The notes below the pieces were generated by a model, which searched no databases, had not been told where the DNA came from, and saw nothing but the letters and a program-made list of their open reading frames with translations. DNA of 64,000 nucleotides, taken from positions 186,001-250,000 of the forward strand of contig JACRHL010000003.1 of assembly GCA_016212085.1 (NCBI GenBank). The letters are read 5' to 3'. Positions 1 to 64,000 of this stretch are shown here, one piece after another. The DNA comes from Nitrospirota bacterium. GTDB lineage: Bacteria > Nitrospirota > JACRHL01. Numbering within the stretch: the stretch's first letter is position 1; each line of letters starts with the position of its first letter. The position numbers were made by a program, and so were the translations under genes.

Positions 1-1593
<1,593 letters not shown>

Positions 1594-1597
<4 letters not shown>

Positions 1598-2238
1598 CGG
1601 ATCAGGTCGCCGATGCGGTCGAACCGCACGCCGTGGGTGTTCTGCGCCCAGGACCAGTAGATGACGACCGCCTTGCCGAGAATCTTCTCCTCGCGCACGA
1701 AGCCCCAGAAGCGCGAGTCGAGGCTGTGGTCGCGGTTGTCGCCCATCACGAAATAGGAACCCGGCGGCACCGTGACCGGCCCCAGGTTGTCGCGCGGTTG
1801 CAGCTCGGCGGGGTAGATCAGCGGGTCCAGGTGCTGTTCGGTGGGGATCTGGAACGGCGCGCCGTTCAGGTACACCACCTTGTTGATCACCTCGATGGTG
1901 TCGCCGGGCAGGCCGATGACGCGCTTGATGAAGTCCTTCGACTCGTCCTCCGGATACTTGAACACGACCACGTCGCCCCGCTGCGGCGGGCGCATCTGAA
2001 GGACGCGCTTGTCGGTGAACGGGATGCGCACGCCGTACAGGAACTTGTTCACCAGCAGGTGGTCACCGATCTGGAGGGTCTCCAGCATGGAACCGGAGGG
2101 GATCTTGTAGGCCTGCACGATGTAGGTGCGGATGAACAGGGCGAGCACGACGGCGATGACGATCGCCTCGGCATACTCGCGCAGCTTGGACTGGGACCGC
2201 CCCTCCGGCGCCTGGGGCGCCTTGCCGAACCAGGCCAC
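1594..2238 (-). CDS. lepB: Signal peptidase I
   Basis: Membrane-bound leader peptidase that cleaves Sec and Tat signal peptides on the periplasmic side. Its 214 residues show one N-terminal membrane anchor (about residues 24-42), the catalytic serine at residue 50 in IPSGSM, and the general-base lysine near residue 105 in IKRVIGLPGD. The C-terminal box MGDNRDHSLDSRFWG is also present. The GTG start directly follows the lepA stop (TAGGTG, no gap), suggesting translational coupling. lepA-lepB adjacency is common in proteobacteria. Confidence 0.96.
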
Positions 2239-4035
<1,797 letters not shown>

Positions 4036-4085
4036 CGAGAGCCCCCGCCGGGAACGGACGTAACAGGTGAATCAAAAAAGGGGAA

Positions 4086-4115
4086 AGGATACGCCCTCCC
4101 CCCCCTTCTCGGCAA
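4086..4115 (-). promoter_or_regulatory. Candidate sigma-70 promoter for lepA operon
   Basis: Read on the minus strand, TTGCCG (4110-4115) and TATCCT (4086-4091) are 18 bases apart, each matching four of six consensus bases. Transcription would start about 45 bases upstream of the lepA GTG. The spacer contains eight consecutive G's. This is inferred from sequence match only; the position in the 132-base gap before lepA fits. Confidence 0.35.
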
Positions 4116-4167
4116 GGGCAGGGCCGCCGTGGGGCGCGCTTTTCCGGCGGGTCCGGACCCGGCCGGA

Positions 4168-5025
4168 TCAGGGGGCGATCAGCAGTTCCTCGGAGGGTGC
4201 CGACTCGCAGCCGGAGCCGGACACGGCCACCACCCGGTAGGCCACCACCGCCTGGCCCACCATCCCGGCATCGAGCCAGCGGGTCTCGCGCAGCGGCGCC
4301 CCGGTGAGGCGCACCACCGAGCGGGCGCCCCCGTCGGTGGGGTGGTTCACCCGCTCCACGTGGTAGGCCACGCCGTCGCCGGCCACGGGCGCCCACATGA
4401 GCAGCACGCCACGCCGCCCCTGCTGCGGCGACACCAGGCCCTGCGGCGCGGCGGGTGCCTGGTTGGCGGCGCTGCCCGGCGCGCCGATCACCAGCTCCAG
4501 GGTATAGGGCCGGTCAGCGCCCGGCGCGGCAAAGGTGTAGGTGCTCACCGGGCCCATGTCGGCCACGCCGCCGCTGCCGTCCAGCAGTTGAATGCGGCGC
4601 GAGGTGCAGGTTTCGCCGGTGGCCGGCGGGTCCCACGACAGGGTGACCGGATCGCCGGGGGTCACCCCGTCGCCGGTGCCGGTGAGCGGCGTGGCCACCT
4701 GAAGGGTCCAGACCTCCGCGCCGGCGCCGGCGCGCACGTCCACCTTCAGGTACCGGGCGGGGGCGGGGGCAGCGGGATCGAGGAACCACGCCTGCAACGG
4801 CCCCACCCGATAGGCCACGTCGTCCACCCCCGGATCGTAGCCGGCGGAGGCGGCCGGGTCGATGGCGGCCACCACGTCCGCCGCCACCCGGTCCGGCCCC
4901 AGCGGCGCCGCCACGCGCAGGTGCAGCGCCAGTTCCGCCGCCGGCGCCGCCGTGGCCCCAAGGGCCACCCAAAACAGCGCCGCCATGCGGGCCGGCCGGC
5001 CGATCCGTTTGCGCGCGCGGGTCAT
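4168..5025 (-). CDS. Secreted protein with C-terminal fibronectin III-like domain
   Basis: Unrecognised 285-residue exported protein. Residues 1-30 look like a signal peptide (basic MTRARKRIGR, hydrophobic stretch, then APAAE). Residues 30-185 look like a beta-rich domain with two cysteines. The last 95 residues resemble a fibronectin type III domain (WAPV...YHVERVNHPT...YRVVAVSGSG). The ATG overlaps the stop of the giant gene upstream (ATGA), so the two are almost certainly co-expressed. The same FN3 style occurs in the giant protein, suggesting a shared extracellular structure. A near-perfect inverted repeat lies just past the stop (4144-4166). No enzymatic motif was seen. Confidence 0.8.
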   Translation of the reverse strand: MTRARKRIGRPARMAALFWVALGATAAPAAELALHLRVAAPLGPDRVAADVVAAIDPAASAGYDPGVDDVAYRVGPLQAWFLDPAAPAPARYLKVDVRAGAGAEVWTLQVATPLTGTGDGVTPGDPVTLSWDPPATGETCTSRRIQLLDGSGGVADMGPVSTYTFAAPGADRPYTLELVIGAPGSAANQAPAAPQGLVSPQQGRRGVLLMWAPVAGDGVAYHVERVNHPTDGGARSVVRLTGAPLRETRWLDAGMVGQAVVAYRVVAVSGSGCESAPSEELLIAP

Positions 5026-8000
5026 GGGTGGATCACCTCCACAAAGTAGCTCAGCGCCGGGTCCGCCGCGCCCCCGAGCTGGACGAAGTAGGCCCGGTAC
5101 GGCAGCAGCTTCTCGGTGGCGCCCACCGGCACGCGGGTGAAGGTGCCGTCCACGTCCGTGTAGAACTCCAGGTTCTGGGCCACGACGCCGGCGGCGGCCG
5201 CGGCCGGGTACGGCTGGTTGTACACCTCCACGCCGCCGCTCCTGCCGATCACGCGCACGCCGGACAGGGCCACCGCCGTGGGATAGGGGTTCGAGACCAG
5301 CGCCGCGTTCTGCGCCGGCAGTGCCACCTGGCCGAAGCCGAGCAGGTCGAAACCGGCCACGTCGATCACCGTCTGGGGGCCGGCGGACAACACGAACACC
5401 CCCTCGCCGGCGGGCACCGGATCGGCCACCGCATCGATCACGTTGATGGCCACGAAATCGCCGCTGACGCCCGCCGCCGGATCCCAGCGGAAGGCGGTCA
5501 CCCGGGGCGTCTCGCCGTTGGCGCAGGCCCCCACCGGCCCGCTCCCCGACACCGGCAGGCCGCTGCCCGGACAGGTGCCGAGGATACCGCCGAGCACGGC
5601 GGTCACGTCCGTGTCCATCAGGCTGCCGGGCCAGGAGACCGCGTTGATGCCCGCGCGCAGGGCCGTGTGCACCAGCACCTCGTTGGACAGGGTCGACGCC
5701 ACGCCGCCCACCGAGTAGCTGCGCAGGGCGATATAGACCGGGGCGTTCTCGGGCAGATCCGTGAGTACATACTCCTGCGCCACACCCGTGGTGGCCGGCA
5801 GCAACGGCACCCATACCGTGTGGCGCGCCGCCCCCGTGGCGCCCGCCAGGGGCTCCGTCGCCCACACCAGCTCATAGCGGATGGCGCGCCGGTCCGCCGC
5901 CTGGGGTGCGGTCCAGCGCAGGCCCGCCTCGTGGGTGCGCACGGTGCCGGCGATCACCTGCAAGTCGCCCACCGCGGTGGGCTGCACGGCGGTGGCGTTG
6001 GGATCGGTGCCGGTGGTGCCGCTGGCAAAGGCCGCCGCCGGCGCGAAGCGCGTGAGGGTGGGCGGCGAGCCCACCGTCTGGTAGCGCACCGGCGCCAGGG
6101 CGAAGTGATAAGTGGTGCCCGGCGCCAGGCCGCGCGCCACCACCGACTGGCGCACGCCGCTTTGCACCGGCGTCGGCGTGTTCAGCACGCGGGCCGCCCG
6201 CGACATGCACACCTGGCCCGCCGGCGGGTTGGCGCAGTCGGCCACGGAGGCGTCCTCCACGATGACATCGGTGGCGAAGCGCAGGTCGTAGGATGTCGGG
6301 GCGCCGCCACGGGCGGTCCACGCCAGCGTCAGGTCGTTGATGCCGGTGGCGGACACGATCAGGTCGGTGATGGCCGCCGGCGTCGCCGGAGCGGTGGTCA
6401 CGCTCGGCACGTTGGAAACCGGCGCGCGATGGGTGTTGTCCTCGTCCAGCCCCTTGACGGCGAAGTAGTAGGTGGTGGCCGCATCGAGACCGGTGACCGT
6501 AAAGGCGTTGGCCACGCCGCGGGTGCCCCCGCTCCCGTCGACAGCGGGCGCGACGATCTCGGAGCGCGACACCCGGTCGAACGGAATGGCGAAGTTGTTG
6601 TCGCCCCCCACCTCGGAGATGGGCAGGGTGGCGATGCGCAGGTCGTAGGCGCGCACCGGCCCGGTGGGGCTCACGCCGCCGTCGTCGCCCACGCCGGTCC
6701 AGGTCAGGCCGGCCATGCTCTCGGGGTTGGCCCCCGCCACGGCCGCCAGGTTGGTGACCGCCTCGGGCGGAATCGGATCCGCCGACAGGGTCGCCACGGT
6801 GAGCACGTTGGACATGGCCGACACGTTGCGCCACGGCACCAGGGCGCCGCTGGCCGCATCCACCCGGCTGGCCCGGTCGCCCACCTTGACCGCCACGGTG
6901 TAGGTGCCGGTGGCGCCAAAGTTCACCTCCACCGACTGGGTGGACCCGGCCACGCCCGGCGACGGCGGCGCCGCCACCTGATTGGCGTTGGAGAAGCAGA
7001 CCTGGCCCGCGGGCGGCGCCTGGCAGTCCGGCACCGAGGGGTCGTCGACGATGGCCAGCGGCGACCAGCGGATGTCGTACCCCCCCGCCTGGCCGGTGGC
7101 GCCGTCGTCACCGGGAACGGTCCACCGCACGGTGGCGGTGGTGGCCGTCTGGCCCGTTGCCGACAACGTCACCGCCGCCGGCGGCACCTGGTCATCCCGG
7201 TAGGCGATGCTGGCAGTCTGGCCGTAGATCAGGCCGCTTCCGCCGGCCCCCGAGGCGAAGCTCCAGTGGCGCATGTGGTTGTCGAGCACGGCCCAGTCCG
7301 CCCAGCCGGTGCCCTTCCAGCGGGCGAGGTGGGTGGTGAGCTCCACCGCCTCGGGCAGCGATTGGATGCCCCCCTCGTCCACCACCACGGCCATCAGGTC
7401 GCCGGATTCCGGGTCTTCCTCGACGGAAACCGAAACCAGGATCAGCTGAGCGCCGGTGGCGACCCCGGTGGCGTGCAACTGAGGCAACTCCAGCGCCGCG
7501 CCCCAGCCGCCGGCGGGCGTCCACACGCGGGTGTCGAGCCGCGACAGGTAACTGGTGCCGGTGGCGGTGACGTAGACGGTGGAATAGAGCGCCACCAGCC
7601 GGCCGTCGTCGGTCCAGCCATGGCCGAAGTTTTGCTCGGCCACCACGCCCTGGCCGTTGGAGAAGGCGGAACGGTTGTTGAGCAGCGCGCTCCCCGCCTC
7701 CCAGCCGTTGTTGTAGAAATGCGCGACCACCGCCCGCTCCCCGGCTCTGGGGATGGTGGCGAGCACCGCGATGCGGTCGTTGTCGGGCGCGGCCTTGGCA
7801 TCCAGGAACACGGGGCCGGTGCCGCCGGTGATCAACGCCGACTGGGTCACGGCGCCCCAGCCCAGGGCGGGGTCCCAGCTGACCGCCTGGATGGCGTCGG
7901 TGGTGGCCAGCCCGAAAAACGCCACGGCACGGCCGCCCAGCGCCTCCCAGGCGGCGTCGAAGCCGCGCTTGGGGGCGTCCCAGGTGTTCAGCGCGGCGGG

Positions 8001-11000
8001 GCCGTTGGTGGTGAGCGGCCCGCCGATACCGTCGTCGTACTGGGACACGAAGGCACCGGCGCCGCCTGCCGCCGCCCCGTCCCAGACCAGCGCCTGGATC
8101 TGGCGCGTGTCGGTCTGGTACATCACCATGATGCGCCGGCTGCCCGGCTGCGGAATCAGCCGCACCCAGCGGATGGTGCCGGTGGCGGCGGGGTTCACGC
8201 CACCCACCAGCAAGGGCGCGGGCGCCGACGCGGCGGTGCCGTGGGTCTGGAACCAGAGGCCCGTGCCCAGGCCGTAAACCAGCAACCCGCGGCCGGGGCC
8301 GGCCTGCTCGTAGGCGATGTCGTACCTCTGGGTGGTGACACCGGCGATGCCGCCGGAGACGTCCAGCGGACCGGGGGCCGCCACCAGGGTCCAGGAAGGC
8401 GACGTCGGCTGCTTGCGGTACACCACCAGATTGCTGGCCAGCACGGTATTGGTGCGCGCCTGGGCGACCGCCAGCAGGTACTCGCCGGGGTTCATGGGGT
8501 TGGCCCGCAGCTGGGTGAACAGGTCCTGCTGGGTGCCACTGTGCGGCAGCGCACCGGGCGTGAGCGGGTCCGAGATCAGAGGCGCGCCCACCGGCGCGCG
8601 GCCCGCCCAGTCGCGCACGTGGAGGTCGCCCGTGCCGAGGCCGGTCAGGTAGGCGATCTTGGCGGGGGTCCCCACGGTGCCGCCGTCGATGGTCAGCGGG
8701 AAGCGGCCCACGCCGCCGTCCGGGTTGGTGACCTGCACGAAGGGGCTGCCGGTGGCGTCCAGGCTCACGTCCATCACCGTGCGCAGCGAGTTGGGGCCGA
8801 TCCATCCCACCTGCGTGCCCGGCGTGAACGGATCGAAGTCGCGCAGGGTGATTCCGGTACCCGACAGGGCCAGTTGCGCCGCCGGATCGAAGCCGGCGCC
8901 GGCCACCAGCACGTTCACGTTCTGCTGGCCCGGCACCACGGCGCCCGGTTGCAGGGCGGTGATGAGCGGGGCGGCGTTGACGGTCAGCGCGCCGGAACGG
9001 ACGTCGGTGCCGGCGGCGGTGGTGGCGGTCAACGCGGCAACACCCGGCGCCATGGCCGCTGGCAGGGTCAGGTCGAAGGTGGCGGTCTGGTCGTCCACCA
9101 CGTTCAGGTTGGAAACGGCCAGGCCCGGAAGATCGAACGACAGCGCCAGCGCGCCGCCGGCAAGGCCCCGGCCGGTGAGGCGCGCGCCGGTGATGGTGCG
9201 GTCGAACCATTCGGCCAGGCCGACCGCCGGATCGCCAAACCCGCCGGCCCCGTCCGGGATGCCGATGGCGCCGATGGTGGGGCCGCTGGCGCGGGTCACC
9301 AGCAGCATGCCGGGCACGGCCAGGGTGGCGCCGTCACCGTTGGTCACCAGCAGGGTGCGCAGGCCCGGCGCCGCCTGGGCGCCCACCGTTACCATGTAGT
9401 CCATGCTGGTGGCGGTGACCGTGGCGCCGGTGACCGACGCCACCACAGCCGGGTCCGCCGTGCCGTCGGGCAGCACGAAGGCAAGCCGTGGATCGGCCGG
9501 GATGTTCAGGAAGCCCTGGCCCGTCAGCACCTTGGCCACGCCGCTGGCGCCCTGGGCCAGCTCGAACGCCTGGCCCGCGGCCACCGTGAAGGCGGACACC
9601 ACCGTCACGGCCGCGTTCGCCGTGGCGCGCCCGCCGTCGCGGTTGGCGATCTTCACGGCCATCGGCCCCAGGGGCGAGGCCGCGTCCACCTGGACGGTCA
9701 CGTCCACCCGGTTGGGGTGCTGCGGGCGGACGCTGGTCACCCGCACCAACGACGACGCCGCGCCGACGTTGCAATCGTTGCCGATGCACACGCGCGGATT
9801 GGCGGCGTCGAGGTTGAAGCCGGAAATGATCAGGTCCACCGGACCGGCGCCGCGCACCAGCTTGTTGGGGGTGACCATGGTGACCACCGGGGCCGGATTG
9901 ATGGTGAACGGCATGTTGCTGGTGGAGCCGTCCGGGTTGCTCACGGTCAGCGTGCCGGTGCCCACGTCGGCACCGGGGTCCACGGAAACCATGACCTGGC
10001 TGCTGGTGAGGTTGCCGCCGCCGGGCAGGGTCACGGCGCGGTAGCCGGTCAGGCGGATGTCGGCAAAGGTGGTGATGGCCGGGGTGTACACGTCGTGCAG
10101 GCGCGTCAGGCGGTTCACGCCGCTCTGCGAGAAGGCGATGTTCGCCAGCGTCATGCTCGACGAGAACTCCTGACCGGCGATGGACAGCGCAAAGCCGATC
10201 GGCCTGGTCTGCACGAGCCCGGTGATGTTCAGGGGCACGAGCTCGCTGCCGGCGCCCGCGCCGACGCTGGCCGGCGTCACCGCTTGCAGGATCATGGGGC
10301 GGCCCACGGTGAAGCCGTCAACCAGTTCGCCCGGCACCCGCGTGGCGTGGTTGGTCACGCTCACCGTGCGCGGGCCCGGCGTGGCCGTGGCCGCCACCGA
10401 CACCACCACCTGCAAATGGCCGGAATCGACGAGCACCGGCGCGGACACGGTCACGCCGGCGCCGAACGACACGGTGGCGTTGGGATGGAAGTAGCTGCCC
10501 AGGACGTCGAGCGTGGCGGAACGGCCGGCGGCCACCGTGCTGATGGGGCCGATGGACGTCACCACCGGCTGGGGGTTGACCGTCCAGGGCGTCCAGGTGC
10601 CCTGCCCCGCGTCCGGGTTGGTCACCCGCAGCGCCGTGGCGGCGGTGGGCAGGTCCACGGGCACGATGATCTGCGCGGTCAGGGCGGCCCCGGCCACCAC
10701 GGTGGGGCCCACCACCACGTTCGCGTCATCCACGCTGATGATCGCGCCGCTGGCGAAGTTGGCGCCGCCGACGGTCACCAAAAAACTGCCCACCGCCGCG
10801 TCGGGCGTGACGGTGGAGATCATCGGGGCGGAAGACAGGGTCAATGCCGCCACCAGGGTGCTGGTGCCCGCCCCCTGGGTGACGGTCACGTCCACCACCT
10901 CGCCGCCCAGGGCGCCGGTGGTGGTGACCAGTGTGTCGATCCGCTGCAATGCCGCCGGATCGGCCACGCACGCCGCGTCATTGCCCGGTCCGGGGCAGCC

Positions 11001-14000
11001 GGCCGGGTCCAGCCGCAGCGTCACGTTGGGGTCGGAACTGGCGAGCACCGGCGTGGTGAACGCGCCGGGAACGCCAAAACCGTAGCCGTACAGGGTGACC
11101 GGCTTGTCCACCAGCCCGGCGGGCAGGGTGCCGGGCGCCGCATAGGCAAGCGCCGGCCAAGGGAACGTGGGCGATGTCACCACCACGCCGTGGGTGAGCA
11201 GGCCACCGCCGCCGTCCGGGTTGGCCACGCGCACGTCGTAGGCGCCCGTGGGGGTTCCCGCCGGGGCCGACAGGGTGACGCGCAGGCTGCCCGGACCGGA
11301 CAGGGCCGGGTTGACGGTGGCGCTCACCGCCGAGGCCACGCCCGCCCGCTCGATGGTCACCTGCGCCGCCGGGTCGAACAGGCTGCCCAGGATGTCCGCC
11401 GCCAGCGGCGTGCCGTTGACCACCTTGTTCGGCGTCACCGCGACCACCGTCGAGTTGGGTACCACCGTGATGCCGCCAAAGGCGATGCCGCCGGTCTGGT
11501 CGGCGTGGCGCACCAGCACGTCGCGCGCGCCAAGGGCGCTGCCGACGGTGGCGCTGACGGGCACCTCGAGGTTGGCGGCGGGCTGCGCGATGGCGCCGCC
11601 GGTCAGGCCGGTGCCGGTGAACAGCACGCCGTCACCCACCACCAGCCCGACGCCCTGGATCACCGCCTGCAGCGAGACGCCGCGGGCGACGGTCGCCGGC
11701 GTGAGGGCGGTGACGGTGGTGGCGGCCTGCGCCACGCCGGTGCCCGCAAGGCCGGCATACCGCGCGTCGGTGTATGGGCTGGTGCCGCCATCGACGCCGA
11801 CGGCGCCGGCGAAGGCGTTGGTCACGCCGTGATACACGGCCACCCGGCCGCCGCCACCGCCGGTGCCGGTCTTGGTGTTAAGGGTGGCGAGGAACGGCGA
11901 CGCGTTGCCGCCCTTGGCCTCGATGCGGCCGCCCACGGTGCCGCCCACGGCGCCGCCGGCGAGGATCAGCACCGACCCGCCGCTGCCGCCACCCGCGCCC
12001 TGGCCGATGGTGGAGGTGAATATGCGGCCATCGGCGGCATAGGACTCGAGGGTGCCGTTGGTGCCGTTGGCGGACACCACGCCGTCCACGGTGACGTTGC
12101 CGGCCACGTCGAGCACCAGGGCGCCGCCTCCGGCGCCGCCGGCGTGCCAAATGTGGGTCGGGGAGAGCGGCCGCTCGTAGGCGCTGCCGCCCCCGCTGCC
12201 CATGGACAGGGGCACCCCCTTGAAGCAGGCGAGGTCGGTACACTGGCCAAACAGGTCGTAACTGGCGCCGCCGGTGGCGGCGGTGCCGGGGCCGCCCTTG
12301 CCGCCGAAGCCCCCTCCCCGGCCGCCGGGCACGCCGCCCAGGGGACTTGCCGCGCCCCCCCCCGGCCCGGAGCCGGCGGTGCCCAGGCGACCACCCGCGT
12401 GGCCGGTGCCGTTGGCGTGGATGGCGCCGGAGGCGCCGACGGCCAGGTTGCCGCCGACCCGCAGGCGACCATAGGTCTGCGCCGGGTCGAAGACGATGGC
12501 GCCGCCGGTCACGGAGACATCGCCGGACACGCTCACGGTGATGTCGCCCACGATACGCAGCTCGCCACCGGTCGCGGTGATCGCCGAATAGGCGCGGGTG
12601 CCGGAGCCGGTGATCTGGGTAACCCCGGTGCCGATCGTGAGCGGCGCGGCCGCGATGACCGTCAAAGGCGATGCCGCCGAGCGGTTTCCGTTGGGGTTGT
12701 TGACGAACAGGCCGACCGTGCCCGGCGCCGCGCCGACGTTGATCACCAGGTCGATGCGGGTGCGGTCGACCACGGTCTGGGCGGCCACCGTCACGCCGGC
12801 GCCGGCGGTCACCACCCCGTTCGGATGGAAGCCGGTTCCGGTGATCGTCACCGGCAGCCCGGTCTCCCCCTGCACCACGGTGGTCGGGCTGAGGGACACG
12901 ATCACCGGCACGGGTTCCACCTGGAAGGCCCTGGCCAGGGTGATCTGGGCGCCATTGTCCCGGAGCAGGGTCAGGTCGCGGGGGGCGTCGAACGCCGCCG
13001 TCTGGCCGATGGCCACGTCGAAGTCGAGGGTGGTGCCGCCGGGGGCGGCCACCACGTTGCCGACGGTCAGGCCGGTCCCGGAGAAGACGATCTCCGCCGG
13101 CGTGTTCACCGTGTCCAGCCCGGTTCCCGCGATATGCACGGGAACGGTCGTGCCCTGGTTGCCGCTGGCGGGGGTGACGGAGGTGACGGTGATGCCCGCC
13201 AGCACCGAGAACAGCGGCGCGGCCGAGGTGTGGCTGCCGCCGTCCAGGTTGGTCACCGACACCAGGTGGCCGCCGGCGGTGGCATCCGCCAGCACGTCCA
13301 CCGTCAGCAGGGCGCGGGTGAGGGACACCAGGGAGGTGCCACGCACCAGCACGCCGGAGCCAAGGCCGAACACGGCGCCCGGCTGGAAATTGCGGCCGTC
13401 CACCGTGAGGATGGCCCCCTCGGCGCCCGCGCCGATGCTGGTCGGCGCCACGGCGCTCACCCGGACGAACGGCTGCACCTCGAACACCCCGGCACCGGTG
13501 CCGGTGCTGGAGTCGGCGTTGATGACCGCCACGTTCATGGCGCCCAGGGTGGCGCCGCCGGCCACCTGCACGCTTCCGGTCAGCACGTCCTCGCCGGTGC
13601 CCGCGTCGTGGGACCAGGTGGCGGGGCCGACGAAACGGGTGCCCGCGCCGGCGAACACGGCCGTGGCCCCATCGCGGATGCCGGTGCCGCGCACCTCCAC
13701 GCCAAGGCTGTTGTCCTGCAGGCCGCAGGCGGTGGCGGCGGTGGCCGGCACGCACGGCGTGGCCGCCACCTCGAGCACGCGGATGGCCGCCGGCGACGGC
13801 AGCACGGCCAGCCCCTGGGTGATCGACGCCGACGCGCCGCCCGGGTTGGTCACGGTGATGCCGTAGGTGCCCGGCACCACGTTGCCGATGGACACGGTGG
13901 CGGTGATCTGCGTCGACGACCCGAACGCGACGGAGTTGACGGTCACCCCCGGATTGCCGACCACCACGGCCGGCGTGTTCAGGAAGCCGGTGCCGTTGAT

Positions 14001-17000
14001 GGTCAGCACCTGCTGGGTGGAGTTGGCGCCGATCCGCGCCGGCGACACGCCGGCATAGGTCACGCCGGTGATGGTGGGCGGCGCCGGGGGCGGCACGAAA
14101 CGGTAATCGGTGGAAAAGGCCTGGCCGGTCTCCGGCACGGGCGTGCCAAGCGGGTTGCCCGTGTTCCAGGCCACGCCGTCCCACTGGTACAGGTTCAGGG
14201 TGCCGCTGCCGGGGGCGGCCTCGTTCATGTCCTGCACGGCGGCGAGCAGGTCGCCGCTGGCCGGATCGCCGGTCAGTTGCACCCAACGGGCCGGATAGCG
14301 GGAGCTGCTGCCTTCCAGGCCGCCGGGCGTGGACCAGCCGCCGCTGGAGCCCCACTTGCGCACCTGGGGCTTGACCGGCGTCACCACCGGGGTGGCGACC
14401 GCCTTGCCATAGACCACGAACGCCTGGTCGAGGGTGGACGACCAGACCACGTCGAACGGGCGCGAGCCGTTCAGGGCCGACAACCGGTCCGGCGTGGAAA
14501 CCATCGGCGCGGGCAGCTCCGGGAAGGTGTGCCCCCAGCCGGTGGCATCGCGCATTTGCAGCACCAGCGCACCGCCGGGCAGGGTGCTGTTGGCCATCGC
14601 CACCCGGTCCGCCACCGGCGACGCGGCCAGCCGCAGCCAGGCGATCCCGTCGGAGGCGCCGGTCACCGCGGTGAGGGCCTGCTCGCTTCCCCAGGCGGCG
14701 CCACCCCACGACGCCACGCCGGGCGCGCCCGCCCCCTTCACGCCCCAGGCCACCAACGCCTGCTGCGGGGCGGCGCCGTGGTACACGGCGTCAAACGCCA
14801 TGGTGTCCAGCGCCGACAGGGTTCCGGCCGGGGCCAGCACCCGCTCCGTGGCGGCATCGAAGGCACCGTTCCGCCACACCACCGCGCACAGGGCCTCGTT
14901 GGCCTTGGCATAGGTGACCAGCGCCTCGCCGCCATCGTCGCGGGACGCGGCGCGCACCCAGATCACCTCGTCGGCGCCGGAGCAGGCGGGATCGGTGGCC
15001 GGCACGGCGCCGGTGGCGGGGGTGACGCCGAACACGCGGTAGGACAGCCCGCCGCCGGGCGTGCCGTGCACCGCCAGGAAGCGCTCGCCCGCGGCGCCGC
15101 TGACGGGCGCCGCGTCCATGGCGCGGCGCGGGTTCAGCGCGCCGGACACGGTGGCCGGCCCCACCGGCGCCTGCCAGGCGAGGGTGACCGGGGCGCCCGC
15201 CGCGGTGCGCTCCTGACGATACAGGTCACGGGCGGCGCCCAGTGACGCCACCAGCAGCGACCCGTTGCCGAGGCCGGCGCGGCTCTCCACCCATTCCGGG
15301 GTGTGCGGGATGGGCGTGCCGACGGGCTGCACCTGGGTCCAGCCATAGCCGTTCCAGTAGCGGTGCAGCGGGTTCGCGGCGCCGGTCTGGCCGTACAGCA
15401 CGTCGGCCTGGTTGACGCCCACCGCCGGAACCAGCGGGAAGGCCACCACCGGCGACACGCCGCCGTCGCCGTTGTCCACCCACAGGTCGCGGGTGGCGCT
15501 GACGGTCAGGTCCGCCTCCACATCCACGGTCACCTGCACGGTGAGGCGGTTGAAGCTGACGAACTGGACGCTGCCCGGCACGACGCTCATCCCCGTGCCG
15601 CCCACCAGCACCTGGGCGGGGGCGATGAATCCGGTGCCGTCGACGGTGAGCGTGACCGGACCCTGGCCGACGGTGATCTGCGCGGGGCTGACCGCCGCGA
15701 TCTGCGGTAGCGACAGCACGTTGAAGGTCGCCGGGGCCTGCGAGCGGCCCAGGTCGGGGTTGACCACGGTCATCGCCACGGGCCCGGCGGGCGCCGTGGT
15801 GGCCACCTGGATGGGAACGGTCACGGTCTGCGCCCCCTCGTCCACCACCGCCGGACCGGTAAGGCTCACCACCGCCGGCGCGAAATCCACCGTGGCACCC
15901 GCCTGGAAGTTGGCGCCGGAGATCACCAGCGTGCCGCTGAACCCGCGCGCCAGGGCGGTGACCGGCTGCCCGCCGGATTGCACCGCGCCGATCACCGGCG
16001 CCGCTGTGATGGTCAGCAGCGGGGCATTGGCCGAGGTCTGCAAATCCGGGTTGGTGACACGCAGCACCTTGGGGTTGGCCGCGGGCGCGGCGTCCGCCGT
16101 GTAACCCACCGAGAGGGTGACGTTGATCTGGTCCGGCGGCACCGGGCTCACGCTGTGCAGGGTGATGCCCACGGCCGGCTGGAGGGTGCCCGGATCCAGA
16201 ATGGCCAGCGCGGAACCGGCCACGTAGTTGGCGCCGTTGACGGTCATCGCCACCGTGGACGCCCCCTGGCCGATGGCGGCGGGCGTGACGAAGGTCACCT
16301 CCGGGGTCTGCGTGCCGACGCTCACCTGGCAGGTGCCGGCGGAACCGTTGGTAACCAATGCGGTACCGGTCACTCCCTTCAGGCCGAAGGCGCAGGACAG
16401 GTGGGTGGCCGCGTCCAGCGCCGACCCCAGGGCGCCACCGTTGACGCCCGCGTAGTAGACGGCGACGCGGCCGCCGGCACCGCCGGCGCCGGCGGTGCAC
16501 AACCCCTGGGCCTGGTTGCCGCCGTTGCCGCCCGCCGCGCTGATGTGGGTGCCACCGGTGGTGGTGACCAGGTCGCCCGTGGACAGCAGCACCGCGCCGC
16601 CGCTGCCGCCGCCGCCGGAGCCGTTGGGCGCCAGGGCCACGCCGTTGCCGCCGTTCACGGTGATCAGGCCGTCGAGGGTGGTCTGGCCGGCCACGCGCAT
16701 GCGCAACGCGGCGCCACCCCGGCCGCCGGCGTTGACCGGCACGGTGGCGTTGTAGCCATAGCCACCCATGCTGCCGGGATAGAGCGGGCTCGCGGCCAGG
16801 CCATAGCTGGTGCCGCCGGACTGGGTACCGGAGGTCTTGAGGGCGCGGCCGCCGTTGCCGCCATGGCCCGCGCCGCTGCCGCCACAGGTGAGCGACCCGG
16901 CCCCGGCCCCGGCGGTTCCCGCCGGCTGGCTGGGCATGGCGGCGGTGGCCAGCGACCCGCGGCCGTCGATGGTGGCGCCCAGGGGCAGATTGAAGCCGCC

Positions 17001-17306
17001 GCCCACGTCGATGAAGGCCGCGCTGGCCGTGTCGATGAGTTGCAACGTGGCCCCGGCGGTGAAGGTCAGGTTGCCGGTGACGGTGAGCACGCCCGCACCG
17101 GTGATCCGGGACGGCGAGATGTTGCGGATCTCTAGGTCGCCGTTGCAAGTGAGCCCTTCCAGGCCGATGCCGCCGGGATCGAGCTGCACCGCCACGCCGC
17201 CGCCGGACGGCGTGCACCACGCGTCGGCGCGCACCGGGGCGGCGCTCCCCAGCACGGCCAGGGCGGCAACAAGGATCGGCGCTATGAACTTAAGACCTGA
17301 ACGCAT
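5022..17306 (-). CDS. Giant secreted repeat protein (IPT/TIG repeats, glycine-rich modules, FN3 domains), 4094 aa
   Basis: Probably a cell-surface or extracellular structural or adhesive protein. I start it at ATG 17304-17306, because MRSGLKFIAPILVAALAVLG...ADA is a clear signal peptide. By eye about 18 IPT/TIG-like repeats carry the pattern VTP..hG......V.GTGF. Two glycine-rich, beta-helix-like modules share GGGGSGG and a GGRVAVYY/GGRVAVYH motif (about nt 17190-16340 and 12560-11740). Two long segments look like atypical propellers or exported-repeat domains (about 15430-14100 and 8690-7200). Four fibronectin III-like domains follow (about 7190-5750), then a unique C-terminal domain. No LPXTG, PEP-CTERM or autotransporter barrel was seen, so the secretion route is unknown. 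A 9-base G tract lies at 12355-12363. The small secreted gene downstream overlaps it by ATGA. Confidence 0.88.
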   Translation of the reverse strand: MRSGLKFIAPILVAALAVLGSAAPVRADAWCTPSGGGVAVQLDPGGIGLEGLTCNGDLEIRNISPSRITGAGVLTVTGNLTFTAGATLQLIDTASAAFIDVGGGFNLPLGATIDGRGSLATAAMPSQPAGTAGAGAGSLTCGGSGAGHGGNGGRALKTSGTQSGGTSYGLAASPLYPGSMGGYGYNATVPVNAGGRGGAALRMRVAGQTTLDGLITVNGGNGVALAPNGSGGGGSGGAVLLSTGDLVTTTGGTHISAAGGNGGNQAQGLCTAGAGGAGGRVAVYYAGVNGGALGSALDAATHLSCAFGLKGVTGTALVTNGSAGTCQVSVGTQTPEVTFVTPAAIGQGASTVAMTVNGANYVAGSALAILDPGTLQPAVGITLHSVSPVPPDQINVTLSVGYTADAAPAANPKVLRVTNPDLQTSANAPLLTITAAPVIGAVQSGGQPVTALARGFSGTLVISGANFQAGATVDFAPAVVSLTGPAVVDEGAQTVTVPIQVATTAPAGPVAMTVVNPDLGRSQAPATFNVLSLPQIAAVSPAQITVGQGPVTLTVDGTGFIAPAQVLVGGTGMSVVPGSVQFVSFNRLTVQVTVDVEADLTVSATRDLWVDNGDGGVSPVVAFPLVPAVGVNQADVLYGQTGAANPLHRYWNGYGWTQVQPVGTPIPHTPEWVESRAGLGNGSLLVASLGAARDLYRQERTAAGAPVTLAWQAPVGPATVSGALNPRRAMDAAPVSGAAGERFLAVHGTPGGGLSYRVFGVTPATGAVPATDPACSGADEVIWVRAASRDDGGEALVTYAKANEALCAVVWRNGAFDAATERVLAPAGTLSALDTMAFDAVYHGAAPQQALVAWGVKGAGAPGVASWGGAAWGSEQALTAVTGASDGIAWLRLAASPVADRVAMANSTLPGGALVLQMRDATGWGHTFPELPAPMVSTPDRLSALNGSRPFDVVWSSTLDQAFVVYGKAVATPVVTPVKPQVRKWGSSGGWSTPGGLEGSSSRYPARWVQLTGDPASGDLLAAVQDMNEAAPGSGTLNLYQWDGVAWNTGNPLGTPVPETGQAFSTDYRFVPPPAPPTITGVTYAGVSPARIGANSTQQVLTINGTGFLNTPAVVVGNPGVTVNSVAFGSSTQITATVSIGNVVPGTYGITVTNPGGASASITQGLAVLPSPAAIRVLEVAATPCVPATAATACGLQDNSLGVEVRGTGIRDGATAVFAGAGTRFVGPATWSHDAGTGEDVLTGSVQVAGGATLGAMNVAVINADSSTGTGAGVFEVQPFVRVSAVAPTSIGAGAEGAILTVDGRNFQPGAVFGLGSGVLVRGTSLVSLTRALLTVDVLADATAGGHLVSVTNLDGGSHTSAAPLFSVLAGITVTSVTPASGNQGTTVPVHIAGTGLDTVNTPAEIVFSGTGLTVGNVVAAPGGTTLDFDVAIGQTAAFDAPRDLTLLRDNGAQITLARAFQVEPVPVIVSLSPTTVVQGETGLPVTITGTGFHPNGVVTAGAGVTVAAQTVVDRTRIDLVINVGAAPGTVGLFVNNPNGNRSAASPLTVIAAAPLTIGTGVTQITGSGTRAYSAITATGGELRIVGDITVSVSGDVSVTGGAIVFDPAQTYGRLRVGGNLAVGASGAIHANGTGHAGGRLGTAGSGPGGGAASPLGGVPGGRGGGFGGKGGPGTAATGGASYDLFGQCTDLACFKGVPLSMGSGGGSAYERPLSPTHIWHAGGAGGGALVLDVAGNVTVDGVVSANGTNGTLESYAADGRIFTSTIGQGAGGGSGGSVLILAGGAVGGTVGGRIEAKGGNASPFLATLNTKTGTGGGGGRVAVYHGVTNAFAGAVGVDGGTSPYTDARYAGLAGTGVAQAATTVTALTPATVARGVSLQAVIQGVGLVVGDGVLFTGTGLTGGAIAQPAANLEVPVSATVGSALGARDVLVRHADQTGGIAFGGITVVPNSTVVAVTPNKVVNGTPLAADILGSLFDPAAQVTIERAGVASAVSATVNPALSGPGSLRVTLSAPAGTPTGAYDVRVANPDGGGGLLTHGVVVTSPTFPWPALAYAAPGTLPAGLVDKPVTLYGYGFGVPGAFTTPVLASSDPNVTLRLDPAGCPGPGNDAACVADPAALQRIDTLVTTTGALGGEVVDVTVTQGAGTSTLVAALTLSSAPMISTVTPDAAVGSFLVTVGGANFASGAIISVDDANVVVGPTVVAGAALTAQIIVPVDLPTAATALRVTNPDAGQGTWTPWTVNPQPVVTSIGPISTVAAGRSATLDVLGSYFHPNATVSFGAGVTVSAPVLVDSGHLQVVVSVAATATPGPRTVSVTNHATRVPGELVDGFTVGRPMILQAVTPASVGAGAGSELVPLNITGLVQTRPIGFALSIAGQEFSSSMTLANIAFSQSGVNRLTRLHDVYTPAITTFADIRLTGYRAVTLPGGGNLTSSQVMVSVDPGADVGTGTLTVSNPDGSTSNMPFTINPAPVVTMVTPNKLVRGAGPVDLIISGFNLDAANPRVCIGNDCNVGAASSLVRVTSVRPQHPNRVDVTVQVDAASPLGPMAVKIANRDGGRATANAAVTVVSAFTVAAGQAFELAQGASGVAKVLTGQGFLNIPADPRLAFVLPDGTADPAVVASVTGATVTATSMDYMVTVGAQAAPGLRTLLVTNGDGATLAVPGMLLVTRASGPTIGAIGIPDGAGGFGDPAVGLAEWFDRTITGARLTGRGLAGGALALSFDLPGLAVSNLNVVDDQTATFDLTLPAAMAPGVAALTATTAAGTDVRSGALTVNAAPLITALQPGAVVPGQQNVNVLVAGAGFDPAAQLALSGTGITLRDFDPFTPGTQVGWIGPNSLRTVMDVSLDATGSPFVQVTNPDGGVGRFPLTIDGGTVGTPAKIAYLTGLGTGDLHVRDWAGRAPVGAPLISDPLTPGALPHSGTQQDLFTQLRANPMNPGEYLLAVAQARTNTVLASNLVVYRKQPTSPSWTLVAAPGPLDVSGGIAGVTTQRYDIAYEQAGPGRGLLVYGLGTGLWFQTHGTAASAPAPLLVGGVNPAATGTIRWVRLIPQPGSRRIMVMYQTDTRQIQALVWDGAAAGGAGAFVSQYDDGIGGPLTTNGPAALNTWDAPKRGFDAAWEALGGRAVAFFGLATTDAIQAVSWDPALGWGAVTQSALITGGTGPVFLDAKAAPDNDRIAVLATIPRAGERAVVAHFYNNGWEAGSALLNNRSAFSNGQGVVAEQNFGHGWTDDGRLVALYSTVYVTATGTSYLSRLDTRVWTPAGGWGAALELPQLHATGVATGAQLILVSVSVEEDPESGDLMAVVVDEGGIQSLPEAVELTTHLARWKGTGWADWAVLDNHMRHWSFASGAGGSGLIYGQTASIAYRDDQVPPAAVTLSATGQTATTATVRWTVPGDDGATGQAGGYDIRWSPLAIVDDPSVPDCQAPPAGQVCFSNANQVAAPPSPGVAGSTQSVEVNFGATGTYTVAVKVGDRASRVDAASGALVPWRNVSAMSNVLTVATLSADPIPPEAVTNLAAVAGANPESMAGLTWTGVGDDGGVSPTGPVRAYDLRIATLPISEVGGDNNFAIPFDRVSRSEIVAPAVDGSGGTRGVANAFTVTGLDAATTYYFAVKGLDEDNTHRAPVSNVPSVTTAPATPAAITDLIVSATGINDLTLAWTARGGAPTSYDLRFATDVIVEDASVADCANPPAGQVCMSRAARVLNTPTPVQSGVRQSVVARGLAPGTTYHFALAPVRYQTVGSPPTLTRFAPAAAFASGTTGTDPNATAVQPTAVGDLQVIAGTVRTHEAGLRWTAPQAADRRAIRYELVWATEPLAGATGAARHTVWVPLLPATTGVAQEYVLTDLPENAPVYIALRSYSVGGVASTLSNEVLVHTALRAGINAVSWPGSLMDTDVTAVLGGILGTCPGSGLPVSGSGPVGACANGETPRVTAFRWDPAAGVSGDFVAINVIDAVADPVPAGEGVFVLSAGPQTVIDVAGFDLLGFGQVALPAQNAALVSNPYPTAVALSGVRVIGRSGGVEVYNQPYPAAAAAGVVAQNLEFYTDVDGTFTRVPVGATEKLLPYRAYFVQLGGAADPALSYFVEVIHP

Positions 17307-17449
17307 TATCCCCAAACCGCCCGACGCACACGGCAGCCCGTAATCACCGAACACCGTCATTTCATGCAGGGTTCTTGCCGAACCCCGCGGACCCCGCGCC
17401 GACGGCCCGCCCGCAGGCCGCGACACGCGAGCTTCAACATTTCTTTTCA

Positions 17450-17465
17450 AGCACTTGGACAGCCA
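17450..17465 (-). promoter_or_regulatory. Candidate sigma-54 (-24/-12) promoter for the giant gene
   Basis: On the minus strand the 16-mer TGGCTGTCCAAGTGCT keeps TGGC at -24 and TGCT at -12, with the GG and GC pairs exactly ten bases apart as sigma-54 requires. The intervening bases do not match the consensus. Predicted transcription would begin near 17440, about 130 bases upstream of the start codon. It overlaps the hairpin at 17462-17490. This is an inference from a motif. Confidence 0.3.
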
Positions 17466-17490
17466 CCCACCGTTCACGCCGGTGGGTGGC
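17462..17490 (-). terminator. Strong hairpin after the cytochrome operon
   Basis: A perfect 11-base-pair stem (17462-17472 with 17480-17490) around a 7-base loop, about 50 bases past the stop of the last FGE-fold gene. No U-run follows on the minus strand, so it is not a canonical intrinsic terminator. Its position between two transcription units suggests a termination or mRNA 3'-end role. Confidence 0.5.
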
Positions 17491-17539
17491 CGACACGCCC
17501 CGCCCGCCGGCACGGGGAAACCCGCTGCCCAATTCCAGG

Positions 17540-18310
17540 TCACCGCTTCCCCGACAGGGCGCAACGGAACCCAAAACTCGGCTGGCCGATCACCGGCAAC
17601 ACCGAGAAGCGGTTGGCGGAGCGGGCGAACATGGGCGCCGACTCCCACGAGCCGCCCTTCAACACCCGGTATTGTTGCCCGAACGCCCGGCGCTCCAGCG
17701 TCGATCCGGGGGGCCTGTCGTACCAGGTGTCCGTCCACTCCATCACGTTGCCGGCCATGTCCAGCGCCCCGTAGGGGCTGGCGTTCTCCGGGCGGCTGCC
17801 CACCGGCGCCGGGCGCCGCGTGTCCAGGGTGTGGTGGACCACCCATTCCGGGCGCCACGTGTCGCCCCAGGGGTACAGCCGGCCGTCGGGGCCCCGTGCC
17901 GCCTTCTCCCACTCCGCCTCCGTGGGCAGGCGCTTGCCCGCCCACGCGCAGTAGGCCCGGGCATCGTCAAAGTCCACGGCGCTGGCCGGTTCGTCCGGCA
18001 GGGGCGGACCGATAGTATACGCCCACAGAGGGAACGCACGGTCCTTGGCGGCGTGGATGAAGCTCAGGTATGCGCTCACGGTGACCTCGGTGCGGTCGAT
18101 CCAGAACTCGGGCAGACGGACCGTGCGGGCGGGCACGGAATCCACCGCCACATCGATCCCCAGGCGCCCGTCGCCGGGGTCGTGCCCCATGACGAACGGA
18201 CCCGCCGGAACCCGCACCATCCCCGCCAGGCGCGGATCGTCCGGGCGCACCGCCGAACCGGCGCACGCCACCAGGAGCAGCAGGGACAGCCAGGCCACAC
18301 CACGCGCCAT
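17540..18310 (-). CDS. Lipoprotein with FGE-sulfatase fold, lacking the catalytic cysteine
   Basis: A 256-residue protein of the formylglycine-generating-enzyme (SUMF1/FGE-sulfatase) superfamily. Family hallmarks are MVRVPAGPFVMG, FWIDRTEVT, RLPTEAEWEKAARG, the NVMEWT segment and GGSWES. ATG 18310 is preferred over ATG 18334, because GAGGGG precedes it and a short hydrophobic stretch ending in a lipobox (LLLLVAC) follows, so it should be a lipoprotein. True FGE has active-site cysteines shortly after the GGSW segment; here that stretch has none. It is therefore probably a binding or structural FGE-fold protein, not a sulfatase activator. It is the last gene of the cytochrome operon, 7 bases after a paralogue. 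Confidence 0.85.
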   Translation of the reverse strand: MARGVAWLSLLLLVACAGSAVRPDDPRLAGMVRVPAGPFVMGHDPGDGRLGIDVAVDSVPARTVRLPEFWIDRTEVTVSAYLSFIHAAKDRAFPLWAYTIGPPLPDEPASAVDFDDARAYCAWAGKRLPTEAEWEKAARGPDGRLYPWGDTWRPEWVVHHTLDTRRPAPVGSRPENASPYGALDMAGNVMEWTDTWYDRPPGSTLERRAFGQQYRVLKGGSWESAPMFARSANRFSVLPVIGQPSFGFRCALSGKR

Positions 18311-18317
18311 TGCCCCC

Positions 18318-19136
18318 TCACCGCCCCGCTTCATCCGCCGCCGACACGGCGCAGCGGAAGCCGATGGCCCGGTGCCGCTTGGTCGGCCGGAACGCCAGGG
18401 TCCGGTGGGTGACCCGCGCGTAGGGCCGGTACGACAGCATCCAGCTGGCCCCCCGGATCACCTTGTTCTCCTCGCCGAAGGCGCGCCGCTCCAGGTCGCT
18501 GCCCGGATACGCCCGGTACCAGTCGGCGGTCCACTCCGACACGTTGCCGCACAGGTCACGCGCGCCGTAGGGGCTCAGGTCGCCGTCAAAACTGCCCACG
18601 GGGGCGGTCCAGCCCAGCTTCCCCTCGCGCACGTTGCAGCGCTCCAGGTCGAACTCCTCGCCCCACGGGTAGCGCCGGCCGTCGGTGCCGCGCGCCGCCT
18701 TTTCCCACTCCGCCTCCGTGGGCAGGCGCTTGCCGGCCCACTCGCAGTATGCGTTGGCGTCGCCCCAGTCCACATAAACCACCGGGTGCCGTTCCAGGCC
18801 GGAGGGGAAGTTTCCCTCCTCCCACGAGAAGTACTCCGGGAAGCGGGGATCCACCGGCGCCCGGCGGCCGGTGGCGCGCACGAACTCGCGGTAGGCCAGG
18901 TTGGGCACCTCGGTGCGGTCGATCCAGAACGCGTCCACGTCCACCCGGTGGCGCGGCACGGAATCCACCCCCACCTCGACGCCCACCCGTCCGTCGCGCG
19001 CGTCGGCCCCCATCTCGAACGGGCCGGCGGGAACCCGCACCATGTCCTGGCGCAGGTCGGCGGCCCCGGCGGCGTGCACGCCGATCACCAGCAACCCCGC
19101 GCAGGCGAGGCGCCACGGATGCCAGTTAGCCCGCAA
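18318..19136 (-). CDS. Exported FGE-sulfatase-fold protein, paralogue of the next gene
   Basis: A 272-residue exported protein. I choose TTG at 19134-19136: a GGAGG Shine-Dalgarno lies five bases upstream, inside the end of the 12-haem gene, with an 11-base overlap. The product then begins with a signal peptide (RLACAGLLVIGVHAAGAAD). The FGE-fold hallmarks are present: MVRVPAGPFEMGAD, FWIDRTEV, RLPTEAEWEKAARGTDG, GNVSEWTADWY and RGASW. As in the neighbour, no cysteine follows the GASW segment where FGE has its catalytic pair. Tandem FGE-fold proteins behind a cytochrome are unusual; binding, scaffold or surface roles are guesses. Confidence 0.85.
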   Translation of the reverse strand: MRANWHPWRLACAGLLVIGVHAAGAADLRQDMVRVPAGPFEMGADARDGRVGVEVGVDSVPRHRVDVDAFWIDRTEVPNLAYREFVRATGRRAPVDPRFPEYFSWEEGNFPSGLERHPVVYVDWGDANAYCEWAGKRLPTEAEWEKAARGTDGRRYPWGEEFDLERCNVREGKLGWTAPVGSFDGDLSPYGARDLCGNVSEWTADWYRAYPGSDLERRAFGEENKVIRGASWMLSYRPYARVTHRTLAFRPTKRHRAIGFRCAVSAADEAGR

Positions 19137-21849
19137 TGGTGCCTCCGGCACACCACTCGCCGCCCTGCAGGCTGGAGCCGGAACGGGGGCTCTGGTAGCG
19201 GCAGTTGTCCATGTTCTCGCCGTGGCAGCGCAGGTTGCAGGTGAACTCGTCCGCCACCGGGTCATAGGTCCACTTGGGCTTGATGTCGATGGTCCCGTCC
19301 GCCTGCGGCCCGAAGTTGATGAGGTGGGTGTTGATCACCCCGTCCAGGTTGCCGTCCGTGGCGTCCGGCGGCAGGAACGCCGGATCGCCGGTGCCGTCGC
19401 CGTAGATGGTGTTGGTGGCCTCCACGTTGGAATGCACGTTGTAGTGGCACTCGTGACAATACGCCCCCGTGAAGCGCAGGTGATACATGTGCAGGTTGCC
19501 GTCCCAGTGGCCGGGCGTGGTGTTCGGCGGGCTGCCGAAGAACCGCGTCCAGCTGCTGTCGCGCATGGCCAGGTCCGGATCCGCGTGGCCAGGCGCGAAC
19601 GGATCGAACGCACGCCGGTCGTGGCACTGGAAGCAGAGCAGGAAGTTGTCCCAGTGGGACGCCCGGCCGCCGTCGCTCAACGTGCAGGCCTTGCTGCCGG
19701 GCGGCTCGCCACCCAGGCTCGGCTGCCCCTCGTAGCAGCGCTCCGGGTTGAGGATGTCGGTGTTGTAGTTGTTGCGCAGGATGCGCAGCTTGGTGGAGCC
19801 GTGCGGCCCGATCGCCGGATACTCCGGGAACAGGGCCTTGAGCGGCTGGAAGTTGGACGGCGCGTCGGTGGCGCGCAGGTTCGACTCGGTCACCGGACCC
19901 GGCACCACGCTGGTTTCGTTGGCGTTGTGGCAGTCGGTGCACTGGATGGTGCTGTCCACCGTGAGGCCGGAGCCCGACATCTGCAACTGCTTGTCCAGCT
20001 GGGGCGAGCGGTTGCGGCCCGGCACCGCCACCGGGTGGAAGGCCGCGTTGGACGGCTGCATGGTGTGACCGACGGCCGTGTCCGGCGTGTTCGGGTCGAA
20101 CTCCTTGCGCTTGTTGGAAAAGCCGCGATAGCTGAACGACGGGTTGGTGGGCGTCAGGTCACGCGGGTCGGAGCGGTGCACGGTGTCGTCCGGGAAACGG
20201 TCACCGGTGAAGACGGTGGTGTAGCTGTTGGCGTGGCAGCGGAAGCACACCTCGTACACGTACACCTCGCGGTCGTTGCCGGGCACGCCGGGGCCCACCA
20301 CGTTGCCGTTGATGTCGATGCCGCGCATGCCCTTGAGGCGGTTCTCGGGCACCACCTGGTGGGGGTTGTGGCAGTCGGTGCACTCGATGTGCGTGTTGTC
20401 CGGCTTGGCCAGCCCGATGCTCCCCTCGTTGCCCGCCGGCGGCGCCGGCGAGTTCAGCTCCACCCCCTCGCCGGGGCTGGCGATGAACACGGGCTCGTGG
20501 CCGCTGGCCAGGGACAGGTTCATGGCCGAGCCGCAGCGGGTGTCGTCCGGCAGGTAGCGCGGGCCGGTGGCGTTCAGCGCCGGCTGGCAGTTGGGGGTGT
20601 TCTGGTCCTTGTTGAAATGGCTGTAGATGTCCGGCGCCACCCGGTCGGTGAGGAACCGCGGGAAGGTGGGCGAGGTAAAGTCGCCGGCGGGCAGGTAATA
20701 GGGCATCTGGCTGCCCGCCGAGGGGACGGCCGCCGTGTTCGGCGCATGGCACATGAAGCAGGTGTGCTCCACCGCGTCGGTCGCCGTTTCGCTGATCTCG
20801 CTGGCCCCCTCCCGGTGCAGGCGCTTGGCGCCCTGGGCGGTGTGCGGGTCGTGGCAGTTGCGGCAGGCGGTCTGGGCCACCGTGTGCTGGCCGTCGAAGT
20901 CGTAGCCGAAATTCTCCGGCGGATTGCCGGGATCACCCGGATAGGTGTTGCGGGTGGCCGGGGAGGCCGCGTGGGTGCTGCCCCGCCAGCCCGGCTTCTC
21001 GTGGCAGTTCAGGCACAGGATGTCGGAACCGGGGGGATCGTCCTGCCAGATGGGGGCGCGCAGGAACTTGGGATAGGTGACCGCGTGCGGGTTGTGGCAC
21101 GAGGTGCACTGCACCGCGTCGTACACGCCGGGCACGTTGCCCTCGGCGCGGCGCAACGGGAAGATGGGGCTGTTGGCGCCGATCCGGTCGAGGGGCGGGC
21201 CCGGATCGACCAGCTCCGTGTCGCGCTGGGCCAGGGCCGAGTCGAAACGGAACGACACCGGGTGGTCGTTGGTCAGGTTGGTGCCCAGGCGGCGGGTATC
21301 CCCCCCCCACTGGCCGCCACCCTGGGGCATGACGATGCCGCGGGTGGCCGTGTCCGGGTACGCCACCACCGCCACCGCGTCCTGCGGGGTGGCGGAGTAG
21401 CCGCCGGAGCCGGGGGCGTTGACCACGCTGCCCAGGGCAATGGTGCCGTCGTGGCACGACAGGCACAGGCGCGAGTAGCCGGTGGGCGCGCCGGGGTGCA
21501 CGTCGCCCTCGAAGGAACGCGACCACACCTGGTCGTACAGCTTGTACGCGGCGGACGACAGGTGGCGGTTCCACAGGGGGCCCCGAATCTGCGCGGCCTC
21601 GGCACTGCCGCCGTGGGGGGTGTGGCAGAACACGCAGATCTCGCCGGTCTCCGGCGAATAGACGTTGTATCCGGGCACACGCTGACCGTTCACGCCCTGC
21701 GCGGAGATCCCCCGCGACGACAGGTTGTGCTTGGTCTTGGCGATGTCCTCCACCGCCTCCAGGGAGGCGGGTGGCGCCTGGGCCGGGGCGGCTGCCGGAA
21801 ACAGCAGGGCGGCCGCCCAGGCCCACAGGACCATGTGTGCAATCCGCAT
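19126..21849 (-). CDS. Exported dodecahaem c-type cytochrome, 907 aa
   Basis: A large multihaem cytochrome with a signal peptide (MRIAHMVLWAWAAALLFPAAAPAQA). I count eleven CXXCH motifs plus one CX3CH (CNLRCH, near residue 870), so up to twelve haems. Motifs lie near residues 72, 128, 246, 278, 331, 367, 486, 533, 636, 738, 797 and 870. Residues 35-290 closely parallel the whole tetrahaem protein encoded at 25899-27008: TKHN, CVFCHTPHGG, PLWNR, CLSCHDGT, NAPGSGG, DHPVS, CxSCHNPH, then a CxxCH ending. The remainder is an eight-haem extension. ATG 21849 is chosen because the signal peptide follows directly. It lies in the operon with a beta-barrel and NHL lipoproteins. Likely role: electron transfer at or beyond the outer membrane. 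A 9-base C run at 21300-21308 lies in the gene. Confidence 0.9.
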   Translation of the reverse strand: MRIAHMVLWAWAAALLFPAAAPAQAPPASLEAVEDIAKTKHNLSSRGISAQGVNGQRVPGYNVYSPETGEICVFCHTPHGGSAEAAQIRGPLWNRHLSSAAYKLYDQVWSRSFEGDVHPGAPTGYSRLCLSCHDGTIALGSVVNAPGSGGYSATPQDAVAVVAYPDTATRGIVMPQGGGQWGGDTRRLGTNLTNDHPVSFRFDSALAQRDTELVDPGPPLDRIGANSPIFPLRRAEGNVPGVYDAVQCTSCHNPHAVTYPKFLRAPIWQDDPPGSDILCLNCHEKPGWRGSTHAASPATRNTYPGDPGNPPENFGYDFDGQHTVAQTACRNCHDPHTAQGAKRLHREGASEISETATDAVEHTCFMCHAPNTAAVPSAGSQMPYYLPAGDFTSPTFPRFLTDRVAPDIYSHFNKDQNTPNCQPALNATGPRYLPDDTRCGSAMNLSLASGHEPVFIASPGEGVELNSPAPPAGNEGSIGLAKPDNTHIECTDCHNPHQVVPENRLKGMRGIDINGNVVGPGVPGNDREVYVYEVCFRCHANSYTTVFTGDRFPDDTVHRSDPRDLTPTNPSFSYRGFSNKRKEFDPNTPDTAVGHTMQPSNAAFHPVAVPGRNRSPQLDKQLQMSGSGLTVDSTIQCTDCHNANETSVVPGPVTESNLRATDAPSNFQPLKALFPEYPAIGPHGSTKLRILRNNYNTDILNPERCYEGQPSLGGEPPGSKACTLSDGGRASHWDNFLLCFQCHDRRAFDPFAPGHADPDLAMRDSSWTRFFGSPPNTTPGHWDGNLHMYHLRFTGAYCHECHYNVHSNVEATNTIYGDGTGDPAFLPPDATDGNLDGVINTHLINFGPQADGTIDIKPKWTYDPVADEFTCNLRCHGENMDNCRYQSPRSGSSLQGGEWCAGGTIAG

Positions 21850-21903
21850 AGGCACCCCAGGGCTGGTTGAACCTTCTATTCTAGTCAAAATGGTCATGCG
21901 TCA

Positions 21904-22965
21904 TCAGCCACCAGCCGGTTGGTCCGCCGGCGGCATCTCCGTATTGAGCAGCCGGAATATCTGCACCCGCCCGTTGCGGGTATCGGCCACGTAAATATCG
22001 TTCCCGGTGACGGCGATGCCGGCGGGCAGCCAGAACTGCCCCGGCCCGCTGCCGGATCCACCAAAGTGCATGAGCAGGCGGCCGTCGGCGTCGAACAGCT
22101 GCACCACGTCGTAGATGCCGTCCACCACGAACACCCGCCCGCCCTCGTCCACGGCCACCCCCTTGGGCTTGCTGAACCGCCCCAGCACTTGGCCCAGGCC
22201 GCCCAGCTCGGCCCGGTAGGCCCCGTCGGCCCCGAACACCTGCACGCGGAAGTTGAGGGAGTCGGTCACCAGCAGCTCGCCGGCGCCGTTCACCGCGACG
22301 TGGGTGGGGTAGTTGAACTCGCCCGGCCCCTCGCCGCGCTTGCCGATCTCGCCCGTCATCGCGCCGTTGGCATCGAACACCACCACCCGGTGGTTGCCCG
22401 TGTCGGCGGCGAACAGCCGCTGCCGGGGCACGTCCCACGCCAACCCGGCCACGCGCTTCAGGCCCTCGCCGAACACGCCCACGTAGATGCCGTCGGTGTC
22501 GTACACGTAAACGTGGTTCAGGATCGAGTCGGCCACGAAGATCCAGCGCCGCGCCGGGTCGAACGCCACCCCCACCGGCGACGCCAGGCGGCCGCCGGGG
22601 AGGCGGAAGGCCTGCGCGTAGGTGCCCTGGCGGGTGTTGAAGACGTGAACCACCTGCAAGCCGATGTCGGTCACCAGCAGGCGCCCCTCCGCATCCGCGT
22701 AAACGCTCACCGGCTGCTCGATGCGCGGCGGCTCCCTGCGGCCCGCCACCAGGCTCACCAGCCGCCGCCACGCCCCCTCGCGCACGCCGGCGTCCTCCGG
22801 CACACGGATCTGGTGCAGGTAGGCGATGCGCGGCGCGTCCGGCGGCACCGGCCACACCCGCTCCATGTCCGGCGCGAGGGTCAGCCCGCCGGGGCGCGCG
22901 GCGCAGCCCCCCAGCACCAGCAGCGCCGCGAGCCCCAGCACCATATGCCGCCACGCGCCTGTCAT
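21904..22965 (-). CDS. NHL-repeat beta-propeller lipoprotein
   Basis: A 353-residue lipoprotein: MVLGLAALLVLGGC carries the lipobox. After the signal comes the segment VWPVPPDAPRIAYLHQI, shared with the second NHL lipoprotein at 27083-28120. About six NHL-type blades follow, with recurring P.GVA.D...R.hV.D..N..V.VF. The start ATG 22965 overlaps the stop of the beta-barrel gene by one base (TGATG). Propellers of this type are, as I recall, neighbours of Geobacter outer-surface cytochromes and are thought to help assembly or docking; no catalytic residues are evident. It lies 54 bases before the 12-haem gene. Confidence 0.87.
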   Translation of the reverse strand: MTGAWRHMVLGLAALLVLGGCAARPGGLTLAPDMERVWPVPPDAPRIAYLHQIRVPEDAGVREGAWRRLVSLVAGRREPPRIEQPVSVYADAEGRLLVTDIGLQVVHVFNTRQGTYAQAFRLPGGRLASPVGVAFDPARRWIFVADSILNHVYVYDTDGIYVGVFGEGLKRVAGLAWDVPRQRLFAADTGNHRVVVFDANGAMTGEIGKRGEGPGEFNYPTHVAVNGAGELLVTDSLNFRVQVFGADGAYRAELGGLGQVLGRFSKPKGVAVDEGGRVFVVDGIYDVVQLFDADGRLLMHFGGSGSGPGQFWLPAGIAVTGNDIYVADTRNGRVQIFRLLNTEMPPADQPAGG

Positions 22966-24806
22966 CAGAAGGTCCGCACGACGTTGAGGCGGATGCTGTT
23001 GCTGTCGGTGCCGTCGCGGGCGCCGCTCAGGTCGATCATCTTGGCGTCGGCCTTCAGCGCGATGCGCACCAGGCCGATGCCGTAGTCGAGGGTGTAGCCC
23101 ACCGTCATCTCGCTGGACTCGAAACCGCCGCCCAGGTAGGTGCGGCGCACGTCGCCGGACAGGCGGCCGGTGGCGCCCCGGAACAGCCCCTTGGACCAGA
23201 TGGCCCCGGCGCGCAGCACCTGGCTGGAGCCGGACAGGGTGGCGGTGTTGTCGCTGTACTCGTAGCCCGCCGACGTGGCCAGCTCGTCCCACGGCAGGTA
23301 GCGCGCCTCGGTGTTGAAGTCGGTGCCGCGGAAGGTGCCCTGCGCCCCGTACTGGCGGTTCCAGTGCGTGCCCGCGTGCATGGTGGCGTCGAGGCTGTCA
23401 CCGGGACGCCACACGGAGCGCATGGGGTCCAGGGTGGCGGTGACGGTGGCGCCGTGCTCCAGGGAGTGCGGGTCCAGCCCCGAGCCGCCCGTGCCCTCGC
23501 GGATATCGGTCAGGCGGTACTCGCCGATCACCTGGACGTAGGGGATCAATTTGTCGGTGCCGTTGACGTAGACGGTGGAGGTCAAACGGTCCTGGGCAAA
23601 ATCGCCCCGGGTGGTGTGGTAGCCCACGTCGGTGCCCCAGCGCGCCTCCACCGGAACCGTGTCGTGCCGGCCGGACAGGAAGCCGGCGACGGTGTACGAG
23701 GTGCGGTCGGTGGCGGCGGCGCCCGAGGTGGTGTTGGCGGCCACCCCCAGCCGGGAGCCCACCGCCCAGCCGAAGGCCGGCCGGTAGCGGATGCCCGTGT
23801 TGGCCGTCATGGTGTCGAGGGTGACGGTGGTGAGATCCAGGCGGCGCACGGTGAAGTTGCCATCCACGTCGGTCTTGGTGTCGACGCGGTAGCTGGCGCG
23901 GCCGGCGAGCTGGTGGTTGATGATGTCGGCGTTCAGGTCCTGCGGCGTTTCCGTGTAGGCGTACGACAGGTTGGCGTTGAGCACGGCGCCGCGCTTGTAG
24001 CTTACGCCGCCGCCGTAGCTGTTGCTGGTGAGCAGCGTGCGCCCCGCGACGCGGCGCGGGCCGTTGGCGATGCGGCTGGTGACGTTGCCGTACAGGGTGG
24101 ACGCCAGACGGTCGTTCCACTGGGAGTGGGTGGAGGCGGACACGGCGTGGCCGGTGTCCGTGCCGTTGGGCAGGATGAACTGGGTGAACTGATAGCCGGT
24201 GTTGAGCATGTGCCGATCACTCAGGCGAAAGCGCTTGGACAGGGACAGCAGCCGCGATTTGTGGGAGCTGTCGCCGTTGTCCTGGGTGGCCTGGTGGGCG
24301 GTGATGGCCAGCGGCTCGCCATCCCACATCCTCACCCGGGTGGAAAGCGAGATGGTGCTGTTCAGCGAGCTCTGCCCCACCGTGCCGGCGCTGTTGTTGT
24401 CCACCAGCGAGCGGCGGAAGTTGACGGTCATGGGCATGGTGCCGGGCAGCAGCACCATGCCCAGATCCAGGTCGGTCATGCGCATGTCGCGGGCGGCGGT
24501 GGGCGTTCCCGAGAATGTGGCCAGGTCGCGCCGCCACCCGGCCCCGGCGGACCAGGTGGCGATGCGGTGGCTGACGAGGGTGCCGGTGGTGCCCAGGCGG
24601 TAGGTCTGGCCGAACCCCTTCTGGACCATGTCGACGCTGCCGGACCTGCTCTCGGTACGCGCGAAATCCCAGCTCAACGAACCGTTCAGGCGCAACGCCA
24701 GCGCATCGGCCGGCCAGGCCACCGGCGCGAGCAGCAGCGCCACGGCGCCGGCCCGCAGGGTGCGCAACACCCGGCGGGGCGCCTTATTGCGCGCGGTCCG
24801 GAACAA
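22965..24806 (-). CDS. Outer-membrane beta-barrel protein (putative electron-conduit porin), 613 aa
   Basis: After an N-terminal signal peptide (RAGAVALLLAPVAWPADALA) the protein is dominated by alternating polar/hydrophobic strands with aromatic girdles. It ends in VRTF, the terminal phenylalanine typical of Bam-inserted barrels. Its length suits a barrel of 20 or more strands, like the MtrB/OmbB conduit class, but I see no diagnostic motif, so family is uncertain. I prefer the TTG at 24806: AGGGGG stands six bases upstream. A TTG at 24827, overlapping the PPIase stop, is the alternative. It sits between a periplasmic chaperone and an NHL lipoprotein with cytochromes on both sides, which supports a porin-cytochrome role. 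Confidence 0.82.
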   Translation of the reverse strand: MFRTARNKAPRRVLRTLRAGAVALLLAPVAWPADALALRLNGSLSWDFARTESRSGSVDMVQKGFGQTYRLGTTGTLVSHRIATWSAGAGWRRDLATFSGTPTAARDMRMTDLDLGMVLLPGTMPMTVNFRRSLVDNNSAGTVGQSSLNSTISLSTRVRMWDGEPLAITAHQATQDNGDSSHKSRLLSLSKRFRLSDRHMLNTGYQFTQFILPNGTDTGHAVSASTHSQWNDRLASTLYGNVTSRIANGPRRVAGRTLLTSNSYGGGVSYKRGAVLNANLSYAYTETPQDLNADIINHQLAGRASYRVDTKTDVDGNFTVRRLDLTTVTLDTMTANTGIRYRPAFGWAVGSRLGVAANTTSGAAATDRTSYTVAGFLSGRHDTVPVEARWGTDVGYHTTRGDFAQDRLTSTVYVNGTDKLIPYVQVIGEYRLTDIREGTGGSGLDPHSLEHGATVTATLDPMRSVWRPGDSLDATMHAGTHWNRQYGAQGTFRGTDFNTEARYLPWDELATSAGYEYSDNTATLSGSSQVLRAGAIWSKGLFRGATGRLSGDVRRTYLGGGFESSEMTVGYTLDYGIGLVRIALKADAKMIDLSGARDGTDSNSIRLNVVRTF

Positions 24807-24816
24807 ACATGTCCCC

Positions 24817-25851
24817 CTATTCGACAAACTTCAGTTCGGCCTCGCGGACCAGCCCCGCAAGCCATTCGTTGCGGGCCTCCTTGCGCCGAGCCTCCAGCCA
24901 CTCCGTCTTGAACAGGGCGCGGTTGAGTTCGTCGAACGCCAGCTGCCGCCCCGGCTTGCGTTCGCCCACGCGCACCAGCGCGTAGCCATACAACGTCCAG
25001 ACCGGCTCGCTCACGGCGCCGGACGCCATGTCGAACGCCATGCGGTCGATCTCCTCGACGCCGGTCTGCCCCTGGTGCACCAGACCCAGGGTCACCAGGC
25101 TCAACTCCCCCCCGGCGGCGACCTCGGCGGCCACCGCGTCGAACGATTCGCCGGCGGTGATCCGATCACCCACGGCCTTCAGGCGGTCGCGCGCGGCATC
25201 CCACACGTCCTTGGGCGCGCTCGGGTCCACCCGCAGCATCAGGTAGCTGATGGCCGCCTGGGTGGGGATCACGAACTGCTCCCTATGGCCGTCGTAATAC
25301 GCCATCAGGTCGCCCTCGGTGGGCGCCGGCACCCGCGCCGCCACCTGCTCGGCAAGCTTCTCGCCCATGAGGTGCTCGCGCAGACCGGCGCGGATCGCGG
25401 TGACGTCGAGCCCTTGCGCGCTCACCGCCCGCCGGTAGTCCTCGTCGCTGGGAAAGCGCTGGCGCAGCTTGGCCTCCTCGGCCTCGATCTCCGCATCGCT
25501 CACCGCCACCCCCGCCTTGGTGGCCGCTTGCAGCATCAGCTTGCGCACCACCATCTCGCGAACGATCTGGTCGCGGTGGAAGCGGATGCGCTCGTCCGAC
25601 AGCACGCCGTGCCCGGTCACCTTGGGCACCCGCGCCGCCAGCGTCCGCTCCACCTCGGCGGCGAGGATCGCCTCGCCGTTGACGTAGGCCACCGCCTGGG
25701 CGGCGGCCGCCCCTTCCTTGTCACCTTCCGGCAGCTCGGATGCGTACAGGGGGGCCGTGCCGGCGGCGCCGATCAGTGCCGCCAGCAACAGCCCACCCCA
25801 TATGCGTGCCGGAAACGGAACCACCCTGGTTCCCCTTCCGATATGGAACAT
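24817..25851 (-). CDS. SurA/parvulin-type peptidyl-prolyl isomerase (periplasmic chaperone)
   Basis: A 344-residue exported protein with a signal peptide (IWGGLLLAALIGAAGTAPLYA). A SurA-like N-terminal helical domain follows (AVAYVNGEAILAAEVE, about residues 50-190). A PpiC-type domain begins near 195 with ISYLMLRV and contains LGLVHQG, FDMASGAVSEPVWTLYGYALVRVGER. It should fold proteins entering the outer membrane or cytochromes awaiting export. The direct neighbour is the beta-barrel gene, which overlaps or abuts its end. PPIases also occur, as I recall, in Geobacter OmcS/OmcE loci. Confidence 0.88.
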   Translation of the reverse strand: MFHIGRGTRVVPFPARIWGGLLLAALIGAAGTAPLYASELPEGDKEGAAAAQAVAYVNGEAILAAEVERTLAARVPKVTGHGVLSDERIRFHRDQIVREMVVRKLMLQAATKAGVAVSDAEIEAEEAKLRQRFPSDEDYRRAVSAQGLDVTAIRAGLREHLMGEKLAEQVAARVPAPTEGDLMAYYDGHREQFVIPTQAAISYLMLRVDPSAPKDVWDAARDRLKAVGDRITAGESFDAVAAEVAAGGELSLVTLGLVHQGQTGVEEIDRMAFDMASGAVSEPVWTLYGYALVRVGERKPGRQLAFDELNRALFKTEWLEARRKEARNEWLAGLVREAELKFVE

Positions 25852-25898
25852 GCGCTCGGTCCTTTTCGTCTACCCAACTTCCCGGGTTTCCAGGGCGC

Positions 25899-27008
25899 CT
25901 ACTTCTGATGGCACGAGAGGCAGATGGCGCTCTGGAAGTTCGGGTTGTTGCTGACGAGCGTGGTGTCGCCCACGTTGCCGGTGTGGGCCGCCCACTGGGT
26001 GGTGCCGCCGCCGGTGGGCAGCGCCACCGCCACGTTCGGCAGGCGCAGGAACAGCGGACGCGGGGTGTGCGGGTTGTGGCACGAGGCACACTCCACGTAC
26101 TGCGTGTTGTTGCCGCCGGTGGGGTAGGCACGCAGGCGGTCACGCACGTCGTCGTTCACCGTGCCGGTGCGGCTCAGCCAGGTCACGCCGCTGCCGTCCG
26201 CCGGCTTGCTGTTCACGAAGTTGGTGTTGATCTGCGTGAACTGCGGGTCCACCGCCGGCGCCGGGATCTGCATGCTGATCGGGTGATCGTCGCGCAGGTC
26301 CGGGGTCAGGTTGGGGAACGGCGACATGCCGAAGGTGCCCACGAAGTTCGTCGGGAAGCCGGCGAAGAACTGGGCATTGGTCTGCGGCCCCATGGGGAAC
26401 TGGAAGCAGTTGCCCGCGGCACCCGGCGTACAGTCGGCACGGGTGGTCTCCGACATGGAGCCGTCCGCGTCCACGCCCAGGGTGGCCACGCCGTTGTGGA
26501 AGGCCATGCTGGTGTCGGGCCCGGACGGGGTGGCCTTGTTGGCGGCGATGAAGCCGCCGGAACCCGGCGCGTTGATCAGCGAGTCGATGCCCACCGTGCC
26601 GTCGTGGCAGGACAGGCAGGCCAGCGACACGCCCTGCGGCTTGCCGTTGATCCACGAGGTGGCCCCGTCGAAGTTGGGGCTGTTGTACATCTGGTACACC
26701 TGGCTGGTGTCCGGCATGGCGCGGTTCCACAGGGGCACCGCGGTGGACGGGTCGCTCGGGCGGCCGCCGTGCGGGGTGTGGCAGAACACGCACACCTCGG
26801 TGGTGTTTGCCTGGGTGTAGCCCGTGTCCCGGTTCAGAAAGAAGTTGTGCTTGGTGTTCACCACGTCCTCGGCCCCCAGCTCGCAGTTCCCGGCCGCCCA
26901 GCTACCGGAAATACAAAGCTGCTGGGCCATGGCCGTTCCCGTCACCAGCGGCGCACCGCCCAGTGCCAGCGCAAGCGCTGCGAACGTGCCGATCAGTAAT
27001 CTTTTCAT
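25899..27008 (-). CDS. Tetrahaem c-type cytochrome, OmcE-like
   Basis: A 369-residue exported cytochrome with signal peptide MKRLLIGTFAALALALGGAP...AMAQ. Four CXXCH motifs occur: CVFCH, CLSCH, CASCH, CLSCH, the last three residues from the C-terminus. The arrangement (NTKHN, CVFCHTPHGG, PLWNR, CLSCHDGT, DDHPIS, CASCHNPH, terminal CLSCHQK) is the layout I associate with tetrahaem OmcE-type cytochromes that polymerise into extracellular filaments. AAGGAG precedes two candidate ATGs (27014 and 27008); 27008 has the better spacing. The same fold signature recurs in the pentahaem protein upstream and the N-terminus of the 12-haem protein downstream. Filament formation is inference. Confidence 0.88.
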   Translation of the reverse strand: MKRLLIGTFAALALALGGAPLVTGTAMAQQLCISGSWAAGNCELGAEDVVNTKHNFFLNRDTGYTQANTTEVCVFCHTPHGGRPSDPSTAVPLWNRAMPDTSQVYQMYNSPNFDGATSWINGKPQGVSLACLSCHDGTVGIDSLINAPGSGGFIAANKATPSGPDTSMAFHNGVATLGVDADGSMSETTRADCTPGAAGNCFQFPMGPQTNAQFFAGFPTNFVGTFGMSPFPNLTPDLRDDHPISMQIPAPAVDPQFTQINTNFVNSKPADGSGVTWLSRTGTVNDDVRDRLRAYPTGGNNTQYVECASCHNPHTPRPLFLRLPNVAVALPTGGGTTQWAAHTGNVGDTTLVSNNPNFQSAICLSCHQK

Positions 27009-27082
27009 CGCCATACTCTCCTTTTTTCCTCGCCCCGAATCAGGTGGCCTGGCCGGCCACCATGAGTTGATCACACGATTGT

Positions 27083-28120
27083 TCACGATCCATCCTCGCC
27101 CGGATAGCGGATCAACTCGTAAACGTTGATGCGTTTGTTGAACTGGTCCGCCACATATACCTTCCCGTCCGCGCCCATTGCGATCCCGGCGGGCATCCAA
27201 AATTGACCGGGCCCCACGCCCATGCCGCCGAAGAACAGCAGCAAGCGGCCCCGGCCGTCGAAAATCTGCACGTTGTTGAAGGCCGCGTCGGCCACGTACA
27301 CCCGGCCGTCCGCGTCCACCGCCACCCCCTTGGGCTTGGAGAACTGGCCGAAGCCGCGCCCCACCCCGCCGAACGCGGTGAGATACTCCCCCTCCGGGTT
27401 GAACACCTGGACGCGGAAGTTGAGCATGTCCACCACATGGATATTGCCGTCGGGCCCCACGGCGATGTTGGTGGGCCAGTTGAACTGGCCCGCGTCCGGC
27501 CCGTGGGCGCCGATGTCGCGCAGGTGGTTGCCGGCGCGGTCGAACACCACCACCCGGTGCTCCCGGGTGTCCACCACGTACACCCGGTCGCGGGCGGCGT
27601 CCACCGCCAGGCCCACGGGCTTGGCGAGGAACTCGCGGCCGCCGAAGGCATTCAGGTAGTTGCCGTCGTGATCGTACACCACCACCCGCGCCTGGGCCGC
27701 GTCGGACACGTAGATGCGCCCCTGGTCGTCCGTATCCACCCCCACCGGCTGGGCCAGCACGCCGCGCCCGTCCACCCCCAGAATCCAGAACGAGTGGTTG
27801 GCGAAGTCGAACACCAGCACCTTGTGCCAGCCGGTGTCGGCGACGAACAGGCGGCCGTCCCGGTCCATGTGCAGGCCGTAGGGCTTGGTGAGACCGGTGG
27901 TGCCGTCACCGCCGCCGGTCAGCGTGTCGAGGATGCTGCGCGAGCGGCCGGGCTCCACGTCGCCGCTGCCGGTGATGCTCTTGACGAACTTGACGCGCGG
28001 CTTGTCCGGCGGCAGCGGCCACACCACGTCGGGCACCGGGGCCTCCTTGTGGGTGGCGCAGGCGGCCAGCAGCAGCATGGCGGCCGCGGCGACGAGGGGG
28101 ATGAGCGGTCTACTTCTCAT
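27083..28120 (-). CDS. NHL-repeat beta-propeller lipoprotein, paralogue
   Basis: A 345-residue lipoprotein: MRSRPLIPLVAAAAMLLLAAC has a lipobox. It shares the VWPLPPDKPRVKFVKSI start and six-blade NHL layout with the protein at 21904-22965. Repeated motifs include KP.G..VD, VYV.D...HRVVVFD, QFNWPTN and FSKPKGVAVD. The ATG lies in the end of the pentahaem gene (11-base overlap), so the genes are translationally coupled. One NHL lipoprotein per cytochrome module suggests each cytochrome has its own docking or assembly partner; that is inference. Confidence 0.88.
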   Translation of the reverse strand: MRSRPLIPLVAAAAMLLLAACATHKEAPVPDVVWPLPPDKPRVKFVKSITGSGDVEPGRSRSILDTLTGGGDGTTGLTKPYGLHMDRDGRLFVADTGWHKVLVFDFANHSFWILGVDGRGVLAQPVGVDTDDQGRIYVSDAAQARVVVYDHDGNYLNAFGGREFLAKPVGLAVDAARDRVYVVDTREHRVVVFDRAGNHLRDIGAHGPDAGQFNWPTNIAVGPDGNIHVVDMLNFRVQVFNPEGEYLTAFGGVGRGFGQFSKPKGVAVDADGRVYVADAAFNNVQIFDGRGRLLLFFGGMGVGPGQFWMPAGIAMGADGKVYVADQFNKRINVYELIRYPGEDGS

Positions 28121-28913
28121 GGCACGTCAGGCACAGGGCGCTACCGTGGTTGGACACGCGCAGGAACGGGTCGCGCCCCTCCGAGTTGTCCTCGTCCGGG
28201 TTGTGGATGTCGTGGCAGGTGGCACACTGGACCTTGTCTCCCGCATAGGTCTGGATGCCGTTCTCGAAGGCCCGGCCGCCGTCGCGCTTGTGCACGGTGG
28301 GCTGGGTGAACTGGGGGTCCTGCATCCGGGAGGGATAGGGGATCGAGATCGGGTGATCGTCGCGCAGGTCCTTGGTGAGGTAGCGCACCACCGCGTCGTG
28401 GGCGGCGTTCACCCCACCGATGCCGCCCCCCTCGCGGCTGTGGCACTTGGCGCAGGAATCGGTGCCGCGGCCCTGCACGGTGGCGTCCATGCGATAGTGC
28501 ACCTGGGAGTCGGCCCAGTCGTGGAACTTGGGGACGTTGCGGATGTCGTCCACGCTCACCGTGCCGTCGTGGCACGACAGGCAGGCCAGGGAGATGCCGT
28601 CCGGCGCGTTGGGCGGAAGCGAATCGAAGTTGGGGCTCGAATACATCTGGTAACCGTCCTCGGTGGACAGGTTGCGGTTCCAGAGCGGCGCCACCGGGCT
28701 TCCGTTGTGGGGGGTGTGGCAGTAGATACAGGCCTCGCGGTAGTCGTTGAAGGTGAAGCCCTGCATGGGGCCGGTGGGCGAGCCGTCGTAACCGCGCTGG
28801 TTGAAAAAGCTCAGGTCGTGGCGCGAGCCGATGATGGAACCCCCCAGGGCCACCCCCGACCAGGCCATCACGCTGGCCACCAACAGACCGATGATGCCGT
28901 GCCACCGCGCCAT
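28110..28913 (-). CDS. Pentahaem c-type cytochrome, OmcE-like with one extra haem
   Basis: A 267-residue exported cytochrome; the signal peptide is MARWHGIIGLLVASVMAWSGVALG. Five CXXCH motifs: CIYCH, CLSCH, CAKCH, CATCH, CLTCH. The frame CIYCHTPHNG, PLWNR, CLSCHDGT, DDHPISI, CATCHDIHNP and terminal CLTCHEK matches the tetrahaem protein downstream. The CAKCH site sits in an insertion between the family's second and third haems. ATG 28913 is four bases after the preceding stop. It could be a filament subunit, a filament terminus or a periplasmic feeder. Confidence 0.88.
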   Translation of the reverse strand: MARWHGIIGLLVASVMAWSGVALGGSIIGSRHDLSFFNQRGYDGSPTGPMQGFTFNDYREACIYCHTPHNGSPVAPLWNRNLSTEDGYQMYSSPNFDSLPPNAPDGISLACLSCHDGTVSVDDIRNVPKFHDWADSQVHYRMDATVQGRGTDSCAKCHSREGGGIGGVNAAHDAVVRYLTKDLRDDHPISIPYPSRMQDPQFTQPTVHKRDGGRAFENGIQTYAGDKVQCATCHDIHNPDEDNSEGRDPFLRVSNHGSALCLTCHEK

Positions 28914-28917
28914 CGCC

Positions 28918-30114
28918 CTATGCGGCCCCGCCGGCGGGGTGGCCGGCATCGGCGAAGCCGTCCAGGCGGCTGATGCCGTTCATGGTGCTGAACCACATGC
29001 GGCCCTTGGAATCGACCGCGACGTCGAACACCGCGTCGGCCACCAGGCCGTCGGCGGTGGTGAAGGTGCGCCACCGGGAGCCGTCGAACATGCTGACGCC
29101 GCCGTCGGTGGCGGCCCACACGGTGCCGTCGGGGGCCTGGTGCAGGTCGGTCACGTAGTCGCCGCCCAGGCCGTCGTGGTGGGTGTAGGTGAGCCACTTG
29201 CCGTCCTTCAGCCGCGACAGGCCGGCGCCCCAGGTGCCGAACCAGCGGGCGCCGTCCTTGGCGAGCAGGACGCTCAGCACGTAGTTGGGGTTGTAGCCGT
29301 CGGCACTCTTGCCCGGCGTCTGGCGGTGGTGCTTGCTGGGGTTGCCGATCACCTCGTAGCCGCCCACCCGCTCGCGGGAGGCGCCCAGGCCGTTGGCGTG
29401 GTTATAGGTGGTCCAGGCCGCGCCGTCGAACACGCTGACGCCGGCCTCGGTGCCCAGCCACAGGGTGCCGTCGGCGGCCTGGGCCATGGCATACACCCAG
29501 TCGTCCACCAGGCCATCCTGGGTGGTATAGGTGCGCCACGCCTTGCCGTCGAAGTGGGACAGGCCGCTCCAGGTGGCCACCCAGTAGCCGGTGCCCCGCA
29601 CGTCCGCCAGGGTCTGGTACACGAACGGGTCGCCCAGGTCGGGAACCGACGTGTGGGTCCAGGACATGTCCGGCGAGACGTGCATCAGGCCGCCGCCGTG
29701 GGTGCCCACCCACAGCCCGCCATCGGGGGCGTAGTCGACGGACACCACGTTGTTGGAGTAAAGGCCGTTGCTCGTGTCGTAACGGGCGACGATGGCGTCC
29801 CGCGCCAGATCGTAGCGCAACAGGCCGCCCTCCGTGGCCACCCACGCCTGATCCCCGCGAAAGGCAACGGAATGCACGCTGGTGTTGATCTCGAAGTTGG
29901 TCCAGGACGGCTTGGGCTCCGCCGCCCCCCCGATGGCGGGAGGCTCTGCCCCCCCCCCCGCCGGCGCCGCCGAAACGGACGGATTTTCGGCAACCGGTTC
30001 GGCGGTCTGATTGCTGCAAGCCGCGAAAACAGCGAGGCAGGCGGCCGCCGACAGGGACGCGCCAACTACCCGTGCCAGGGCGGGCAGGGAAGTTATTTTC
30101 CCAGGTTTGGACAA
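28918..30114 (-). CDS. Lipoprotein with two-component-regulator-type propeller repeats
   Basis: A 398-residue lipoprotein starting at TTG 30114 (AGGGG six bases upstream), with a lipobox in LAVFAAC. A Pro/Gly/Ala-rich linker (about residues 35-68) contains eleven consecutive G's on the coding strand (29949-29959). Six or more propeller motifs follow (LWVGTHGGG, LWLGTEAGVSVFDG, WFGTWGAGLSRL, VWAATDGGVSMFDG, MWFSTMNGISRLDG), typical of the reg_prop sensor propeller. No histidine kinase or membrane segment follows, so it is a free lipid-anchored propeller. It is the first gene of the ten-gene cytochrome operon. Confidence 0.85.
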   Translation of the reverse strand: MSKPGKITSLPALARVVGASLSAAACLAVFAACSNQTAEPVAENPSVSAAPAGGGAEPPAIGGAAEPKPSWTNFEINTSVHSVAFRGDQAWVATEGGLLRYDLARDAIVARYDTSNGLYSNNVVSVDYAPDGGLWVGTHGGGLMHVSPDMSWTHTSVPDLGDPFVYQTLADVRGTGYWVATWSGLSHFDGKAWRTYTTQDGLVDDWVYAMAQAADGTLWLGTEAGVSVFDGAAWTTYNHANGLGASRERVGGYEVIGNPSKHHRQTPGKSADGYNPNYVLSVLLAKDGARWFGTWGAGLSRLKDGKWLTYTHHDGLGGDYVTDLHQAPDGTVWAATDGGVSMFDGSRWRTFTTADGLVADAVFDVAVDSKGRMWFSTMNGISRLDGFADAGHPAGGAA

Positions 30115-30157
30115 GCTCGACCCCTACCCAACGAAACAAAAACCGGTTGCCACTGGC

Positions 30158-30197
30158 GGTAGCCCGCGATGCTACCGACTACCCGCGACGCAGTCAA
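30158..30197 (-). promoter_or_regulatory. Candidate promoter and overlapping palindromic operator for the cytochrome operon
   Basis: Minus-strand TTGACT (30192-30197) and TAGCAT (30169-30174) are 17 bases apart, giving a good sigma-70 match; transcription would start near 30162, about 48 bases before the TTG start. A perfect 6-base inverted repeat GGTAGC-N7-GCTACC (30158-30176) covers the -10 and start region, the usual place for a repressor operator. Confidence 0.45.
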
Positions 30198-30242
30198 GCC
30201 GCAGCGGCCCGGAAGCGGTGCGACGTGGGCGTTGGAAACGGA

Positions 30243-30275
30243 CCGGTTCCACCGTTTGGCCCCCGGTGGGACCGG
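30243..30275. other. Long imperfect inverted repeat in the divergent intergenic region
   Basis: Twelve bases at 30243-30254 pair with 30264-30275 with a single G-T wobble, around a 9-base loop. It lies between the two divergent cytochrome promoters in the 437-base gap 30115-30551. It could be a transcript hairpin or a protein-binding site. Apart from this and the two promoters I see no gene in the gap. Confidence 0.4.
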
Positions 30276-30431
30276 CCGTGACAAACAACAAAACAGGCGC
30301 ACCCTGGGCGCGCCGGTCGGACGCTTGCCCGCAAATCACTGCAAGGAATATGCCCGCACTTTCGGCGGCCCGGTCACGCAGGCCGGCCCGGCTCCCGCCG
30401 GAAATTCCCTGGATGTGGAATGCCGGGATTC

Positions 30432-30461
30432 TTGACAGGGTGTTTTGAAAATTGTTACAAA
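30432..30461 (+). promoter_or_regulatory. Candidate sigma-70 promoter for the trihaem cytochrome pair
   Basis: A perfect TTGACA (30432-30437) is followed 18 bases later by TACAAA (30456-30461, four of six matches). This AT-rich patch stands out in the GC-rich surroundings. It lies about 90 bases upstream of the ATG at 30552. Confidence 0.5.
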
Positions 30462-30551
30462 CACCAAGCCCCTTCGAGTCGGGAAGCCGTTCTGTACCTA
30501 CAACACAATCGTGGTCTTGCTGGTGTTTGCGGGACCTAAGTGAGGTTGAGC

Positions 30552-30929
30552 ATGAAAAAGAGGCCCGTCGCCTTGTTCCTTGCGCTGGCAATGCTGTGTG
30601 CCGGCGCCTTTGTGTTTGTCGGCCAGAACACCTCGCAGGCCGAATACGGCGATATCACGCTGAACCGTCACGCCGAGAAGGCCGGCATGCCTCCGGTGGT
30701 GTTCCCGCACTGGTTCCACCGCATCCGCTTCAAGTGCAAGGTGTGCCACCCCTCCATTTTCGAGATGCGCGCGGGTGCGAACGACATCACCATGAAAAAG
30801 ATCGTGAACAAGGAATTCTGTGGCCGCTGCCACAACGGGACCATCTCCTGGCCGCCGCTGTACTGCGACCGTTGCCACGCGGGCAAGAGTGACATCAACA
30901 TCCCCAAGGCGCGCGGCTTCGTCAAATAG
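30552..30929 (+). CDS. Trihaem c7-type cytochrome, 125 aa
   Basis: A small exported cytochrome with signal peptide MKKRPVALFLALAMLCAGAF...QAE. Three CXXCH motifs (CKVCH, CGRCH, CDRCH) in the order VFPHWFH-CKVCHP-CGRCHNG-CDRCH match the c7-type trihaem domain. Such proteins are periplasmic electron shuttles. ATG 30552 is preceded by GAGGTT. It is divergent from the ten-gene cytochrome operon and is followed after 36 bases by a longer paralogue. Confidence 0.9.
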   Translation: MKKRPVALFLALAMLCAGAFVFVGQNTSQAEYGDITLNRHAEKAGMPPVVFPHWFHRIRFKCKVCHPSIFEMRAGANDITMKKIVNKEFCGRCHNGTISWPPLYCDRCHAGKSDINIPKARGFVK

Positions 30930-30965
30930 CCTTGTTGTTCTTGTTTCAGCCGAGAGGTTCGCATC

Positions 30966-31670
30966 ATGACGAATAGTCGGAAGTACCGTTACCTGATGGT
31001 CCCGTTCCTGGCCCTGGCGACGCTGGCGCTGCTGGCGGGCGTGCCCGCCGTGCAGGCGCAGGACGCGAAGAAGGCCGACGCGGCCCCCGCCGACGCGGCG
31101 GCCCCCGCCTCGGACGAGGACTTCTTCAAGTCGCTGATCGACCCGCGCCAGGCCATCTGGATGGACAGCCGTGGCGTGATCGCCGGCACCGGCGACCCCA
31201 GCGGTTTCGTGGGCGAGGCCTACAAGATGGGCAAGGGGCCGCACCCGGAGGCGCTGGAGCTGTCCAACCTGCCCACCGACCAGTACGGCCTGGTGGACTG
31301 GGCGCGCTCCATCCGCGAGGGCTTCATCACCCCGCGCCACACCCTGGACCCGGCCAAGCAGGGCAGCGCCGACGACAAGCCGTTCGGCCTGGCGCTGCTC
31401 ATCCCCGCCAAGTCGGAAACCATGCCCGACGTGATCTTCCCGCACGACATCCACACCATGTGGCTGACCTGCAATAACTGTCATCCCGAGATCTTCGCCA
31501 TGAACGGCGCGCTCAACAACAAGGTGATGACCATGCCGAAGATCGCCGCCGGCGAGTACTGCGGCCGCTGCCACAACCGCGTCGCGTTCCCGCTGTCCGA
31601 CTGCCAGCGCTGCCATGTGCACGACAAGGGCATCCCGGCTCCGGAAGGGGTCAAGGCGCCCGCGCCCTGA
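30966..31670 (+). CDS. Trihaem c7-type cytochrome with N-terminal extension, 234 aa
   Basis: An exported cytochrome (signal MVPFLALATLALLAGVPAVQAQ). The C-terminal domain, from about residue 150, carries CNNCH, CGRCH and CQRCH in the same layout as the preceding gene (VIFPHDIHTMWL, NCHPEIFAMNG, CGRCHN). Residues 35-145 are an additional region rich in Ala and Asp at first, without haem motifs, not present in the shorter paralogue. The gene is followed by a strong terminator at 31701. It probably relays electrons in the periplasm to the operon opposite. Confidence 0.88.
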   Translation: MTNSRKYRYLMVPFLALATLALLAGVPAVQAQDAKKADAAPADAAAPASDEDFFKSLIDPRQAIWMDSRGVIAGTGDPSGFVGEAYKMGKGPHPEALELSNLPTDQYGLVDWARSIREGFITPRHTLDPAKQGSADDKPFGLALLIPAKSETMPDVIFPHDIHTMWLTCNNCHPEIFAMNGALNNKVMTMPKIAAGEYCGRCHNRVAFPLSDCQRCHVHDKGIPAPEGVKAPAP

Positions 31671-31700
31671 CCCGGCGCCAGCCCGGCATCGCAACCCGAC

Positions 31701-31745
31701 ACGGGGGAACCGGCCTTGGCGCGCCGGTTCCCCCGTTCGCGTTTT
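31701..31745 (+). terminator. Intrinsic terminator after the trihaem genes
   Basis: A perfect 14-base-pair stem (31701-31714 with 31723-31736) with an 8-base loop, followed by TCGCGTTTT. It begins 31 bases after the stop of the second trihaem gene. This is the strongest hairpin I found in the window. Confidence 0.8.
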
Positions 31746-31797
31746 GGGCCCCGGGCCGTGCGCGGGGCGCGGCCCGCGCAATAGAATAGGGGTCACC

Positions 31798-33522
31798 ATG
31801 CACGCCCTGCTCCGCACCCTCTCCTACATCGTCCCCTACCGGCGCCTGGCGCTGGCCACCCTGTTGTGCGCCACCCTGACCACCCTCGTCGACCTGGCGC
31901 CGCCGTGGATCGTGAAGACGGTCATCGACGACGTGCTGGGCAACGGCCGGGTGGACCTGTTCGGCTGGCTGGTGGCGGCGCTGGTGCTGGCGTTCGCCCT
32001 GCGCGGGCTGGCGAACATGGCGCGCATCCGCCTCAACAACCACCTCGAACAGCGGGTGGTGTTCGACATGCGCGACCACGTCTACGGCTGCCTCCAGCAC
32101 CAGTCCATCGACTATTTCGAGGACCGTGCCACCGGCGAGATCATGAGCCGGGTGAACAACGACGTGAACAACATGGAGCGGGTGTTCATCGACGGCGTGG
32201 AGCAGTTCGTCATCGCCACGCTCACCCTGGCCGGGGTGGCCACCATGATGTTCATCCTCGACTGGCGCCTGGCGCTCCTGGCCCTGGCGCCCATCCCGTT
32301 CCTGGTCTGGGGCGGCGTGCTGTACACGCGCCGCGTGCACCGGCTCTACACCCTGATCAGCGAGAAGCTGGCGGCCATGAACGCCCAGTTGCAGGACAAC
32401 ATCTCGGGCATCCGCGAGATCCTGTCGTTCAACACCCAGGCCCACGAGCGCGCCCGCTTCGGCCGCACCTCGCGCGAGTATGGCGAGGCCAACTTGACGG
32501 TGATGCGGCTGTGGTCCGCCTACTCCCCCGGCATGCTGTTCGTGGGGGCGCTGGGCTCCGTGCTCATCATCGCCGTGGGCGGCGGCCGGGTGCTGGCGGG
32601 GCAGCTTTCCGTGGGCGCCCTGGTAGCGCTGCTCTCCTACCTGGCGCTGTTCTACACCCCCATCAACCAGATCCACGGCATCAACCACATGCTCCAGCAC
32701 GCCCTGGCCTCGTGCCGGCGGGTGTTCGAGATCATCGACGCCCAGCCCCAGGTGGCGGAGCGGCCGGATGCCGTCACCCTGACCGGGCCGGCCCAGGGGG
32801 AGGTGGCCTTCGAGGCCGTGTCATTCCGCTACCGGGCCGACATCCCGGTGCTCGACGGCGTGTCGTTCACGGTGCCCGCCGGCCAGCACGTGGCGCTGGT
32901 GGGGGCATCAGGCGCCGGCAAGAGCACCTGCGTGAAGCTCTTGATGCGCTTCCACGAGGTGACCGGTGGCCGCGTGCTGCTGGACGGCATGGACGTGCGC
33001 GCCCTCACCCTGGCCAGCCTGCGCGACCAGATCGCCCTGGTGTCGCAGGACCCGTTCCTGTTCAACGGCACCGTGGGCGAGAACATCCGCTACGGCCGCC
33101 TGGCCGCCGGCGACGACGAGGTGATCGCCGCCGCCCGCGCCGCCCAGGTGGACGGCTTCATCCGCTCCCTGCCCGACGGCTACCACACCCGCATCGGCGA
33201 GCGCGGCATCAAGCTGTCCGGCGGCGAGCGCACCCGTATCGCCATCGCCCGGGCGCTGCTCAAGAACCCGCCCATCGTGGTGCTCGACGAGGCCACGGCG
33301 GCGGTGGACACGGCCACCGAGCGGCTGATCCAGGAGGCCATGGAGGCCCTCATCGCCGGGCGCACCACGTTCATCATCGCCCACCGGCTGTCGACCCTGC
33401 GCACGGTGGACCGCATCCTGGTGCTGGACGACGGCCGGGTGGTGGAGGACGGCACCCACGACCGGCTGGCCGCCGCCGGCGGGGCCTACGCGACCCTGTT
33501 CGAGACCCAGATCGCCATCTGA
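31798..33522 (+). CDS. MsbA-like ABC exporter (membrane domain fused to ATPase)
   Basis: A 574-residue half-transporter. About six transmembrane helices occupy residues 1-310 (type I exporter fold). The nucleotide-binding domain has Walker [10 protein letters not shown] near residue 370, signature [16 protein letters not shown] near 472, Walker B VVLDEAT near 493 and the H-loop [10 protein letters not shown] near 527. It should act as a homodimer in the inner membrane. Lipid A flipping by MsbA is the classic role for this type, but drug or lipid-linked glycan export cannot be excluded. ATG 31798 follows AGGGG. Confidence 0.88.
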
Positions 33523-33597
33523 CCGCCTTGGTCCGTGTTGGGCGGCGACGCGGCCTTACGTGGTGTAGAATGGCCGCGCATTTTTGAAAGCCAGCCC

Positions 33598-35568
33598 ATG
33601 TCGCAAACAGACCGCCTCTTCGCGCAAGCCAGCCAGGCCCTCCAGATGGGCGATCACGCCGCTGCCGAGCGCCTGCTGCGCGAGGTCACCGGGCACGACC
33701 GGCGGCACGCGCCGGCCTTCATGGCCCTGGGGCTGCTGCTGGCGCGGCAGCGCCGGACGGACGAGGCGGCACGGGCCTTCCAGGGGGCGGCACGGGCCAA
33801 CCCGACCGACGCTGCCGCCCACTTCAACCTGGGCAACGCCCTCATGCAGGCGGGCGACCGCCGCGCCGCCATCGCCGCCTTCCGCGAGGCGGTGCGCCGG
33901 GCGCCGGACGCCGCCCCCGCCTACAACGGCCTGGCCAGCGCCCTGCGCGACCTGGGCGACCTCGCCCAAGCGGTGACCATGTACCGCAAGGCCATCGCCC
34001 TCGACCCCCGCTTCGCCGACGCCCACAACAACCTGGGCATCGCCCTGCGCGAATCCGGCGACCTGGACGGCGCCATCGCCAGCTACCGGCAGGCCCTGAC
34101 ACTGAGCCCGCGGCACGTGGAGGCGCTGAGCAACCTGGGCAACGCCCTCACCCAGAAGGGCGACCACGACGCCGCCATCGACACTTACAACCAGGCGCTC
34201 ACCATCGCCCCCGGCCACGCGGAAACCCATTACAACCTGGCCAACACCCTGGTGGAGCAGGGCGACCTGGACGGCGCCGAACGGCACTTCTCCGCCGCCC
34301 TCGCCACCCGGCCCGACGACGCCCGCGCCACCCGCAACCTGCTGTTCACCAGCACCTACAACCCCCGCCACGACGCAGACGCGGTGAAGGCCCTGCACGT
34401 GGCCTGGGGGGAACACATCCAGGGGCGGCTGGCGGACGCGGCGCCCCGGTCGTACCCCAACCCGCCGCACCCGGAACGGACCATCCGCGTGGGGCTGGTG
34501 TCGCCGGACCTGCGCAAGCACGCGGTGGCGTTCTTCATCGAACCGCTGCTGGCCCACGCCGACCGCGACCGGCTGCGCATCACCTGCTATGCCAACGTGG
34601 CCAATCCGGATGGCCACACGGCACGCCTGAAGGGGCTCGCCGACGCCTGGCGTGACACCCTGGGCGCCAGCGACGCCGACGTGGCCGCCGCCATCCGCGC
34701 CGACGGCATCGACATCCTCATCGACCTGGCGGGGCACACGGCGGGCGGCCGCCTGCCCCTGTTCGCGCGGCGCCCGGCGCCGGTGCAGGCCAGCTACCTG
34801 GGCTATCCGGCCACCACGGGCCTTGCCGCCATCGGCCACCGCCTCACGGACCGGTGGTGCGACCCGCCGGAGGCGGCCCGCTGGTACGTGGAGCAGCTCG
34901 AATACATCGACGGCGGTTTCTGCGCCTTCCAGCCGCCGGACGACGCCCCGCCGGTGGCGCCGCCCCCCGCCATGGCCAACGGCTTCGTGACCTTCGGCAC
35001 CCTGCTCAACCTGGGCAAGATCAACCCCGGCGTGGTGGCCCTGTGGGCCCGGGTGCTGCACGCGGTGCCAGACTCGCGGCTGTTCATGCTGCGCCGCAAC
35101 CTGGCGGCGGAAGGCACCCGGCGCCGCTACCTGGCCGCGTTCGCCGAACACGGCATCCCCGCCGGGCGGCTCACCCTGGCGTGGGAATTCGAGGGCAGCC
35201 ATCTGGCACAATACGCCCACATGGATATCGCCCTGGACACCCTGCCGTTCTGCGGCCACACCTCCACCTGCGAGGCGCTGTGGATGGGGGTGCCCACCCT
35301 CACCCTGACCGGCCGGGCCTTCTCCGGCCGCATGGGCGCGAGCATCCACCGCATGGCGGGGCTGGAGGGGTGGACCTGCGCCGACGCCGACGGCTATGTG
35401 CAACGGGCCTCGGAACTGGCCGCCGACCCCGCCGCCCTGGCGGGGCTGCGCGCGGCGCTGCGGGAACGCAGCGCCCGGTCGCGCCTGTGCGACGGGAGCG
35501 CGTTCGCCACCGCCTTCGAGGCGGCCCTCAGGCGCATGTGGCGCCTGTGGTGCGAGAAAAACGGCTGA
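33598..35568 (+). CDS. TPR protein with O-GlcNAc transferase (SPINDLY-type, GT41) domain
   Basis: A 656-residue cytoplasmic protein. About six tetratricopeptide repeats lie in residues 1-250 (A.AAFREAVRRAPDAAPAYNGLA, YRKAIALDPRFADAHNNLG). Residues 290-650 match the glycosyltransferase family 41 catalytic region: VGLVSPDLRKHAVAFFIEP, DLAGHTAGGRL, YLGYPATTGL, and the C-terminal LDTLPFCGHTSTCEALWMGVP. Family members add GlcNAc or another sugar to Ser/Thr of proteins. The target is unknown. cbiD starts three bases after its stop, so it may share that transcript. Confidence 0.88.
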   Translation: MSQTDRLFAQASQALQMGDHAAAERLLREVTGHDRRHAPAFMALGLLLARQRRTDEAARAFQGAARANPTDAAAHFNLGNALMQAGDRRAAIAAFREAVRRAPDAAPAYNGLASALRDLGDLAQAVTMYRKAIALDPRFADAHNNLGIALRESGDLDGAIASYRQALTLSPRHVEALSNLGNALTQKGDHDAAIDTYNQALTIAPGHAETHYNLANTLVEQGDLDGAERHFSAALATRPDDARATRNLLFTSTYNPRHDADAVKALHVAWGEHIQGRLADAAPRSYPNPPHPERTIRVGLVSPDLRKHAVAFFIEPLLAHADRDRLRITCYANVANPDGHTARLKGLADAWRDTLGASDADVAAAIRADGIDILIDLAGHTAGGRLPLFARRPAPVQASYLGYPATTGLAAIGHRLTDRWCDPPEAARWYVEQLEYIDGGFCAFQPPDDAPPVAPPPAMANGFVTFGTLLNLGKINPGVVALWARVLHAVPDSRLFMLRRNLAAEGTRRRYLAAFAEHGIPAGRLTLAWEFEGSHLAQYAHMDIALDTLPFCGHTSTCEALWMGVPTLTLTGRAFSGRMGASIHRMAGLEGWTCADADGYVQRASELAADPAALAGLRAALRERSARSRLCDGSAFATAFEAALRRMWRLWCEKNG

Positions 35569-35571
35569 CCC

Positions 35572-36678
35572 GTGGAAACGCCCCCCGCCACGAAGGCCGC
35601 CCTGCGCACCGGCTTCACCACCGGCGCCTGTGCCTGCGCCGCCGCCAAGGCCGCCTGCGAGATGCTGGCCAGCGGCCGGGATCAGGATCGGGTGACCGTG
35701 CGCCTGCCCATGGGCCGGCGCGTGACCTTCGCCCTGGAGCGCCACGAGCGCGCGGCGGACGGCGGCGTCACCTGCTCCGTGGTCAAGGACGCGGGGGACG
35801 ACCCGGACTGCACCCACGGCGCCCACCTCACCGCCACCGCGCGCTACCTCGACGTGCCCGGCCTGCACCTCACGGGGGGCGACGGCGTGGGCACCATCAC
35901 CAAGCCGGGGCTGGGGCTGCCGGTGGGCGGGCCCGCCATCAACCCGGTGCCGCGCCAATCCATCACCGAGGCGGTGGCGGAGACCGGCGTGCTGGACGGC
36001 GGACGCGGCGTGGAGGTGGTGATCTCCGTGCCCGGCGGCCAGGAGATGGCCAAGCACACCCTCAACGCGCGGCTGGGAATCGTGGGCGGCATCTCCATCC
36101 TGGGCACCACCGGCATCGTGCGGCCCTATTCCACCGCCGCCTTCAAGGCCTCGGTGGCGCAGGGCATCCAGGTGGCGGTGGGCACCGGCTGCGACCACAT
36201 CGCCCTCACCACCGGCGGGCGCAGCGAGAAGTACGCCCGGGCGCTGCTGCCCCACCTGCCGGAGACCGCCTTCGTGCAGATGGGCGACTTTGTCGGCTTC
36301 GCCCTCAGGAACGCCGTGGCGTGCGGCATCCGCAAGGTGTCGCTGGTGGGCATGATCGGCAAGCTCAGCAAGCTGGCGGACGGCCGCCGCCAGACCCACG
36401 CCGCCGGCTCCGAGGTGAACACGGACCTGCTGGCCCGCCTGGCCCTGGGCATCGGCGCGCCGCCGGAGCTGGCGGCGCAAATCCGCGCCGCCAACACCGG
36501 CCGCCACGCCATGGAGCTGGCGGCCGAGGCCGGGTTCGACGGCCTGGCCGGGGCGGTGTGCGCCCGCGCCGCCCGCAACGCGGCGCGCTTCGCCGGCGGA
36601 CCGCTGGCGGTGGAGGTGGTGATCACCGATTTCGAGGGCCAGGTGCTGGGACGCCACCCGGAGGCATCCAGCCGTTGA
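35572..36678 (+). CDS. cbiD: Cobalt-precorrin-5B C1-methyltransferase
   Basis: CbiD methylates C1 in the anaerobic (early cobalt insertion) route to cobalamin, using S-adenosylmethionine. The 368-residue protein has the diagnostic N-terminus RTGFTTGACACAAAKAA, then VVKDAGDDPDCTHGA, GDGVGTITKPGLGLPVGGPAINPVPR and the VGTGCDHIALTTGGRSE segment. The GTG start lies three bases after the preceding stop. CbiD indicates the anaerobic pathway, agreeing with the anaerobic respiration implied by the cytochromes. Confidence 0.96.
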   Translation: METPPATKAALRTGFTTGACACAAAKAACEMLASGRDQDRVTVRLPMGRRVTFALERHERAADGGVTCSVVKDAGDDPDCTHGAHLTATARYLDVPGLHLTGGDGVGTITKPGLGLPVGGPAINPVPRQSITEAVAETGVLDGGRGVEVVISVPGGQEMAKHTLNARLGIVGGISILGTTGIVRPYSTAAFKASVAQGIQVAVGTGCDHIALTTGGRSEKYARALLPHLPETAFVQMGDFVGFALRNAVACGIRKVSLVGMIGKLSKLADGRRQTHAAGSEVNTDLLARLALGIGAPPELAAQIRAANTGRHAMELAAEAGFDGLAGAVCARAARNAARFAGGPLAVEVVITDFEGQVLGRHPEASSR

Positions 36679-36751
36679 CCGGCACCCCGCCCGCCCCTAC
36701 CATCTATCCATTCCCGCCCATTCCCGCCCCACGTGCAACGAGGAGCCCGCC

Positions 36752-37411
36752 GTGTCCGCCAACGTCACCGACCAGTTGACCGAAATGGGCCGCCGGATCG
36801 AGTCCGGCAGCTTTGCCATCGTCGACGCCGAGGCGGGCGAGCACGGCTGGAACCCGGACGCCTGGCAGGTGGTGCGGCGCATCGTCCACGCCACCGCCGA
36901 CTTCGACTTCGTGCATGCCACCGCCATGTCCGACGGCGCCATCCAGGCGGGGGTGGCCGCCATCCGCCGGGGCGCGGCCATCGTGGCCGACGTGGCCATG
37001 ATCACCGTGGGCCTGTCGGCGCCGCGCCTCGCCCACTTCGGCTGCACGGTGCACACCCACATCGCGGACCCGGACGTGATCGAGCGCGCCCGGGCCGAGA
37101 ACAGCACCCGCGCGGTGATGGCCATGCGCAAGGCCAGGGAGCGCATCCAGGGCGGCATCGTGGCCGTGGGCAACGCCCCCACGGCGCTGCTGGAGGTGGC
37201 GCGCATGGTGCGCGAGGAGGGCCTCCGGCCGGCGCTGATCGTGGGGGTTCCGGTGGGCTTCGTGTCCGCCGCCGAGTCCAAGGAGGCGGTGCGGGACCTG
37301 CCGGTGCCGTACATCGTGTGCCGGGGCCGCAAGGGGGGCACGCCGGTGGCGGTGGCGGCCATCCACGCCCTGCTGGCGCTGGCCGAGGCGGAACAGAAGG
37401 GCGAGGCATAA
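36752..37411 (+). CDS. cobH: Precorrin-8X / cobalt-precorrin-8 methylmutase
   Basis: Moves the C11 methyl to C12 to form hydrogenobyrinic or cobyrinic acid (CobH/CbiC). The 219-residue protein has the family's VRRIVHATADFDF with the active-site histidine (residue 46). It also has AAIRRGAAIVADVAMI and VGVPVGFVSAAESKEAVRDL. The start is GTG 36752 with GAGGAG upstream. It follows cbiD by 73 bases and precedes cobL by four. Confidence 0.95.
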   Translation: MSANVTDQLTEMGRRIESGSFAIVDAEAGEHGWNPDAWQVVRRIVHATADFDFVHATAMSDGAIQAGVAAIRRGAAIVADVAMITVGLSAPRLAHFGCTVHTHIADPDVIERARAENSTRAVMAMRKARERIQGGIVAVGNAPTALLEVARMVREEGLRPALIVGVPVGFVSAAESKEAVRDLPVPYIVCRGRKGGTPVAVAAIHALLALAEAEQKGEA

Positions 37412-37415
37412 TCCG

Positions 37416-38660
37416 GTGGCTTTCCCCGTCGCCGTCATCGGCGTGCCGCCGGGCGACCGCCGGGCCCTGTCCGCCGACCAGGTGGCGCGCATCCTGGGCG
37501 CCGGCCTGCTGATCGCCTCCGCCCGGCACCTGGACGAATTCCCCGAGTTTTCCGGCGACACCCTGACCATCACCAACAACGTGACGGAGGTGGCCACCGC
37601 CTGCGAGCGGCACGGCGCCGGCCGCGCCGTGGTGGTGCTGGGCTCCGGCGACCCCAACCTCTTCGGCATCGGCCACTACCTGCTGGGCCGGCTGGGCCCG
37701 GCGCGGGTGCGGGTGGAGCCGGCCGCGTCCAGCATGCAGCTCGCCTTCGCCAAGGCCGGGCTGGCGTGGCACGACGCGGTGTTCGGCTCCTGCCACGGCA
37801 AGCCCGTGGCGGACGTGGTGGACATGGCGCGCCGCCACGCCAAGGTGGGGCTGTTCACCGACCCCGCCAACACCCCCCAGGTGATCGCCCGCCACCTGCT
37901 GGACGCGGGCCTGCCGGACCTCACCGCCCACGTGTGCGGCAACCTGGGCCTTGCGGACGAGTCCCACACCAGCGGCCGCCTGTCCGAGGTGGCCACATGG
38001 CCCGCCGCGCCGGCGTTGAACGTGATGATCCTGGTGCACGACACGCCGCCGGCCCGGCCCCTCGCCATCGGCCTGCCCGAGGAGGCGTTCGCCCACCGCA
38101 AGCCCAAGGTGGGCCTCATCACCCGCCGCGAGGTGCGCGCGGTGGCCCTCTCCAAGCTGCGCCTGACGGAATGCTCGGTGGTGTGGGACATCGGCGCCGG
38201 CTCCGGCTCGGTGGCGGTGGAGTGCGCCCTGGCGGCCCACCGGGGCCGGGTGTTCGCCATCGAGAAGAACGCGGAGGACGTGGACAACGTGCGCGAGAAC
38301 ATCGCCCGCTTCCACGTGCCCAACCTCACCGCCGTGCACGCCACCGCGCCGGACGGGCTGGACGACCTGCCCGATCCGGACGCGGTGTTCATCGGCGGCT
38401 CCGGCAAGCGCATGACCGACCTGCTGGACGTGTGCCTGAGGCGCCTGCCGCCCGGCGGCGCCCTGGTGCTCACCCTGGCCACCCTGGAGAACCTGGCCAC
38501 CGCCTACGGCCACCTCAAGGGCCTGAACCTGGCGGTGGAGGTCACCCAGATGCAGGTGTCGCGCGGGGTGCCGATCCTCGACATGGTGCGCCTGGAGGCG
38601 CAGAACCCCATCACCATCCTGGCGGTGCGCGCGGGCGAAACCGGGGCGCCCGGAACATGA
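37416..38660 (+). CDS. cobL: Precorrin-6Y C5,15-methyltransferase, decarboxylating (CbiE-CbiT fusion)
   Basis: A bifunctional 414-residue enzyme that methylates C5 and C15 and decarboxylates the C12 acetate. The N-terminal half is a CbiE-like tetrapyrrole methylase (LGSGDPNLFGIGHYLLGRL near residue 75, GSCHGK). The C-terminal half, from about residue 230, is CbiT, with the S-adenosylmethionine loop DIGAGSGSVAVE. The GTG start follows cobH by four bases. The three genes form a partial corrin operon; the other cobalamin genes must lie elsewhere. Confidence 0.94.
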   Translation: MAFPVAVIGVPPGDRRALSADQVARILGAGLLIASARHLDEFPEFSGDTLTITNNVTEVATACERHGAGRAVVVLGSGDPNLFGIGHYLLGRLGPARVRVEPAASSMQLAFAKAGLAWHDAVFGSCHGKPVADVVDMARRHAKVGLFTDPANTPQVIARHLLDAGLPDLTAHVCGNLGLADESHTSGRLSEVATWPAAPALNVMILVHDTPPARPLAIGLPEEAFAHRKPKVGLITRREVRAVALSKLRLTECSVVWDIGAGSGSVAVECALAAHRGRVFAIEKNAEDVDNVRENIARFHVPNLTAVHATAPDGLDDLPDPDAVFIGGSGKRMTDLLDVCLRRLPPGGALVLTLATLENLATAYGHLKGLNLAVEVTQMQVSRGVPILDMVRLEAQNPITILAVRAGETGAPGT

Positions 38661-38670
38661 AAAAACCCGG

Positions 38671-38700
38671 TTGACACCACGCCGCCGGGAAGGCTACGAT
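38671..38700 (+). promoter_or_regulatory. Sigma-70 promoter of tRNA-Asp
   Basis: A perfect TTGACA (38671-38676), 18-base spacer and TACGAT (38695-38700). Predicted transcription begins about 27 bases before the mature tRNA, and the sequence after the -10 is GC-rich (TGCGCC), as in stringently controlled tRNA promoters. Confidence 0.65.
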
Positions 38701-38733
38701 TGCGCCTCCCTTACGCGGAGCACGGTGATTCCC

Positions 38734-38810
38734 GGGGCCGTAGTTCAGTCGGTTAGAATGCCTGCCTGTCACGCAGGAGGTCGCGAGTTCGAGTCTCGTC
38801 GGCCCCGCCA
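38734..38810 (+). tRNA. tRNA-Asp (anticodon GTC)
   Basis: 77 bases including an encoded CCA. The acceptor arms GGGGCCG/CGGCCCC pair fully (38734-38740 with 38800-38806). The anticodon stem CCTGC/GCAGG frames the loop CTGTCAC with GTC at 38768-38770. The T-loop TTCGAGT is standard. It has its own promoter and terminator. Confidence 0.97.
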
Positions 38811-38856
38811 TTTGAATCCCGTTCCGCAGCGGATGAACCCAACCCATGGTCGGCAC

Positions 38857-38879
38857 CCCATGACCGGTCATGGGTTTTT
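38857..38879 (+). terminator. Intrinsic terminator after tRNA-Asp
   Basis: The perfect palindrome CCCATGACCGGTCATGGG (38857-38874) can form a 7-base-pair stem with a CCGG loop and is followed by five T's. An alternative larger stem uses AACCCATG upstream. It ends 46 bases before tolQ. Confidence 0.75.
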
Positions 38880-38924
38880 CCGTTTCACGGTGGCCCCGCG
38901 CCGCCCCAAGGATCTCCGGGTGAC

Positions 38925-39587
38925 GTGAACGAAGGCCTGCTGCCACTCATCATGACCTCCGGCATCCCCACCAAGCTGGTGCTGGTGGTGCTGCTGGGCT
39001 TCTCGGTCGCCACCTGGGCCGTGATCTTCAACCGCTGGGCCGCCCTGCGCCGCCTGCACCGCGACAACGCCACGTTCCTGGCCGCCTACGGCCAGGCCGA
39101 TTCCCTGCACAAGCTGGCGCAGATCGGCGGCCTGCCCACCGCCCAGGGCCTTGGCTTCGTGTTCCGCGACGGCATGGAGAAGGTCGCCCGCCACGACGGC
39201 GGCGCCTACACGGCCGACTGGCTGGCCAGCCTGGAGCGGCGCCTGCGCGGCACCATCCGCGAGGAGGTGAACACCCAGGAGCGCTACCTGTCGGTGCTGG
39301 CCACCACCAGCAACGTGGCGCCGTTCATCGGCCTGTTCGGGACCGTGTGGGGCATCATCGCCGCGTTCCGCGAGATCGCCGCCGTGGGCAGCGCCAGCAT
39401 CGCCGCCGTGGCGCCGGGCGTGGCCGAGGCGCTGGTGGCCACCGCCGCCGGCCTGTTCGCCGCCATCCCCGCCGTGGTGGCCTTCAACTACTTCATCGCC
39501 AACGTGCGCGGCCAGGCGGCGCAGATGGAGACCTTCGCCATCGAGTTCGTCGATCTGCTGCACGAGGCGGGCCCCGGCGGCCGCTGA
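38925..39587 (+). CDS. tolQ: TolQ/ExbB-type proton-channel protein, without a TolR partner nearby
   Basis: A 220-residue inner-membrane protein of the MotA/TolQ/ExbB family. Three membrane segments are visible (about residues 15-35, 125-145 and 165-190). The conserved motif FIGLFGTVWGIIAAF and the VAPGVAEALVATAAGLFAAIPAVVAFNYF block are present. Such proteins form the channel that energises the outer membrane with TolR and TolA. Here the next genes encode a coiled-coil lipoprotein and MutL, not TolR, TolA, TolB or Pal. The GTG start at 38925 is tentative because no good Shine-Dalgarno is close. Confidence 0.85.
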   Translation: MNEGLLPLIMTSGIPTKLVLVVLLGFSVATWAVIFNRWAALRRLHRDNATFLAAYGQADSLHKLAQIGGLPTAQGLGFVFRDGMEKVARHDGGAYTADWLASLERRLRGTIREEVNTQERYLSVLATTSNVAPFIGLFGTVWGIIAAFREIAAVGSASIAAVAPGVAEALVATAAGLFAAIPAVVAFNYFIANVRGQAAQMETFAIEFVDLLHEAGPGGR

Positions 39588-39589
39588 CC

Positions 39590-40423
39590 ATGCCCGCCTT
39601 CCCCCTCCGCGCCGTCGCCCTGCTGGGCGTGCTGGCCGCCCTGGCGGGCTGCGCCACCCGGGCCGACATCAACGCCACGAACCAGACCCTCATCGCGGTG
39701 CAGAACAAGCAGGTGGAGCTGCAAAAGCAGCTCATGGCCCAGCTCCAGGCCCGCTCCCAGCAGCTCGAGGCCGGTCAGCAGGACCTGTCCGCCGCGCAAT
39801 CCGAGTTCCGCGCCGAGGCCGAAGGCGTCCGCCAGGAGGTGGCGCGCATCGGCAAGTCCATTGGCGACCTGCGCCAGCAACTGGCGGACTCCCGCGCCGA
39901 CATCGCCAACCTGAACGGGCGCGTCAGGGAGTTGCAGAACAACCAGGCCATCGGCCTCGGCTCCCTGTCCAAGCGCATCGACGACAACCACGACGCGGCC
40001 ACCGCCCGCATCGACGCTCAAAAGCAGGCGGTGGACGCCTTCGCCACCCAGGTGTCGGCCAAGGTGGACCAGCAGACGGAAACCCTGGGCACCCTGTCCA
40101 AGGCCCAGACCACCGCCGCCGACCAGGACAGGAAGCGCGACAAGACCATCGCCGACCTGTCCCAGTCCCTGGATGCCTTGGGCAGGAAGGTCACCGGTGA
40201 GCTGACGACGCAGGGCAAGCGCATCGACACCCTGCCCAAGGGGGCCGGTGCGCCCGCCGACCTGACCGCCCTGGAAAAGAAGGTGGACTTCCTGGGCGCC
40301 AAGCTGCCCGACCAGATCGACAGGAACAGCAAGGAGGCCGCCCGCATCGCCCAGGAGCTGGGCGACCTGCAATCCCTGCTGGCCGACCTGAACCGGCGCC
40401 TCAAGGCGCTCGAAGGGCATTGA
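39590..40423 (+). CDS. Coiled-coil lipoprotein
   Basis: A 277-residue lipoprotein: MPAFPLRAVALLGVLAALAGC ends in a lipobox. The rest is nearly all heptad-rich, Gln/Asp/Lys-rich coiled coil (QTLIAVQNKQVELQKQLMAQ, later repeated IxDLxxxLxxL units). The ATG is two bases after the tolQ stop, so the two are an operon. The coiled coil recalls the N-terminus of the Tol-associated protein CpoB/YbgF, but no TPR domain follows. It may be a periplasmic spacer between membrane and cell wall; function unknown. Confidence 0.82.
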   Translation: MPAFPLRAVALLGVLAALAGCATRADINATNQTLIAVQNKQVELQKQLMAQLQARSQQLEAGQQDLSAAQSEFRAEAEGVRQEVARIGKSIGDLRQQLADSRADIANLNGRVRELQNNQAIGLGSLSKRIDDNHDAATARIDAQKQAVDAFATQVSAKVDQQTETLGTLSKAQTTAADQDRKRDKTIADLSQSLDALGRKVTGELTTQGKRIDTLPKGAGAPADLTALEKKVDFLGAKLPDQIDRNSKEAARIAQELGDLQSLLADLNRRLKALEGH

Positions 40424-42270
40424 ACGCGCGGCCGCGCATCCACCTCCTTCCGGATCACCTGATCAACCAGATCGCCGCCGGCGAGGTGGTGGAGCGGCCC
40501 GCCTCGGCGGTGAAGGAGCTGATCGAGAACGCCCTGGACGCGGGGGCCACGCGCATCGTGCTGGAGGTCGAGCACGGCGGCAAGCGCCTGATCCGCATCG
40601 TCGACAACGGCCACGGCATCGAGGCGGACGACCTGCCCCTGGCGGTCACCCGCCACGCCACCAGCAAGATCAACAGCCTGGACGACCTGTGCGCCTCCCT
40701 CACCCTGGGTTTCCGGGGCGAGGCGCTGCCGTCCATCGCCTCCGTGTCGCACCTCACCATCCGCTCCACGGTGCGGGGCGCCCCGGAGGGGCGTGAACTG
40801 GCCTTCGGCGACGACGGCCGGCCGCGCCTGAAGGCGGCGCCGCCGGTGCCCGGCACCACCGTGGAGGTGGCCGAGCTGTTCCACAACACCCCGGCGCGCG
40901 CCAAATTCCTGAAGGGCGACGGCACCGAGTGGGGCCACATCGCCGAGGTGGTGAACGAGGTGGCCCTGGGGGCGCCGGCGGTGCTCTTCTCCCTGTCCCA
41001 CAACGGCCGCGCCGCCAAGGTGCTGCCGGCGGCGCCGGACCTGGCGGCGCGGGTACGGCAGATCTATCCGGCGGAGGTGACCGAGCAGCTCATCCCGGTG
41101 GCCGTGGCCGACCCGGAGCACGGCCTGGAACTGACCGGCCTCGTCTCGCGCCCCGGCTTCACCCGCAGCGGCCGCGAATTCCAAAAACTGCTGGTGAACG
41201 GCCGCTGCATCAAGAACACCACCCTGTCCCACGCGGTGTATGCGGCGTTCGAGACGAACCTGTCCGCCGGCCGCCACCCGCTGTTCTTCCTGGCGCTTCG
41301 CCTGCCGCCCAGGGCGGTGGACGTGAACGTCCACCCGGCCAAGCGCGAGGTGCGCTTCGCCCAGTCCAACCCCCTGCACCACTTCGTGCGCGAGGCGGTG
41401 CGGCAGGCGCTGGGGGCTTTCAGGGGCAACGCCCTGCGCCTCACGCGCATGGCGCCGCCCGCCGCCGACGCCGGCACCTGGGAGGAGCGCGTGCGCCAGG
41501 CGGTGGTCCACTCCCTGGACACGGCCCGCGAGGCGGCCACCGCGCCGGCGGCCTGGGCCACGCCCGCGTTCCCGACCGCGCCGGCCGCGCCCACCCAGCT
41601 GCCCATGGCGGACGTGACGGGCGTGGCACACCAGGCGGCGCCGTTGCGGGTGGTGGGGCAGCTGCACAACACCTTCGTGCTGGTGGAGCAGGGCAGCCAG
41701 TTGCGCATCATCGACCAGCACACCGCCCACGAGCGCGTGCTGTTCGAGCGCCTCCAGGCGCGCCTGGCGGCGGACGGGCTGGCGGCCCAGCGCCTGCTGA
41801 TCCCGGCGGATGTCACCCTGCCGCCGGCGCTGGGGGCGCGGGTGGCCGCCCGGCAGGAGGAGCTGGCCCGCCTGGGCATCGACATCGAGCCGTTCGGGGG
41901 CGAAAGCTTCATCGTGCGCGCCCTGCCCGCCCCCCTGGCCCACGTGGACGTGAACGCGCTGGTGGCGGACATCGCCGACGACCTCGCGGACGACCGCGCC
42001 GACAGTCCGGCCGATGCCCAGACGAGCGGCGGCGACGGCAACCCGCCCGGCAAGGGCCTGGGCGCGCGCCTGCACAAACTGCTGGCCACCATCGCCTGCC
42101 ACGCGGCGGTGAAGGCGGGCGACCCGCTGTCCGGCCCGCAGATGGCGGAGCTGGTGCGCGACCTGGGGGGGGTCCGGAATCCCCACACCTGCCCCCACGG
42201 CCGCGCCGTCACCGCCGTGTTGGACCGGGCCGCCGTCAAGCGCCTGTTCGACCGCAACTGGGGCGCCTGA
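40420..42270 (+). CDS. mutL: DNA mismatch repair protein MutL
   Basis: A 616-residue MutL. The N-terminal GHKL ATPase has ENALDAGATRI, DNGHGI, FRGEALPSIASV and the HNTPARAKFL segment. The C-terminal domain carries the endonuclease metal-site motif DQH(T)AHERVLFE near residue 430 and CPHGRA near 593. It is therefore the nicking type found where Dam/MutH is absent. The TTG start at 40420 overlaps the preceding stop. Pro/Ala-rich linker around residues 360-400. Confidence 0.94.
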   Translation: MNARPRIHLLPDHLINQIAAGEVVERPASAVKELIENALDAGATRIVLEVEHGGKRLIRIVDNGHGIEADDLPLAVTRHATSKINSLDDLCASLTLGFRGEALPSIASVSHLTIRSTVRGAPEGRELAFGDDGRPRLKAAPPVPGTTVEVAELFHNTPARAKFLKGDGTEWGHIAEVVNEVALGAPAVLFSLSHNGRAAKVLPAAPDLAARVRQIYPAEVTEQLIPVAVADPEHGLELTGLVSRPGFTRSGREFQKLLVNGRCIKNTTLSHAVYAAFETNLSAGRHPLFFLALRLPPRAVDVNVHPAKREVRFAQSNPLHHFVREAVRQALGAFRGNALRLTRMAPPAADAGTWEERVRQAVVHSLDTAREAATAPAAWATPAFPTAPAAPTQLPMADVTGVAHQAAPLRVVGQLHNTFVLVEQGSQLRIIDQHTAHERVLFERLQARLAADGLAAQRLLIPADVTLPPALGARVAARQEELARLGIDIEPFGGESFIVRALPAPLAHVDVNALVADIADDLADDRADSPADAQTSGGDGNPPGKGLGARLHKLLATIACHAAVKAGDPLSGPQMAELVRDLGGVRNPHTCPHGRAVTAVLDRAAVKRLFDRNWGA

Positions 42271-42302
42271 TGCCACCCCGGCGGCGCGCCCCCCCGGGGC
42301 GG

Positions 42303-42311
42303 TGCTAGAAT
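42303..42311 (+). promoter_or_regulatory. Candidate extended -10 promoter for the pentahaem c554-like gene
   Basis: TGCTAGAAT is an extended -10 element (TGN plus five of six bases) 44 bases upstream of ATG 42355. No -35 is recognisable, as is allowed for extended -10 promoters. Confidence 0.4.
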
Positions 42312-42354
42312 GGGCCGGTAATCCGCTTTCCCCGCGCGCCACACCGGACGCCCC

Positions 42355-43608
42355 ATGACCCGTTCCCGCGACAAGACCCGCCACCCGGTGCTGCGCTCCG
42401 CCGCCATCGCCACGCTGATCCTGGCCGCCGGGGCGTGGGCGTACGCGGAATTCGTCTATTCCCCGGTGATCTTCGGCCTGCGCGACGACTTCGTGCAGGC
42501 GGTGCCCAACCAGACGGTTCCCGAGGGCCTTACCTCCCTGTCCGCCGAATCGTGCGGCGCGTGTCACCGGGAGATCTATGACGAGTGGCGCACCTCCATC
42601 CACTCCCAGGCCTACGTGGACCCCTATTTCCAGGCCTACTGGCAAAAGGACGGGCACATCTGGATCTGCGCCAACTGCCACACCCCCCTGCAAAACCAGC
42701 AGCCCCTGATCGTGACCGGGCTGAAGGGCGACAAGATCCAGCACCCGCTGACCGAGCCCAACCCCATGTTCGACCCCGCCTTGCAGCGGGAGGGCATCAC
42801 CTGCGCCGGCTGCCACGTGCGCGACGGGGTGGTGTACGGCCCCTACGCCGATTCCCAGGCCCCCCACCCCACCGCCTACGACCCCAGGTACCGCACCACG
42901 GAGATCTGCTACTGGTGCCACCAGGTGCCGTCCGGCCCGTTCCAGTTCTACAACGGCGGCCCGTGCGCCACCTTCCTCGAGTTCGAGGACGGGCCCTACG
43001 CCAGGCAGGGCTTCACCTGCCAAACCTGCCACATGCCCCCCGTCACCCGCCCCGCCGCCCACGGCGGCCCAGAGCGCGACACGCGCCGCCACCTGTGGCG
43101 CGGTGGGCATTTCCCCGACATGCTGAACCAGGCCCTCGAGGTGAAGCTGTCCGGCCCCGATGGCGGCTTTCAGGCGGGCGACGACGCCACCTTCGGCCTG
43201 CGCCTCACCAACGGCGGCGCCGGCCACAAGATCCCCACCGGCGACCCGGACCGGCACTTCACCATCACCTTCGAGGAGATGCAGGACGGCAAGGTGGTGG
43301 AAAGCAAGCGCCACACCATCGGCCGCTGGCTGATCTGGAAGCCCGTCATCATCGAACTGTACGAGAACCGCATCCCGCCCACGGAGTTCCGCGACTACCG
43401 CTACACCGCGCAGACCGGCCCCGGCCGCCAGTTGCGGGTGACCGTGACGTACCACATCGTGACCGAGCGGGCCAAGGGACGGTTGATCCGCAAGTACGAC
43501 CTGCCGCCGGACACGGTGGACCACTTCACCCTGTTCGAGCAGACCGTCGACCTGGGCGCGCCGGACGCGGCCGCCAACGCCGCCGCCCGGCCCGACACGG
43601 CGTCGTAG
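42355..43608 (+). CDS. Membrane-anchored or exported pentahaem cytochrome, c554-like
   Basis: A 417-residue protein. Residues 14-32 form one hydrophobic segment (signal anchor or signal peptide). Five CXXCH motifs lie in the first 230 residues: CGACH, CANCH, CAGCH, CYWCH, CQTCH. The start CGACHREIYDEWRTSIHSQA is typical of the cytochrome c554/c' haem domain. Residues 235-400 form a beta-rich domain without haem (GHKIPTGDPDRHF). No nitrite- or hydroxylamine-reductase catalytic signature is seen. It is monocistronic and convergent with the AstE-RimK-RimB operon. Confidence 0.87.
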   Translation: MTRSRDKTRHPVLRSAAIATLILAAGAWAYAEFVYSPVIFGLRDDFVQAVPNQTVPEGLTSLSAESCGACHREIYDEWRTSIHSQAYVDPYFQAYWQKDGHIWICANCHTPLQNQQPLIVTGLKGDKIQHPLTEPNPMFDPALQREGITCAGCHVRDGVVYGPYADSQAPHPTAYDPRYRTTEICYWCHQVPSGPFQFYNGGPCATFLEFEDGPYARQGFTCQTCHMPPVTRPAAHGGPERDTRRHLWRGGHFPDMLNQALEVKLSGPDGGFQAGDDATFGLRLTNGGAGHKIPTGDPDRHFTITFEEMQDGKVVESKRHTIGRWLIWKPVIIELYENRIPPTEFRDYRYTAQTGPGRQLRVTVTYHIVTERAKGRLIRKYDLPPDTVDHFTLFEQTVDLGAPDAAANAAARPDTAS

Positions 43609-43622
43609 CCAGCCATACCCGG

Positions 43623-44642
43623 CTAACGGGCGATGGCCGCGAAATCCTCGTGGAACGCCTCCACCTGCTCCACCACCCCGTCGATGTCGCCCTTGAAGCG
43701 GGCGATGTGGTAGATGGCCTCGCCCTCGTGCACCACGGGGATCTGCGAGCGGCCGATCACCAGGCCGTTGGCGTCCGCCGTCACGGGGATCGACACGCCG
43801 CTGTAGGGGTCGCCCACATAACCCAGCAACTGGCCGCGCTCCACCTGCGCGCCCAGCGCCACCAGCGCCCGGAACATGCCGCTCTCCGGCGCCCGCACCC
43901 AGCGGCTGGAACGCACCACGCCGGCATCCCTGGGCTTCGGCCCGCGGACGCGCGCGGGCAGCATGCCCAGGGCGCGCATCACGTTGAGCACGCCGCGCAC
44001 GCCGGCGCGGATGCCCAGGTCGTCATAGCGCAGCGCCTCGCCCACCTCGTAGATCATCACCCGCGCCCCCATGTCCACCGCCGCCTGGCGCAGCGACCCG
44101 TCGCGCTCCGCCGAGTTGAGCAGCACCGGCACGCCGAACGCGCGGGACAGGCGCAGCGTCTCCGCATCCTCCAGGTTGGCGCGCACCTGGGCCAGGTTGG
44201 CCCGGTGCACCGCCCCGGTGTGCAGGTCGATGCCGTAGCCGCAGTGCGCCACCACCTCGGTGAGGAACAGGTGCGCCAGGCGCCCGGCCAGGGAGCCGGT
44301 TTCCGACCCGGGAAACGAGCGGTTCAGGTCGCGCCGGTCGGGCAGGTAGCGGGAGTGGTGGATGAGGCCGTACACGTTGACCACCGGCACCAGCAGCAGC
44401 GTGCCCGCCAAACGCTTGAGCCCCTTGACCTCGAGCAGCCGCCGCACCACCTCGATGCCGTTCAGCTCGTCGCCGTGCAGGGCCGCGCTGACGAACAGGG
44501 CGGGCCCGTCGCGGCGGCCGTGGAACACGTGCACCGGCAGGGTCATCTGGGTGTGGGAGTTGAGGCGCGGCATGCGCAGCTCCACCATCCGCTGGGTGCC
44601 GGGGGCGATGCGCGTGCCGCCGATGATGATGGGGTCTCGCAT
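43623..44642 (-). CDS. AstE/aspartoacylase-family zinc hydrolase
   Basis: A 339-residue cytoplasmic enzyme of the succinylglutamate desuccinylase/aspartoacylase family (M14-like fold). Zinc ligands are visible in HGDELNGIE (HxxE) and later in the DLHTG segment; DLNRSFPG is the substrate-binding motif. It is the third gene after RimB and RimK, 23 bases past rimK. In this setting it may trim or release glutamate-type modifications rather than serve arginine degradation, because no ast genes are present. That is inference. Confidence 0.85.
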   Translation of the reverse strand: MRDPIIIGGTRIAPGTQRMVELRMPRLNSHTQMTLPVHVFHGRRDGPALFVSAALHGDELNGIEVVRRLLEVKGLKRLAGTLLLVPVVNVYGLIHHSRYLPDRRDLNRSFPGSETGSLAGRLAHLFLTEVVAHCGYGIDLHTGAVHRANLAQVRANLEDAETLRLSRAFGVPVLLNSAERDGSLRQAAVDMGARVMIYEVGEALRYDDLGIRAGVRGVLNVMRALGMLPARVRGPKPRDAGVVRSSRWVRAPESGMFRALVALGAQVERGQLLGYVGDPYSGVSIPVTADANGLVIGRSQIPVVHEGEAIYHIARFKGDIDGVVEQVEAFHEDFAAIAR

Positions 44643-44665
44643 GGGTGGTCCTGTGGGGCGGCCGG

Positions 44666-45580
<915 letters not shown>

Positions 45581-45584
45581 GGGG

Positions 45585-46118
45585 CTAATTCTCTTTGGAA
45601 ATCCGTTTCGCGCGGCGGCGCCCCGTCAGGTACGAGCGGGCCGGGTCCACCACCAGCCGGCCCGCCATGGCCGTGCGGCCGAGCAGTATGCGGAAGCCCA
45701 TGGTGTCCCGGTCGGTGAGGGTCGCCTCGATGGGCCACGCGTGGCCGCCCAGGGCCACGCGGGTGCAGATCACCAGGCGCCGCTCCCGGTGGCCGCCGGA
45801 ATCGGTGACGGTGCGCTCGTCCACCACGTCGGCCACGCAGAACAGCTCGCTGTCGGTGCGCCGTTGCAGAGGGTGGATGCCAAAGCGCACCCGGCGCACG
45901 CCGCCCTCCTCGAACGGGACGACGGAAAAGGCGTGCAACGCCGAGGTGCGCGCGCCGGTGTCCACCTTGGCCTTGATGGCGCCGATGCCCAGATCGGGCA
46001 GCGCCACCCACTCGCGCCACCCCACGCGCATCGGTTCGGATTGCCGTTCCACCACTGACCGCCGCACCTCATGACCATCGCGGCGAACCGGCGCCGCACC
46101 GCTGTTCCGGGCGGACAT
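45585..46118 (-). CDS. rimB: RimB-like retropepsin-type protease (PF05618)
   Basis: A 177-residue protein of the family long labelled 'ATP-dependent zinc protease', which carries an aspartic-protease DTGA motif: [14 protein letters not shown] strong GGAGGA five bases upstream fixes the ATG at 46118; a shorter form from ATG 46031 is possible. Proteins of this family accompany RimK, and in Pseudomonas RimB is reported to act on glutamylated S6. Forming one operon with rimK and an AstE-like gene supports that role. The C-terminal [15 protein letters not shown] is typical. Confidence 0.86.
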
Positions 46119-46155
46119 AAGCTTCCTCCGGCGGCGCGCCGAAATCAACCACCGC

Positions 46156-46322
46156 GTCGCCCGGCGGGACGCCCGGCATACCGGCGGGGCGGCCGCGCCC
46201 ACGCGCCGCCGGGGGGGCCTGGCCGGCCCGGGGTGGATAACGGCCGCCGCCCCACACCGCCTTACGCCCCCGTAATCCCGCAGGATGGAGCGACGGTTTC
46301 CCAAACGCCCTGGACGCCAGGA
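46156..46322 (+). repeat. tRNA-Arg-derived repeat, copy A
   Basis: Block 1 (46156-46186) matches copy B (51949-51979) at 26 of 31 bases. Block 2 (46250-46322) contains a degenerate tRNA-Arg(CCT) 5' half. From 46266 it follows GCCCCCGTA...GCAGGAT.GAGCGACGGTTTCC of the intact gene at 53186. Instead of the T-arm and 3' acceptor, a small hairpin follows (CCTGG-ACG-CCAGG). It cannot be a functional tRNA. It lies just upstream of the minus-strand rimB operon; otherwise the gap 46119-46453 holds no gene. Confidence 0.7.
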
Positions 46323-46453
46323 CACTCCCTCGGTTTTCAATGGGTAAGCTGGCGCCGGGTTACTGTCATGCGCCGGCAACAACCCGATATTGCGTGTAGG
46401 CGCCCGTTGTGCCGGGCACGGTTTGGGCACGGGGTGTCTGGGGCCACCACCAT

Positions 46454-46482
46454 TTGCCACCCGACCCGTTACAGGTTACACT
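46454..46482 (+). promoter_or_regulatory. Promoter of the HigBA operon, leaderless type
   Basis: TTGCCA (46454-46459) and TACACT (46477-46482) are exactly 17 bases apart. The ATG of higB lies only nine bases after the -10, so the transcript would have almost no leader, and no Shine-Dalgarno is visible. The direct repeat GTTACAGGTTACA (46469-46481) overlapping the -10 could be the antitoxin operator. Confidence 0.5.
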
Positions 46483-46491
46483 TCCCCTGCG

Positions 46492-46770
46492 ATGATCCGC
46501 TCGTTTCGCCACAAGGGACTGGAGAAGTATTTCTCCCGCGGGACCAAACAGGGGATCCGACCGGAGCACGAACGACGCCTGCGAACCATTCTATTCGCAT
46601 TGAATAGCGCCCGCACGCCTGGCGATATGGACCTGCCCGGCCTCAGGTTACACCCGCTGAGCGGCAAGTGGGACGGCTTTCACTCAGTATGGATCAGCGG
46701 GAACTGGCGCGTCGTGTTTCGTTTTGACGGACTGGATGCCTGTGACGTGGATTATCTGGATTACCACTGA
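46492..46770 (+). CDS. higB: HigB-type toxin (RelE superfamily mRNA interferase)
   Basis: A 92-residue RelE/HigB-fold protein: [45 protein letters not shown] and DVDYLDYH are typical of the 'plasmid maintenance killer' family. HigB cleaves mRNA in the ribosomal A site. Toxin-before-antitoxin order is the Hig signature. Longer in-frame starts upstream are unlikely because the family begins at this ATG. Eighteen bases separate it from higA. Toxin-antitoxin pairs are often mobile, consistent with its place beside repeat A. Confidence 0.92.
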
Positions 46771-46787
46771 CGGAAAGGAGCACGCCC

Positions 46788-47075
46788 ATGCCAATGCACA
46801 ACCCCCCCCATCCCGGTGAAGTGATCCGTGATTTGTGCCTGGAACCGCTGGGCCTGACGGTTACGGCCGCCGCCAAGGCGCTTGGCGTATCGCGGCGCAC
46901 CCTGTCGGAGCTGCTCAACGGCCGCCGGGGCATTTCCGCCGAGATGGCCGTGCGCCTGTCCCTGGGCTTCGGACGCTCACCGGAGGCGTGGCTGGCCATG
47001 CAGGCCGACCATGACCTGGCCCAGGTGTTGCCCAAAGTCAAAAAGCTCGGAATCGACCGGCTCCAGGCCGCATAG
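46788..47075 (+). CDS. higA: HigA-type antitoxin (HTH XRE family)
   Basis: A 95-residue antitoxin and repressor. It begins [20 protein letters not shown], followed by a helix-turn-helix ([21 protein letters not shown], about residues 28-48) and the family's [21 protein letters not shown]. It should neutralise HigB and repress the promoter at 46454. AAGGAG lies upstream. Confidence 0.93.
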
Positions 47076-47080
47076 TCACC

Positions 47081-47263
47081 ATGCAGTGGAACCAGCCACT
47101 GAGCGACACCGAGATCCGGGAGTTGGACGAGGCCTGTTTCCGCTTTCCCCGCGCGGCTCTGGAAACGGGCGCCGCGACCTCGGATGACCTTCCACAAGCC
47201 GTCCCGGTCGTCGTCAGGCAGGCGCTCAGACGGTCACCACGCCCAGAGGCGGGGCACCCCTAA
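47081..47263 (+). CDS. Possible short hypothetical protein or gene fragment
   Basis: A 60-residue open frame five bases after higA (begins MQWNQPLSDTEIRELDEACF). The first 20 residues have the look of the N-terminus of SEC-C/UPF0149-type proteins, but the rest degrades into unremarkable sequence. No Shine-Dalgarno is seen. It may be a truncated gene left by rearrangement next to the toxin-antitoxin pair, or not a gene. Confidence 0.3.
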   Translation: MQWNQPLSDTEIRELDEACFRFPRAALETGAATSDDLPQAVPVVVRQALRRSPRPEAGHP

Positions 47264-47430
47264 CAACACCGCCTCACCCCGCCCCAGCGCCGCTCCACTT
47301 CCTGCCGATGGAACCCCCTCCGGTCCAACGGCTCCTCCCCCGGGTGGTGCGCGCGCCAGTGGGCGAGATAGCGGTCGTAGGCGTCGTCGCCGGTGAGGCG
47401 GCGCAGGAGGCTCCAGAGGTGGCGGGGCAT
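47260..47430 (-). CDS. ybdD: YbdD/YjiX-family small protein, CstA partner
   Basis: A 56-residue protein with the family pattern LWSLLRRLTGDDAYDRYLAHWRAHHP, ending in RRWGGVRRCC. YbdD/YjiX proteins are nearly always encoded directly after CstA-type transporters and appear necessary for transport. Here the ATG at 47430 is two bases past the cstA stop. Confidence 0.87.
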   Translation of the reverse strand: MPRHLWSLLRRLTGDDAYDRYLAHWRAHHPGEEPLDRRGFHRQEVERRWGGVRRCC

Positions 47431-47432
47431 CG

Positions 47433-49490
47433 TCAGTCCCGCGCCCAGTCTTCCACCAGCCGGCTGGGGATGTGGGGGGCCTCGGACAGCGGCGGGTGGG
47501 CGCGGCCGGTGACGGCGCGGCGGCACACCCGCAGCATGTCGAGCACCAGCACCCAGGTGGTCAGCAAAAAGAACCCGGTCAGGGCTGCGGCCAGCCAGTC
47601 GTTGAAGATCAAACGGGGGACAGCGGCCAGCTTGTCGGGAGGCAGGGCGCCGGCGGCGGCCTGGGCCGCCAGGTCCCGCGCGTGGGCGAGGAATCCCACC
47701 CGCAGCTCGGGGCTGAACAGCTTCTGCCACGCCGCCGTGCTGGTGATCACCACCAGCCACGCCAGGGGCGCGCCCGTCACCCACGCGTAGCGCAGCTTGC
47801 CCGACTTCACCAGGATCGTGGTGCCCACGCACAGGGCGATGGCCGCCAGCATCTGGTTGGCGATGCCGAACAGGGGCCACAGGCTGTTGATGCCCCCCAG
47901 CGGGTCGATGGTGCCCACGTAGAGGAAGTACCCCCACGCCCCCACCACGCACAGGCTCGTGAGGATGACGCCGGGATACCAGCCCGTCCGCCCCAGGGGC
48001 TTGTGGATGTTCCCCAGCAGGTCCTGCAACATGAAGCGCCCCACCCGGGTGCCGGCGTCCAGGGTCGTCAGGATGAACAGGGCCTCGAACATGATCACGA
48101 AGTGATACCAGACGGGCAGCATCCCGTCGCCGAAGGCCCGCCCCAGGATGCCCGCCATGCCCACCGCCAGCGACGGGGCGCCGCCGGTGCGCGAGAGCAG
48201 CGAGTCCTCGCCCATCTCCGCCGCCAGCCCGTCCACCTGCGCCGCCGTGACGGGGAAGCCCCAGCCGCTGATGGTGGCGGTGGCGTCGGCGGCCGTCGTG
48301 CCCACCAGGCCCGCCGGGCTGTTGATGGCGAAGAACACCCCCGGCTCCAACACCGTGGCCGCCACCATCGCCATGATCGCGACGAACGACTCCATCATCA
48401 TGGCGCCGTAGCCGATCATCCGCGCGTCGCGCTCGTTGGAGAGCAGCTTGGGCGTGGTGCCCGAGGCGATCAGGGAATGGAACCCCGAGATGGCGCCGCA
48501 GGCGATGGTGATGAACACGAAGGGGAAGAGCTCGCCCCCGAACACCGGCCCCGTGCCGTCGATGAAGGGCGTCACGGCGGGCATCCGCACCTCGGGGTGG
48601 AGCAGGGTGATCCCCAGGGCCAGGGCCAGGATCGTGCCGACCTTCAGAAAGGTCGAAAGGTAGTCCCTGGGCGCCAGCAGCAGCCACACGGGCAGCACCG
48701 CCGCCGCGAAGCCGTAGACGATGATCATGATGGCCAGGGTGGGCCCGTCGAAGTCGAACCAGGCCCGCAGCACCGGATGCTGGTCCACCCAGCCGCCCCC
48801 CACCACCGCCAGGAGCAGCAGGGCGGCGCCGATCAGCGTGGCCTCCAGCACCCGCCCGGGGCGCAGGCCCCGCATGTACAGGCCCACCAGCATGGCGATG
48901 GGGATGGTGGCGGCCACGGTGGCGGTGCCCCAGGGGCTGTGCTTGAGGGCGTTGACCACCACCAGGCCCAGCACCGCGATCAGGATGATCATGATCATCA
49001 TCACCCCGACCAGGGCCGCCGCGCCCCCCACGGGGCCCAGCTCGTCCCGCGCCATCTGGCCCAGCGAGCGGCCGTCGCGGCGGGTGGAGAAGAACAGGAT
49101 GACGAAGTCCTGCACGCACCCCCCCAGCACCGCCCCGACCAGGATCCACAAGGTCCCCGGCAGGTAGCCGAACTGGGCGGCCAGGGTGGGGCCGATCAGG
49201 GGCCCCGGCCCGGCGATGGCCGCGAAGTGGTGCCCGAACACCACCCAGCGGTGGGTGGGCACGAAGTCGCGCCCGTCGGCCAGGCGCTCGGCCGGGGTGG
49301 CCCGGGTCGGGTCCAGGGCCAGCACCCGGGCGGCGATGAAGGCGCTGTAGAAGCGGTACCCCAGCGCATACACGCACACCGCCGCGACGATGAACCACAG
49401 GCTGTTGACGGTCTCGCCCCGGGCCAGGGCGATGGCCCCCAGCGCCACCGCCCCCAATACCGCCACCGCCAGCCACACCAGCACCGCCAT
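47433..49490 (-). CDS. cstA: CstA-family carbon-starvation transporter (pyruvate/peptide)
   Basis: A 685-residue inner-membrane protein with about 16-18 hydrophobic segments. The CstA core is clear: FVPTHRWVVFGHHFAAIAG, GPLIGPTLAAQFGYLPG, CGAISGFHSLIASGTTPK, the QDLLGNIHKPLGRTGWYPG region and NQMLAAIALCVGT. E. coli CstA/BtsT import pyruvate and peptides on starvation. An AAGGAG eight bases upstream supports ATG 49490. It has its own promoter (49568-49596), and ybdD follows. Confidence 0.94.
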   Translation of the reverse strand: MAVLVWLAVAVLGAVALGAIALARGETVNSLWFIVAAVCVYALGYRFYSAFIAARVLALDPTRATPAERLADGRDFVPTHRWVVFGHHFAAIAGPGPLIGPTLAAQFGYLPGTLWILVGAVLGGCVQDFVILFFSTRRDGRSLGQMARDELGPVGGAAALVGVMMIMIILIAVLGLVVVNALKHSPWGTATVAATIPIAMLVGLYMRGLRPGRVLEATLIGAALLLLAVVGGGWVDQHPVLRAWFDFDGPTLAIMIIVYGFAAAVLPVWLLLAPRDYLSTFLKVGTILALALGITLLHPEVRMPAVTPFIDGTGPVFGGELFPFVFITIACGAISGFHSLIASGTTPKLLSNERDARMIGYGAMMMESFVAIMAMVAATVLEPGVFFAINSPAGLVGTTAADATATISGWGFPVTAAQVDGLAAEMGEDSLLSRTGGAPSLAVGMAGILGRAFGDGMLPVWYHFVIMFEALFILTTLDAGTRVGRFMLQDLLGNIHKPLGRTGWYPGVILTSLCVVGAWGYFLYVGTIDPLGGINSLWPLFGIANQMLAAIALCVGTTILVKSGKLRYAWVTGAPLAWLVVITSTAAWQKLFSPELRVGFLAHARDLAAQAAAGALPPDKLAAVPRLIFNDWLAAALTGFFLLTTWVLVLDMLRVCRRAVTGRAHPPLSEAPHIPSRLVEDWARD

Positions 49491-49544
49491 CGGCCCCGCT
49501 CCTTATTTTCCCGGCTTGCCATGCGGGCGCGCGCCTGCTCCCGC

Positions 49545-49596
49545 GCCCCCGCCGCGGGGGCCGGGGCATTGTAGGCGGTTCACGCCCTCCCGACAA
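49545..49596 (-). promoter_or_regulatory. Promoter of cstA with a hairpin at the predicted transcript start
   Basis: On the minus strand, TTGTCG (49591-49596), 17 bases, and TACAAT (49568-49573). The predicted start falls at the palindrome 49545-49561 (GCCCCCGC, one base, GCGGGGGC), so the leader would begin with a very stable hairpin. The leader is about 70 bases. The same hairpin could end transcription from the permease gene upstream. Confidence 0.5.
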
Positions 49597-49639
49597 CCGG
49601 GGGGAAATGGGGGAACGCGAAGTCCGGCGGGGCCGGCGC

Positions 49640-51016
49640 TCACCCGCTGGCGGCGAGGCGGCTGTGGTGGCGGCTGTAAACGAAGTACACCACCAGCCCC
49701 ACGGCCATCCAGAGGAAGAAGCGCAGCCACGTCACCCACGGCAGGCTGACCATCAGGTAGGCGCAGAACAGCACCCCCAGCACGGGGATCAGGGGGCTCA
49801 GCGGGGTGCGGAACGGACGCGGCAATTCCGGGCGGACCCGGCGCAGGTAGATCACCCCGCCGCACACCAGCACGAACGCGGCAAGGGTGCCGATGTTCAC
49901 CAGCTCCGCCACCGTGCCGATGGGCAGGAAGCCGGCCACGGCGGCCATGAACACGCCGCTCACCAGGATGATCCGCACCGGCGTCTTCCGCACCGGGTGC
50001 AGGGCGGAGAATACCGGCGGCAGCAACCCGTCGCGGGACATGGCCAGGAAGACGCGGGTCAGACCGTAGTAGAGCACCAGCATCACCGTGGTCAGCCCGG
50101 CGATCGCCCCGGCGGCGACCAGGGCCGAGGCACCCCGGTGCCCCAGGTTCAGCAGCGCCTCGGACACGGGCGACGGCACGTTCAGGCTGGCGTAGGGGGC
50201 CACCCCCGTCAGCAGCAGCGAGACCAGCACGTAGATCACGGTGCACACCGCCAGCGAGGCCAGGATGCCGATGGGCAGGTCGCGCTGGGGGCGGAACGCC
50301 TCCTCGGCCGCCGTGGATACGGCGTCGAAGCCAATGTAGGCGAAGAAGATCAGCGCCGCCCCCGCCATCACCCCCTGGAAGCCGAACGGCATGAACGGAT
50401 GCCAGTGGGCGGGATCGACGTTGAACGCGGCCACCCCGACAAACACGACGATCGCCGTCAGCTTCACCAGCACCATCGCGGCGTTGAAGCGCGCGCTCAT
50501 GTGCACGCCGATCGCCAGCAGCACGCTCAGGAACGCGATGATCCCCATCGCCGGCAGGTTCACCACCCCGCCCGCGCCCGGCGCGCTCACCAGCGCCTGC
50601 GGCAGGTGGATGCCCATGGCCGCCAGGGCGTTGTTGACGTAGCCCGACCAGCCGATCGCCACCGTCGGCGTCGCGACGCCGTATTCCAGGATCAGGTCCC
50701 ACCCGATCAGCCATGCCACCAGCTCGCCGAAGCCGGCGTAGGAATAGCCGTAGGCGCTGCCACAGCCGCCGATGGTGGAAGCCAGCTCCGCATACGCCAG
50801 GGCCGCGAACGTGCAGGCGAGCCCCGCCACCACGTACGAGAGGACGATCGCCGGCCCCGCCTTGGTCGCCGCCGCGACGCCAGTCAGGACGAAGATCCCG
50901 GCGCCGATGATGGCCCCGATGCCGAGCAGCGTGAGGTCCAGGGCCCCCAGGCAGCGCCGCAGGCCCGTGTCGCAGTATGCGTCCTGATCGATGGGCTTGG
51001 TGCGGAACAGGTTCAT
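49640..51016 (-). CDS. APC-family amino-acid permease (cationic amino-acid transporter type)
   Basis: A 458-residue transporter with about 12 membrane helices. The first helix motif GIGAIIGAGIFVLTGVAA is the APC substrate-binding loop. The AYAELASTIGGCGSAYGYSYAGFGELVAWLIGWDLILEY stretch (about residues 77-115) and FFAYIGFDAVSTAAEE are characteristic of the CAT/YfnA subgroup. Substrate is unknown. GGGGAGGGGAG precedes ATG 51016. Confidence 0.9.
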   Translation of the reverse strand: MNLFRTKPIDQDAYCDTGLRRCLGALDLTLLGIGAIIGAGIFVLTGVAAATKAGPAIVLSYVVAGLACTFAALAYAELASTIGGCGSAYGYSYAGFGELVAWLIGWDLILEYGVATPTVAIGWSGYVNNALAAMGIHLPQALVSAPGAGGVVNLPAMGIIAFLSVLLAIGVHMSARFNAAMVLVKLTAIVVFVGVAAFNVDPAHWHPFMPFGFQGVMAGAALIFFAYIGFDAVSTAAEEAFRPQRDLPIGILASLAVCTVIYVLVSLLLTGVAPYASLNVPSPVSEALLNLGHRGASALVAAGAIAGLTTVMLVLYYGLTRVFLAMSRDGLLPPVFSALHPVRKTPVRIILVSGVFMAAVAGFLPIGTVAELVNIGTLAAFVLVCGGVIYLRRVRPELPRPFRTPLSPLIPVLGVLFCAYLMVSLPWVTWLRFFLWMAVGLVVYFVYSRHHSRLAASG

Positions 51017-51141
51017 GGCTCCCCTCCCCGCGCGCAGGCGGGCGTGTCGTAAGCAGATCAGCGGTTGGGCGGAGAAGGTGCGTCTGGACGTCGGGGGTCG
51101 CACCGTCGAAAGGGGCGGAAACCGGGGCGCGCCCGGCGCCC

Positions 51142-51170
51142 AGTATCAATTTTTCCCCGGGCGCCGTCAA
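51142..51170 (-). promoter_or_regulatory. Candidate promoter of the permease gene
   Basis: Minus-strand TTGACG (51165-51170) and GATACT (51142-51147) with exactly 17 bases between them, about 125 bases upstream of the ATG. An AT-rich spacer end (GAAAAATT) stands out from the GC-rich context. The 190-base gap 51017-51207 holds no gene. Confidence 0.45.
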
Positions 51171-51207
51171 GGGACGTGGCGCCGGATCTCCCCCGCAGGG
51201 GCGGCGC

Positions 51208-51834
51208 CTATTCCCCCTCGTCGAGGCGGGATTTCCAGTGCCGGCGCACGTACCACGCCGCCCCGGCGAGCAGCACGGCGGCGATGACGGCGTCGAAGCG
51301 GTGGAAATAGACGCCCAGGGTGTCCCAGTTTTCCCCCATCGTGCGTCCGACCCAGGCCAGCCCGTAGCACCAGATGTACGAGCCCACGAAGGTGTAGAAC
51401 ACGAACCGGCCCATGGGCATGCGGCTGATGCCCGCCGGCAGGGCGATGAAGGTGCGGATGACGGGCAGCAGGCGGCCGACGAACACGGTGATGTCGCCGT
51501 GGCGGGTGAACCAAAGGTCGGCCTGGGCCAGGTCGCGGTGCGAGATCAGGACGTAACGGCCGTAGCGCCGGACCAGCGACCGGCCGCCGGAGGCGCCCAC
51601 GGCATACGCCACCAGGGATCCCAGCACGCACCCCACCGCCCCCGCCAGCGCCGCACCCCACAGGGTGAACTCGCCCGTGAACACCAGGTAGCCGGCGAAC
51701 GGCATGATGACCTCGGAGGGGAGCGGGATGCAGGCGCTCTCGATGGCCATCAGCACCACGATCCCGCCATACCCCATGCTCGAGATCGTGGCGATCACGA
51801 ACCCGCTCAACAGGGCGATCAGCTTTTCCAGCAT
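51208..51834 (-). CDS. DedA-family (SNARE-associated/VTT) membrane protein
   Basis: A 208-residue inner-membrane protein with about five hydrophobic segments. The DedA signature is present: ESACIPLPSEVIMPFAGYLV, the GSLVAYAVGASGG segment, and RLLPVIRTFIALPAGISRMP with the conserved arginines. Members act in membrane homeostasis; recent work links DedA proteins to undecaprenyl-phosphate and phospholipid flipping. GGGAG six bases upstream supports ATG 51834. Confidence 0.92.
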   Translation of the reverse strand: MLEKLIALLSGFVIATISSMGYGGIVVLMAIESACIPLPSEVIMPFAGYLVFTGEFTLWGAALAGAVGCVLGSLVAYAVGASGGRSLVRRYGRYVLISHRDLAQADLWFTRHGDITVFVGRLLPVIRTFIALPAGISRMPMGRFVFYTFVGSYIWCYGLAWVGRTMGENWDTLGVYFHRFDAVIAAVLLAGAAWYVRRHWKSRLDEGE

Positions 51835-51948
51835 GCGTTTCTCCCAAACCCCTGGCAACGTGCGGCCGCCCGCCGTGGCAACACCGGCGCCACGGGCCGC
51901 ATGATACCTGACACAGCGCCCCGGCCGCACCCCGCCGACGATTCCGGG

Positions 51949-52064
51949 GCCGCCCGCCGGGACGCCGGGCGTGCCGGCGTCGGACCCGCCCCGCACCCCG
52001 CCTTACACCCCCCGGAGTCCAGCAGGACAGGGCGGCGGTTTCCTGAACGTCCTGGATCACAGGA
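51949..52064 (+). repeat. tRNA-Arg-derived repeat, copy B
   Basis: Same family as copy A. Block 1 is 51949-51979; block 2 is 51989-52064, without the roughly 50-base insert between blocks present in copy A. The tRNA-like part keeps CAGCAGGA.AG.GCG.CGGTTTCCT.AAC of tRNA-Arg(CCT). It then ends in a small hairpin (TCCTG-GATCA-CAGGA) instead of a T-arm. It lies upstream of the minus-strand dedA gene, the same relative position copy A has to rimB. Confidence 0.7.
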
Positions 52065-52191
52065 GGGCACCTCTAGATAACCGTCGCGAGCGGCGTGAGT
52101 GCAAGGCGCCCAGAGCGGAGCGGCACCGCCACGTCGCGCGGCAGGTTAATAGAAGCGCCCGAAAGCCGAACGGCCCCGGGGCCGCACAGAA

Positions 52192-52219
52192 AAGGCCCCG
52201 CCGCTCCCGGCGGGGCCTT
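52192..52219 (-). terminator. Intrinsic terminator for the secreted protein gene
   Basis: An 11-base-pair perfect stem (52192-52202 with 52209-52219) around a 6-base loop. On the minus strand it ends in CCTTTTCTGT, a short U-run. It lies 58 bases beyond the stop at 52278. Confidence 0.72.
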
Positions 52220-52277
52220 GACCGAGCGGGCGGCCCAGGGAACGGTTCAAACGCTAGGGATGCGTCGCGTACACGGC

Positions 52278-52808
52278 CTATTTGGGGTGGCTCTGGATGG
52301 GAACCATGATGTGTGCGTAATCGGTACCCGCCCACATCACGAACGGGCCACCGTTGTTGGGGTCTGTGGAAATGCCTTTCAGGGACGCCAGGTCCGGCAC
52401 CAGGACCATCAGGTGCGGCCCGGAGTCGTTAGACCACTGATTGTCCTGCGTGGGGCCGCTGGCGTACGGGTCGGTGTTGCTTACCGGCCAGTCACCCTGA
52501 AGCATGTAGGAAATCCCCACCCCGGTGTAGGCCGGCTTCTCTTTCTTCATGTAAGACTTCAGGAAGCTGAGCCATGGCTCATTGCCACATAGCGGCGAGT
52601 TACCAGGGGTGTCCGCATTGTCCGGCAGGCAGAACCAGCCATTGTTGCCACTCTCGATCACGCTCAGATCCCACCCCATGACCGTGGCCCCCCCGGTGAT
52701 CGAGGAAGGACCGGCACTGCGGGCGCTCTCGATCCGCAGGTCGCCGCCCATGGCCGAAACCGGCATCATCAGTGCCAAGCTCACCAGGAATACTGTCTTT
52801 AGACGCAT
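52278..52808 (-). CDS. Exported protein of unknown function, 176 aa
   Basis: Not recognised by function. A signal peptide is clear (MRLKTVFLVSLALMMPVSAMGG). The mature part is acidic to neutral, with recognisable but uncharacterised segments: VMGWDLSVIESGNNGWFCLPDN, SPLCGNEPWLSFLKSYM, GPHLMVLVPD and VMWAGTDYAHIMVPI. Two cysteines could form a disulfide. The codon mix looks a little less GC-biased than in neighbouring genes, consistent with acquisition. It is flanked by repeat B and tRNA-Arg and has its own terminator. I start at ATG 52808, behind GGGGGAAC. Confidence 0.82.
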   Translation of the reverse strand: MRLKTVFLVSLALMMPVSAMGGDLRIESARSAGPSSITGGATVMGWDLSVIESGNNGWFCLPDNADTPGNSPLCGNEPWLSFLKSYMKKEKPAYTGVGISYMLQGDWPVSNTDPYASGPTQDNQWSNDSGPHLMVLVPDLASLKGISTDPNNGGPFVMWAGTDYAHIMVPIQSHPK

Positions 52809-53099
52809 CGTTGTTCCCCCTGTTTCGAACGTTTGTGGCATTTTGTCGAGTGACCTGCCCCCTCCGGGGAAGATTCGACCCTTGCGTCAGTGTGAGTATT
52901 TTCAGTATCGGTTTTCAATGGACCCCACCCGATACCGTAGCCCCCACATGGAGGTCGGTTGAATGAGCGGTCTTGCCGCCCGGCGCATCGACCCGCCGCC
53001 CGCGCTTGGTTCAACCCACCCATCCGTGCGAAAATGCCGGCCGGACCGCTGCCGATGCGGGACTCCCGATCTTTCTCATCGGTGCGGTGCAGCAGTGCC

Positions 53100-53125
53100 A
53101 CCGTGCCCAGGGGTGGGCACGGTTT
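53100..53125. other. Hairpin in the gap before tRNA-Arg
   Basis: A 9-base-pair stem (53100-53108 with 53115-53123) around AGGGGT, followed by TTT. The gap 52809-53185 contains no convincing gene. Its right arm begins an 18-base stretch (53115-53132) that recurs with one mismatch at 46414-46431, near repeat A. Confidence 0.4.
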
Positions 53126-53185
53126 GGACACGAGCCCATTTCGGGATGCCGCCAAAGGCACCCTAAGCGCTTGAAATATTTACAA

Positions 53186-53262
53186 GCCCCCGTAGCTCAG
53201 CAGGATAGAGCGACGGTTTCCTAAACCGCAGGTCGTGCGTTCGAATCGCGCCGGGGGCACCA
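53186..53262 (+). tRNA. tRNA-Arg (anticodon CCT)
   Basis: 77 bases including CCA. The acceptor arms GCCCCCG/CGGGGGC pair (53186-53192 with 53252-53258), and the D-arm GCTC/GAGC and T-loop TTCGAAT are normal. The anticodon CCT lies at 53220-53222 in the loop TTCCTAA; the outermost anticodon-stem pair is an A-C mismatch. It is the apparent parent of repeats A and B. Confidence 0.95.
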
Positions 53263-53281
53263 TTCTTTTTCGCGGGGCAAC

Positions 53282-54073
53282 GTGAAGCCGAGGCTGCGCA
53301 TCGTCCACAACCTGGCGCGCTCCGGCAGCACCCTGATGTGCAAGTGCCTGGGGTGCATGGATGGCGTGGTGCTGCTGAGCGAGATTCACCCCGCCGCGGG
53401 GCACCTGTTCAATCCGCTGCAACAGGCCCACGAGTGGTTCGGCCTGCTCACCCAGGCGGACCGGGCTGCGCTGGCGGCGGCGGGCGGGCGCATCGGCTTC
53501 GCCGACGCCATCGCGCTGATCGCGCGGCGCTGCGGCGAGCAGGGCCGCCACCTGGTCCTGCGCGACTGGGCGCACCTGGACTTCACCGGGGTGCCGTTCC
53601 TGGACCGCCCCGGCTACCGGATGAGCCTGTACGAGGGGCTGAAGGGTGGCTTCGACATCCTCCGCGTGGCCACCGTGCGCCACCCCATCGACCAGTGGCT
53701 CAGCCTGGGGCAACTGGCCCTGTTCCAGGCGCCCATGGCCGACGGGCGGCTCACGGTGGAGGGGTTCCTGGATGGCTACCTGCGCTTCGCCCGCCTGGGC
53801 GCCGAATTCGGCTTCGTGCGCTACGAGGATTTCACCCGCGACCCGAACGGGGTGATGGCCGACCTGTGCAGCCGGCTCGACGTGCCCTTCGACCCCGCCT
53901 TCATCGACCGCTGGCACCGCTACGCCACCATCACCGGCGACGTGCGGGGCACCCGCGGCGGCACCCGGATCAAGCCCCTCACGCGCCGCGCCGACGATCC
54001 CGCCCTGCTCGAACGCTTCCGGGCCTGCCCCGCCCATGGGGAGGCCCTGGCGCTGCTGGGTTATGATGACTGA
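53282..54073 (+). CDS. Sulfotransferase-family protein
   Basis: A 263-residue cytoplasmic protein resembling PAPS-dependent sulfotransferases. NLARSGSTLMCKCL near residue 10 is the 5'-phosphosulfate loop, and ATVRHPIDQWLSL near 130 is the 3'-phosphate-binding motif. A later RYEDFTRDPNGVMADLCSRLDVP is typical of the fold. The acceptor is unknown (polysaccharide or protein are common). GTG 53282 lies 20 bases past the tRNA-Arg, with GGGG upstream. It is convergent with the exosortase operon. Confidence 0.8.
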   Translation: MKPRLRIVHNLARSGSTLMCKCLGCMDGVVLLSEIHPAAGHLFNPLQQAHEWFGLLTQADRAALAAAGGRIGFADAIALIARRCGEQGRHLVLRDWAHLDFTGVPFLDRPGYRMSLYEGLKGGFDILRVATVRHPIDQWLSLGQLALFQAPMADGRLTVEGFLDGYLRFARLGAEFGFVRYEDFTRDPNGVMADLCSRLDVPFDPAFIDRWHRYATITGDVRGTRGGTRIKPLTRRADDPALLERFRACPAHGEALALLGYDD

Positions 54074-54103
54074 CCGCGCGCCGGGGGCCGTCGTGAGCGG
54101 CGC

Positions 54104-54733
54104 TCAGCCCGGCAGGTAGTCGGGCAGCAGCCCCAGCACCCCGGCGGCGAAGGCCCGGGCGGCGTCGCGGGCGGCCTGCTCGTCGCCCCCGCTGACGGGC
54201 ACGATCACCCGCACCAGGGCGCCGTCGGTGCGGTGGCGCGAGGCGGCGTCCCACACCATGTAGAGCTTGGCCATGTACTCGCTGGCGATCACCCGCCCCC
54301 GGTCGTGATACCAGTACACCACCACCTGCCTGTCGGTGGCCTTCTGGATGACGATCTCGTTGACGGTGGCGGGGCCGCCCGGAGCGGGCAGGTCCACGGC
54401 GCCCGTATCCACCATCTGCCAGCCGCTGCCGGGCAGGCAGTTCTTGGGGGAGTGGTAGGTGGCGCCGGTGCGCTGGCTCTCGTAGAAGCCGATGTACAGG
54501 TCCACCGGCGGCCGGCCATCGGCCCAGTAGGTGCGCGACAGATAGTCGGTCAGGCGCAATTCGCGCAGCACCGGCGCCGCCAGGTGCCGCTCCTCCGCCC
54601 GAAGGCCCAGCACCTGGCCGGGAAACAGGCCGAGCGCCTCGCGCGCGATCCGCACCTCGGCGCTGGACGTATAGTCCAGCAGCAGCAGGCCGCCCAGCAG
54701 GATCGCCACGGACATCCAGACGGAACGGGTCAT
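54104..54733 (-). CDS. epsI: EpsI-type exosortase-associated protein (DUF3485)
   Basis: A 209-residue protein with one N-terminal membrane anchor (residues 7-22). The family motif VDLYIGFYESQRTGATYHSP-KNCLPGSGW is intact, as is VVYWYHDRGR. EpsI proteins are exported partners of exosortase in exopolysaccharide and PEP-CTERM systems. The ATG overlaps the exosortase stop (ATGA), so the pair is coupled. Confidence 0.9.
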   Translation of the reverse strand: MTRSVWMSVAILLGGLLLLDYTSSAEVRIAREALGLFPGQVLGLRAEERHLAAPVLRELRLTDYLSRTYWADGRPPVDLYIGFYESQRTGATYHSPKNCLPGSGWQMVDTGAVDLPAPGGPATVNEIVIQKATDRQVVVYWYHDRGRVIASEYMAKLYMVWDAASRHRTDGALVRVIVPVSGGDEQAARDAARAFAAGVLGLLPDYLPG

Positions 54734-55560
54734 GCCGGCCCCCCTCCGCGCCGCCGCCGGACGGCAACGACGTGGATCAGGCCGCTCTCGGCGACCAGGA
54801 TCGCCACCGCCGCCACGAACACCAGCCAGCCGGAAAAGGTGTGGTAGAACCCCTGCGCCGCCTGCACGCCGAACGCCTGCGCCAGGATGCCCGTGCCCGC
54901 CACGCGGCCGGCGTTGGTGAGCACCGCGATGGGCACCGCCGAAACCACCAGCAGCGCGCGCGCCGCCCAATGGCGCTGGGCGAAATAGGCGAACACCACC
55001 GCCAGGGCGATGAGCGACACCAGCGAGCGGATGCCGCTGCACGCATCGGCCACCTCCAGGGTGGTGTGCGCCAGGTGCACGATGTTGCCCTCGCGGAACA
55101 CGGGGATCTGGAGCAGCAGCAGCACCTGCTCGGCGCAACGCGCCGCGAACAGCTGCAACGGGAACGACACGGCGTTGAGCACGATGGCCGGCAGCGGCAC
55201 CGCCAGCATCAGGAACAGCACCGGAAAGGCCAGCAGCCGCGCCTGGGCGAAACCCAGGTTGAACCAGATCAGCCCGGCGATCACCCCGATCAGCGACATG
55301 CGCTGCACGAACAGCTCGGCGCCCACGTTGCCCGCCACCAGGGCCAGCACGGCAAGCCCCAGCAGCAGGGCGCCCAGGACGGACGGACGCACCGGCAGGC
55401 GGCGCAGCCGGTCCCGCCGCTCCCACACCAGGTACAGGGCGATGAGGGGCACCAGGAAGCCGTGGGAGTTGTTGGGGTCCGCCGCCCAATCGCGCCACAG
55501 GTGCGCCAGCACGTCGTGGTACAGGCCGGCCACCACCGCCACCAGCACCACCACGCCCAT
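54730..55560 (-). CDS. Exosortase (EpsH/Xrt family transpeptidase)
   Basis: A 276-residue, roughly eight-helix inner-membrane protease-transpeptidase that sorts PEP-CTERM-type proteins. The catalytic triad is visible: Cys in DACSGIRSL, Arg in TNAGRVAGTG and His in FYHTFSGW. The N-terminal DPNNSHGFLVPLIALYLVWERR is diagnostic. The start ATG 55560 is provisional; GTG and TTG lie seven to eight codons upstream. No obvious PEP-CTERM substrate occurs in this window. Confidence 0.92.
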   Translation of the reverse strand: MGVVVLVAVVAGLYHDVLAHLWRDWAADPNNSHGFLVPLIALYLVWERRDRLRRLPVRPSVLGALLLGLAVLALVAGNVGAELFVQRMSLIGVIAGLIWFNLGFAQARLLAFPVLFLMLAVPLPAIVLNAVSFPLQLFAARCAEQVLLLLQIPVFREGNIVHLAHTTLEVADACSGIRSLVSLIALAVVFAYFAQRHWAARALLVVSAVPIAVLTNAGRVAGTGILAQAFGVQAAQGFYHTFSGWLVFVAAVAILVAESGLIHVVAVRRRRGGGPA

Positions 55561-55681
55561 TGTCTTGCCTAGGTTCAACACCGTCCATCCACCCCATTCG
55601 CGGAATGCCGCTGCGCCGGGCCGGATCCCGCCGGCCCATCCCCCTCTTGTCGGCGCGCTGGCACCGGCGCGCCAGCGCGGC

Positions 55682-56869
55682 TCAGAATAGGTGCGCCAGG
55701 TGCCGTGGCAGGGCGCCGCTGATCTCGTAAACGGTGACATCCTCGCCGCCACGCGCCCACCAGCGGCCGGAGCCGCCCATCCACAGCTCGACGGTCGCCT
55801 GCACCGACTGGTCGCGCCACAGGCGCACCTCCACCTGCGCCTCGCCCAGGTCGCCCGCGTCGGGGTCGCGCACGCCCACGGCGGTAAGCGGATCGAGCAG
55901 GCGGAACAGGTCGGCCATCCAGGCCTTGTAGGCGTGGCCGGAGGCGCGCTCCACCCAGTCGGCGGCATCGCCCCGGGAGAAGACCAGGGTCTTCTCCGCC
56001 TGCTGCACCTGCACCCCGGTGATCTCCGCCGGGCGCACCCGCAGGATGCGCTTGTCCATCCAGCGGAAGCGTTCCGGCAGCAACGGCACCTTGGACGGGT
56101 CCACCCGGTAGGCCTCGCCGTCCATGGCCACCACATCCCCGTCCCACAAGGTCAGGCGCAGATCGGCACCGGAGGCGGTGAGCAGCGTGGCTTCGGTGCC
56201 CGAGGCGGCCGGCGGCATGGCCACCGGATCCCCGGACAGGGCGGCGACGGCGCGGATCCAGCCGTCCACCGCCGCGTCGTCCGCCTCCGACAGGGACGGC
56301 ACGGTCAGCCGCCACACGCCGAACTTGCGGGTCACGTGCAGCAGGCCGCGCGGACCGCTCACGTTGACCGCCGCCATCTCCGGCAGGCCGTCTGGAAACA
56401 GCCGGCGGTCCACCAGGCGCGCCGCGTCCGGCAGGCCCGGCGGGGGCGGCGCCAGGTGCACGGAGCCGTCCTCCAGGCGCAGGTAGACCAGCCCCGGCAC
56501 GCGGCTGGGGCCGCCGTATTCGGCGCGCCGGGCACCCCATTCGATACGCAGGGTCCGGGCGAAGGCATCCTCCGGCAGCCGCGCCCGGCCCGCCACCGGC
56601 CACGCGGTGGCGGCGGCCGCCAGGGTATCGCGCAGGGCCGCCACCTGACGGCCGGCGGCCAGCCGCTCGCGGCCGTCGGGGCCGGTCACGTACCAGCGCT
56701 CGCCGCGCGGGGCGATGCGCAGGACACCCCGGCCGTCGTCGATGCGGATGACCGCCCGCGGGTCATCCGCGAACACGGCGCGGCCGGCATCCGTTCCCGC
56801 GGCGAGCGCCGGCGCCGCCAGGAACAACGCCAGCACCAACGCCAGCACGAGGTGGACGGCACGCATCAT
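55682..56869 (-). CDS. DUF4340 protein, exported or membrane-anchored
   Basis: A 395-residue protein with a signal peptide or anchor (VHLVLALVLALFLAAPALA) and long beta-rich repeats (W..TGPDGRERL, W.RLTVPSLSEADDAAVDGWIRAVAAL), as in DUF4340. Such proteins regularly follow Gld-type ABC transporters. The first ATG (56869) overlaps the stop of the GldG-like gene. A 121-base gap without a gene separates it from the exosortase. Confidence 0.82.
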   Translation of the reverse strand: MMRAVHLVLALVLALFLAAPALAAGTDAGRAVFADDPRAVIRIDDGRGVLRIAPRGERWYVTGPDGRERLAAGRQVAALRDTLAAAATAWPVAGRARLPEDAFARTLRIEWGARRAEYGGPSRVPGLVYLRLEDGSVHLAPPPPGLPDAARLVDRRLFPDGLPEMAAVNVSGPRGLLHVTRKFGVWRLTVPSLSEADDAAVDGWIRAVAALSGDPVAMPPAASGTEATLLTASGADLRLTLWDGDVVAMDGEAYRVDPSKVPLLPERFRWMDKRILRVRPAEITGVQVQQAEKTLVFSRGDAADWVERASGHAYKAWMADLFRLLDPLTAVGVRDPDAGDLGEAQVEVRLWRDQSVQATVELWMGGSGRWWARGGEDVTVYEISGALPRHLAHLF

Positions 56870-57450
56870 TGGCCGCGCCGGCGACTTCCCCACCACAGGC
56901 CGGCCGTTGCCACGGCGGCGGGCAGGAGCAGGCCGGCCAGCGCCCAGGCGCGCGCCCGGTCCGGCCCGGGCGGCGGAGCGGACAGGGGGGCCCCGCCCGC
57001 CCGACCCACCAGGGGCGGCGGCGCCACCGGCGTGGGCGCGTAAGGGGAGGCAACCAGGGCCAGCGCCCACAACACCGTGCCCAGGTCCGGCCGTTGCAAC
57101 AGCAGCCAGGAGGCGCCGGAGCGCACCTGCACGTCACCGGGACGGGGCGCGGCCAGCCCGGGACGGGGCGTCACCAGCGGGGCGTCGACCCGGCTCACGG
57201 TAAGGCGGTCGCTGCCCCGGGCCAGGGGCGTGAGCAGGCGCTCCAGCGGCGAGGGGCCGTACAGAACCACCTCCGTGCCGGGGGGCAGTTCCGCCACCAG
57301 GGCCCGCGCCCCGGCCAGGTCGCGGCCGGAGCCGTCCAGCGCCAGGTCGGCCCGCGCCGCATACCAGACGCCCCACCCGGCCAGGCCCGCGCAGACGACG
57401 ATCACCGCCAGCGCGCGGCCGGAAAACCACAATTTGCGCAGGGTACCCAT
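56866..57450 (-). CDS. Short GldG-like membrane protein
   Basis: A 194-residue protein with an N-terminal helix (residues 13-30), a central domain of about 90 residues (LVAELPPGTEVVLYGPSPLERLLTPL; VRSGASWLLLQRPD) and a second helix near the C-terminus (WALAGLLLPAAVATAGLWW). The position between an ABC-2 permease and a DUF4340 gene is that of GldG, but usual GldG-like proteins are more than twice as long. It is either a reduced version or an unrelated replacement. It overlaps both neighbours by one to four bases. Confidence 0.72.
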   Translation of the reverse strand: MGTLRKLWFSGRALAVIVVCAGLAGWGVWYAARADLALDGSGRDLAGARALVAELPPGTEVVLYGPSPLERLLTPLARGSDRLTVSRVDAPLVTPRPGLAAPRPGDVQVRSGASWLLLQRPDLGTVLWALALVASPYAPTPVAPPPLVGRAGGAPLSAPPPGPDRARAWALAGLLLPAAVATAGLWWGSRRRGQ

Positions 57451-58214
57451 CAGCCGCGCCACCGCTCGGAGGCCACCACCTGCTGGGTGACCACCAGCAG
57501 CACCAGGACGGCGGCCACCAGCGCCGCCACCGCCCCCAGGTCCACCCACCCCAGGAACAGGGGCAGCACCAGCGCCCGCGCGTCCCAGCCGGAAAGGCCG
57601 TGGTGCGCGGCCGCCGCCCACTCCACCCACGGCCCCGGCGCCACGCCGGCCAGGGTGACCAGAATGCCGTCCAGCAGCGCCGGACCCCAGGTCCAGGCCA
57701 CGACCAACGCCAGGGCGGCGATGAACGCGGTGGAGAAGTGGGTCGCCAACGCCGAGGTCAGCAGGGTCAGCGCCACCGTCACGGCGCACAGCAACAGCAG
57801 CCCGCCCAGGCCGGCGCCCAGGCGCTGCCAGGTGAGGCCGTCCGGCGGGCCCGATTGCAGGGCCAGGGGCAGGGCCAGCACCACCAGGGCCAGGGTCAGC
57901 GCGGTCATCAGCGCGAGGAACTTGCCCAGCAGCACCCCGGTGGGGCGCACCGGGCTGATGGCCCACAGGGTGGCGGTGCGTTCCACCCGCTCCACGGCGA
58001 ACGACGGCGCCGCCGCCCACACGGCCAGCGGCACCAGCACCAGGGCGGCGGCCCGGAACAGGGCGTCCGGCCCGTCCACCGCGCCGGGATCGACGCTGCC
58101 GGCCATCCGCTGCCACGCCACCCACGCCAACCCCGCCGGCAGGGCCAGGAAGGTGGCGCTGCCGGCCAGCACGCGGCCCAGCTCGCGCCGGAAGACGCCG
58201 AAAAACGCGATCAT
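57450..58214 (-). CDS. ABC-2-type transporter permease (GldF-like)
   Basis: A 254-residue integral membrane protein with about six helices. The segment SFAVERVERTATLWAISPVRPTGVLLGKFLA is the typical ABC-2/GldF coupling region. It overlaps the ATPase gene by four bases (ATGA) and the next gene by one, so it belongs to one transporter. Substrate is unknown. Confidence 0.87.
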   Translation of the reverse strand: MIAFFGVFRRELGRVLAGSATFLALPAGLAWVAWQRMAGSVDPGAVDGPDALFRAAALVLVPLAVWAAAPSFAVERVERTATLWAISPVRPTGVLLGKFLALMTALTLALVVLALPLALQSGPPDGLTWQRLGAGLGGLLLLCAVTVALTLLTSALATHFSTAFIAALALVVAWTWGPALLDGILVTLAGVAPGPWVEWAAAAHHGLSGWDARALVLPLFLGWVDLGAVAALVAAVLVLLVVTQQVVASERWRG

Positions 58215-59611
58215 GAGGCATCCCCCTCACGGGCGGCCACCGTGCCCGGACCGTCATCCGCGCGCGGCCCCCGGTCGGCACCCACCCGGCCGTCGTCGAC
58301 CATGGCCGCGTCGATGGCCGCGTCGATGGCGCCGGACACGGCCCCGTCCAGCAGGCGCGCGAGCGCCGCAGCGTGGTCCTCGACGTGGTCCTCGACGTCG
58401 GCCGCGTCCGCCGCGCCGGCGGTCAGGCCGGCCCCCTCCGGTGCGATCCCGTCCCGAACACCGTCCGCGTCGTCCGCGTGGGTCCCATCGACGGGCTCGA
58501 CCGCTGCAACCACGTCGCCGGCGTCCGGGTGGGCCGCGGCGGCCGGCTCGGCGGCGGCCGCGGCCACGGGCGATGGTTCCACCTCCGCCGGCGGGTCGTC
58601 CAGCGGCTCGATGTCGCGTTCCGCGCGCAGCGGGTCGTCCATCCCCTCCTCCGGCTCCAGGGCCGCATCCGGAGGGGCCGGAGGCGCGCCCGTGGCCGCC
58701 GCGTGGTGCTGGAAGATGGCGGTCAGGTTGCCGGCCATGGGGCGCAGCTCGCACAGCCCCCATCCCATCATGGCCGCACGCTCCGCAAGCTGCTCGCGCA
58801 GCCCTGCGCCGGCCTTGAGCTGCACCGACACCGCCCCCGCGCCACCGCCCGGAACCGGCTCGGCGGCGGCCACGGCGGGAAACGCCAGGACGCGCGCGCA
58901 CAGGTCCGCCGGCGGGTTCGAGAAACGCAACAGCAGCAGCTCGCCGCCGCCGTCGGTGACGGTGGTCAGCACGTCCTCGGCCACCAGCCGCCCGCCCTTC
59001 AGGAACAGGATGCGGTTGCAGACCGCGGCCACCTCGGTGAGGTTGTGGCTGGAAAAGACGATGGTGTGGTGCCCGGACAGGGACAGGATCAGCGCGCGCA
59101 TGTTGAGCACCTGCTGCGGGTCCAGCCCGGCGGTGGGCTCGTCCAGCAGCAGCACCTCCGGGTTGTGCACCAGGGCCTGGGCCAGCCCCACCCGCATGCG
59201 CCCCCCGCGCGACAGGTTGCCGATGCCGCGCTCCGCCAGGGCGGACAGGCCGCAGGCGTCGATCACCCGCGCCACCCCCTGGAGCCGCTCGCCGGCGTTC
59301 AGACCGCGCAGGCGCGCCACATAGTCCAGGAACGGCCGCACCCGCATGGCGCGGTCCAGGGGGAGCTGCTCCGGCAGGTACCCCACCTTGCGGCGGGTGG
59401 CGATGACATCGGAGAACAGGTCGCGGCCGCCGACGGTCACCCGGCCGCGGCTGGGCATCAGCTCGCCGGCAAGCAGGCGCAGGGTGGTGGTCTTGCCGGC
59501 GCCGTTCTCGCCCAGCAGGCCGATGATCTCGCCCTCCCCCACGGAGAACGACACATCGTCCAGGGCGGTGATGCCGCCGAACCGCTTGCCTAGGTGGTCA
59601 ACCTGCAACAT
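58211..59611 (-). CDS. ABC transporter ATPase with a long acidic C-terminal tail
   Basis: A 466-residue ATPase. Walker A GENGAGKTTTL near residue 40, signature LSRGGRMRVGLAQAL (variant LSRGG) near 133, Walker B VLLLDEPTAGLDP near 155 and the H-loop SSHNLTE are complete by residue 200, and the usual C-terminal domain ends near 310. The last about 150 residues are Ala/Asp/Glu/Pro-rich low-complexity sequence that ordinary relatives lack. ATG 59611 is chosen; TTG 59617 is possible. It pairs with the GldF-like permease. Confidence 0.87.
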   Translation of the reverse strand: MLQVDHLGKRFGGITALDDVSFSVGEGEIIGLLGENGAGKTTTLRLLAGELMPSRGRVTVGGRDLFSDVIATRRKVGYLPEQLPLDRAMRVRPFLDYVARLRGLNAGERLQGVARVIDACGLSALAERGIGNLSRGGRMRVGLAQALVHNPEVLLLDEPTAGLDPQQVLNMRALILSLSGHHTIVFSSHNLTEVAAVCNRILFLKGGRLVAEDVLTTVTDGGGELLLLRFSNPPADLCARVLAFPAVAAAEPVPGGGAGAVSVQLKAGAGLREQLAERAAMMGWGLCELRPMAGNLTAIFQHHAAATGAPPAPPDAALEPEEGMDDPLRAERDIEPLDDPPAEVEPSPVAAAAAEPAAAAHPDAGDVVAAVEPVDGTHADDADGVRDGIAPEGAGLTAGAADAADVEDHVEDHAAALARLLDGAVSGAIDAAIDAAMVDDGRVGADRGPRADDGPGTVAAREGDAS

Positions 59612-59657
59612 CGACAACGGCTGCGCGGTCCCTGCGGCGGCGTATCGGCACCTTGGT

Positions 59658-61001
59658 TCAGCTCCCGGCCAGGGTCATGCGGGCGATCCGGACCGAAGGC
59701 GCCGCGATCCGTCGCGACAGGTCCAGGTCGCCGCCGACCATGTCGATCCGTGCAAACATCTCCAGCAGGTTGCCGGAGATGGTCACCTCCTCCACGGGGT
59801 GGGTCAGCTCCCCGTTCTCGATCCACACGCCCACGGCCCCGCGCGAATAGTCGCCGGTCACGCCGTTCACCCCGAAGCCGATCAGCTCGGTCACCAGCAA
59901 GCCGCGCGGGGTGGCGCGGATCATCCCGTCCAGGGAATGGGCGCCCGGCTCCAGGTAAAAATTGGTGGCGGCGGGTGACGGCGTGCCGCCCAGCCCCCGG
60001 CTGGCGTTGCCGGTGGTGGTCATGGACAGCTTGCGGGCGGAATAGCTGTCCAGCAGGAACGACCGGAGCACCCCGTCGTCCACCACCTTGCGGCGCCCGG
60101 AGCCCACCCCCTCGCCGTCGAAGGGGCGCGAGCCCAGGCCGCGCGGGCGCAGGGCGTCGTCGTACACGTTGATGCCGGGGGGCAGGATGCGCTCGCCCAG
60201 CTTGTCCGCCAGGAACGACGTTCCCTTGTAGATGGCGCTGCCGGACACCGCCGCCACCAGGTGCCCCAGCAGGCCGCCGGCCATCTGCGGCTCGAGGATC
60301 ACCGGCACCTCGCAGGTGGGGACCTGTTTCGCCCCCAGCCGGCGCAGCACCCGGCGCGCCGCCTCGGCGCCCACCGCCTCGGGGTCCAGCAGGTCCGCGA
60401 AGTGGCGCGCGCTGGAAAACCAGTAGTCGCGCTGCATGCCGCCGCCCGCCTCGGCCACCGGCACCGTGGACAGGCCGTACGAGGTGGTCCGGTAGCTGCC
60501 GGAAAAGCCGTTGCTGCGGGCGTAGGCCACCTCGCCCTGGCTGCTGTCGAAGCTGGCGCCCTCCGAATTGGTGATGCGCGGGTCCGCCCCCATGGCCACC
60601 GCCTCGGCGCGCCGGGCCAGGTCAATGCGCTCGGCGATGGACAGGGACAGGCCGCCGTCGAACAGGTCCAGATCCGGCAGGGTGTCCGGGCCGGGCTGGT
60701 CGGGCAGGCCCGCGTCCGGGTCCGCCTCCGTCAGGCGCGCCAGCTCGCAGGTGGTGGCAACCAGCCGCTCGATGGCGTCCGCCGAGAAGTCGGAGGTGGA
60801 GGCGGTGGCGGAGCGGGTGCCGTGGAACACGCGCAGCCCCAGGCCCTTGTCGCGGGCGCCGGTGGTATTTTCCACATCGCCCAGGCGCACCTGCACCGAG
60901 AACGCGTCCGCCTCCATGGCCAGCGCGTCGGCGGCGGTGGCACCCAGGGCCAGGGCGCGTTCCGCCATGTACTCGGCGATATCCAACAACGAACGGCCCA
61001 C
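59658..61001 (-). CDS. pmbA: PmbA/TldE-family metalloprotease subunit
   Basis: A 447-residue protein of the TldD/TldE (PmbA) family, which in E. coli matures microcin B17 and degrades CcdA. The family sequences VENTTGARDKGLGLRVFHG, ITNSEGASFDSSQGE, VILEPQMAGGLLGHL and TGDYSRGAVGVWIENGE are present. There is no HExxH motif, as expected for the TldE-type partner; a tldD gene is not in the window. The GTG start directly follows the stop of the zinc-ribbon gene (TAGGTG). Confidence 0.93.
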   Translation of the reverse strand: MGRSLLDIAEYMAERALALGATAADALAMEADAFSVQVRLGDVENTTGARDKGLGLRVFHGTRSATASTSDFSADAIERLVATTCELARLTEADPDAGLPDQPGPDTLPDLDLFDGGLSLSIAERIDLARRAEAVAMGADPRITNSEGASFDSSQGEVAYARSNGFSGSYRTTSYGLSTVPVAEAGGGMQRDYWFSSARHFADLLDPEAVGAEAARRVLRRLGAKQVPTCEVPVILEPQMAGGLLGHLVAAVSGSAIYKGTSFLADKLGERILPPGINVYDDALRPRGLGSRPFDGEGVGSGRRKVVDDGVLRSFLLDSYSARKLSMTTTGNASRGLGGTPSPAATNFYLEPGAHSLDGMIRATPRGLLVTELIGFGVNGVTGDYSRGAVGVWIENGELTHPVEEVTISGNLLEMFARIDMVGGDLDLSRRIAAPSVRIARMTLAGS

Positions 61002-61178
61002 CTAAGCCCCCTTTTCCTCAAGGAAGTGGTTGCAGGCGGGGCAGCGATAGCCCTGGCCGGCCTCGTAGCGGCAGCACTCGGTGAGATAGCGGCGGTCGTA
61101 CACGGAACCGCAGCCGGGGCAGGTGACGCTCTGGTCCACCCCGTCCGGGCCGGTCTCCCTCGGTTGCGGTTCGCTCAT
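61002..61178 (-). CDS. Zinc-ribbon mini-protein, 58 aa
   Basis: A small protein starting MSEPQPRETGPDG. It has two CxxC knuckles (VTCPGCGSVYD and YRCPACNHFLEE) and two further adjacent cysteines (TECCRYE). This is a zinc-ribbon layout, with no other domain. It directly abuts pmbA, sharing its transcript. Function unknown; it could be a zinc-binding adaptor for PmbA/TldD. It was found by reading the gap, and the TAGGTG junction with pmbA supports it as real. Confidence 0.8.
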   Translation of the reverse strand: MSEPQPRETGPDGVDQSVTCPGCGSVYDRRYLTECCRYEAGQGYRCPACNHFLEEKGA

Positions 61179-61207
61179 GTCGCCTCTTCCCGCCCGGGCC
61201 CTGGTGG

Positions 61208-61384
61208 TCAGCCGCCCTTGCGCTGGGTTTTCGCCCGCACCCTGGCGACGAACGCCGGGTCGATCTCGGTCACCCCCTCGGCCTCGGCGGCCTTCAGCAC
61301 CGCCTTGCGGGCGATGCCGCGCACGAAGAACGGCACCCTGGCCATCAGGGCCTCGGCCTCGGGCGTCCAGGTGGGTTCCGCCAT
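61208..61384 (-). CDS. PCP-reductase-domain mini-protein, 58 aa
   Basis: A 58-residue protein (MAEPTWTPEAEALMARVPFF...). The pattern W-x5-A-L-x-RVPFFVRGIARKAVLKAAEAEG resembles the small C-terminal domain of light-independent protochlorophyllide reductase subunit B (PCP_red, PF08369). That domain also occurs as a free protein in non-photosynthetic bacteria. No photosynthesis genes are present here, so the role is unknown. ATG 61384 is preceded by GGGGG. A longer reading to 61444 would run into the cupin gene. Confidence 0.75.
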   Translation of the reverse strand: MAEPTWTPEAEALMARVPFFVRGIARKAVLKAAEAEGVTEIDPAFVARVRAKTQRKGG

Positions 61385-61397
61385 GCGCCGGGCCCCC

Positions 61398-61799
61398 TTA
61401 GTGGCGGTGACCATGCCCGTGGCCGTGGCCGTGCCCGTGGTCACAACCCGCGCCGTGCTTGTGGCCGTGCCCCCCCTCGAAGTGGGCGTTGGGGGCCATG
61501 AACACCAGCACCTTCATGCGGCCGGAGGCGCCGTTGGTGATGCCGTGCGACACGCCGGCGGGGGCGATGACGATCTGACCGGCGGCGATGGCCGACTCCT
61601 CGTTGCCCACCACCACGGTGCCGGCGCCCTCGAGCACGTAGTAGACCTTGTCCTCGCCGTCGTGGGCATGGGCCTTCTGGGCCTGGCCCGGCTCCAGGCA
61701 GTACAGGTCGTTGGCCACGCGCGCGGTGGAGAACAGGCCGACCTTCTTCATCTTCTCGCTGGAATAGGTGGCCAGGTCGGCGACGGTCTTGATGTCCAT
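61398..61799 (-). CDS. Cupin protein with a His-rich metal-binding tail
   Basis: A 133-residue single-domain cupin. Motif 1 is around PGQAQKAHAHDGEDKVYYVLEG and motif 2 is GQIVIAPAGVSHGITN, giving three likely metal-binding histidines. The last about 25 residues are a run of His-Gly repeats with one Cys, as in metallochaperones for nickel or zinc. AGGAG five bases upstream supports ATG 61799. It heads the operon leading to pmbA and the exosortase genes. Confidence 0.85.
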   Translation of the reverse strand: MDIKTVADLATYSSEKMKKVGLFSTARVANDLYCLEPGQAQKAHAHDGEDKVYYVLEGAGTVVVGNEESAIAAGQIVIAPAGVSHGITNGASGRMKVLVFMAPNAHFEGGHGHKHGAGCDHGHGHGHGHGHRH

Positions 61800-61823
61800 T
61801 GGGGCTCCTGCTGTTTGATGGCT

Positions 61824-61856
61824 AAAAAAAACAAAAATCCGGCCACACACCGGCCG
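61824..61856 (-). terminator. Intrinsic terminator after the thiamine-binding gene
   Basis: On the minus strand CGGCC-GGTGTGT-GGCCG is followed by ATTTTTGTTTTTTTT, the clearest U-run in the window. It begins one base after the stop at 61857 and ends 24 bases before the cupin start. Confidence 0.85.
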
Positions 61857-62165
61857 TCAGGTGGACAGTTTCCTGCCCAGGCGTTTCTGCACCGACGCGA
61901 TCTTGGACTCCAGGCGCCCGGAGGCGCCGGCGCGGTAGTCGATCTTGATGGAGGTGGTGATGCGGTCGCAATCCTCGCGCATGCGGTCCATGCACGCGCG
62001 GATCACGCCGAACACCGCGTCCCACTCGCCCTCGATGATGGTGCCCATGGGGGTAAGCCGGTACGGCAGGCCGCTGCGATCGATGATGTCGATGGAGCGG
62101 GCGACGTACTGGCTGACGCTCTCCCCCTTGCCCAGGGGGGTCATGGAAAATTCAACGAGTAGCAT
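61857..62165 (-). CDS. MTH1187/YqgV-family thiamine-binding protein
   Basis: A 102-residue protein of the DUF77 family, which forms a ferredoxin-like tetramer and binds thiamine in YqgV-type members. It has the characteristic LLVEFSMTPLGKGESVSQYVARSIDIID, YRLTPMGTIIEGEWD and RITTSIKIDYR. Start ATG 62165. It has its own terminator. Confidence 0.9.
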   Translation of the reverse strand: MLLVEFSMTPLGKGESVSQYVARSIDIIDRSGLPYRLTPMGTIIEGEWDAVFGVIRACMDRMREDCDRITTSIKIDYRAGASGRLESKIASVQKRLGRKLST

Positions 62166-62244
62166 GGGTCCCAGACCGAGATGGTAACCGAGCGGGCGCA
62201 AAACCGCCATCCGGCGGCCGCCCGGCAATATAGCACAAGGGGTG

Positions 62245-63435
62245 TTATTCCGGCAGGCGCTCCACCAGCATCGCCACCGCCTCGCCGCCGCCGATGCACA
62301 CCGAGGCCACGCCATAGCGGCCGCCGGTGCGGCGCAGGGCGTGCAGCAGGGTGACCAGGATGCGCGCGCCGCTGGCGCCGATGGGGTGGCCCAGGGCCAC
62401 GGCGCCGCCGTTCACGTTCACCCGCTCCGGCGGGATGCCCAGCTCGCGGCAGGCCACCATGGGCACCACGGCAAAGGCCTCGTTGATCTCGAACAGGTCC
62501 ACGTCGCTCACGGACAGGGATGCCTTGCCGAGCACCCGCTCGATGGCGCGCGGCGTGATGGTGGTGAACCACTCCGACGCGTGCGCCGCCCCCGCCTGCG
62601 CCACCACCCGCGCCAGCGGCGTCAGGCCGCGCTGGACGGCCTCGCGCCCGCTCATCAGCACCACGGCGGCGGCGCCGTCGTTGATGGAGGAGCTGTTGGC
62701 GGCGGTAACCTGCCCGTCGCGGGCGAACGCCGGGGCCAGCTTGGCCAGCTTTTCCGGCTGAAAGCGCAACGGCTCCTCGTCGCGGCCCAGCTCGGTGGAG
62801 CCGGTGGAGATGGGCACCAACTCCGCGTCGAACCAGCCCTTCTCGTGGGCCTGGTTGGCGCGCTCGTAGCTTTGCCGGGCGTAGTCGTCCATCTCCTCGC
62901 GGGTGATGCCGTACTTGACGGCGGTGCGCTCGGCGCAGATGCCCATGGAGATGTCGGAATAGGCGTCGGTCAGGCCGTCGTAGAGCAGCGAGTCGATCAC
63001 GCTGCTGTTGCCCAGCTTGAGGCCGGTGCGCATGTCCGGCAGCAGGAACGGCGCGCGCGACATGGACTCCATGCCGCCGGCCACCACGATGGCGTCCACC
63101 CCGGCGGCAACGCCGGTGGCGCCGATCATGACCGCCTTCAGGCCCGATCCGCACACCTTGTTGATGGTGGTGGCGCCCACCCCGTCCGGCAGCCCCGCCC
63201 GGTGCGCCACCTGGCGCGCCGGCGCCTGCCGGCACCCGGCGGACAGCACGTGCCCCAGATACACCTCGGACACGTCGGCCGGCTGCACGCCGCAGCGGCT
63301 CAGCGCGGACTGCACGGCGATGGCGCCCAACTGGGGCGCGGACAGGCGCCGGAGCGCCCCCTGGAAGCTGCCGATCGGCGTGCGCGCCGCCGACACCAGG
63401 ACCACGTCCTTATCGCGCAAGAACGGCTTGACCAT
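62245..63435 (-). CDS. Acetyl-CoA C-acetyltransferase (thiolase)
   Basis: A 396-residue thiolase that condenses or cleaves acetoacetyl-CoA. The acylated cysteine is in INKVCGSGLKAVM near residue 90, the His in NGGAVALGHPIGASGA near 352 and the second Cys in VCIGGGEA near 382. Length is standard. It stands alone, 33 bases past a DD-carboxypeptidase gene, so its pathway (fatty acid, acetoacetate or polyhydroxyalkanoate) cannot be told. Confidence 0.94.
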   Translation of the reverse strand: MVKPFLRDKDVVLVSAARTPIGSFQGALRRLSAPQLGAIAVQSALSRCGVQPADVSEVYLGHVLSAGCRQAPARQVAHRAGLPDGVGATTINKVCGSGLKAVMIGATGVAAGVDAIVVAGGMESMSRAPFLLPDMRTGLKLGNSSVIDSLLYDGLTDAYSDISMGICAERTAVKYGITREEMDDYARQSYERANQAHEKGWFDAELVPISTGSTELGRDEEPLRFQPEKLAKLAPAFARDGQVTAANSSSINDGAAAVVLMSGREAVQRGLTPLARVVAQAGAAHASEWFTTITPRAIERVLGKASLSVSDVDLFEINEAFAVVPMVACRELGIPPERVNVNGGAVALGHPIGASGARILVTLLHALRRTGGRYGVASVCIGGGEAVAMLVERLPE

Positions 63436-63468
63436 CCTTTCCTTTCCCGCCGCCCCCGAGCGGCGCCG

Positions 63469-64000
63469 CTAAAAGAGCTTGTCGAGCAGTGCCCGGAACA
63501 TGAGCACCAGCGCGTCCCAGATGCGGGTGAAAAACCCGCCCTCCGGCACCTCGCGGTCGGCCACCAGCGAGACCTCGCGCACCACCTCGGTGCCCACGTA
63601 CACCTGGGCTGTGCCCACCACCTGGCCCTTGGCCACCGGCGCCTCCAGCTCGGCGACGGTGGCCGCCACCGTCACCTCGGCCTCGCGCTCGCGCGGCACC
63701 GAGACGAACACCGGCCCATCGGGCACGGCGCCGACGCTGTCGGCGGCGCCCTTCCACACCACCACCTGGGCCACCGGCTCGCCGGGCTTGATGGCCCGCA
63801 CTGTGGCGAACCGGCGGAAGGCGGCCAGCAGGTAGCGCTCGGCGATCTCCTCGCGGCTGGTCTCGCCGTCCGCGCCCATCACCGCCACGATGAAGCGCTG
63901 CTCCCCCTTTTGCGCCGAGGCCACCAGGTGGAAGCCGTCCTCCTCCGTGTGGCCGGTCTTCACGCCGTCCACGCCGATGTTCTTCCACAGCAGCCGGTTG
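63469..64000 (-). CDS. D-alanyl-D-alanine carboxypeptidase, C-terminal part (gene runs off the window)
   Basis: The last 177 residues of a DacA/DacC-type (PBP5/6) peptidoglycan carboxypeptidase. The KTG box is seen in VDGVKTGHTEEDGFHLVASA, the ERYLLAAFRRFATV segment ends the catalytic domain, and a beta-rich PBP5-C domain follows. The C-terminus ends with an amphipathic membrane helix (FFTRIWDALVLMFRALLDKLF), as in PBP5. The serine SxxK motif lies beyond 64000. Confidence 0.93.
   Translation of the reverse strand, partial: NRLLWKNIGVDGVKTGHTEEDGFHLVASAQKGEQRFIVAVMGADGETSREEIAERYLLAAFRRFATVRAIKPGEPVAQVVVWKGAADSVGAVPDGPVFVSVPREREAEVTVAATVAELEAPVAKGQVVGTAQVYVGTEVVREVSLVADREVPEGGFFTRIWDALVLMFRALLDKLF

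Follow-up and report, generated by a model that had tools for sequence, protein, structure and literature searches.

A giant TIG/FN3 repeat protein with two uncatalogued modules beside a Uet-like undecaheme cytochrome cluster in Nitrospirota

Multi-domain surface proteins with TIG and FN3 repeats are common. How extracellular cytochromes are retained at the cell surface and make contact with minerals, electrodes and partner cells is poorly understood. The closest described gene cluster, Uet (undecaheme electron transfer), comes from Tenderiales and Gallionellaceae (PMC10734462, PMC5371394), and its products are the undecaheme cytochrome UetJ, the tetraheme UetA, the triheme UetDEG, the isomerase UetB, the barrel UetC and the NHL proteins UetHI (PMC10734462). 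A link between adhesion-type domains and an electron conduit has been described for OetF, a fibronectin-domain cytochrome of syntrophic sulfate reducers that was proposed to touch the conductive matrix (PMC10553843).

The window analysed here, a stretch of 64,000 nucleotides from a Nitrospirota bacterium, contains a minus-strand cluster running from 30114 to 17540. It opens with a regulator-type propeller, which is followed by these genes:

28110..28949, minus strand: pentaheme cytochrome (5 CxxCH; 7tfs_A match, E 1.7e-19)
27083..28120, minus strand: NHL propeller lipoprotein 1
25899..27014, minus strand: tetraheme cytochrome (4 CxxCH; 7tfs_A match, E 6e-16)
24817..25851, minus strand: SurA/PpiC-type prolyl isomerase
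22965..24827, minus strand: predicted outer-membrane beta-barrel, assigned from position and conservation only
21904..22965, minus strand: NHL propeller lipoprotein 2
19126..21897, minus strand: undecaheme c-type cytochrome, 923 aa (11 CxxCH)
18318..19265, minus strand: FGE-sulfatase-fold protein a, start codon uncertain
17540..18334, minus strand: FGE-sulfatase-fold protein b, lipoprotein-like N-terminus (Pfam PF03781, E 8e-54)

The order MHC5-NHL-MHC4-PPIase-barrel-NHL-undecaheme cytochrome-FGE-like is compact, with intergenic gaps of less than 70 bases or overlaps, and families f22, f24, f25, f28, f29 and f31 share its core order. The undecaheme cytochrome matches PDB entry 7tfs (E 1e-15), which we take to be the Geobacter OmcE cytochrome filament. 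All three cluster cytochromes align with this filament type at E values from 1e-15 to 2e-19, but they are longer or carry more hemes. The gene content matches the Uet list of PMC10734462, with undecaheme and tetraheme cytochromes, a prolyl isomerase, a barrel, two NHL proteins and a triheme cytochrome nearby, a likeness of gene content in which the barrel is placed by position and conservation. The giant repeat protein, the partner and the FGE-fold proteins of the present locus have no counterpart in the Uet subunit list (PMC10734462).

The giant repeat protein is encoded 233 bases beyond the FGE gene, and no promoter or terminator was found ahead of it. The sequence-only reading of the window had described a 4094-residue protein at 5022-17306, immediately beyond the cytochrome operon; the coordinates, length and position are correct, the frame reads on the minus strand, and its orthologues show that the position is conserved. 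It is a real gene. Its features, and those of the partner gene that follows it, are:

5022..17306, minus strand: gene for the giant secreted protein of 4094 aa (about 406 kDa); ATG at 17306, TGA at 5024-5022; open frame with colinear full-length orthologues
17223..17306, minus strand: Sec-type signal peptide, residues 1-28, judged by eye (KD19 max 2.22)
16311..17222, minus strand: Gly-rich module A, residues 29-332; short beta strands predicted in its N-terminal part; conserved Cys
15423..16310, minus strand: three IPT/TIG repeats, T1-T3 (Pfam, NCBIfam, own profiles)
14091..15428, minus strand: propeller-like module A, residues 627-1072 (profile comparison; Foldseek matches to propeller lectins and sialidases)
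12645..14084, minus strand: five IPT/TIG repeats, T4-T8 (own profiles)
11709..12638, minus strand: Gly-rich module B, residues 1557-1866 (about 1554-1864 in the profile map; profile comparison)
8673..11726, minus strand: ten IPT/TIG or TIG-like repeats, T9-T18 (own profiles)
7185..8681, minus strand: propeller-like module B, residues 2876-3374 (profile comparison)
5652..7190, minus strand: four FN3 domains (Pfam, own profiles, Foldseek on the end model)
5025..5657, minus strand: C-terminal domain, residues 3884-4094, common to distant kin, without a membrane helix
4168..5025, minus strand: partner gene, 285 aa (family about 280 aa), probably secreted; its start overlaps the giant stop (ATGA)

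The N terminus reads MRSGLKFIAPILVAALAVLGSAAPVRADA, a plausible Sec signal peptide. The domain map was made with profiles built in the present analysis. The IPT/TIG and FN3 repeats anticipated from the letters were recovered in Pfam above the gathering score (PF01833, 51.4 bits; PF00041, 53.2 bits). In NCBIfam the giant matches NF058597 (choice-of-anchor Z) with 157.6 bits over 10 stretches, against a curated cut-off of 30 bits, and its orthologues score 133-177 bits. It resembles these proteins in its ten TIG-type stretches over the cut-off, its signal peptide and its multi-domain surface build. It differs from them in having no identified anchor and in its Gly and propeller modules, its partner and its cytochrome cluster. 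Because no C-terminal anchor was found, the giant is filed under NF058597 as a repeat carrier only. It belongs among the known giant TIG/FN3 surface proteins. Its Gly and propeller modules are uncatalogued in Pfam and NCBIfam, where no model matched them even when searched module by module; PDB sequence searches with P0001, the propeller profile and the Gly profile also gave no match.

The repetition within the giant was analysed by segment BLAST and profile comparison, as whole-protein self BLAST returned the full self match alone. When profiles of 4 orthologues per module were compared with hhalign, the two Gly modules matched with 99.6% probability (E 1.2e-24, 241 columns) and the two propeller-like modules with 99.5% (E 4e-23, 394 columns), and the score between the Gly and propeller profiles was near zero. 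As a control, 100 shuffled versions were made by permuting columns within 15-column windows, which preserves the regional Gly content. The real Gly score was 167.3, compared with at most 21.5 for shuffled and 18.0 for reversed profiles; the propeller score was 173.7, compared with at most 29.8 and 18.6. The likeness of the Gly modules is therefore not a matter of Gly composition, and since both pairs score far above their controls, off-diagonal similarity between the halves is present. Profile comparison thus confirms the two Gly modules as homologous along their whole length, and likewise the two propeller-like modules. The Gly-rich blocks had been put about 1200 residues apart and the gap is 1222 residues. 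Of the words they were said to share, GGRVAVYY/GGRVAVYH is correct in both; GGGGSGG occurs in module A, and module B reads GAGGGSGG.

The sequence-only reading had suggested internal duplication of a half-protein. The homologous pairs and the order Gly, TIG, propeller, which occurs twice, stand, so the suggestion is supported in part, but the copying of a single half is not established. Unit 1 is Gly, three TIGs, propeller and five TIGs, and unit 2 is Gly, ten TIGs, propeller, four FN3 domains and the C-terminal block; the FN3 and C-terminal part occurs once in the giant. Segment BLAST gave TIG offsets of 743, 780, 967 and 1811, compared with about 1530 for the Gly and 2255 for the propeller modules, so that no common TIG register joins the modules. 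Kin in other families carry the modules re-ordered or without Gly, which shows that the modules move independently. The 3264-aa giant of G156 has the order Gly, TIG5, Gly, TIG3, propeller, TIGs, Gly, FN3 x3 and C-terminal domain, with three Gly modules and one propeller; G130 has propellers and four FN3 domains without Gly; and in G162 and G068 Gly is present and the propeller absent. In module trees GlyA and GlyB are neither firmly united nor separated against kin (AU p 0.39), and PropA and PropB are weakly united (support 75/79). Both pairs are older than the split of the four genera. We read the repetition, as far as the sequences go, as module re-use and not one proven half-protein duplication. 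A single duplication later blurred by gain and loss of TIG repeats is a less probable alternative, to which the homologous pairs in identical order and the permissive trees lend some weight; the unequal TIG numbers, the unshared register, the differing flanks and the free re-ordering among kin argue against it.

The relation of the giant to the neighbouring cytochrome cluster is more interesting than its duplication. Full-length colinear orthologues of 4139-4218 aa with the same architecture occur in three further genera of the family (two Nitrospirota bacterium MAGs and one Nitrospira sp. MAG); they are 40-44% identical over residues 1-2949. A scan of the genome contigs with the single giant protein as query gave no match. 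Across the four genera 18 of the 22 Cys residues are invariant and lie mostly in close pairs, as would be expected for an exported protein with disulfides. The 4-base ATGA overlap of giant and partner is identical in all four orthologous loci and also in G156. The partner protein has no convincing match in Pfam or NCBIfam. It adjoins an FN3-Cterm protein in other families as well (G118, G162, where it lies upstream, G182, G018, G026, G034, G010, G041, G058 and G068), and the usual set in family f8 consists of a large FN3/TIG/Gly protein, an FN3-Cterm protein of 690-744 aa, the partner, the undecaheme cytochrome and FGE-fold proteins.

The undecaheme gene is present in 23 of 292 genomes: in 13 of the 15 with a full-type partner, compared with 10 of the 277 others (Fisher p 8e-15, uncorrected for kinship, a value that overstates independence because the genomes are related). 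At the level of families, all 6 with a partner fall inside the 9 with an undecaheme gene, among at least 35 families (p about 5e-5). A giant-type FN3-Cterm gene, the partner or both lie a few genes from the undecaheme or FGE genes in f1, f8 (G018, G026, G041, G058, G068), f24 (G130, G272) and f28 (G156), in differing arrangements. In G009 and G135 the propeller module is found in one frame with multiheme cytochromes containing 3, 14 and 10 CxxCH motifs. The association of giant and partner with the Nitrospirota undecaheme cluster is thus well supported by these genome comparisons.

There are exceptions to this linkage. Family f25 (G138, G158) has the whole core cluster, but no giant or partner was found next to it. 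G162, G182 and G232 carry the giant or partner, if they have it, at another place in the genome.

Structure models from four sequences had a mean pLDDT of 60 for half-1 and 53 for the end, and claims on the fold are kept soft because these predictions are weak. Foldseek matched the end model to FN3 chains and the half-1 model to Ig chains, sialidases and fucose-binding propeller lectins (AofleA; BP39L, TM 0.54 by target); the lectins score better than the sialidases. Against 6gxr the TM score by target length is 0.54, and the model has a pLDDT of mostly 70-87 in the middle blades and lower elsewhere. The propellers are probably lectin-like in fold, judging from these models. The giant has no membrane helix at the C-terminus (max KD19 1.09) and matched no anchor model in Pfam or NCBIfam, in line with the earlier remark that no known anchoring signal is present.

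PEP-CTERM/exosortase anchoring is unsupported: the PEP motif, helix and basic tail are absent from the C-terminus, though the genome has an exosortase gene. A T9SS route is unsupported, with no target-domain match in the giant and no SprA match in a search whose control query also matched nothing. The type II secretin GspD is encoded in the genome.

Since the gene sits in a conserved electron-transfer cluster, the giant probably belongs to the electron-transfer machinery, in a structural or adhesive capacity, and does not stand alone. We infer a role in extracellular electron transfer, with a probability of roughly 0.55 that the giant, together with the partner, is an exported all-beta adhesive or scaffolding component of this Nitrospirota cluster. 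The evidence counted for it is the module map, the conservation, the linkage and co-occurrence, the propeller-cytochrome fusions, the Uet-like gene content, the 7tfs and lectin matches, and GspD. The giant would be exported by Sec and might then cross the outer membrane through a type II system, for which GspD would be the secretin. Its C-terminal FN3/Cterm end and the partner would then dock near the cytochrome complex, the TIG and FN3 repeats would supply reach, and the propellers and Gly modules may bind matrix, mineral, cell or filament. The giant and OetF are alike in tying adhesion-type domains to an electron conduit, but OetF is a fused cytochrome and the giant a separate protein. The idea of an IPT/TIG protein in the Geobacter omcZ operon was not borne out in the papers found.

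Weighing against an electron-transfer scaffold are the exceptions to linkage (f25; G162, G182, G232), the low confidence of the models, the 233-base gap before the giant, which makes co-transcription with the FGE gene less certain, and the missing anchor. The exceptions, the strong NF058597 match and the frequency of multi-domain TIG/FN3 surface proteins would also fit an ordinary choice-of-anchor-type adhesin for biofilm formation or attachment that merely neighbours the cytochrome cluster without a functional tie. The varied linked arrangements in four families, the co-occurrence and the fusion of the propeller to cytochromes speak against such an adhesin, which we consider the less probable reading, at somewhat under one chance in three. 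A catalytic function of the propellers and Gly modules, as parts of a glycan-active enzyme, is very improbable: sialidases are among the half-1 matches, but lectins outscore them, and Pfam and NCBIfam searches gave no catalytic family, also when run with single modules.

The scaffold reading can be extended, tentatively, to a dedicated Nitrospirota apparatus in which a giant lectin-like stalk and a small partner might tether undecaheme or filament cytochromes to minerals, matrix or partner cells, with two uncatalogued domains being shuffled freely and the propeller sometimes fused to a cytochrome. A giant and partner tracking one cytochrome cluster across the phylum would be a concrete, testable candidate for surface retention, and two domains that have no Pfam or NCBIfam entry would gain definition.

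A minor observation concerns the TIG repeats, whose double-centred scores show a weak 5-unit periodicity (p 0.005, uncorrected for the seven periods tried, and dependent on the unit boundaries chosen in the present analysis). At most it suggests a 5-unit super-period in the repeat sequences.

Across families, the presence of FGE-fold proteins follows the undecaheme gene, which encodes the 11-CxxCH cytochrome of the conserved cluster upstream of the giant (the 4094-residue TIG/FN3 protein). The relevant features of the window are as follows.

17450-17520, minus strand: strong hairpin with a 13-bp stem, within the 233-base gap preceding the giant gene
17540-19265, minus strand: two FGE-fold proteins, both retaining the GFRC ending
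30966-31670, plus strand: triheme cytochrome gene, divergent in orientation relative to the cluster
54790-55497, minus strand: exosortase gene (TIGR02602 match, 201 bits, above the cut-off)

Active FGE contains a paired-Cys motif. Inspection by eye did not reveal the paired Cys in the two FGE-fold proteins, and because of this absence their role may be structural. The hairpin has no T run. The C-terminus of the giant carries no PEP-CTERM tail, although the exosortase gene is present in the window.

At L071, L072, and L073 of the compared genomes, multiheme cytochrome segments share a single frame with the propeller module, a domain type of the giant, and these frames contain 3, 14, and 10 CxxCH motifs. 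The giant of genome G118 (L069:7599-13612) is seemingly broken into two overlapping frames of 396 and 1651 residues, which appears to reflect a frameshift or an assembly error. Neighbouring frames of 1110 and 1146 residues in G182 (L118:12474-19243) are oriented opposite to the cluster and gave no module matches. In G156 and G182, relatives of the triheme cytochrome adjoin the cluster; in G118, a relative is found close to the giant.

Follow-up and report, generated by a model that had tools for sequence, protein, structure and literature searches.

The undecahaem electron transfer (Uet) system is encoded by the cluster uetABCDEFGHIJ, which has been described in Ca. Tenderia, Gallionella and the Leptothrix-Sphaerotilus group (PMC10734462; PMC12575090; PMC13386937). 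Its published parts are the tetrahaem cytochrome UetA, the PPIase UetB, the barrel UetC, the trihaem c7 cytochromes UetD/E/G, the NHL proteins UetH/I and the 11-12-haem cytochrome UetJ. Uet has been handled in the published work as a porin-cytochrome complex, and the trihaem genes of Ca. Tenderia are among its highest-expressed on the cathode. The OmcE cytochrome of Geobacter (PDB 7tfs) is extracellular. A recent review (PMC12307469) lists two points about cytochrome nanowires as open: their anchoring in the outer membrane and the site of electron entry. A second wire cytochrome of Geobacter, OmcS, is accompanied by the osc (OmcS companion) cluster, in which OscH is proposed to act in the folding of OmcS, OscEFG in its secretion and OscD in its morphology.

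The locus analysed here lies in a 64,000-nt stretch of a Nitrospirota bacterium (JACRHL01; GCA_016212085.1, JACRHL010000003.1 positions 186,001-250,000), which we refer to as the window. Ten tightly packed genes occupy the minus strand at 17540-30114 of the window, and two trihaem c7 genes are located on the plus strand at 30552-31670. All twelve genes of the original prediction are present, with slightly corrected coordinates:

28918-30114, minus strand: reg_prop propeller protein, probable lipoprotein, 398 aa, TTG start (Pfam Reg_prop 9.7e-20)
28110-28913, minus strand: pentahaem cytochrome, OmcE-type, 267 aa (5 CXXCH; OmcE 7tfs E 1.2e-19)
27083-28120, minus strand: NHL propeller lipoprotein 1, UetH/UetI-like, 345 aa (Pfam NHL 1.3e-33; lipobox)
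25899-27014, minus strand: tetrahaem cytochrome UetA, OmcE family, 371 aa (OmcE match; four CXXCH)
24817-25851, minus strand: SurA/parvulin-type PPIase UetB, 344 aa (SurA_N_3 3.3e-12; Rotamase_2 6.1e-12)
22965-24827, minus strand: outer-membrane barrel UetC, about 600 aa, start uncertain (AlphaFold2, 30 strands)
21904-22965, minus strand: NHL propeller lipoprotein 2, UetH/UetI-like, 353 aa (Pfam NHL 4.7e-28; lipobox)
19126-21849, minus strand: 12-haem cytochrome UetJ, 907 aa (11 CXXCH and 1 CX3CH)
18318-19151, minus strand: FGE-fold secreted protein FGE2 (Pfam FGE-sulfatase 1.8e-58; no C-x4-C pair)
17540-18310, minus strand: FGE-fold lipoprotein FGE1 (Pfam FGE-sulfatase 7.4e-54; lipobox; no C-x4-C pair)
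30552-30929, plus strand: trihaem c7-type cytochrome, UetD/E/G-like, 125 aa (Pfam Cytochrome_C7 2.3e-13)
30966-31670, plus strand: trihaem c7-type cytochrome with an N-terminal extension, UetD/E/G-like, 234 aa (Pfam Cytochrome_C7 1.9e-11)

Neighbouring genes of the minus-strand run are spaced by -26 to +68 bp, and the third-position GC is 0.89-0.95 in each of the locus genes, which indicates that the genes are real and collinear. Pfam matches in the locus comprise NHL, Reg_prop, SurA_N/Rotamase, FGE-sulfatase, Paired_CXXCH and Cytochrome_C7. Stop-to-stop frames that carry three or more CXXCH motifs number six in the window and zero in ten shuffles of it. Judged from gene spacing alone, the ten genes form a candidate operon; promoter and terminator scans of the locus gave a signal no better than chance and lend the operon no support.

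The locus is very probably a Nitrospirota version of the Uet system. It shares with Uet a clustered tetrahaem cytochrome, PPIase, barrel, trihaem c7 proteins, two NHL proteins and 11-12-haem cytochrome, and its UetC and UetJ are homologous to their Uet counterparts. The parts had been predicted to be a combination not described together; the core gene set and order are those of the published Uet cluster, which occurs across Proteobacteria, and the Nitrospirota form adds a pentahaem cytochrome, a reg_prop lipoprotein and FGE-fold proteins without the formylglycine cysteine pair. In a gene-neighbourhood comparison, the core order recurred in about thirty proteobacterial loci and, in varied form, in Nitrospirota. 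The c7 genes number two and are divergent in the locus, in contrast to three internal genes in Uet, and one NHL gene is displaced relative to Uet to a position before the tetrahaem gene. A TPR gene (UetF; Tel_16525 in Ca. Tenderia) is absent from the ten-gene run, in which every gene is otherwise assigned; we treat UetF and the third or internal c7 genes as variable parts of Uet, outside the defining core. In a UetJ tree built from sequences other than that of Ca. Tenderia, the locus protein falls in a Nitrospirota-Myxococcota branch that is sister to the proteobacterial Uet branch, and lies outside the clade that contains Gallionella, Sphaerotilus and Dechloromonas. The range of Uet is thereby widened from Proteobacteria to Nitrospirota, with looser forms in Myxococcota, KSB1 and Calditrichota.

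UetA matches OmcE at an E-value of 5.9e-16 as a single sequence and 7.4e-52 as a family profile, in which profile positions 25-276 align to residues 7-232 of the OmcE chain, that is, end to end. The two proteins have in common four haems and an identical set of ligands: four CXXCH motifs and four distal histidines are invariant in 36 UetA sequences and correspond to all eight haem-ligating histidines of OmcE, including the one supplied across the OmcE interface. The UetA chain also stops a few residues past its last CXXCH, like that of OmcE. The kinship with OmcE that had been proposed is thus borne out over the full length, whereas the proposed kinship with OmcS is not: the match to OmcS (6ef8; 5.3e-7) covers one CXXCH stretch. 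Membership of the hexahaem OmcS family was rejected, as UetA has four haems and shares the haem motif only. Another solved full-length relative is deposited as 16 identical copies, which is suggestive of a polymer. PDB 9yuq is the second-best match to UetA; a literature search found no paper that identifies this entry.

An OmcE-like polymer has about an even chance. A porin-cytochrome conduit that lacks a filament, with monomeric OmcE-type proteins at the surface or in the periplasm that have the haem core alone in common with OmcE, is a less probable but serious alternative. It would accord with the treatment of Uet as a porin-cytochrome complex and with the size of the window tetrahaem, which has about 370 residues and long insertions compared with 232 residues in OmcE; among OmcS relatives, predictions of wire formation from homology by itself are known to go wrong. 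The invariance of all the OmcE ligands, the cross-interface one included, the chain end near the last CXXCH and the 16 copies of the solved relative argue for the polymer instead. The long insertions could block packing of the subunits. AlphaFold modelling of UetA from the 36-row alignment gave an unusable model (pLDDT 47.8).

UetC has no sequence match in Pfam, NCBIfam or PDB. AlphaFold2 confidently predicts a 30-strand barrel (pLDDT 86.6), compared with 26 strands in the MtrB barrel. The top PDB match in a structural search is MtrB (6r2q_B, 1.1e-9), although the TM-scores are low (0.35-0.38); the closest structure is therefore the barrel of a true porin-cytochrome conduit, in agreement with the original prediction. 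Like MtrCAB and MtoAB, the locus encodes a large outer-membrane barrel together with multihaem cytochromes, but it lacks the MtrA/DmsE-type decahaem cytochrome of these systems. The MtrB/PioB barrel family (PF11854) has no match in UetC and none elsewhere in the genome. Comparison by hhalign of the locus UetC with proteobacterial UetC, the members of which were picked by their position after the PPIase, gave 99.2% (E 2.1e-19). A Nitrospirota LptD profile, used as a control for large barrels that match by chance, scored only 0.3-1.1%, with 0.6% for the control set beside the 99.2% match, which argues against generic barrel-to-barrel matching as the cause of the UetC scores.

The loci of OmcE orthologues also contain an NHL gene and a UetC-related outer-membrane protein nearby. 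In profile comparisons, the Nitrospirota UetC matches this OmcE-neighbour protein at 96.3%, and the proteobacterial UetC matches the OmcE-neighbour protein more weakly, at 69%. In contrast to the locus, the OmcE-orthologue loci are without a recognised PPIase and without UetJ, and have 8- to 10-haem cytochromes in place. A PPIase had been expected beside Geobacter omcE, but none was recognised there in two genomes whose OmcE is 59% identical. The frames at this place resemble ResB/ResC-type membrane proteins, as judged by eye.

By analogy with osc, UetC, the PPIase and the NHL proteins may constitute an assembly and secretion machine for the OmcE-type cytochromes rather than an electron conduit, with electrons crossing the outer membrane by another route. 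Both clusters encode a PPIase, propeller and channel-type proteins with a wire cytochrome, and the functions proposed for the osc set are folding, secretion and morphology rather than conduction; however, the osc wire cytochrome, OmcS, is no relative of the locus tetrahaem. The PPIase and barrel genes are side by side in nearly every locus, and the UetC-related protein adjoins OmcE orthologues, both of which would fit such a machine. We nevertheless regard it as unlikely: the closest structure to UetC is a conduit barrel, the co-encoded cytochromes and periplasmic c7 carriers would be superfluous for pure secretion, and the search of the genome turned up no further conduit barrel of the MtrB/PioB type.

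The pentahaem cytochrome, which is conserved in Nitrospirota loci, and residues 29-285 of UetJ, which the UetA profile matches at 3.4e-56, are also OmcE-type, which makes three OmcE relatives in the locus: the tetrahaem, the pentahaem and the N-terminal part of UetJ. Beyond its OmcE-type domain, UetJ carries an eight-haem extension with no relative in the PDB. A speculative and rather improbable proposal is that UetJ, as an OmcE-type wire subunit fused to an eight-haem chain, is the covalent terminus that plugs a filament of UetA, the pentahaem or both into the 30-strand UetC. If so, OmcE, with the gene of a UetC-related protein adjoining, could be joined to the cell similarly, and the proposal would then explain both the anchoring of OmcE-type nanowires and their electrical connection at the outer membrane.

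The locus likely encodes an outer-membrane electron route, and its fuller description as a Uet-type extracellular route with OmcE-type surface subunits is favoured with some reserve. In this scheme, the trihaem c7 proteins would carry electrons across the periplasm. UetC, a very large barrel, would span the outer membrane and hold or pass a multihaem cytochrome. UetA, either alongside the pentahaem or in its place, would be the OmcE-type subunit that forms a polymer or a stack at the cell surface, its folding being helped by the PPIase, and UetJ may link the OmcE-type chain to the remaining route. The NHL, reg_prop and FGE-fold lipoproteins would serve as non-catalytic scaffolds. One cluster unites an OmcE-type subunit, a fusion of an OmcE-type and an eight-haem cytochrome, and a very large barrel, and the comparison adds that a UetC-related outer-membrane protein also lies beside OmcE orthologues. 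Since Uet reaches more phyla, the wire and conduit hypotheses are testable in cultured carriers, such as Sphaerotilus mobilis and Aromatoleum. The host genome has a COX1-type oxidase and no DsrA above the cut-off; neither is decisive for the direction of electron flow.

Formylglycine-generating enzymes carry a catalytic C-x4-C pair near the C-terminus. FGE1 and FGE2 both lack this pair and were rejected as active formylglycine enzymes on that ground; it is present in 3 of the 20 readable locus-associated homologues. FGE-fold genes recur with this kind of locus, with a bias by lineage. They are also found close to a COX1-like gene elsewhere in the host genome, as might be expected of a periplasmic or enzymatic redox system in which the cytochromes act on a soluble substrate that passes through the barrel as through an ordinary porin; c7 proteins are, moreover, typically periplasmic. 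Such a system is very improbable here: the locus encodes no catalytic redox domain, the barrel (30 predicted strands) follows the PPIase across phyla, and OmcE itself is extracellular. The NHL1 gene adjoins the tetrahaem gene in Nitrospirota loci. The reg_prop gene occupies the same position in two further loci (L021 and L022), and we consider its product an accessory of the lineage of the locus. The 125-aa c7 protein matches the c7-domain proteins 3ov0, 3oue and 1rwj in the PDB, and the divergent c7 pair likewise occurs in L021 and L022.

All twelve genes of the original prediction are present in the window: ten minus-strand genes (17540-30114), which lie -26 to +68 bp apart and have a third-position GC of 0.89-0.95 throughout, and two trihaem c7 genes (30552-31670), which are divergent from this run. 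The start of the first c7 gene has been corrected to 30552. Six stop-to-stop frames with at least three CXXCH motifs occur in the window versus zero in ten shuffles. The proposed domain assignments were reproduced with Pfam and NCBIfam, except for that of the barrel, which has no sequence match in Pfam, NCBIfam or the PDB. The 12-haem cytochrome contains 11 CXXCH motifs and one CX3CH motif. The host genome, of which the window makes up 64 kb, is 99% complete (2.7 Mb, 23 contigs).

The tetrahaem cytochrome, PPIase, barrel, trihaem c7, two NHL proteins and 11-12-haem cytochrome are the published Uet (undecahaem electron transfer) cluster, which comprises an extracellular tetrahaem cytochrome (UetA), a PPIase (UetB), a barrel porin (UetC), trihaem cytochromes (UetDEG), NHL proteins (UetHI) and an undecahaem cytochrome (UetJ) (PMC10734462). 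The core combination is thus not novel, contrary to the original prediction. The cluster is named uetABCDEFGHIJ in Tenderiales (PMC12575090) and has also been described from the Leptothrix-Sphaerotilus group (PMC13386937). The assignment is based on which genes are present, on their order and on homology to proteobacterial loci other than that of Tenderia.

Scanning one genome for each GTDB species yielded 80 loci. The order tetrahaem-PPIase-[barrel]-c7s-NHL(-NHL)-UetJ is kept in about 30 proteobacterial loci, nearly all of which have a long outer-membrane-protein-type frame immediately 3´ of the PPIase gene. Nitrospirota loci are arranged as (reg_prop)-pentahaem-NHL-tetrahaem-PPIase-barrel-NHL-UetJ-(FGE). 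The identical ten-gene order, with the divergent c7 pair, recurs in another member of the window's family (locus L022). The closest named relatives of the window's UetJ are from Nitrospirota MAGs. In a UetJ tree built by a quick method and rooted at the midpoint, the window groups with Nitrospirota and Myxococcota rows (100%), and the proteobacterial Uet branch forms the sister group of this branch (100%). A limited literature search found no published description of the Nitrospirota version, and returned a single paper, a karst metagenome study, that names both undecahaem cytochromes and Nitrospir-. The UetJ of L107, from a contig of a MAG labelled Nitrospirae, sits inside the proteobacterial branch, which reflects either transfer or mis-binning. 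Loci L029-L031, from another Nitrospirota family, have a distant UetJ branch, with three c7 genes within the cluster and a 7-haem cytochrome.

The predicted OmcE family membership of the tetrahaem cytochrome was confirmed by a single-sequence match to OmcE (PDB code: 7tfs; 5.9e-16) and by a 36-member family profile that matches OmcE end to end (7.4e-52). The proposed relationship to OmcS fails, since the haem motif alone is shared. Apart from OmcE, the profile has one full-length match, the solved structure 9yuq (chain N, 218 residues). Its entry, a 'putative multiheme cytochrome c', comprises 16 identical chains and is perhaps a second OmcE-type filament. All 36 sequences contain four invariant CXXCH motifs and exactly four further invariant histidines (TKH, CHTPH, DDHP and CHNPH in the window's protein), as many as four bis-His-ligated haems require. 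As in OmcE, at most a few residues follow the last CXXCH before the chain ends. In OmcE, a histidine ligand of one haem comes from the adjacent subunit (PMC9473688); the AlphaFold2 model of the tetrahaem protein, built without haem, has a pLDDT of 48, too low for examining such ligation. The pentahaem cytochrome is also of the OmcE type, the second such protein here, and has one haem more. In another Nitrospirota Uet locus, a tandem pair of tetrahaem OmcE-type genes (L043:3320-5549) suggests subunit duplication.

The AlphaFold2 model of UetC (19-row alignment; pLDDT 86.6) is a predicted barrel of 30 strands with a terminal Phe. Foldseek placed MtrB of the Mtr complex first (E 1.1e-9) and LptD next (5.2e-7), in line with the predicted conduit-like barrel; the TM-scores to MtrB are low, which could be due to differing strand number. 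A search of the host genome for PF11854 (MtrB/PioB) barrels was negative. In profile comparisons, Nitrospirota UetC matches proteobacterial UetC (99.2%, 2e-19) and the outer-membrane-like protein encoded after OmcE orthologues (96.3%, 1.8e-9), with LptD controls at 0.3-1.1%. These OmcE-orthologue loci (L134-L139) come from the phylum of a genome labelled Deltaproteobacteria; the matching protein has 753-811 residues, and its gene follows OmcE or the NHL gene adjoining OmcE. One or two NHL genes are also present, with a trihaem gene in some. Both systems combine an OmcE-type cytochrome with an NHL lipoprotein and a barrel of the UetC type, and therefore OmcE and Uet seem to be variants of a common plan. 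The original prediction was partly right, correct on the OmcE family and the conduit-like barrel and wrong on OmcS and core novelty.

UetJ residues 29-285 form a third OmcE-type unit (UetA profile match 3.4e-56). A UetA-type domain occurs in 103 of 108 UetJ-like frames and covers most of the profile in 85; for the eight-haem remainder, the PDB offers no convincing relative. UetJ is possibly a fused wire-end. In the most likely reading, the c7 carriers would connect to a UetC-based crossing, which UetJ would join to OmcE-type cytochromes at the cell surface. The gene set and its order, the homologies, the conserved ligands and the predicted size of the barrel are shown, and from these the localisation, the polymerisation and the joining role of UetJ are inferred. 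One main rival is that UetC, the PPIase and the NHL proteins would instead serve secretion and assembly of the cytochrome, as already proposed for osc with OmcS; the other is a conduit with no filament. Physiological conduction by cytochrome filaments is itself disputed by some authors (PMC13194489). In 'Ca. Tenderia', the trihaem genes show some of the highest expression levels on a cathode (PMC5371394), which suggests electron uptake there; neither this nor the COX1-type oxidase in the host genome is decisive for the direction of electron flow in the window's locus. The most interesting points are that UetJ may be a fused wire-end and that OmcE loci share the UetC-type barrel; they make nanowire anchoring, an open question (PMC12307469), directly testable.

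Of the 11 Nitrospirota loci that extend at least 1 kb past UetJ, 7 have FGE-fold genes after it, versus 6 of 73 others; the association is recurrent, yet the family is common in the host, with 10 domains genome-wide. The C-x4-C pair that formylglycine-generating enzymes have is missing from both FGE1 (17540-18310) and FGE2 (18318-19151). Because relatives of the fold include structural lipoproteins such as PorK/GldK, a scaffold role seems more likely than catalysis. Elsewhere in the host, two partial COX1-like matches flank or overlap an FGE-fold gene (G000:C22:153518-155482), and proteins of this fold may commonly partner redox complexes in this lineage. Homologues of reg_prop adjoin several Nitrospirota and some proteobacterial Uet loci. 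The FGE pair is followed, 233 bp downstream, by a further gene with the same orientation:

5022-17306, minus strand, giant secreted protein of 4094 residues that has TIG and fibronectin-III domains but lacks haem motifs

A partial homologue (37%) occupies the same position in L022, and the protein is possibly a giant surface adhesin belonging to the same locus.

Other cytochrome or candidate cytochrome frames in the host genome lie outside the locus:

42355-43608, plus strand, pentahaem cytochrome of 417 residues with Cytochrome_C7/MtrC-domain-like matches
G000:C1:28509-29735, large paired-CXXCH frame, 1180 aa
G000:C16:116621, large paired-CXXCH frame, 491 aa

The latter two are possible further electron-transfer cytochromes.
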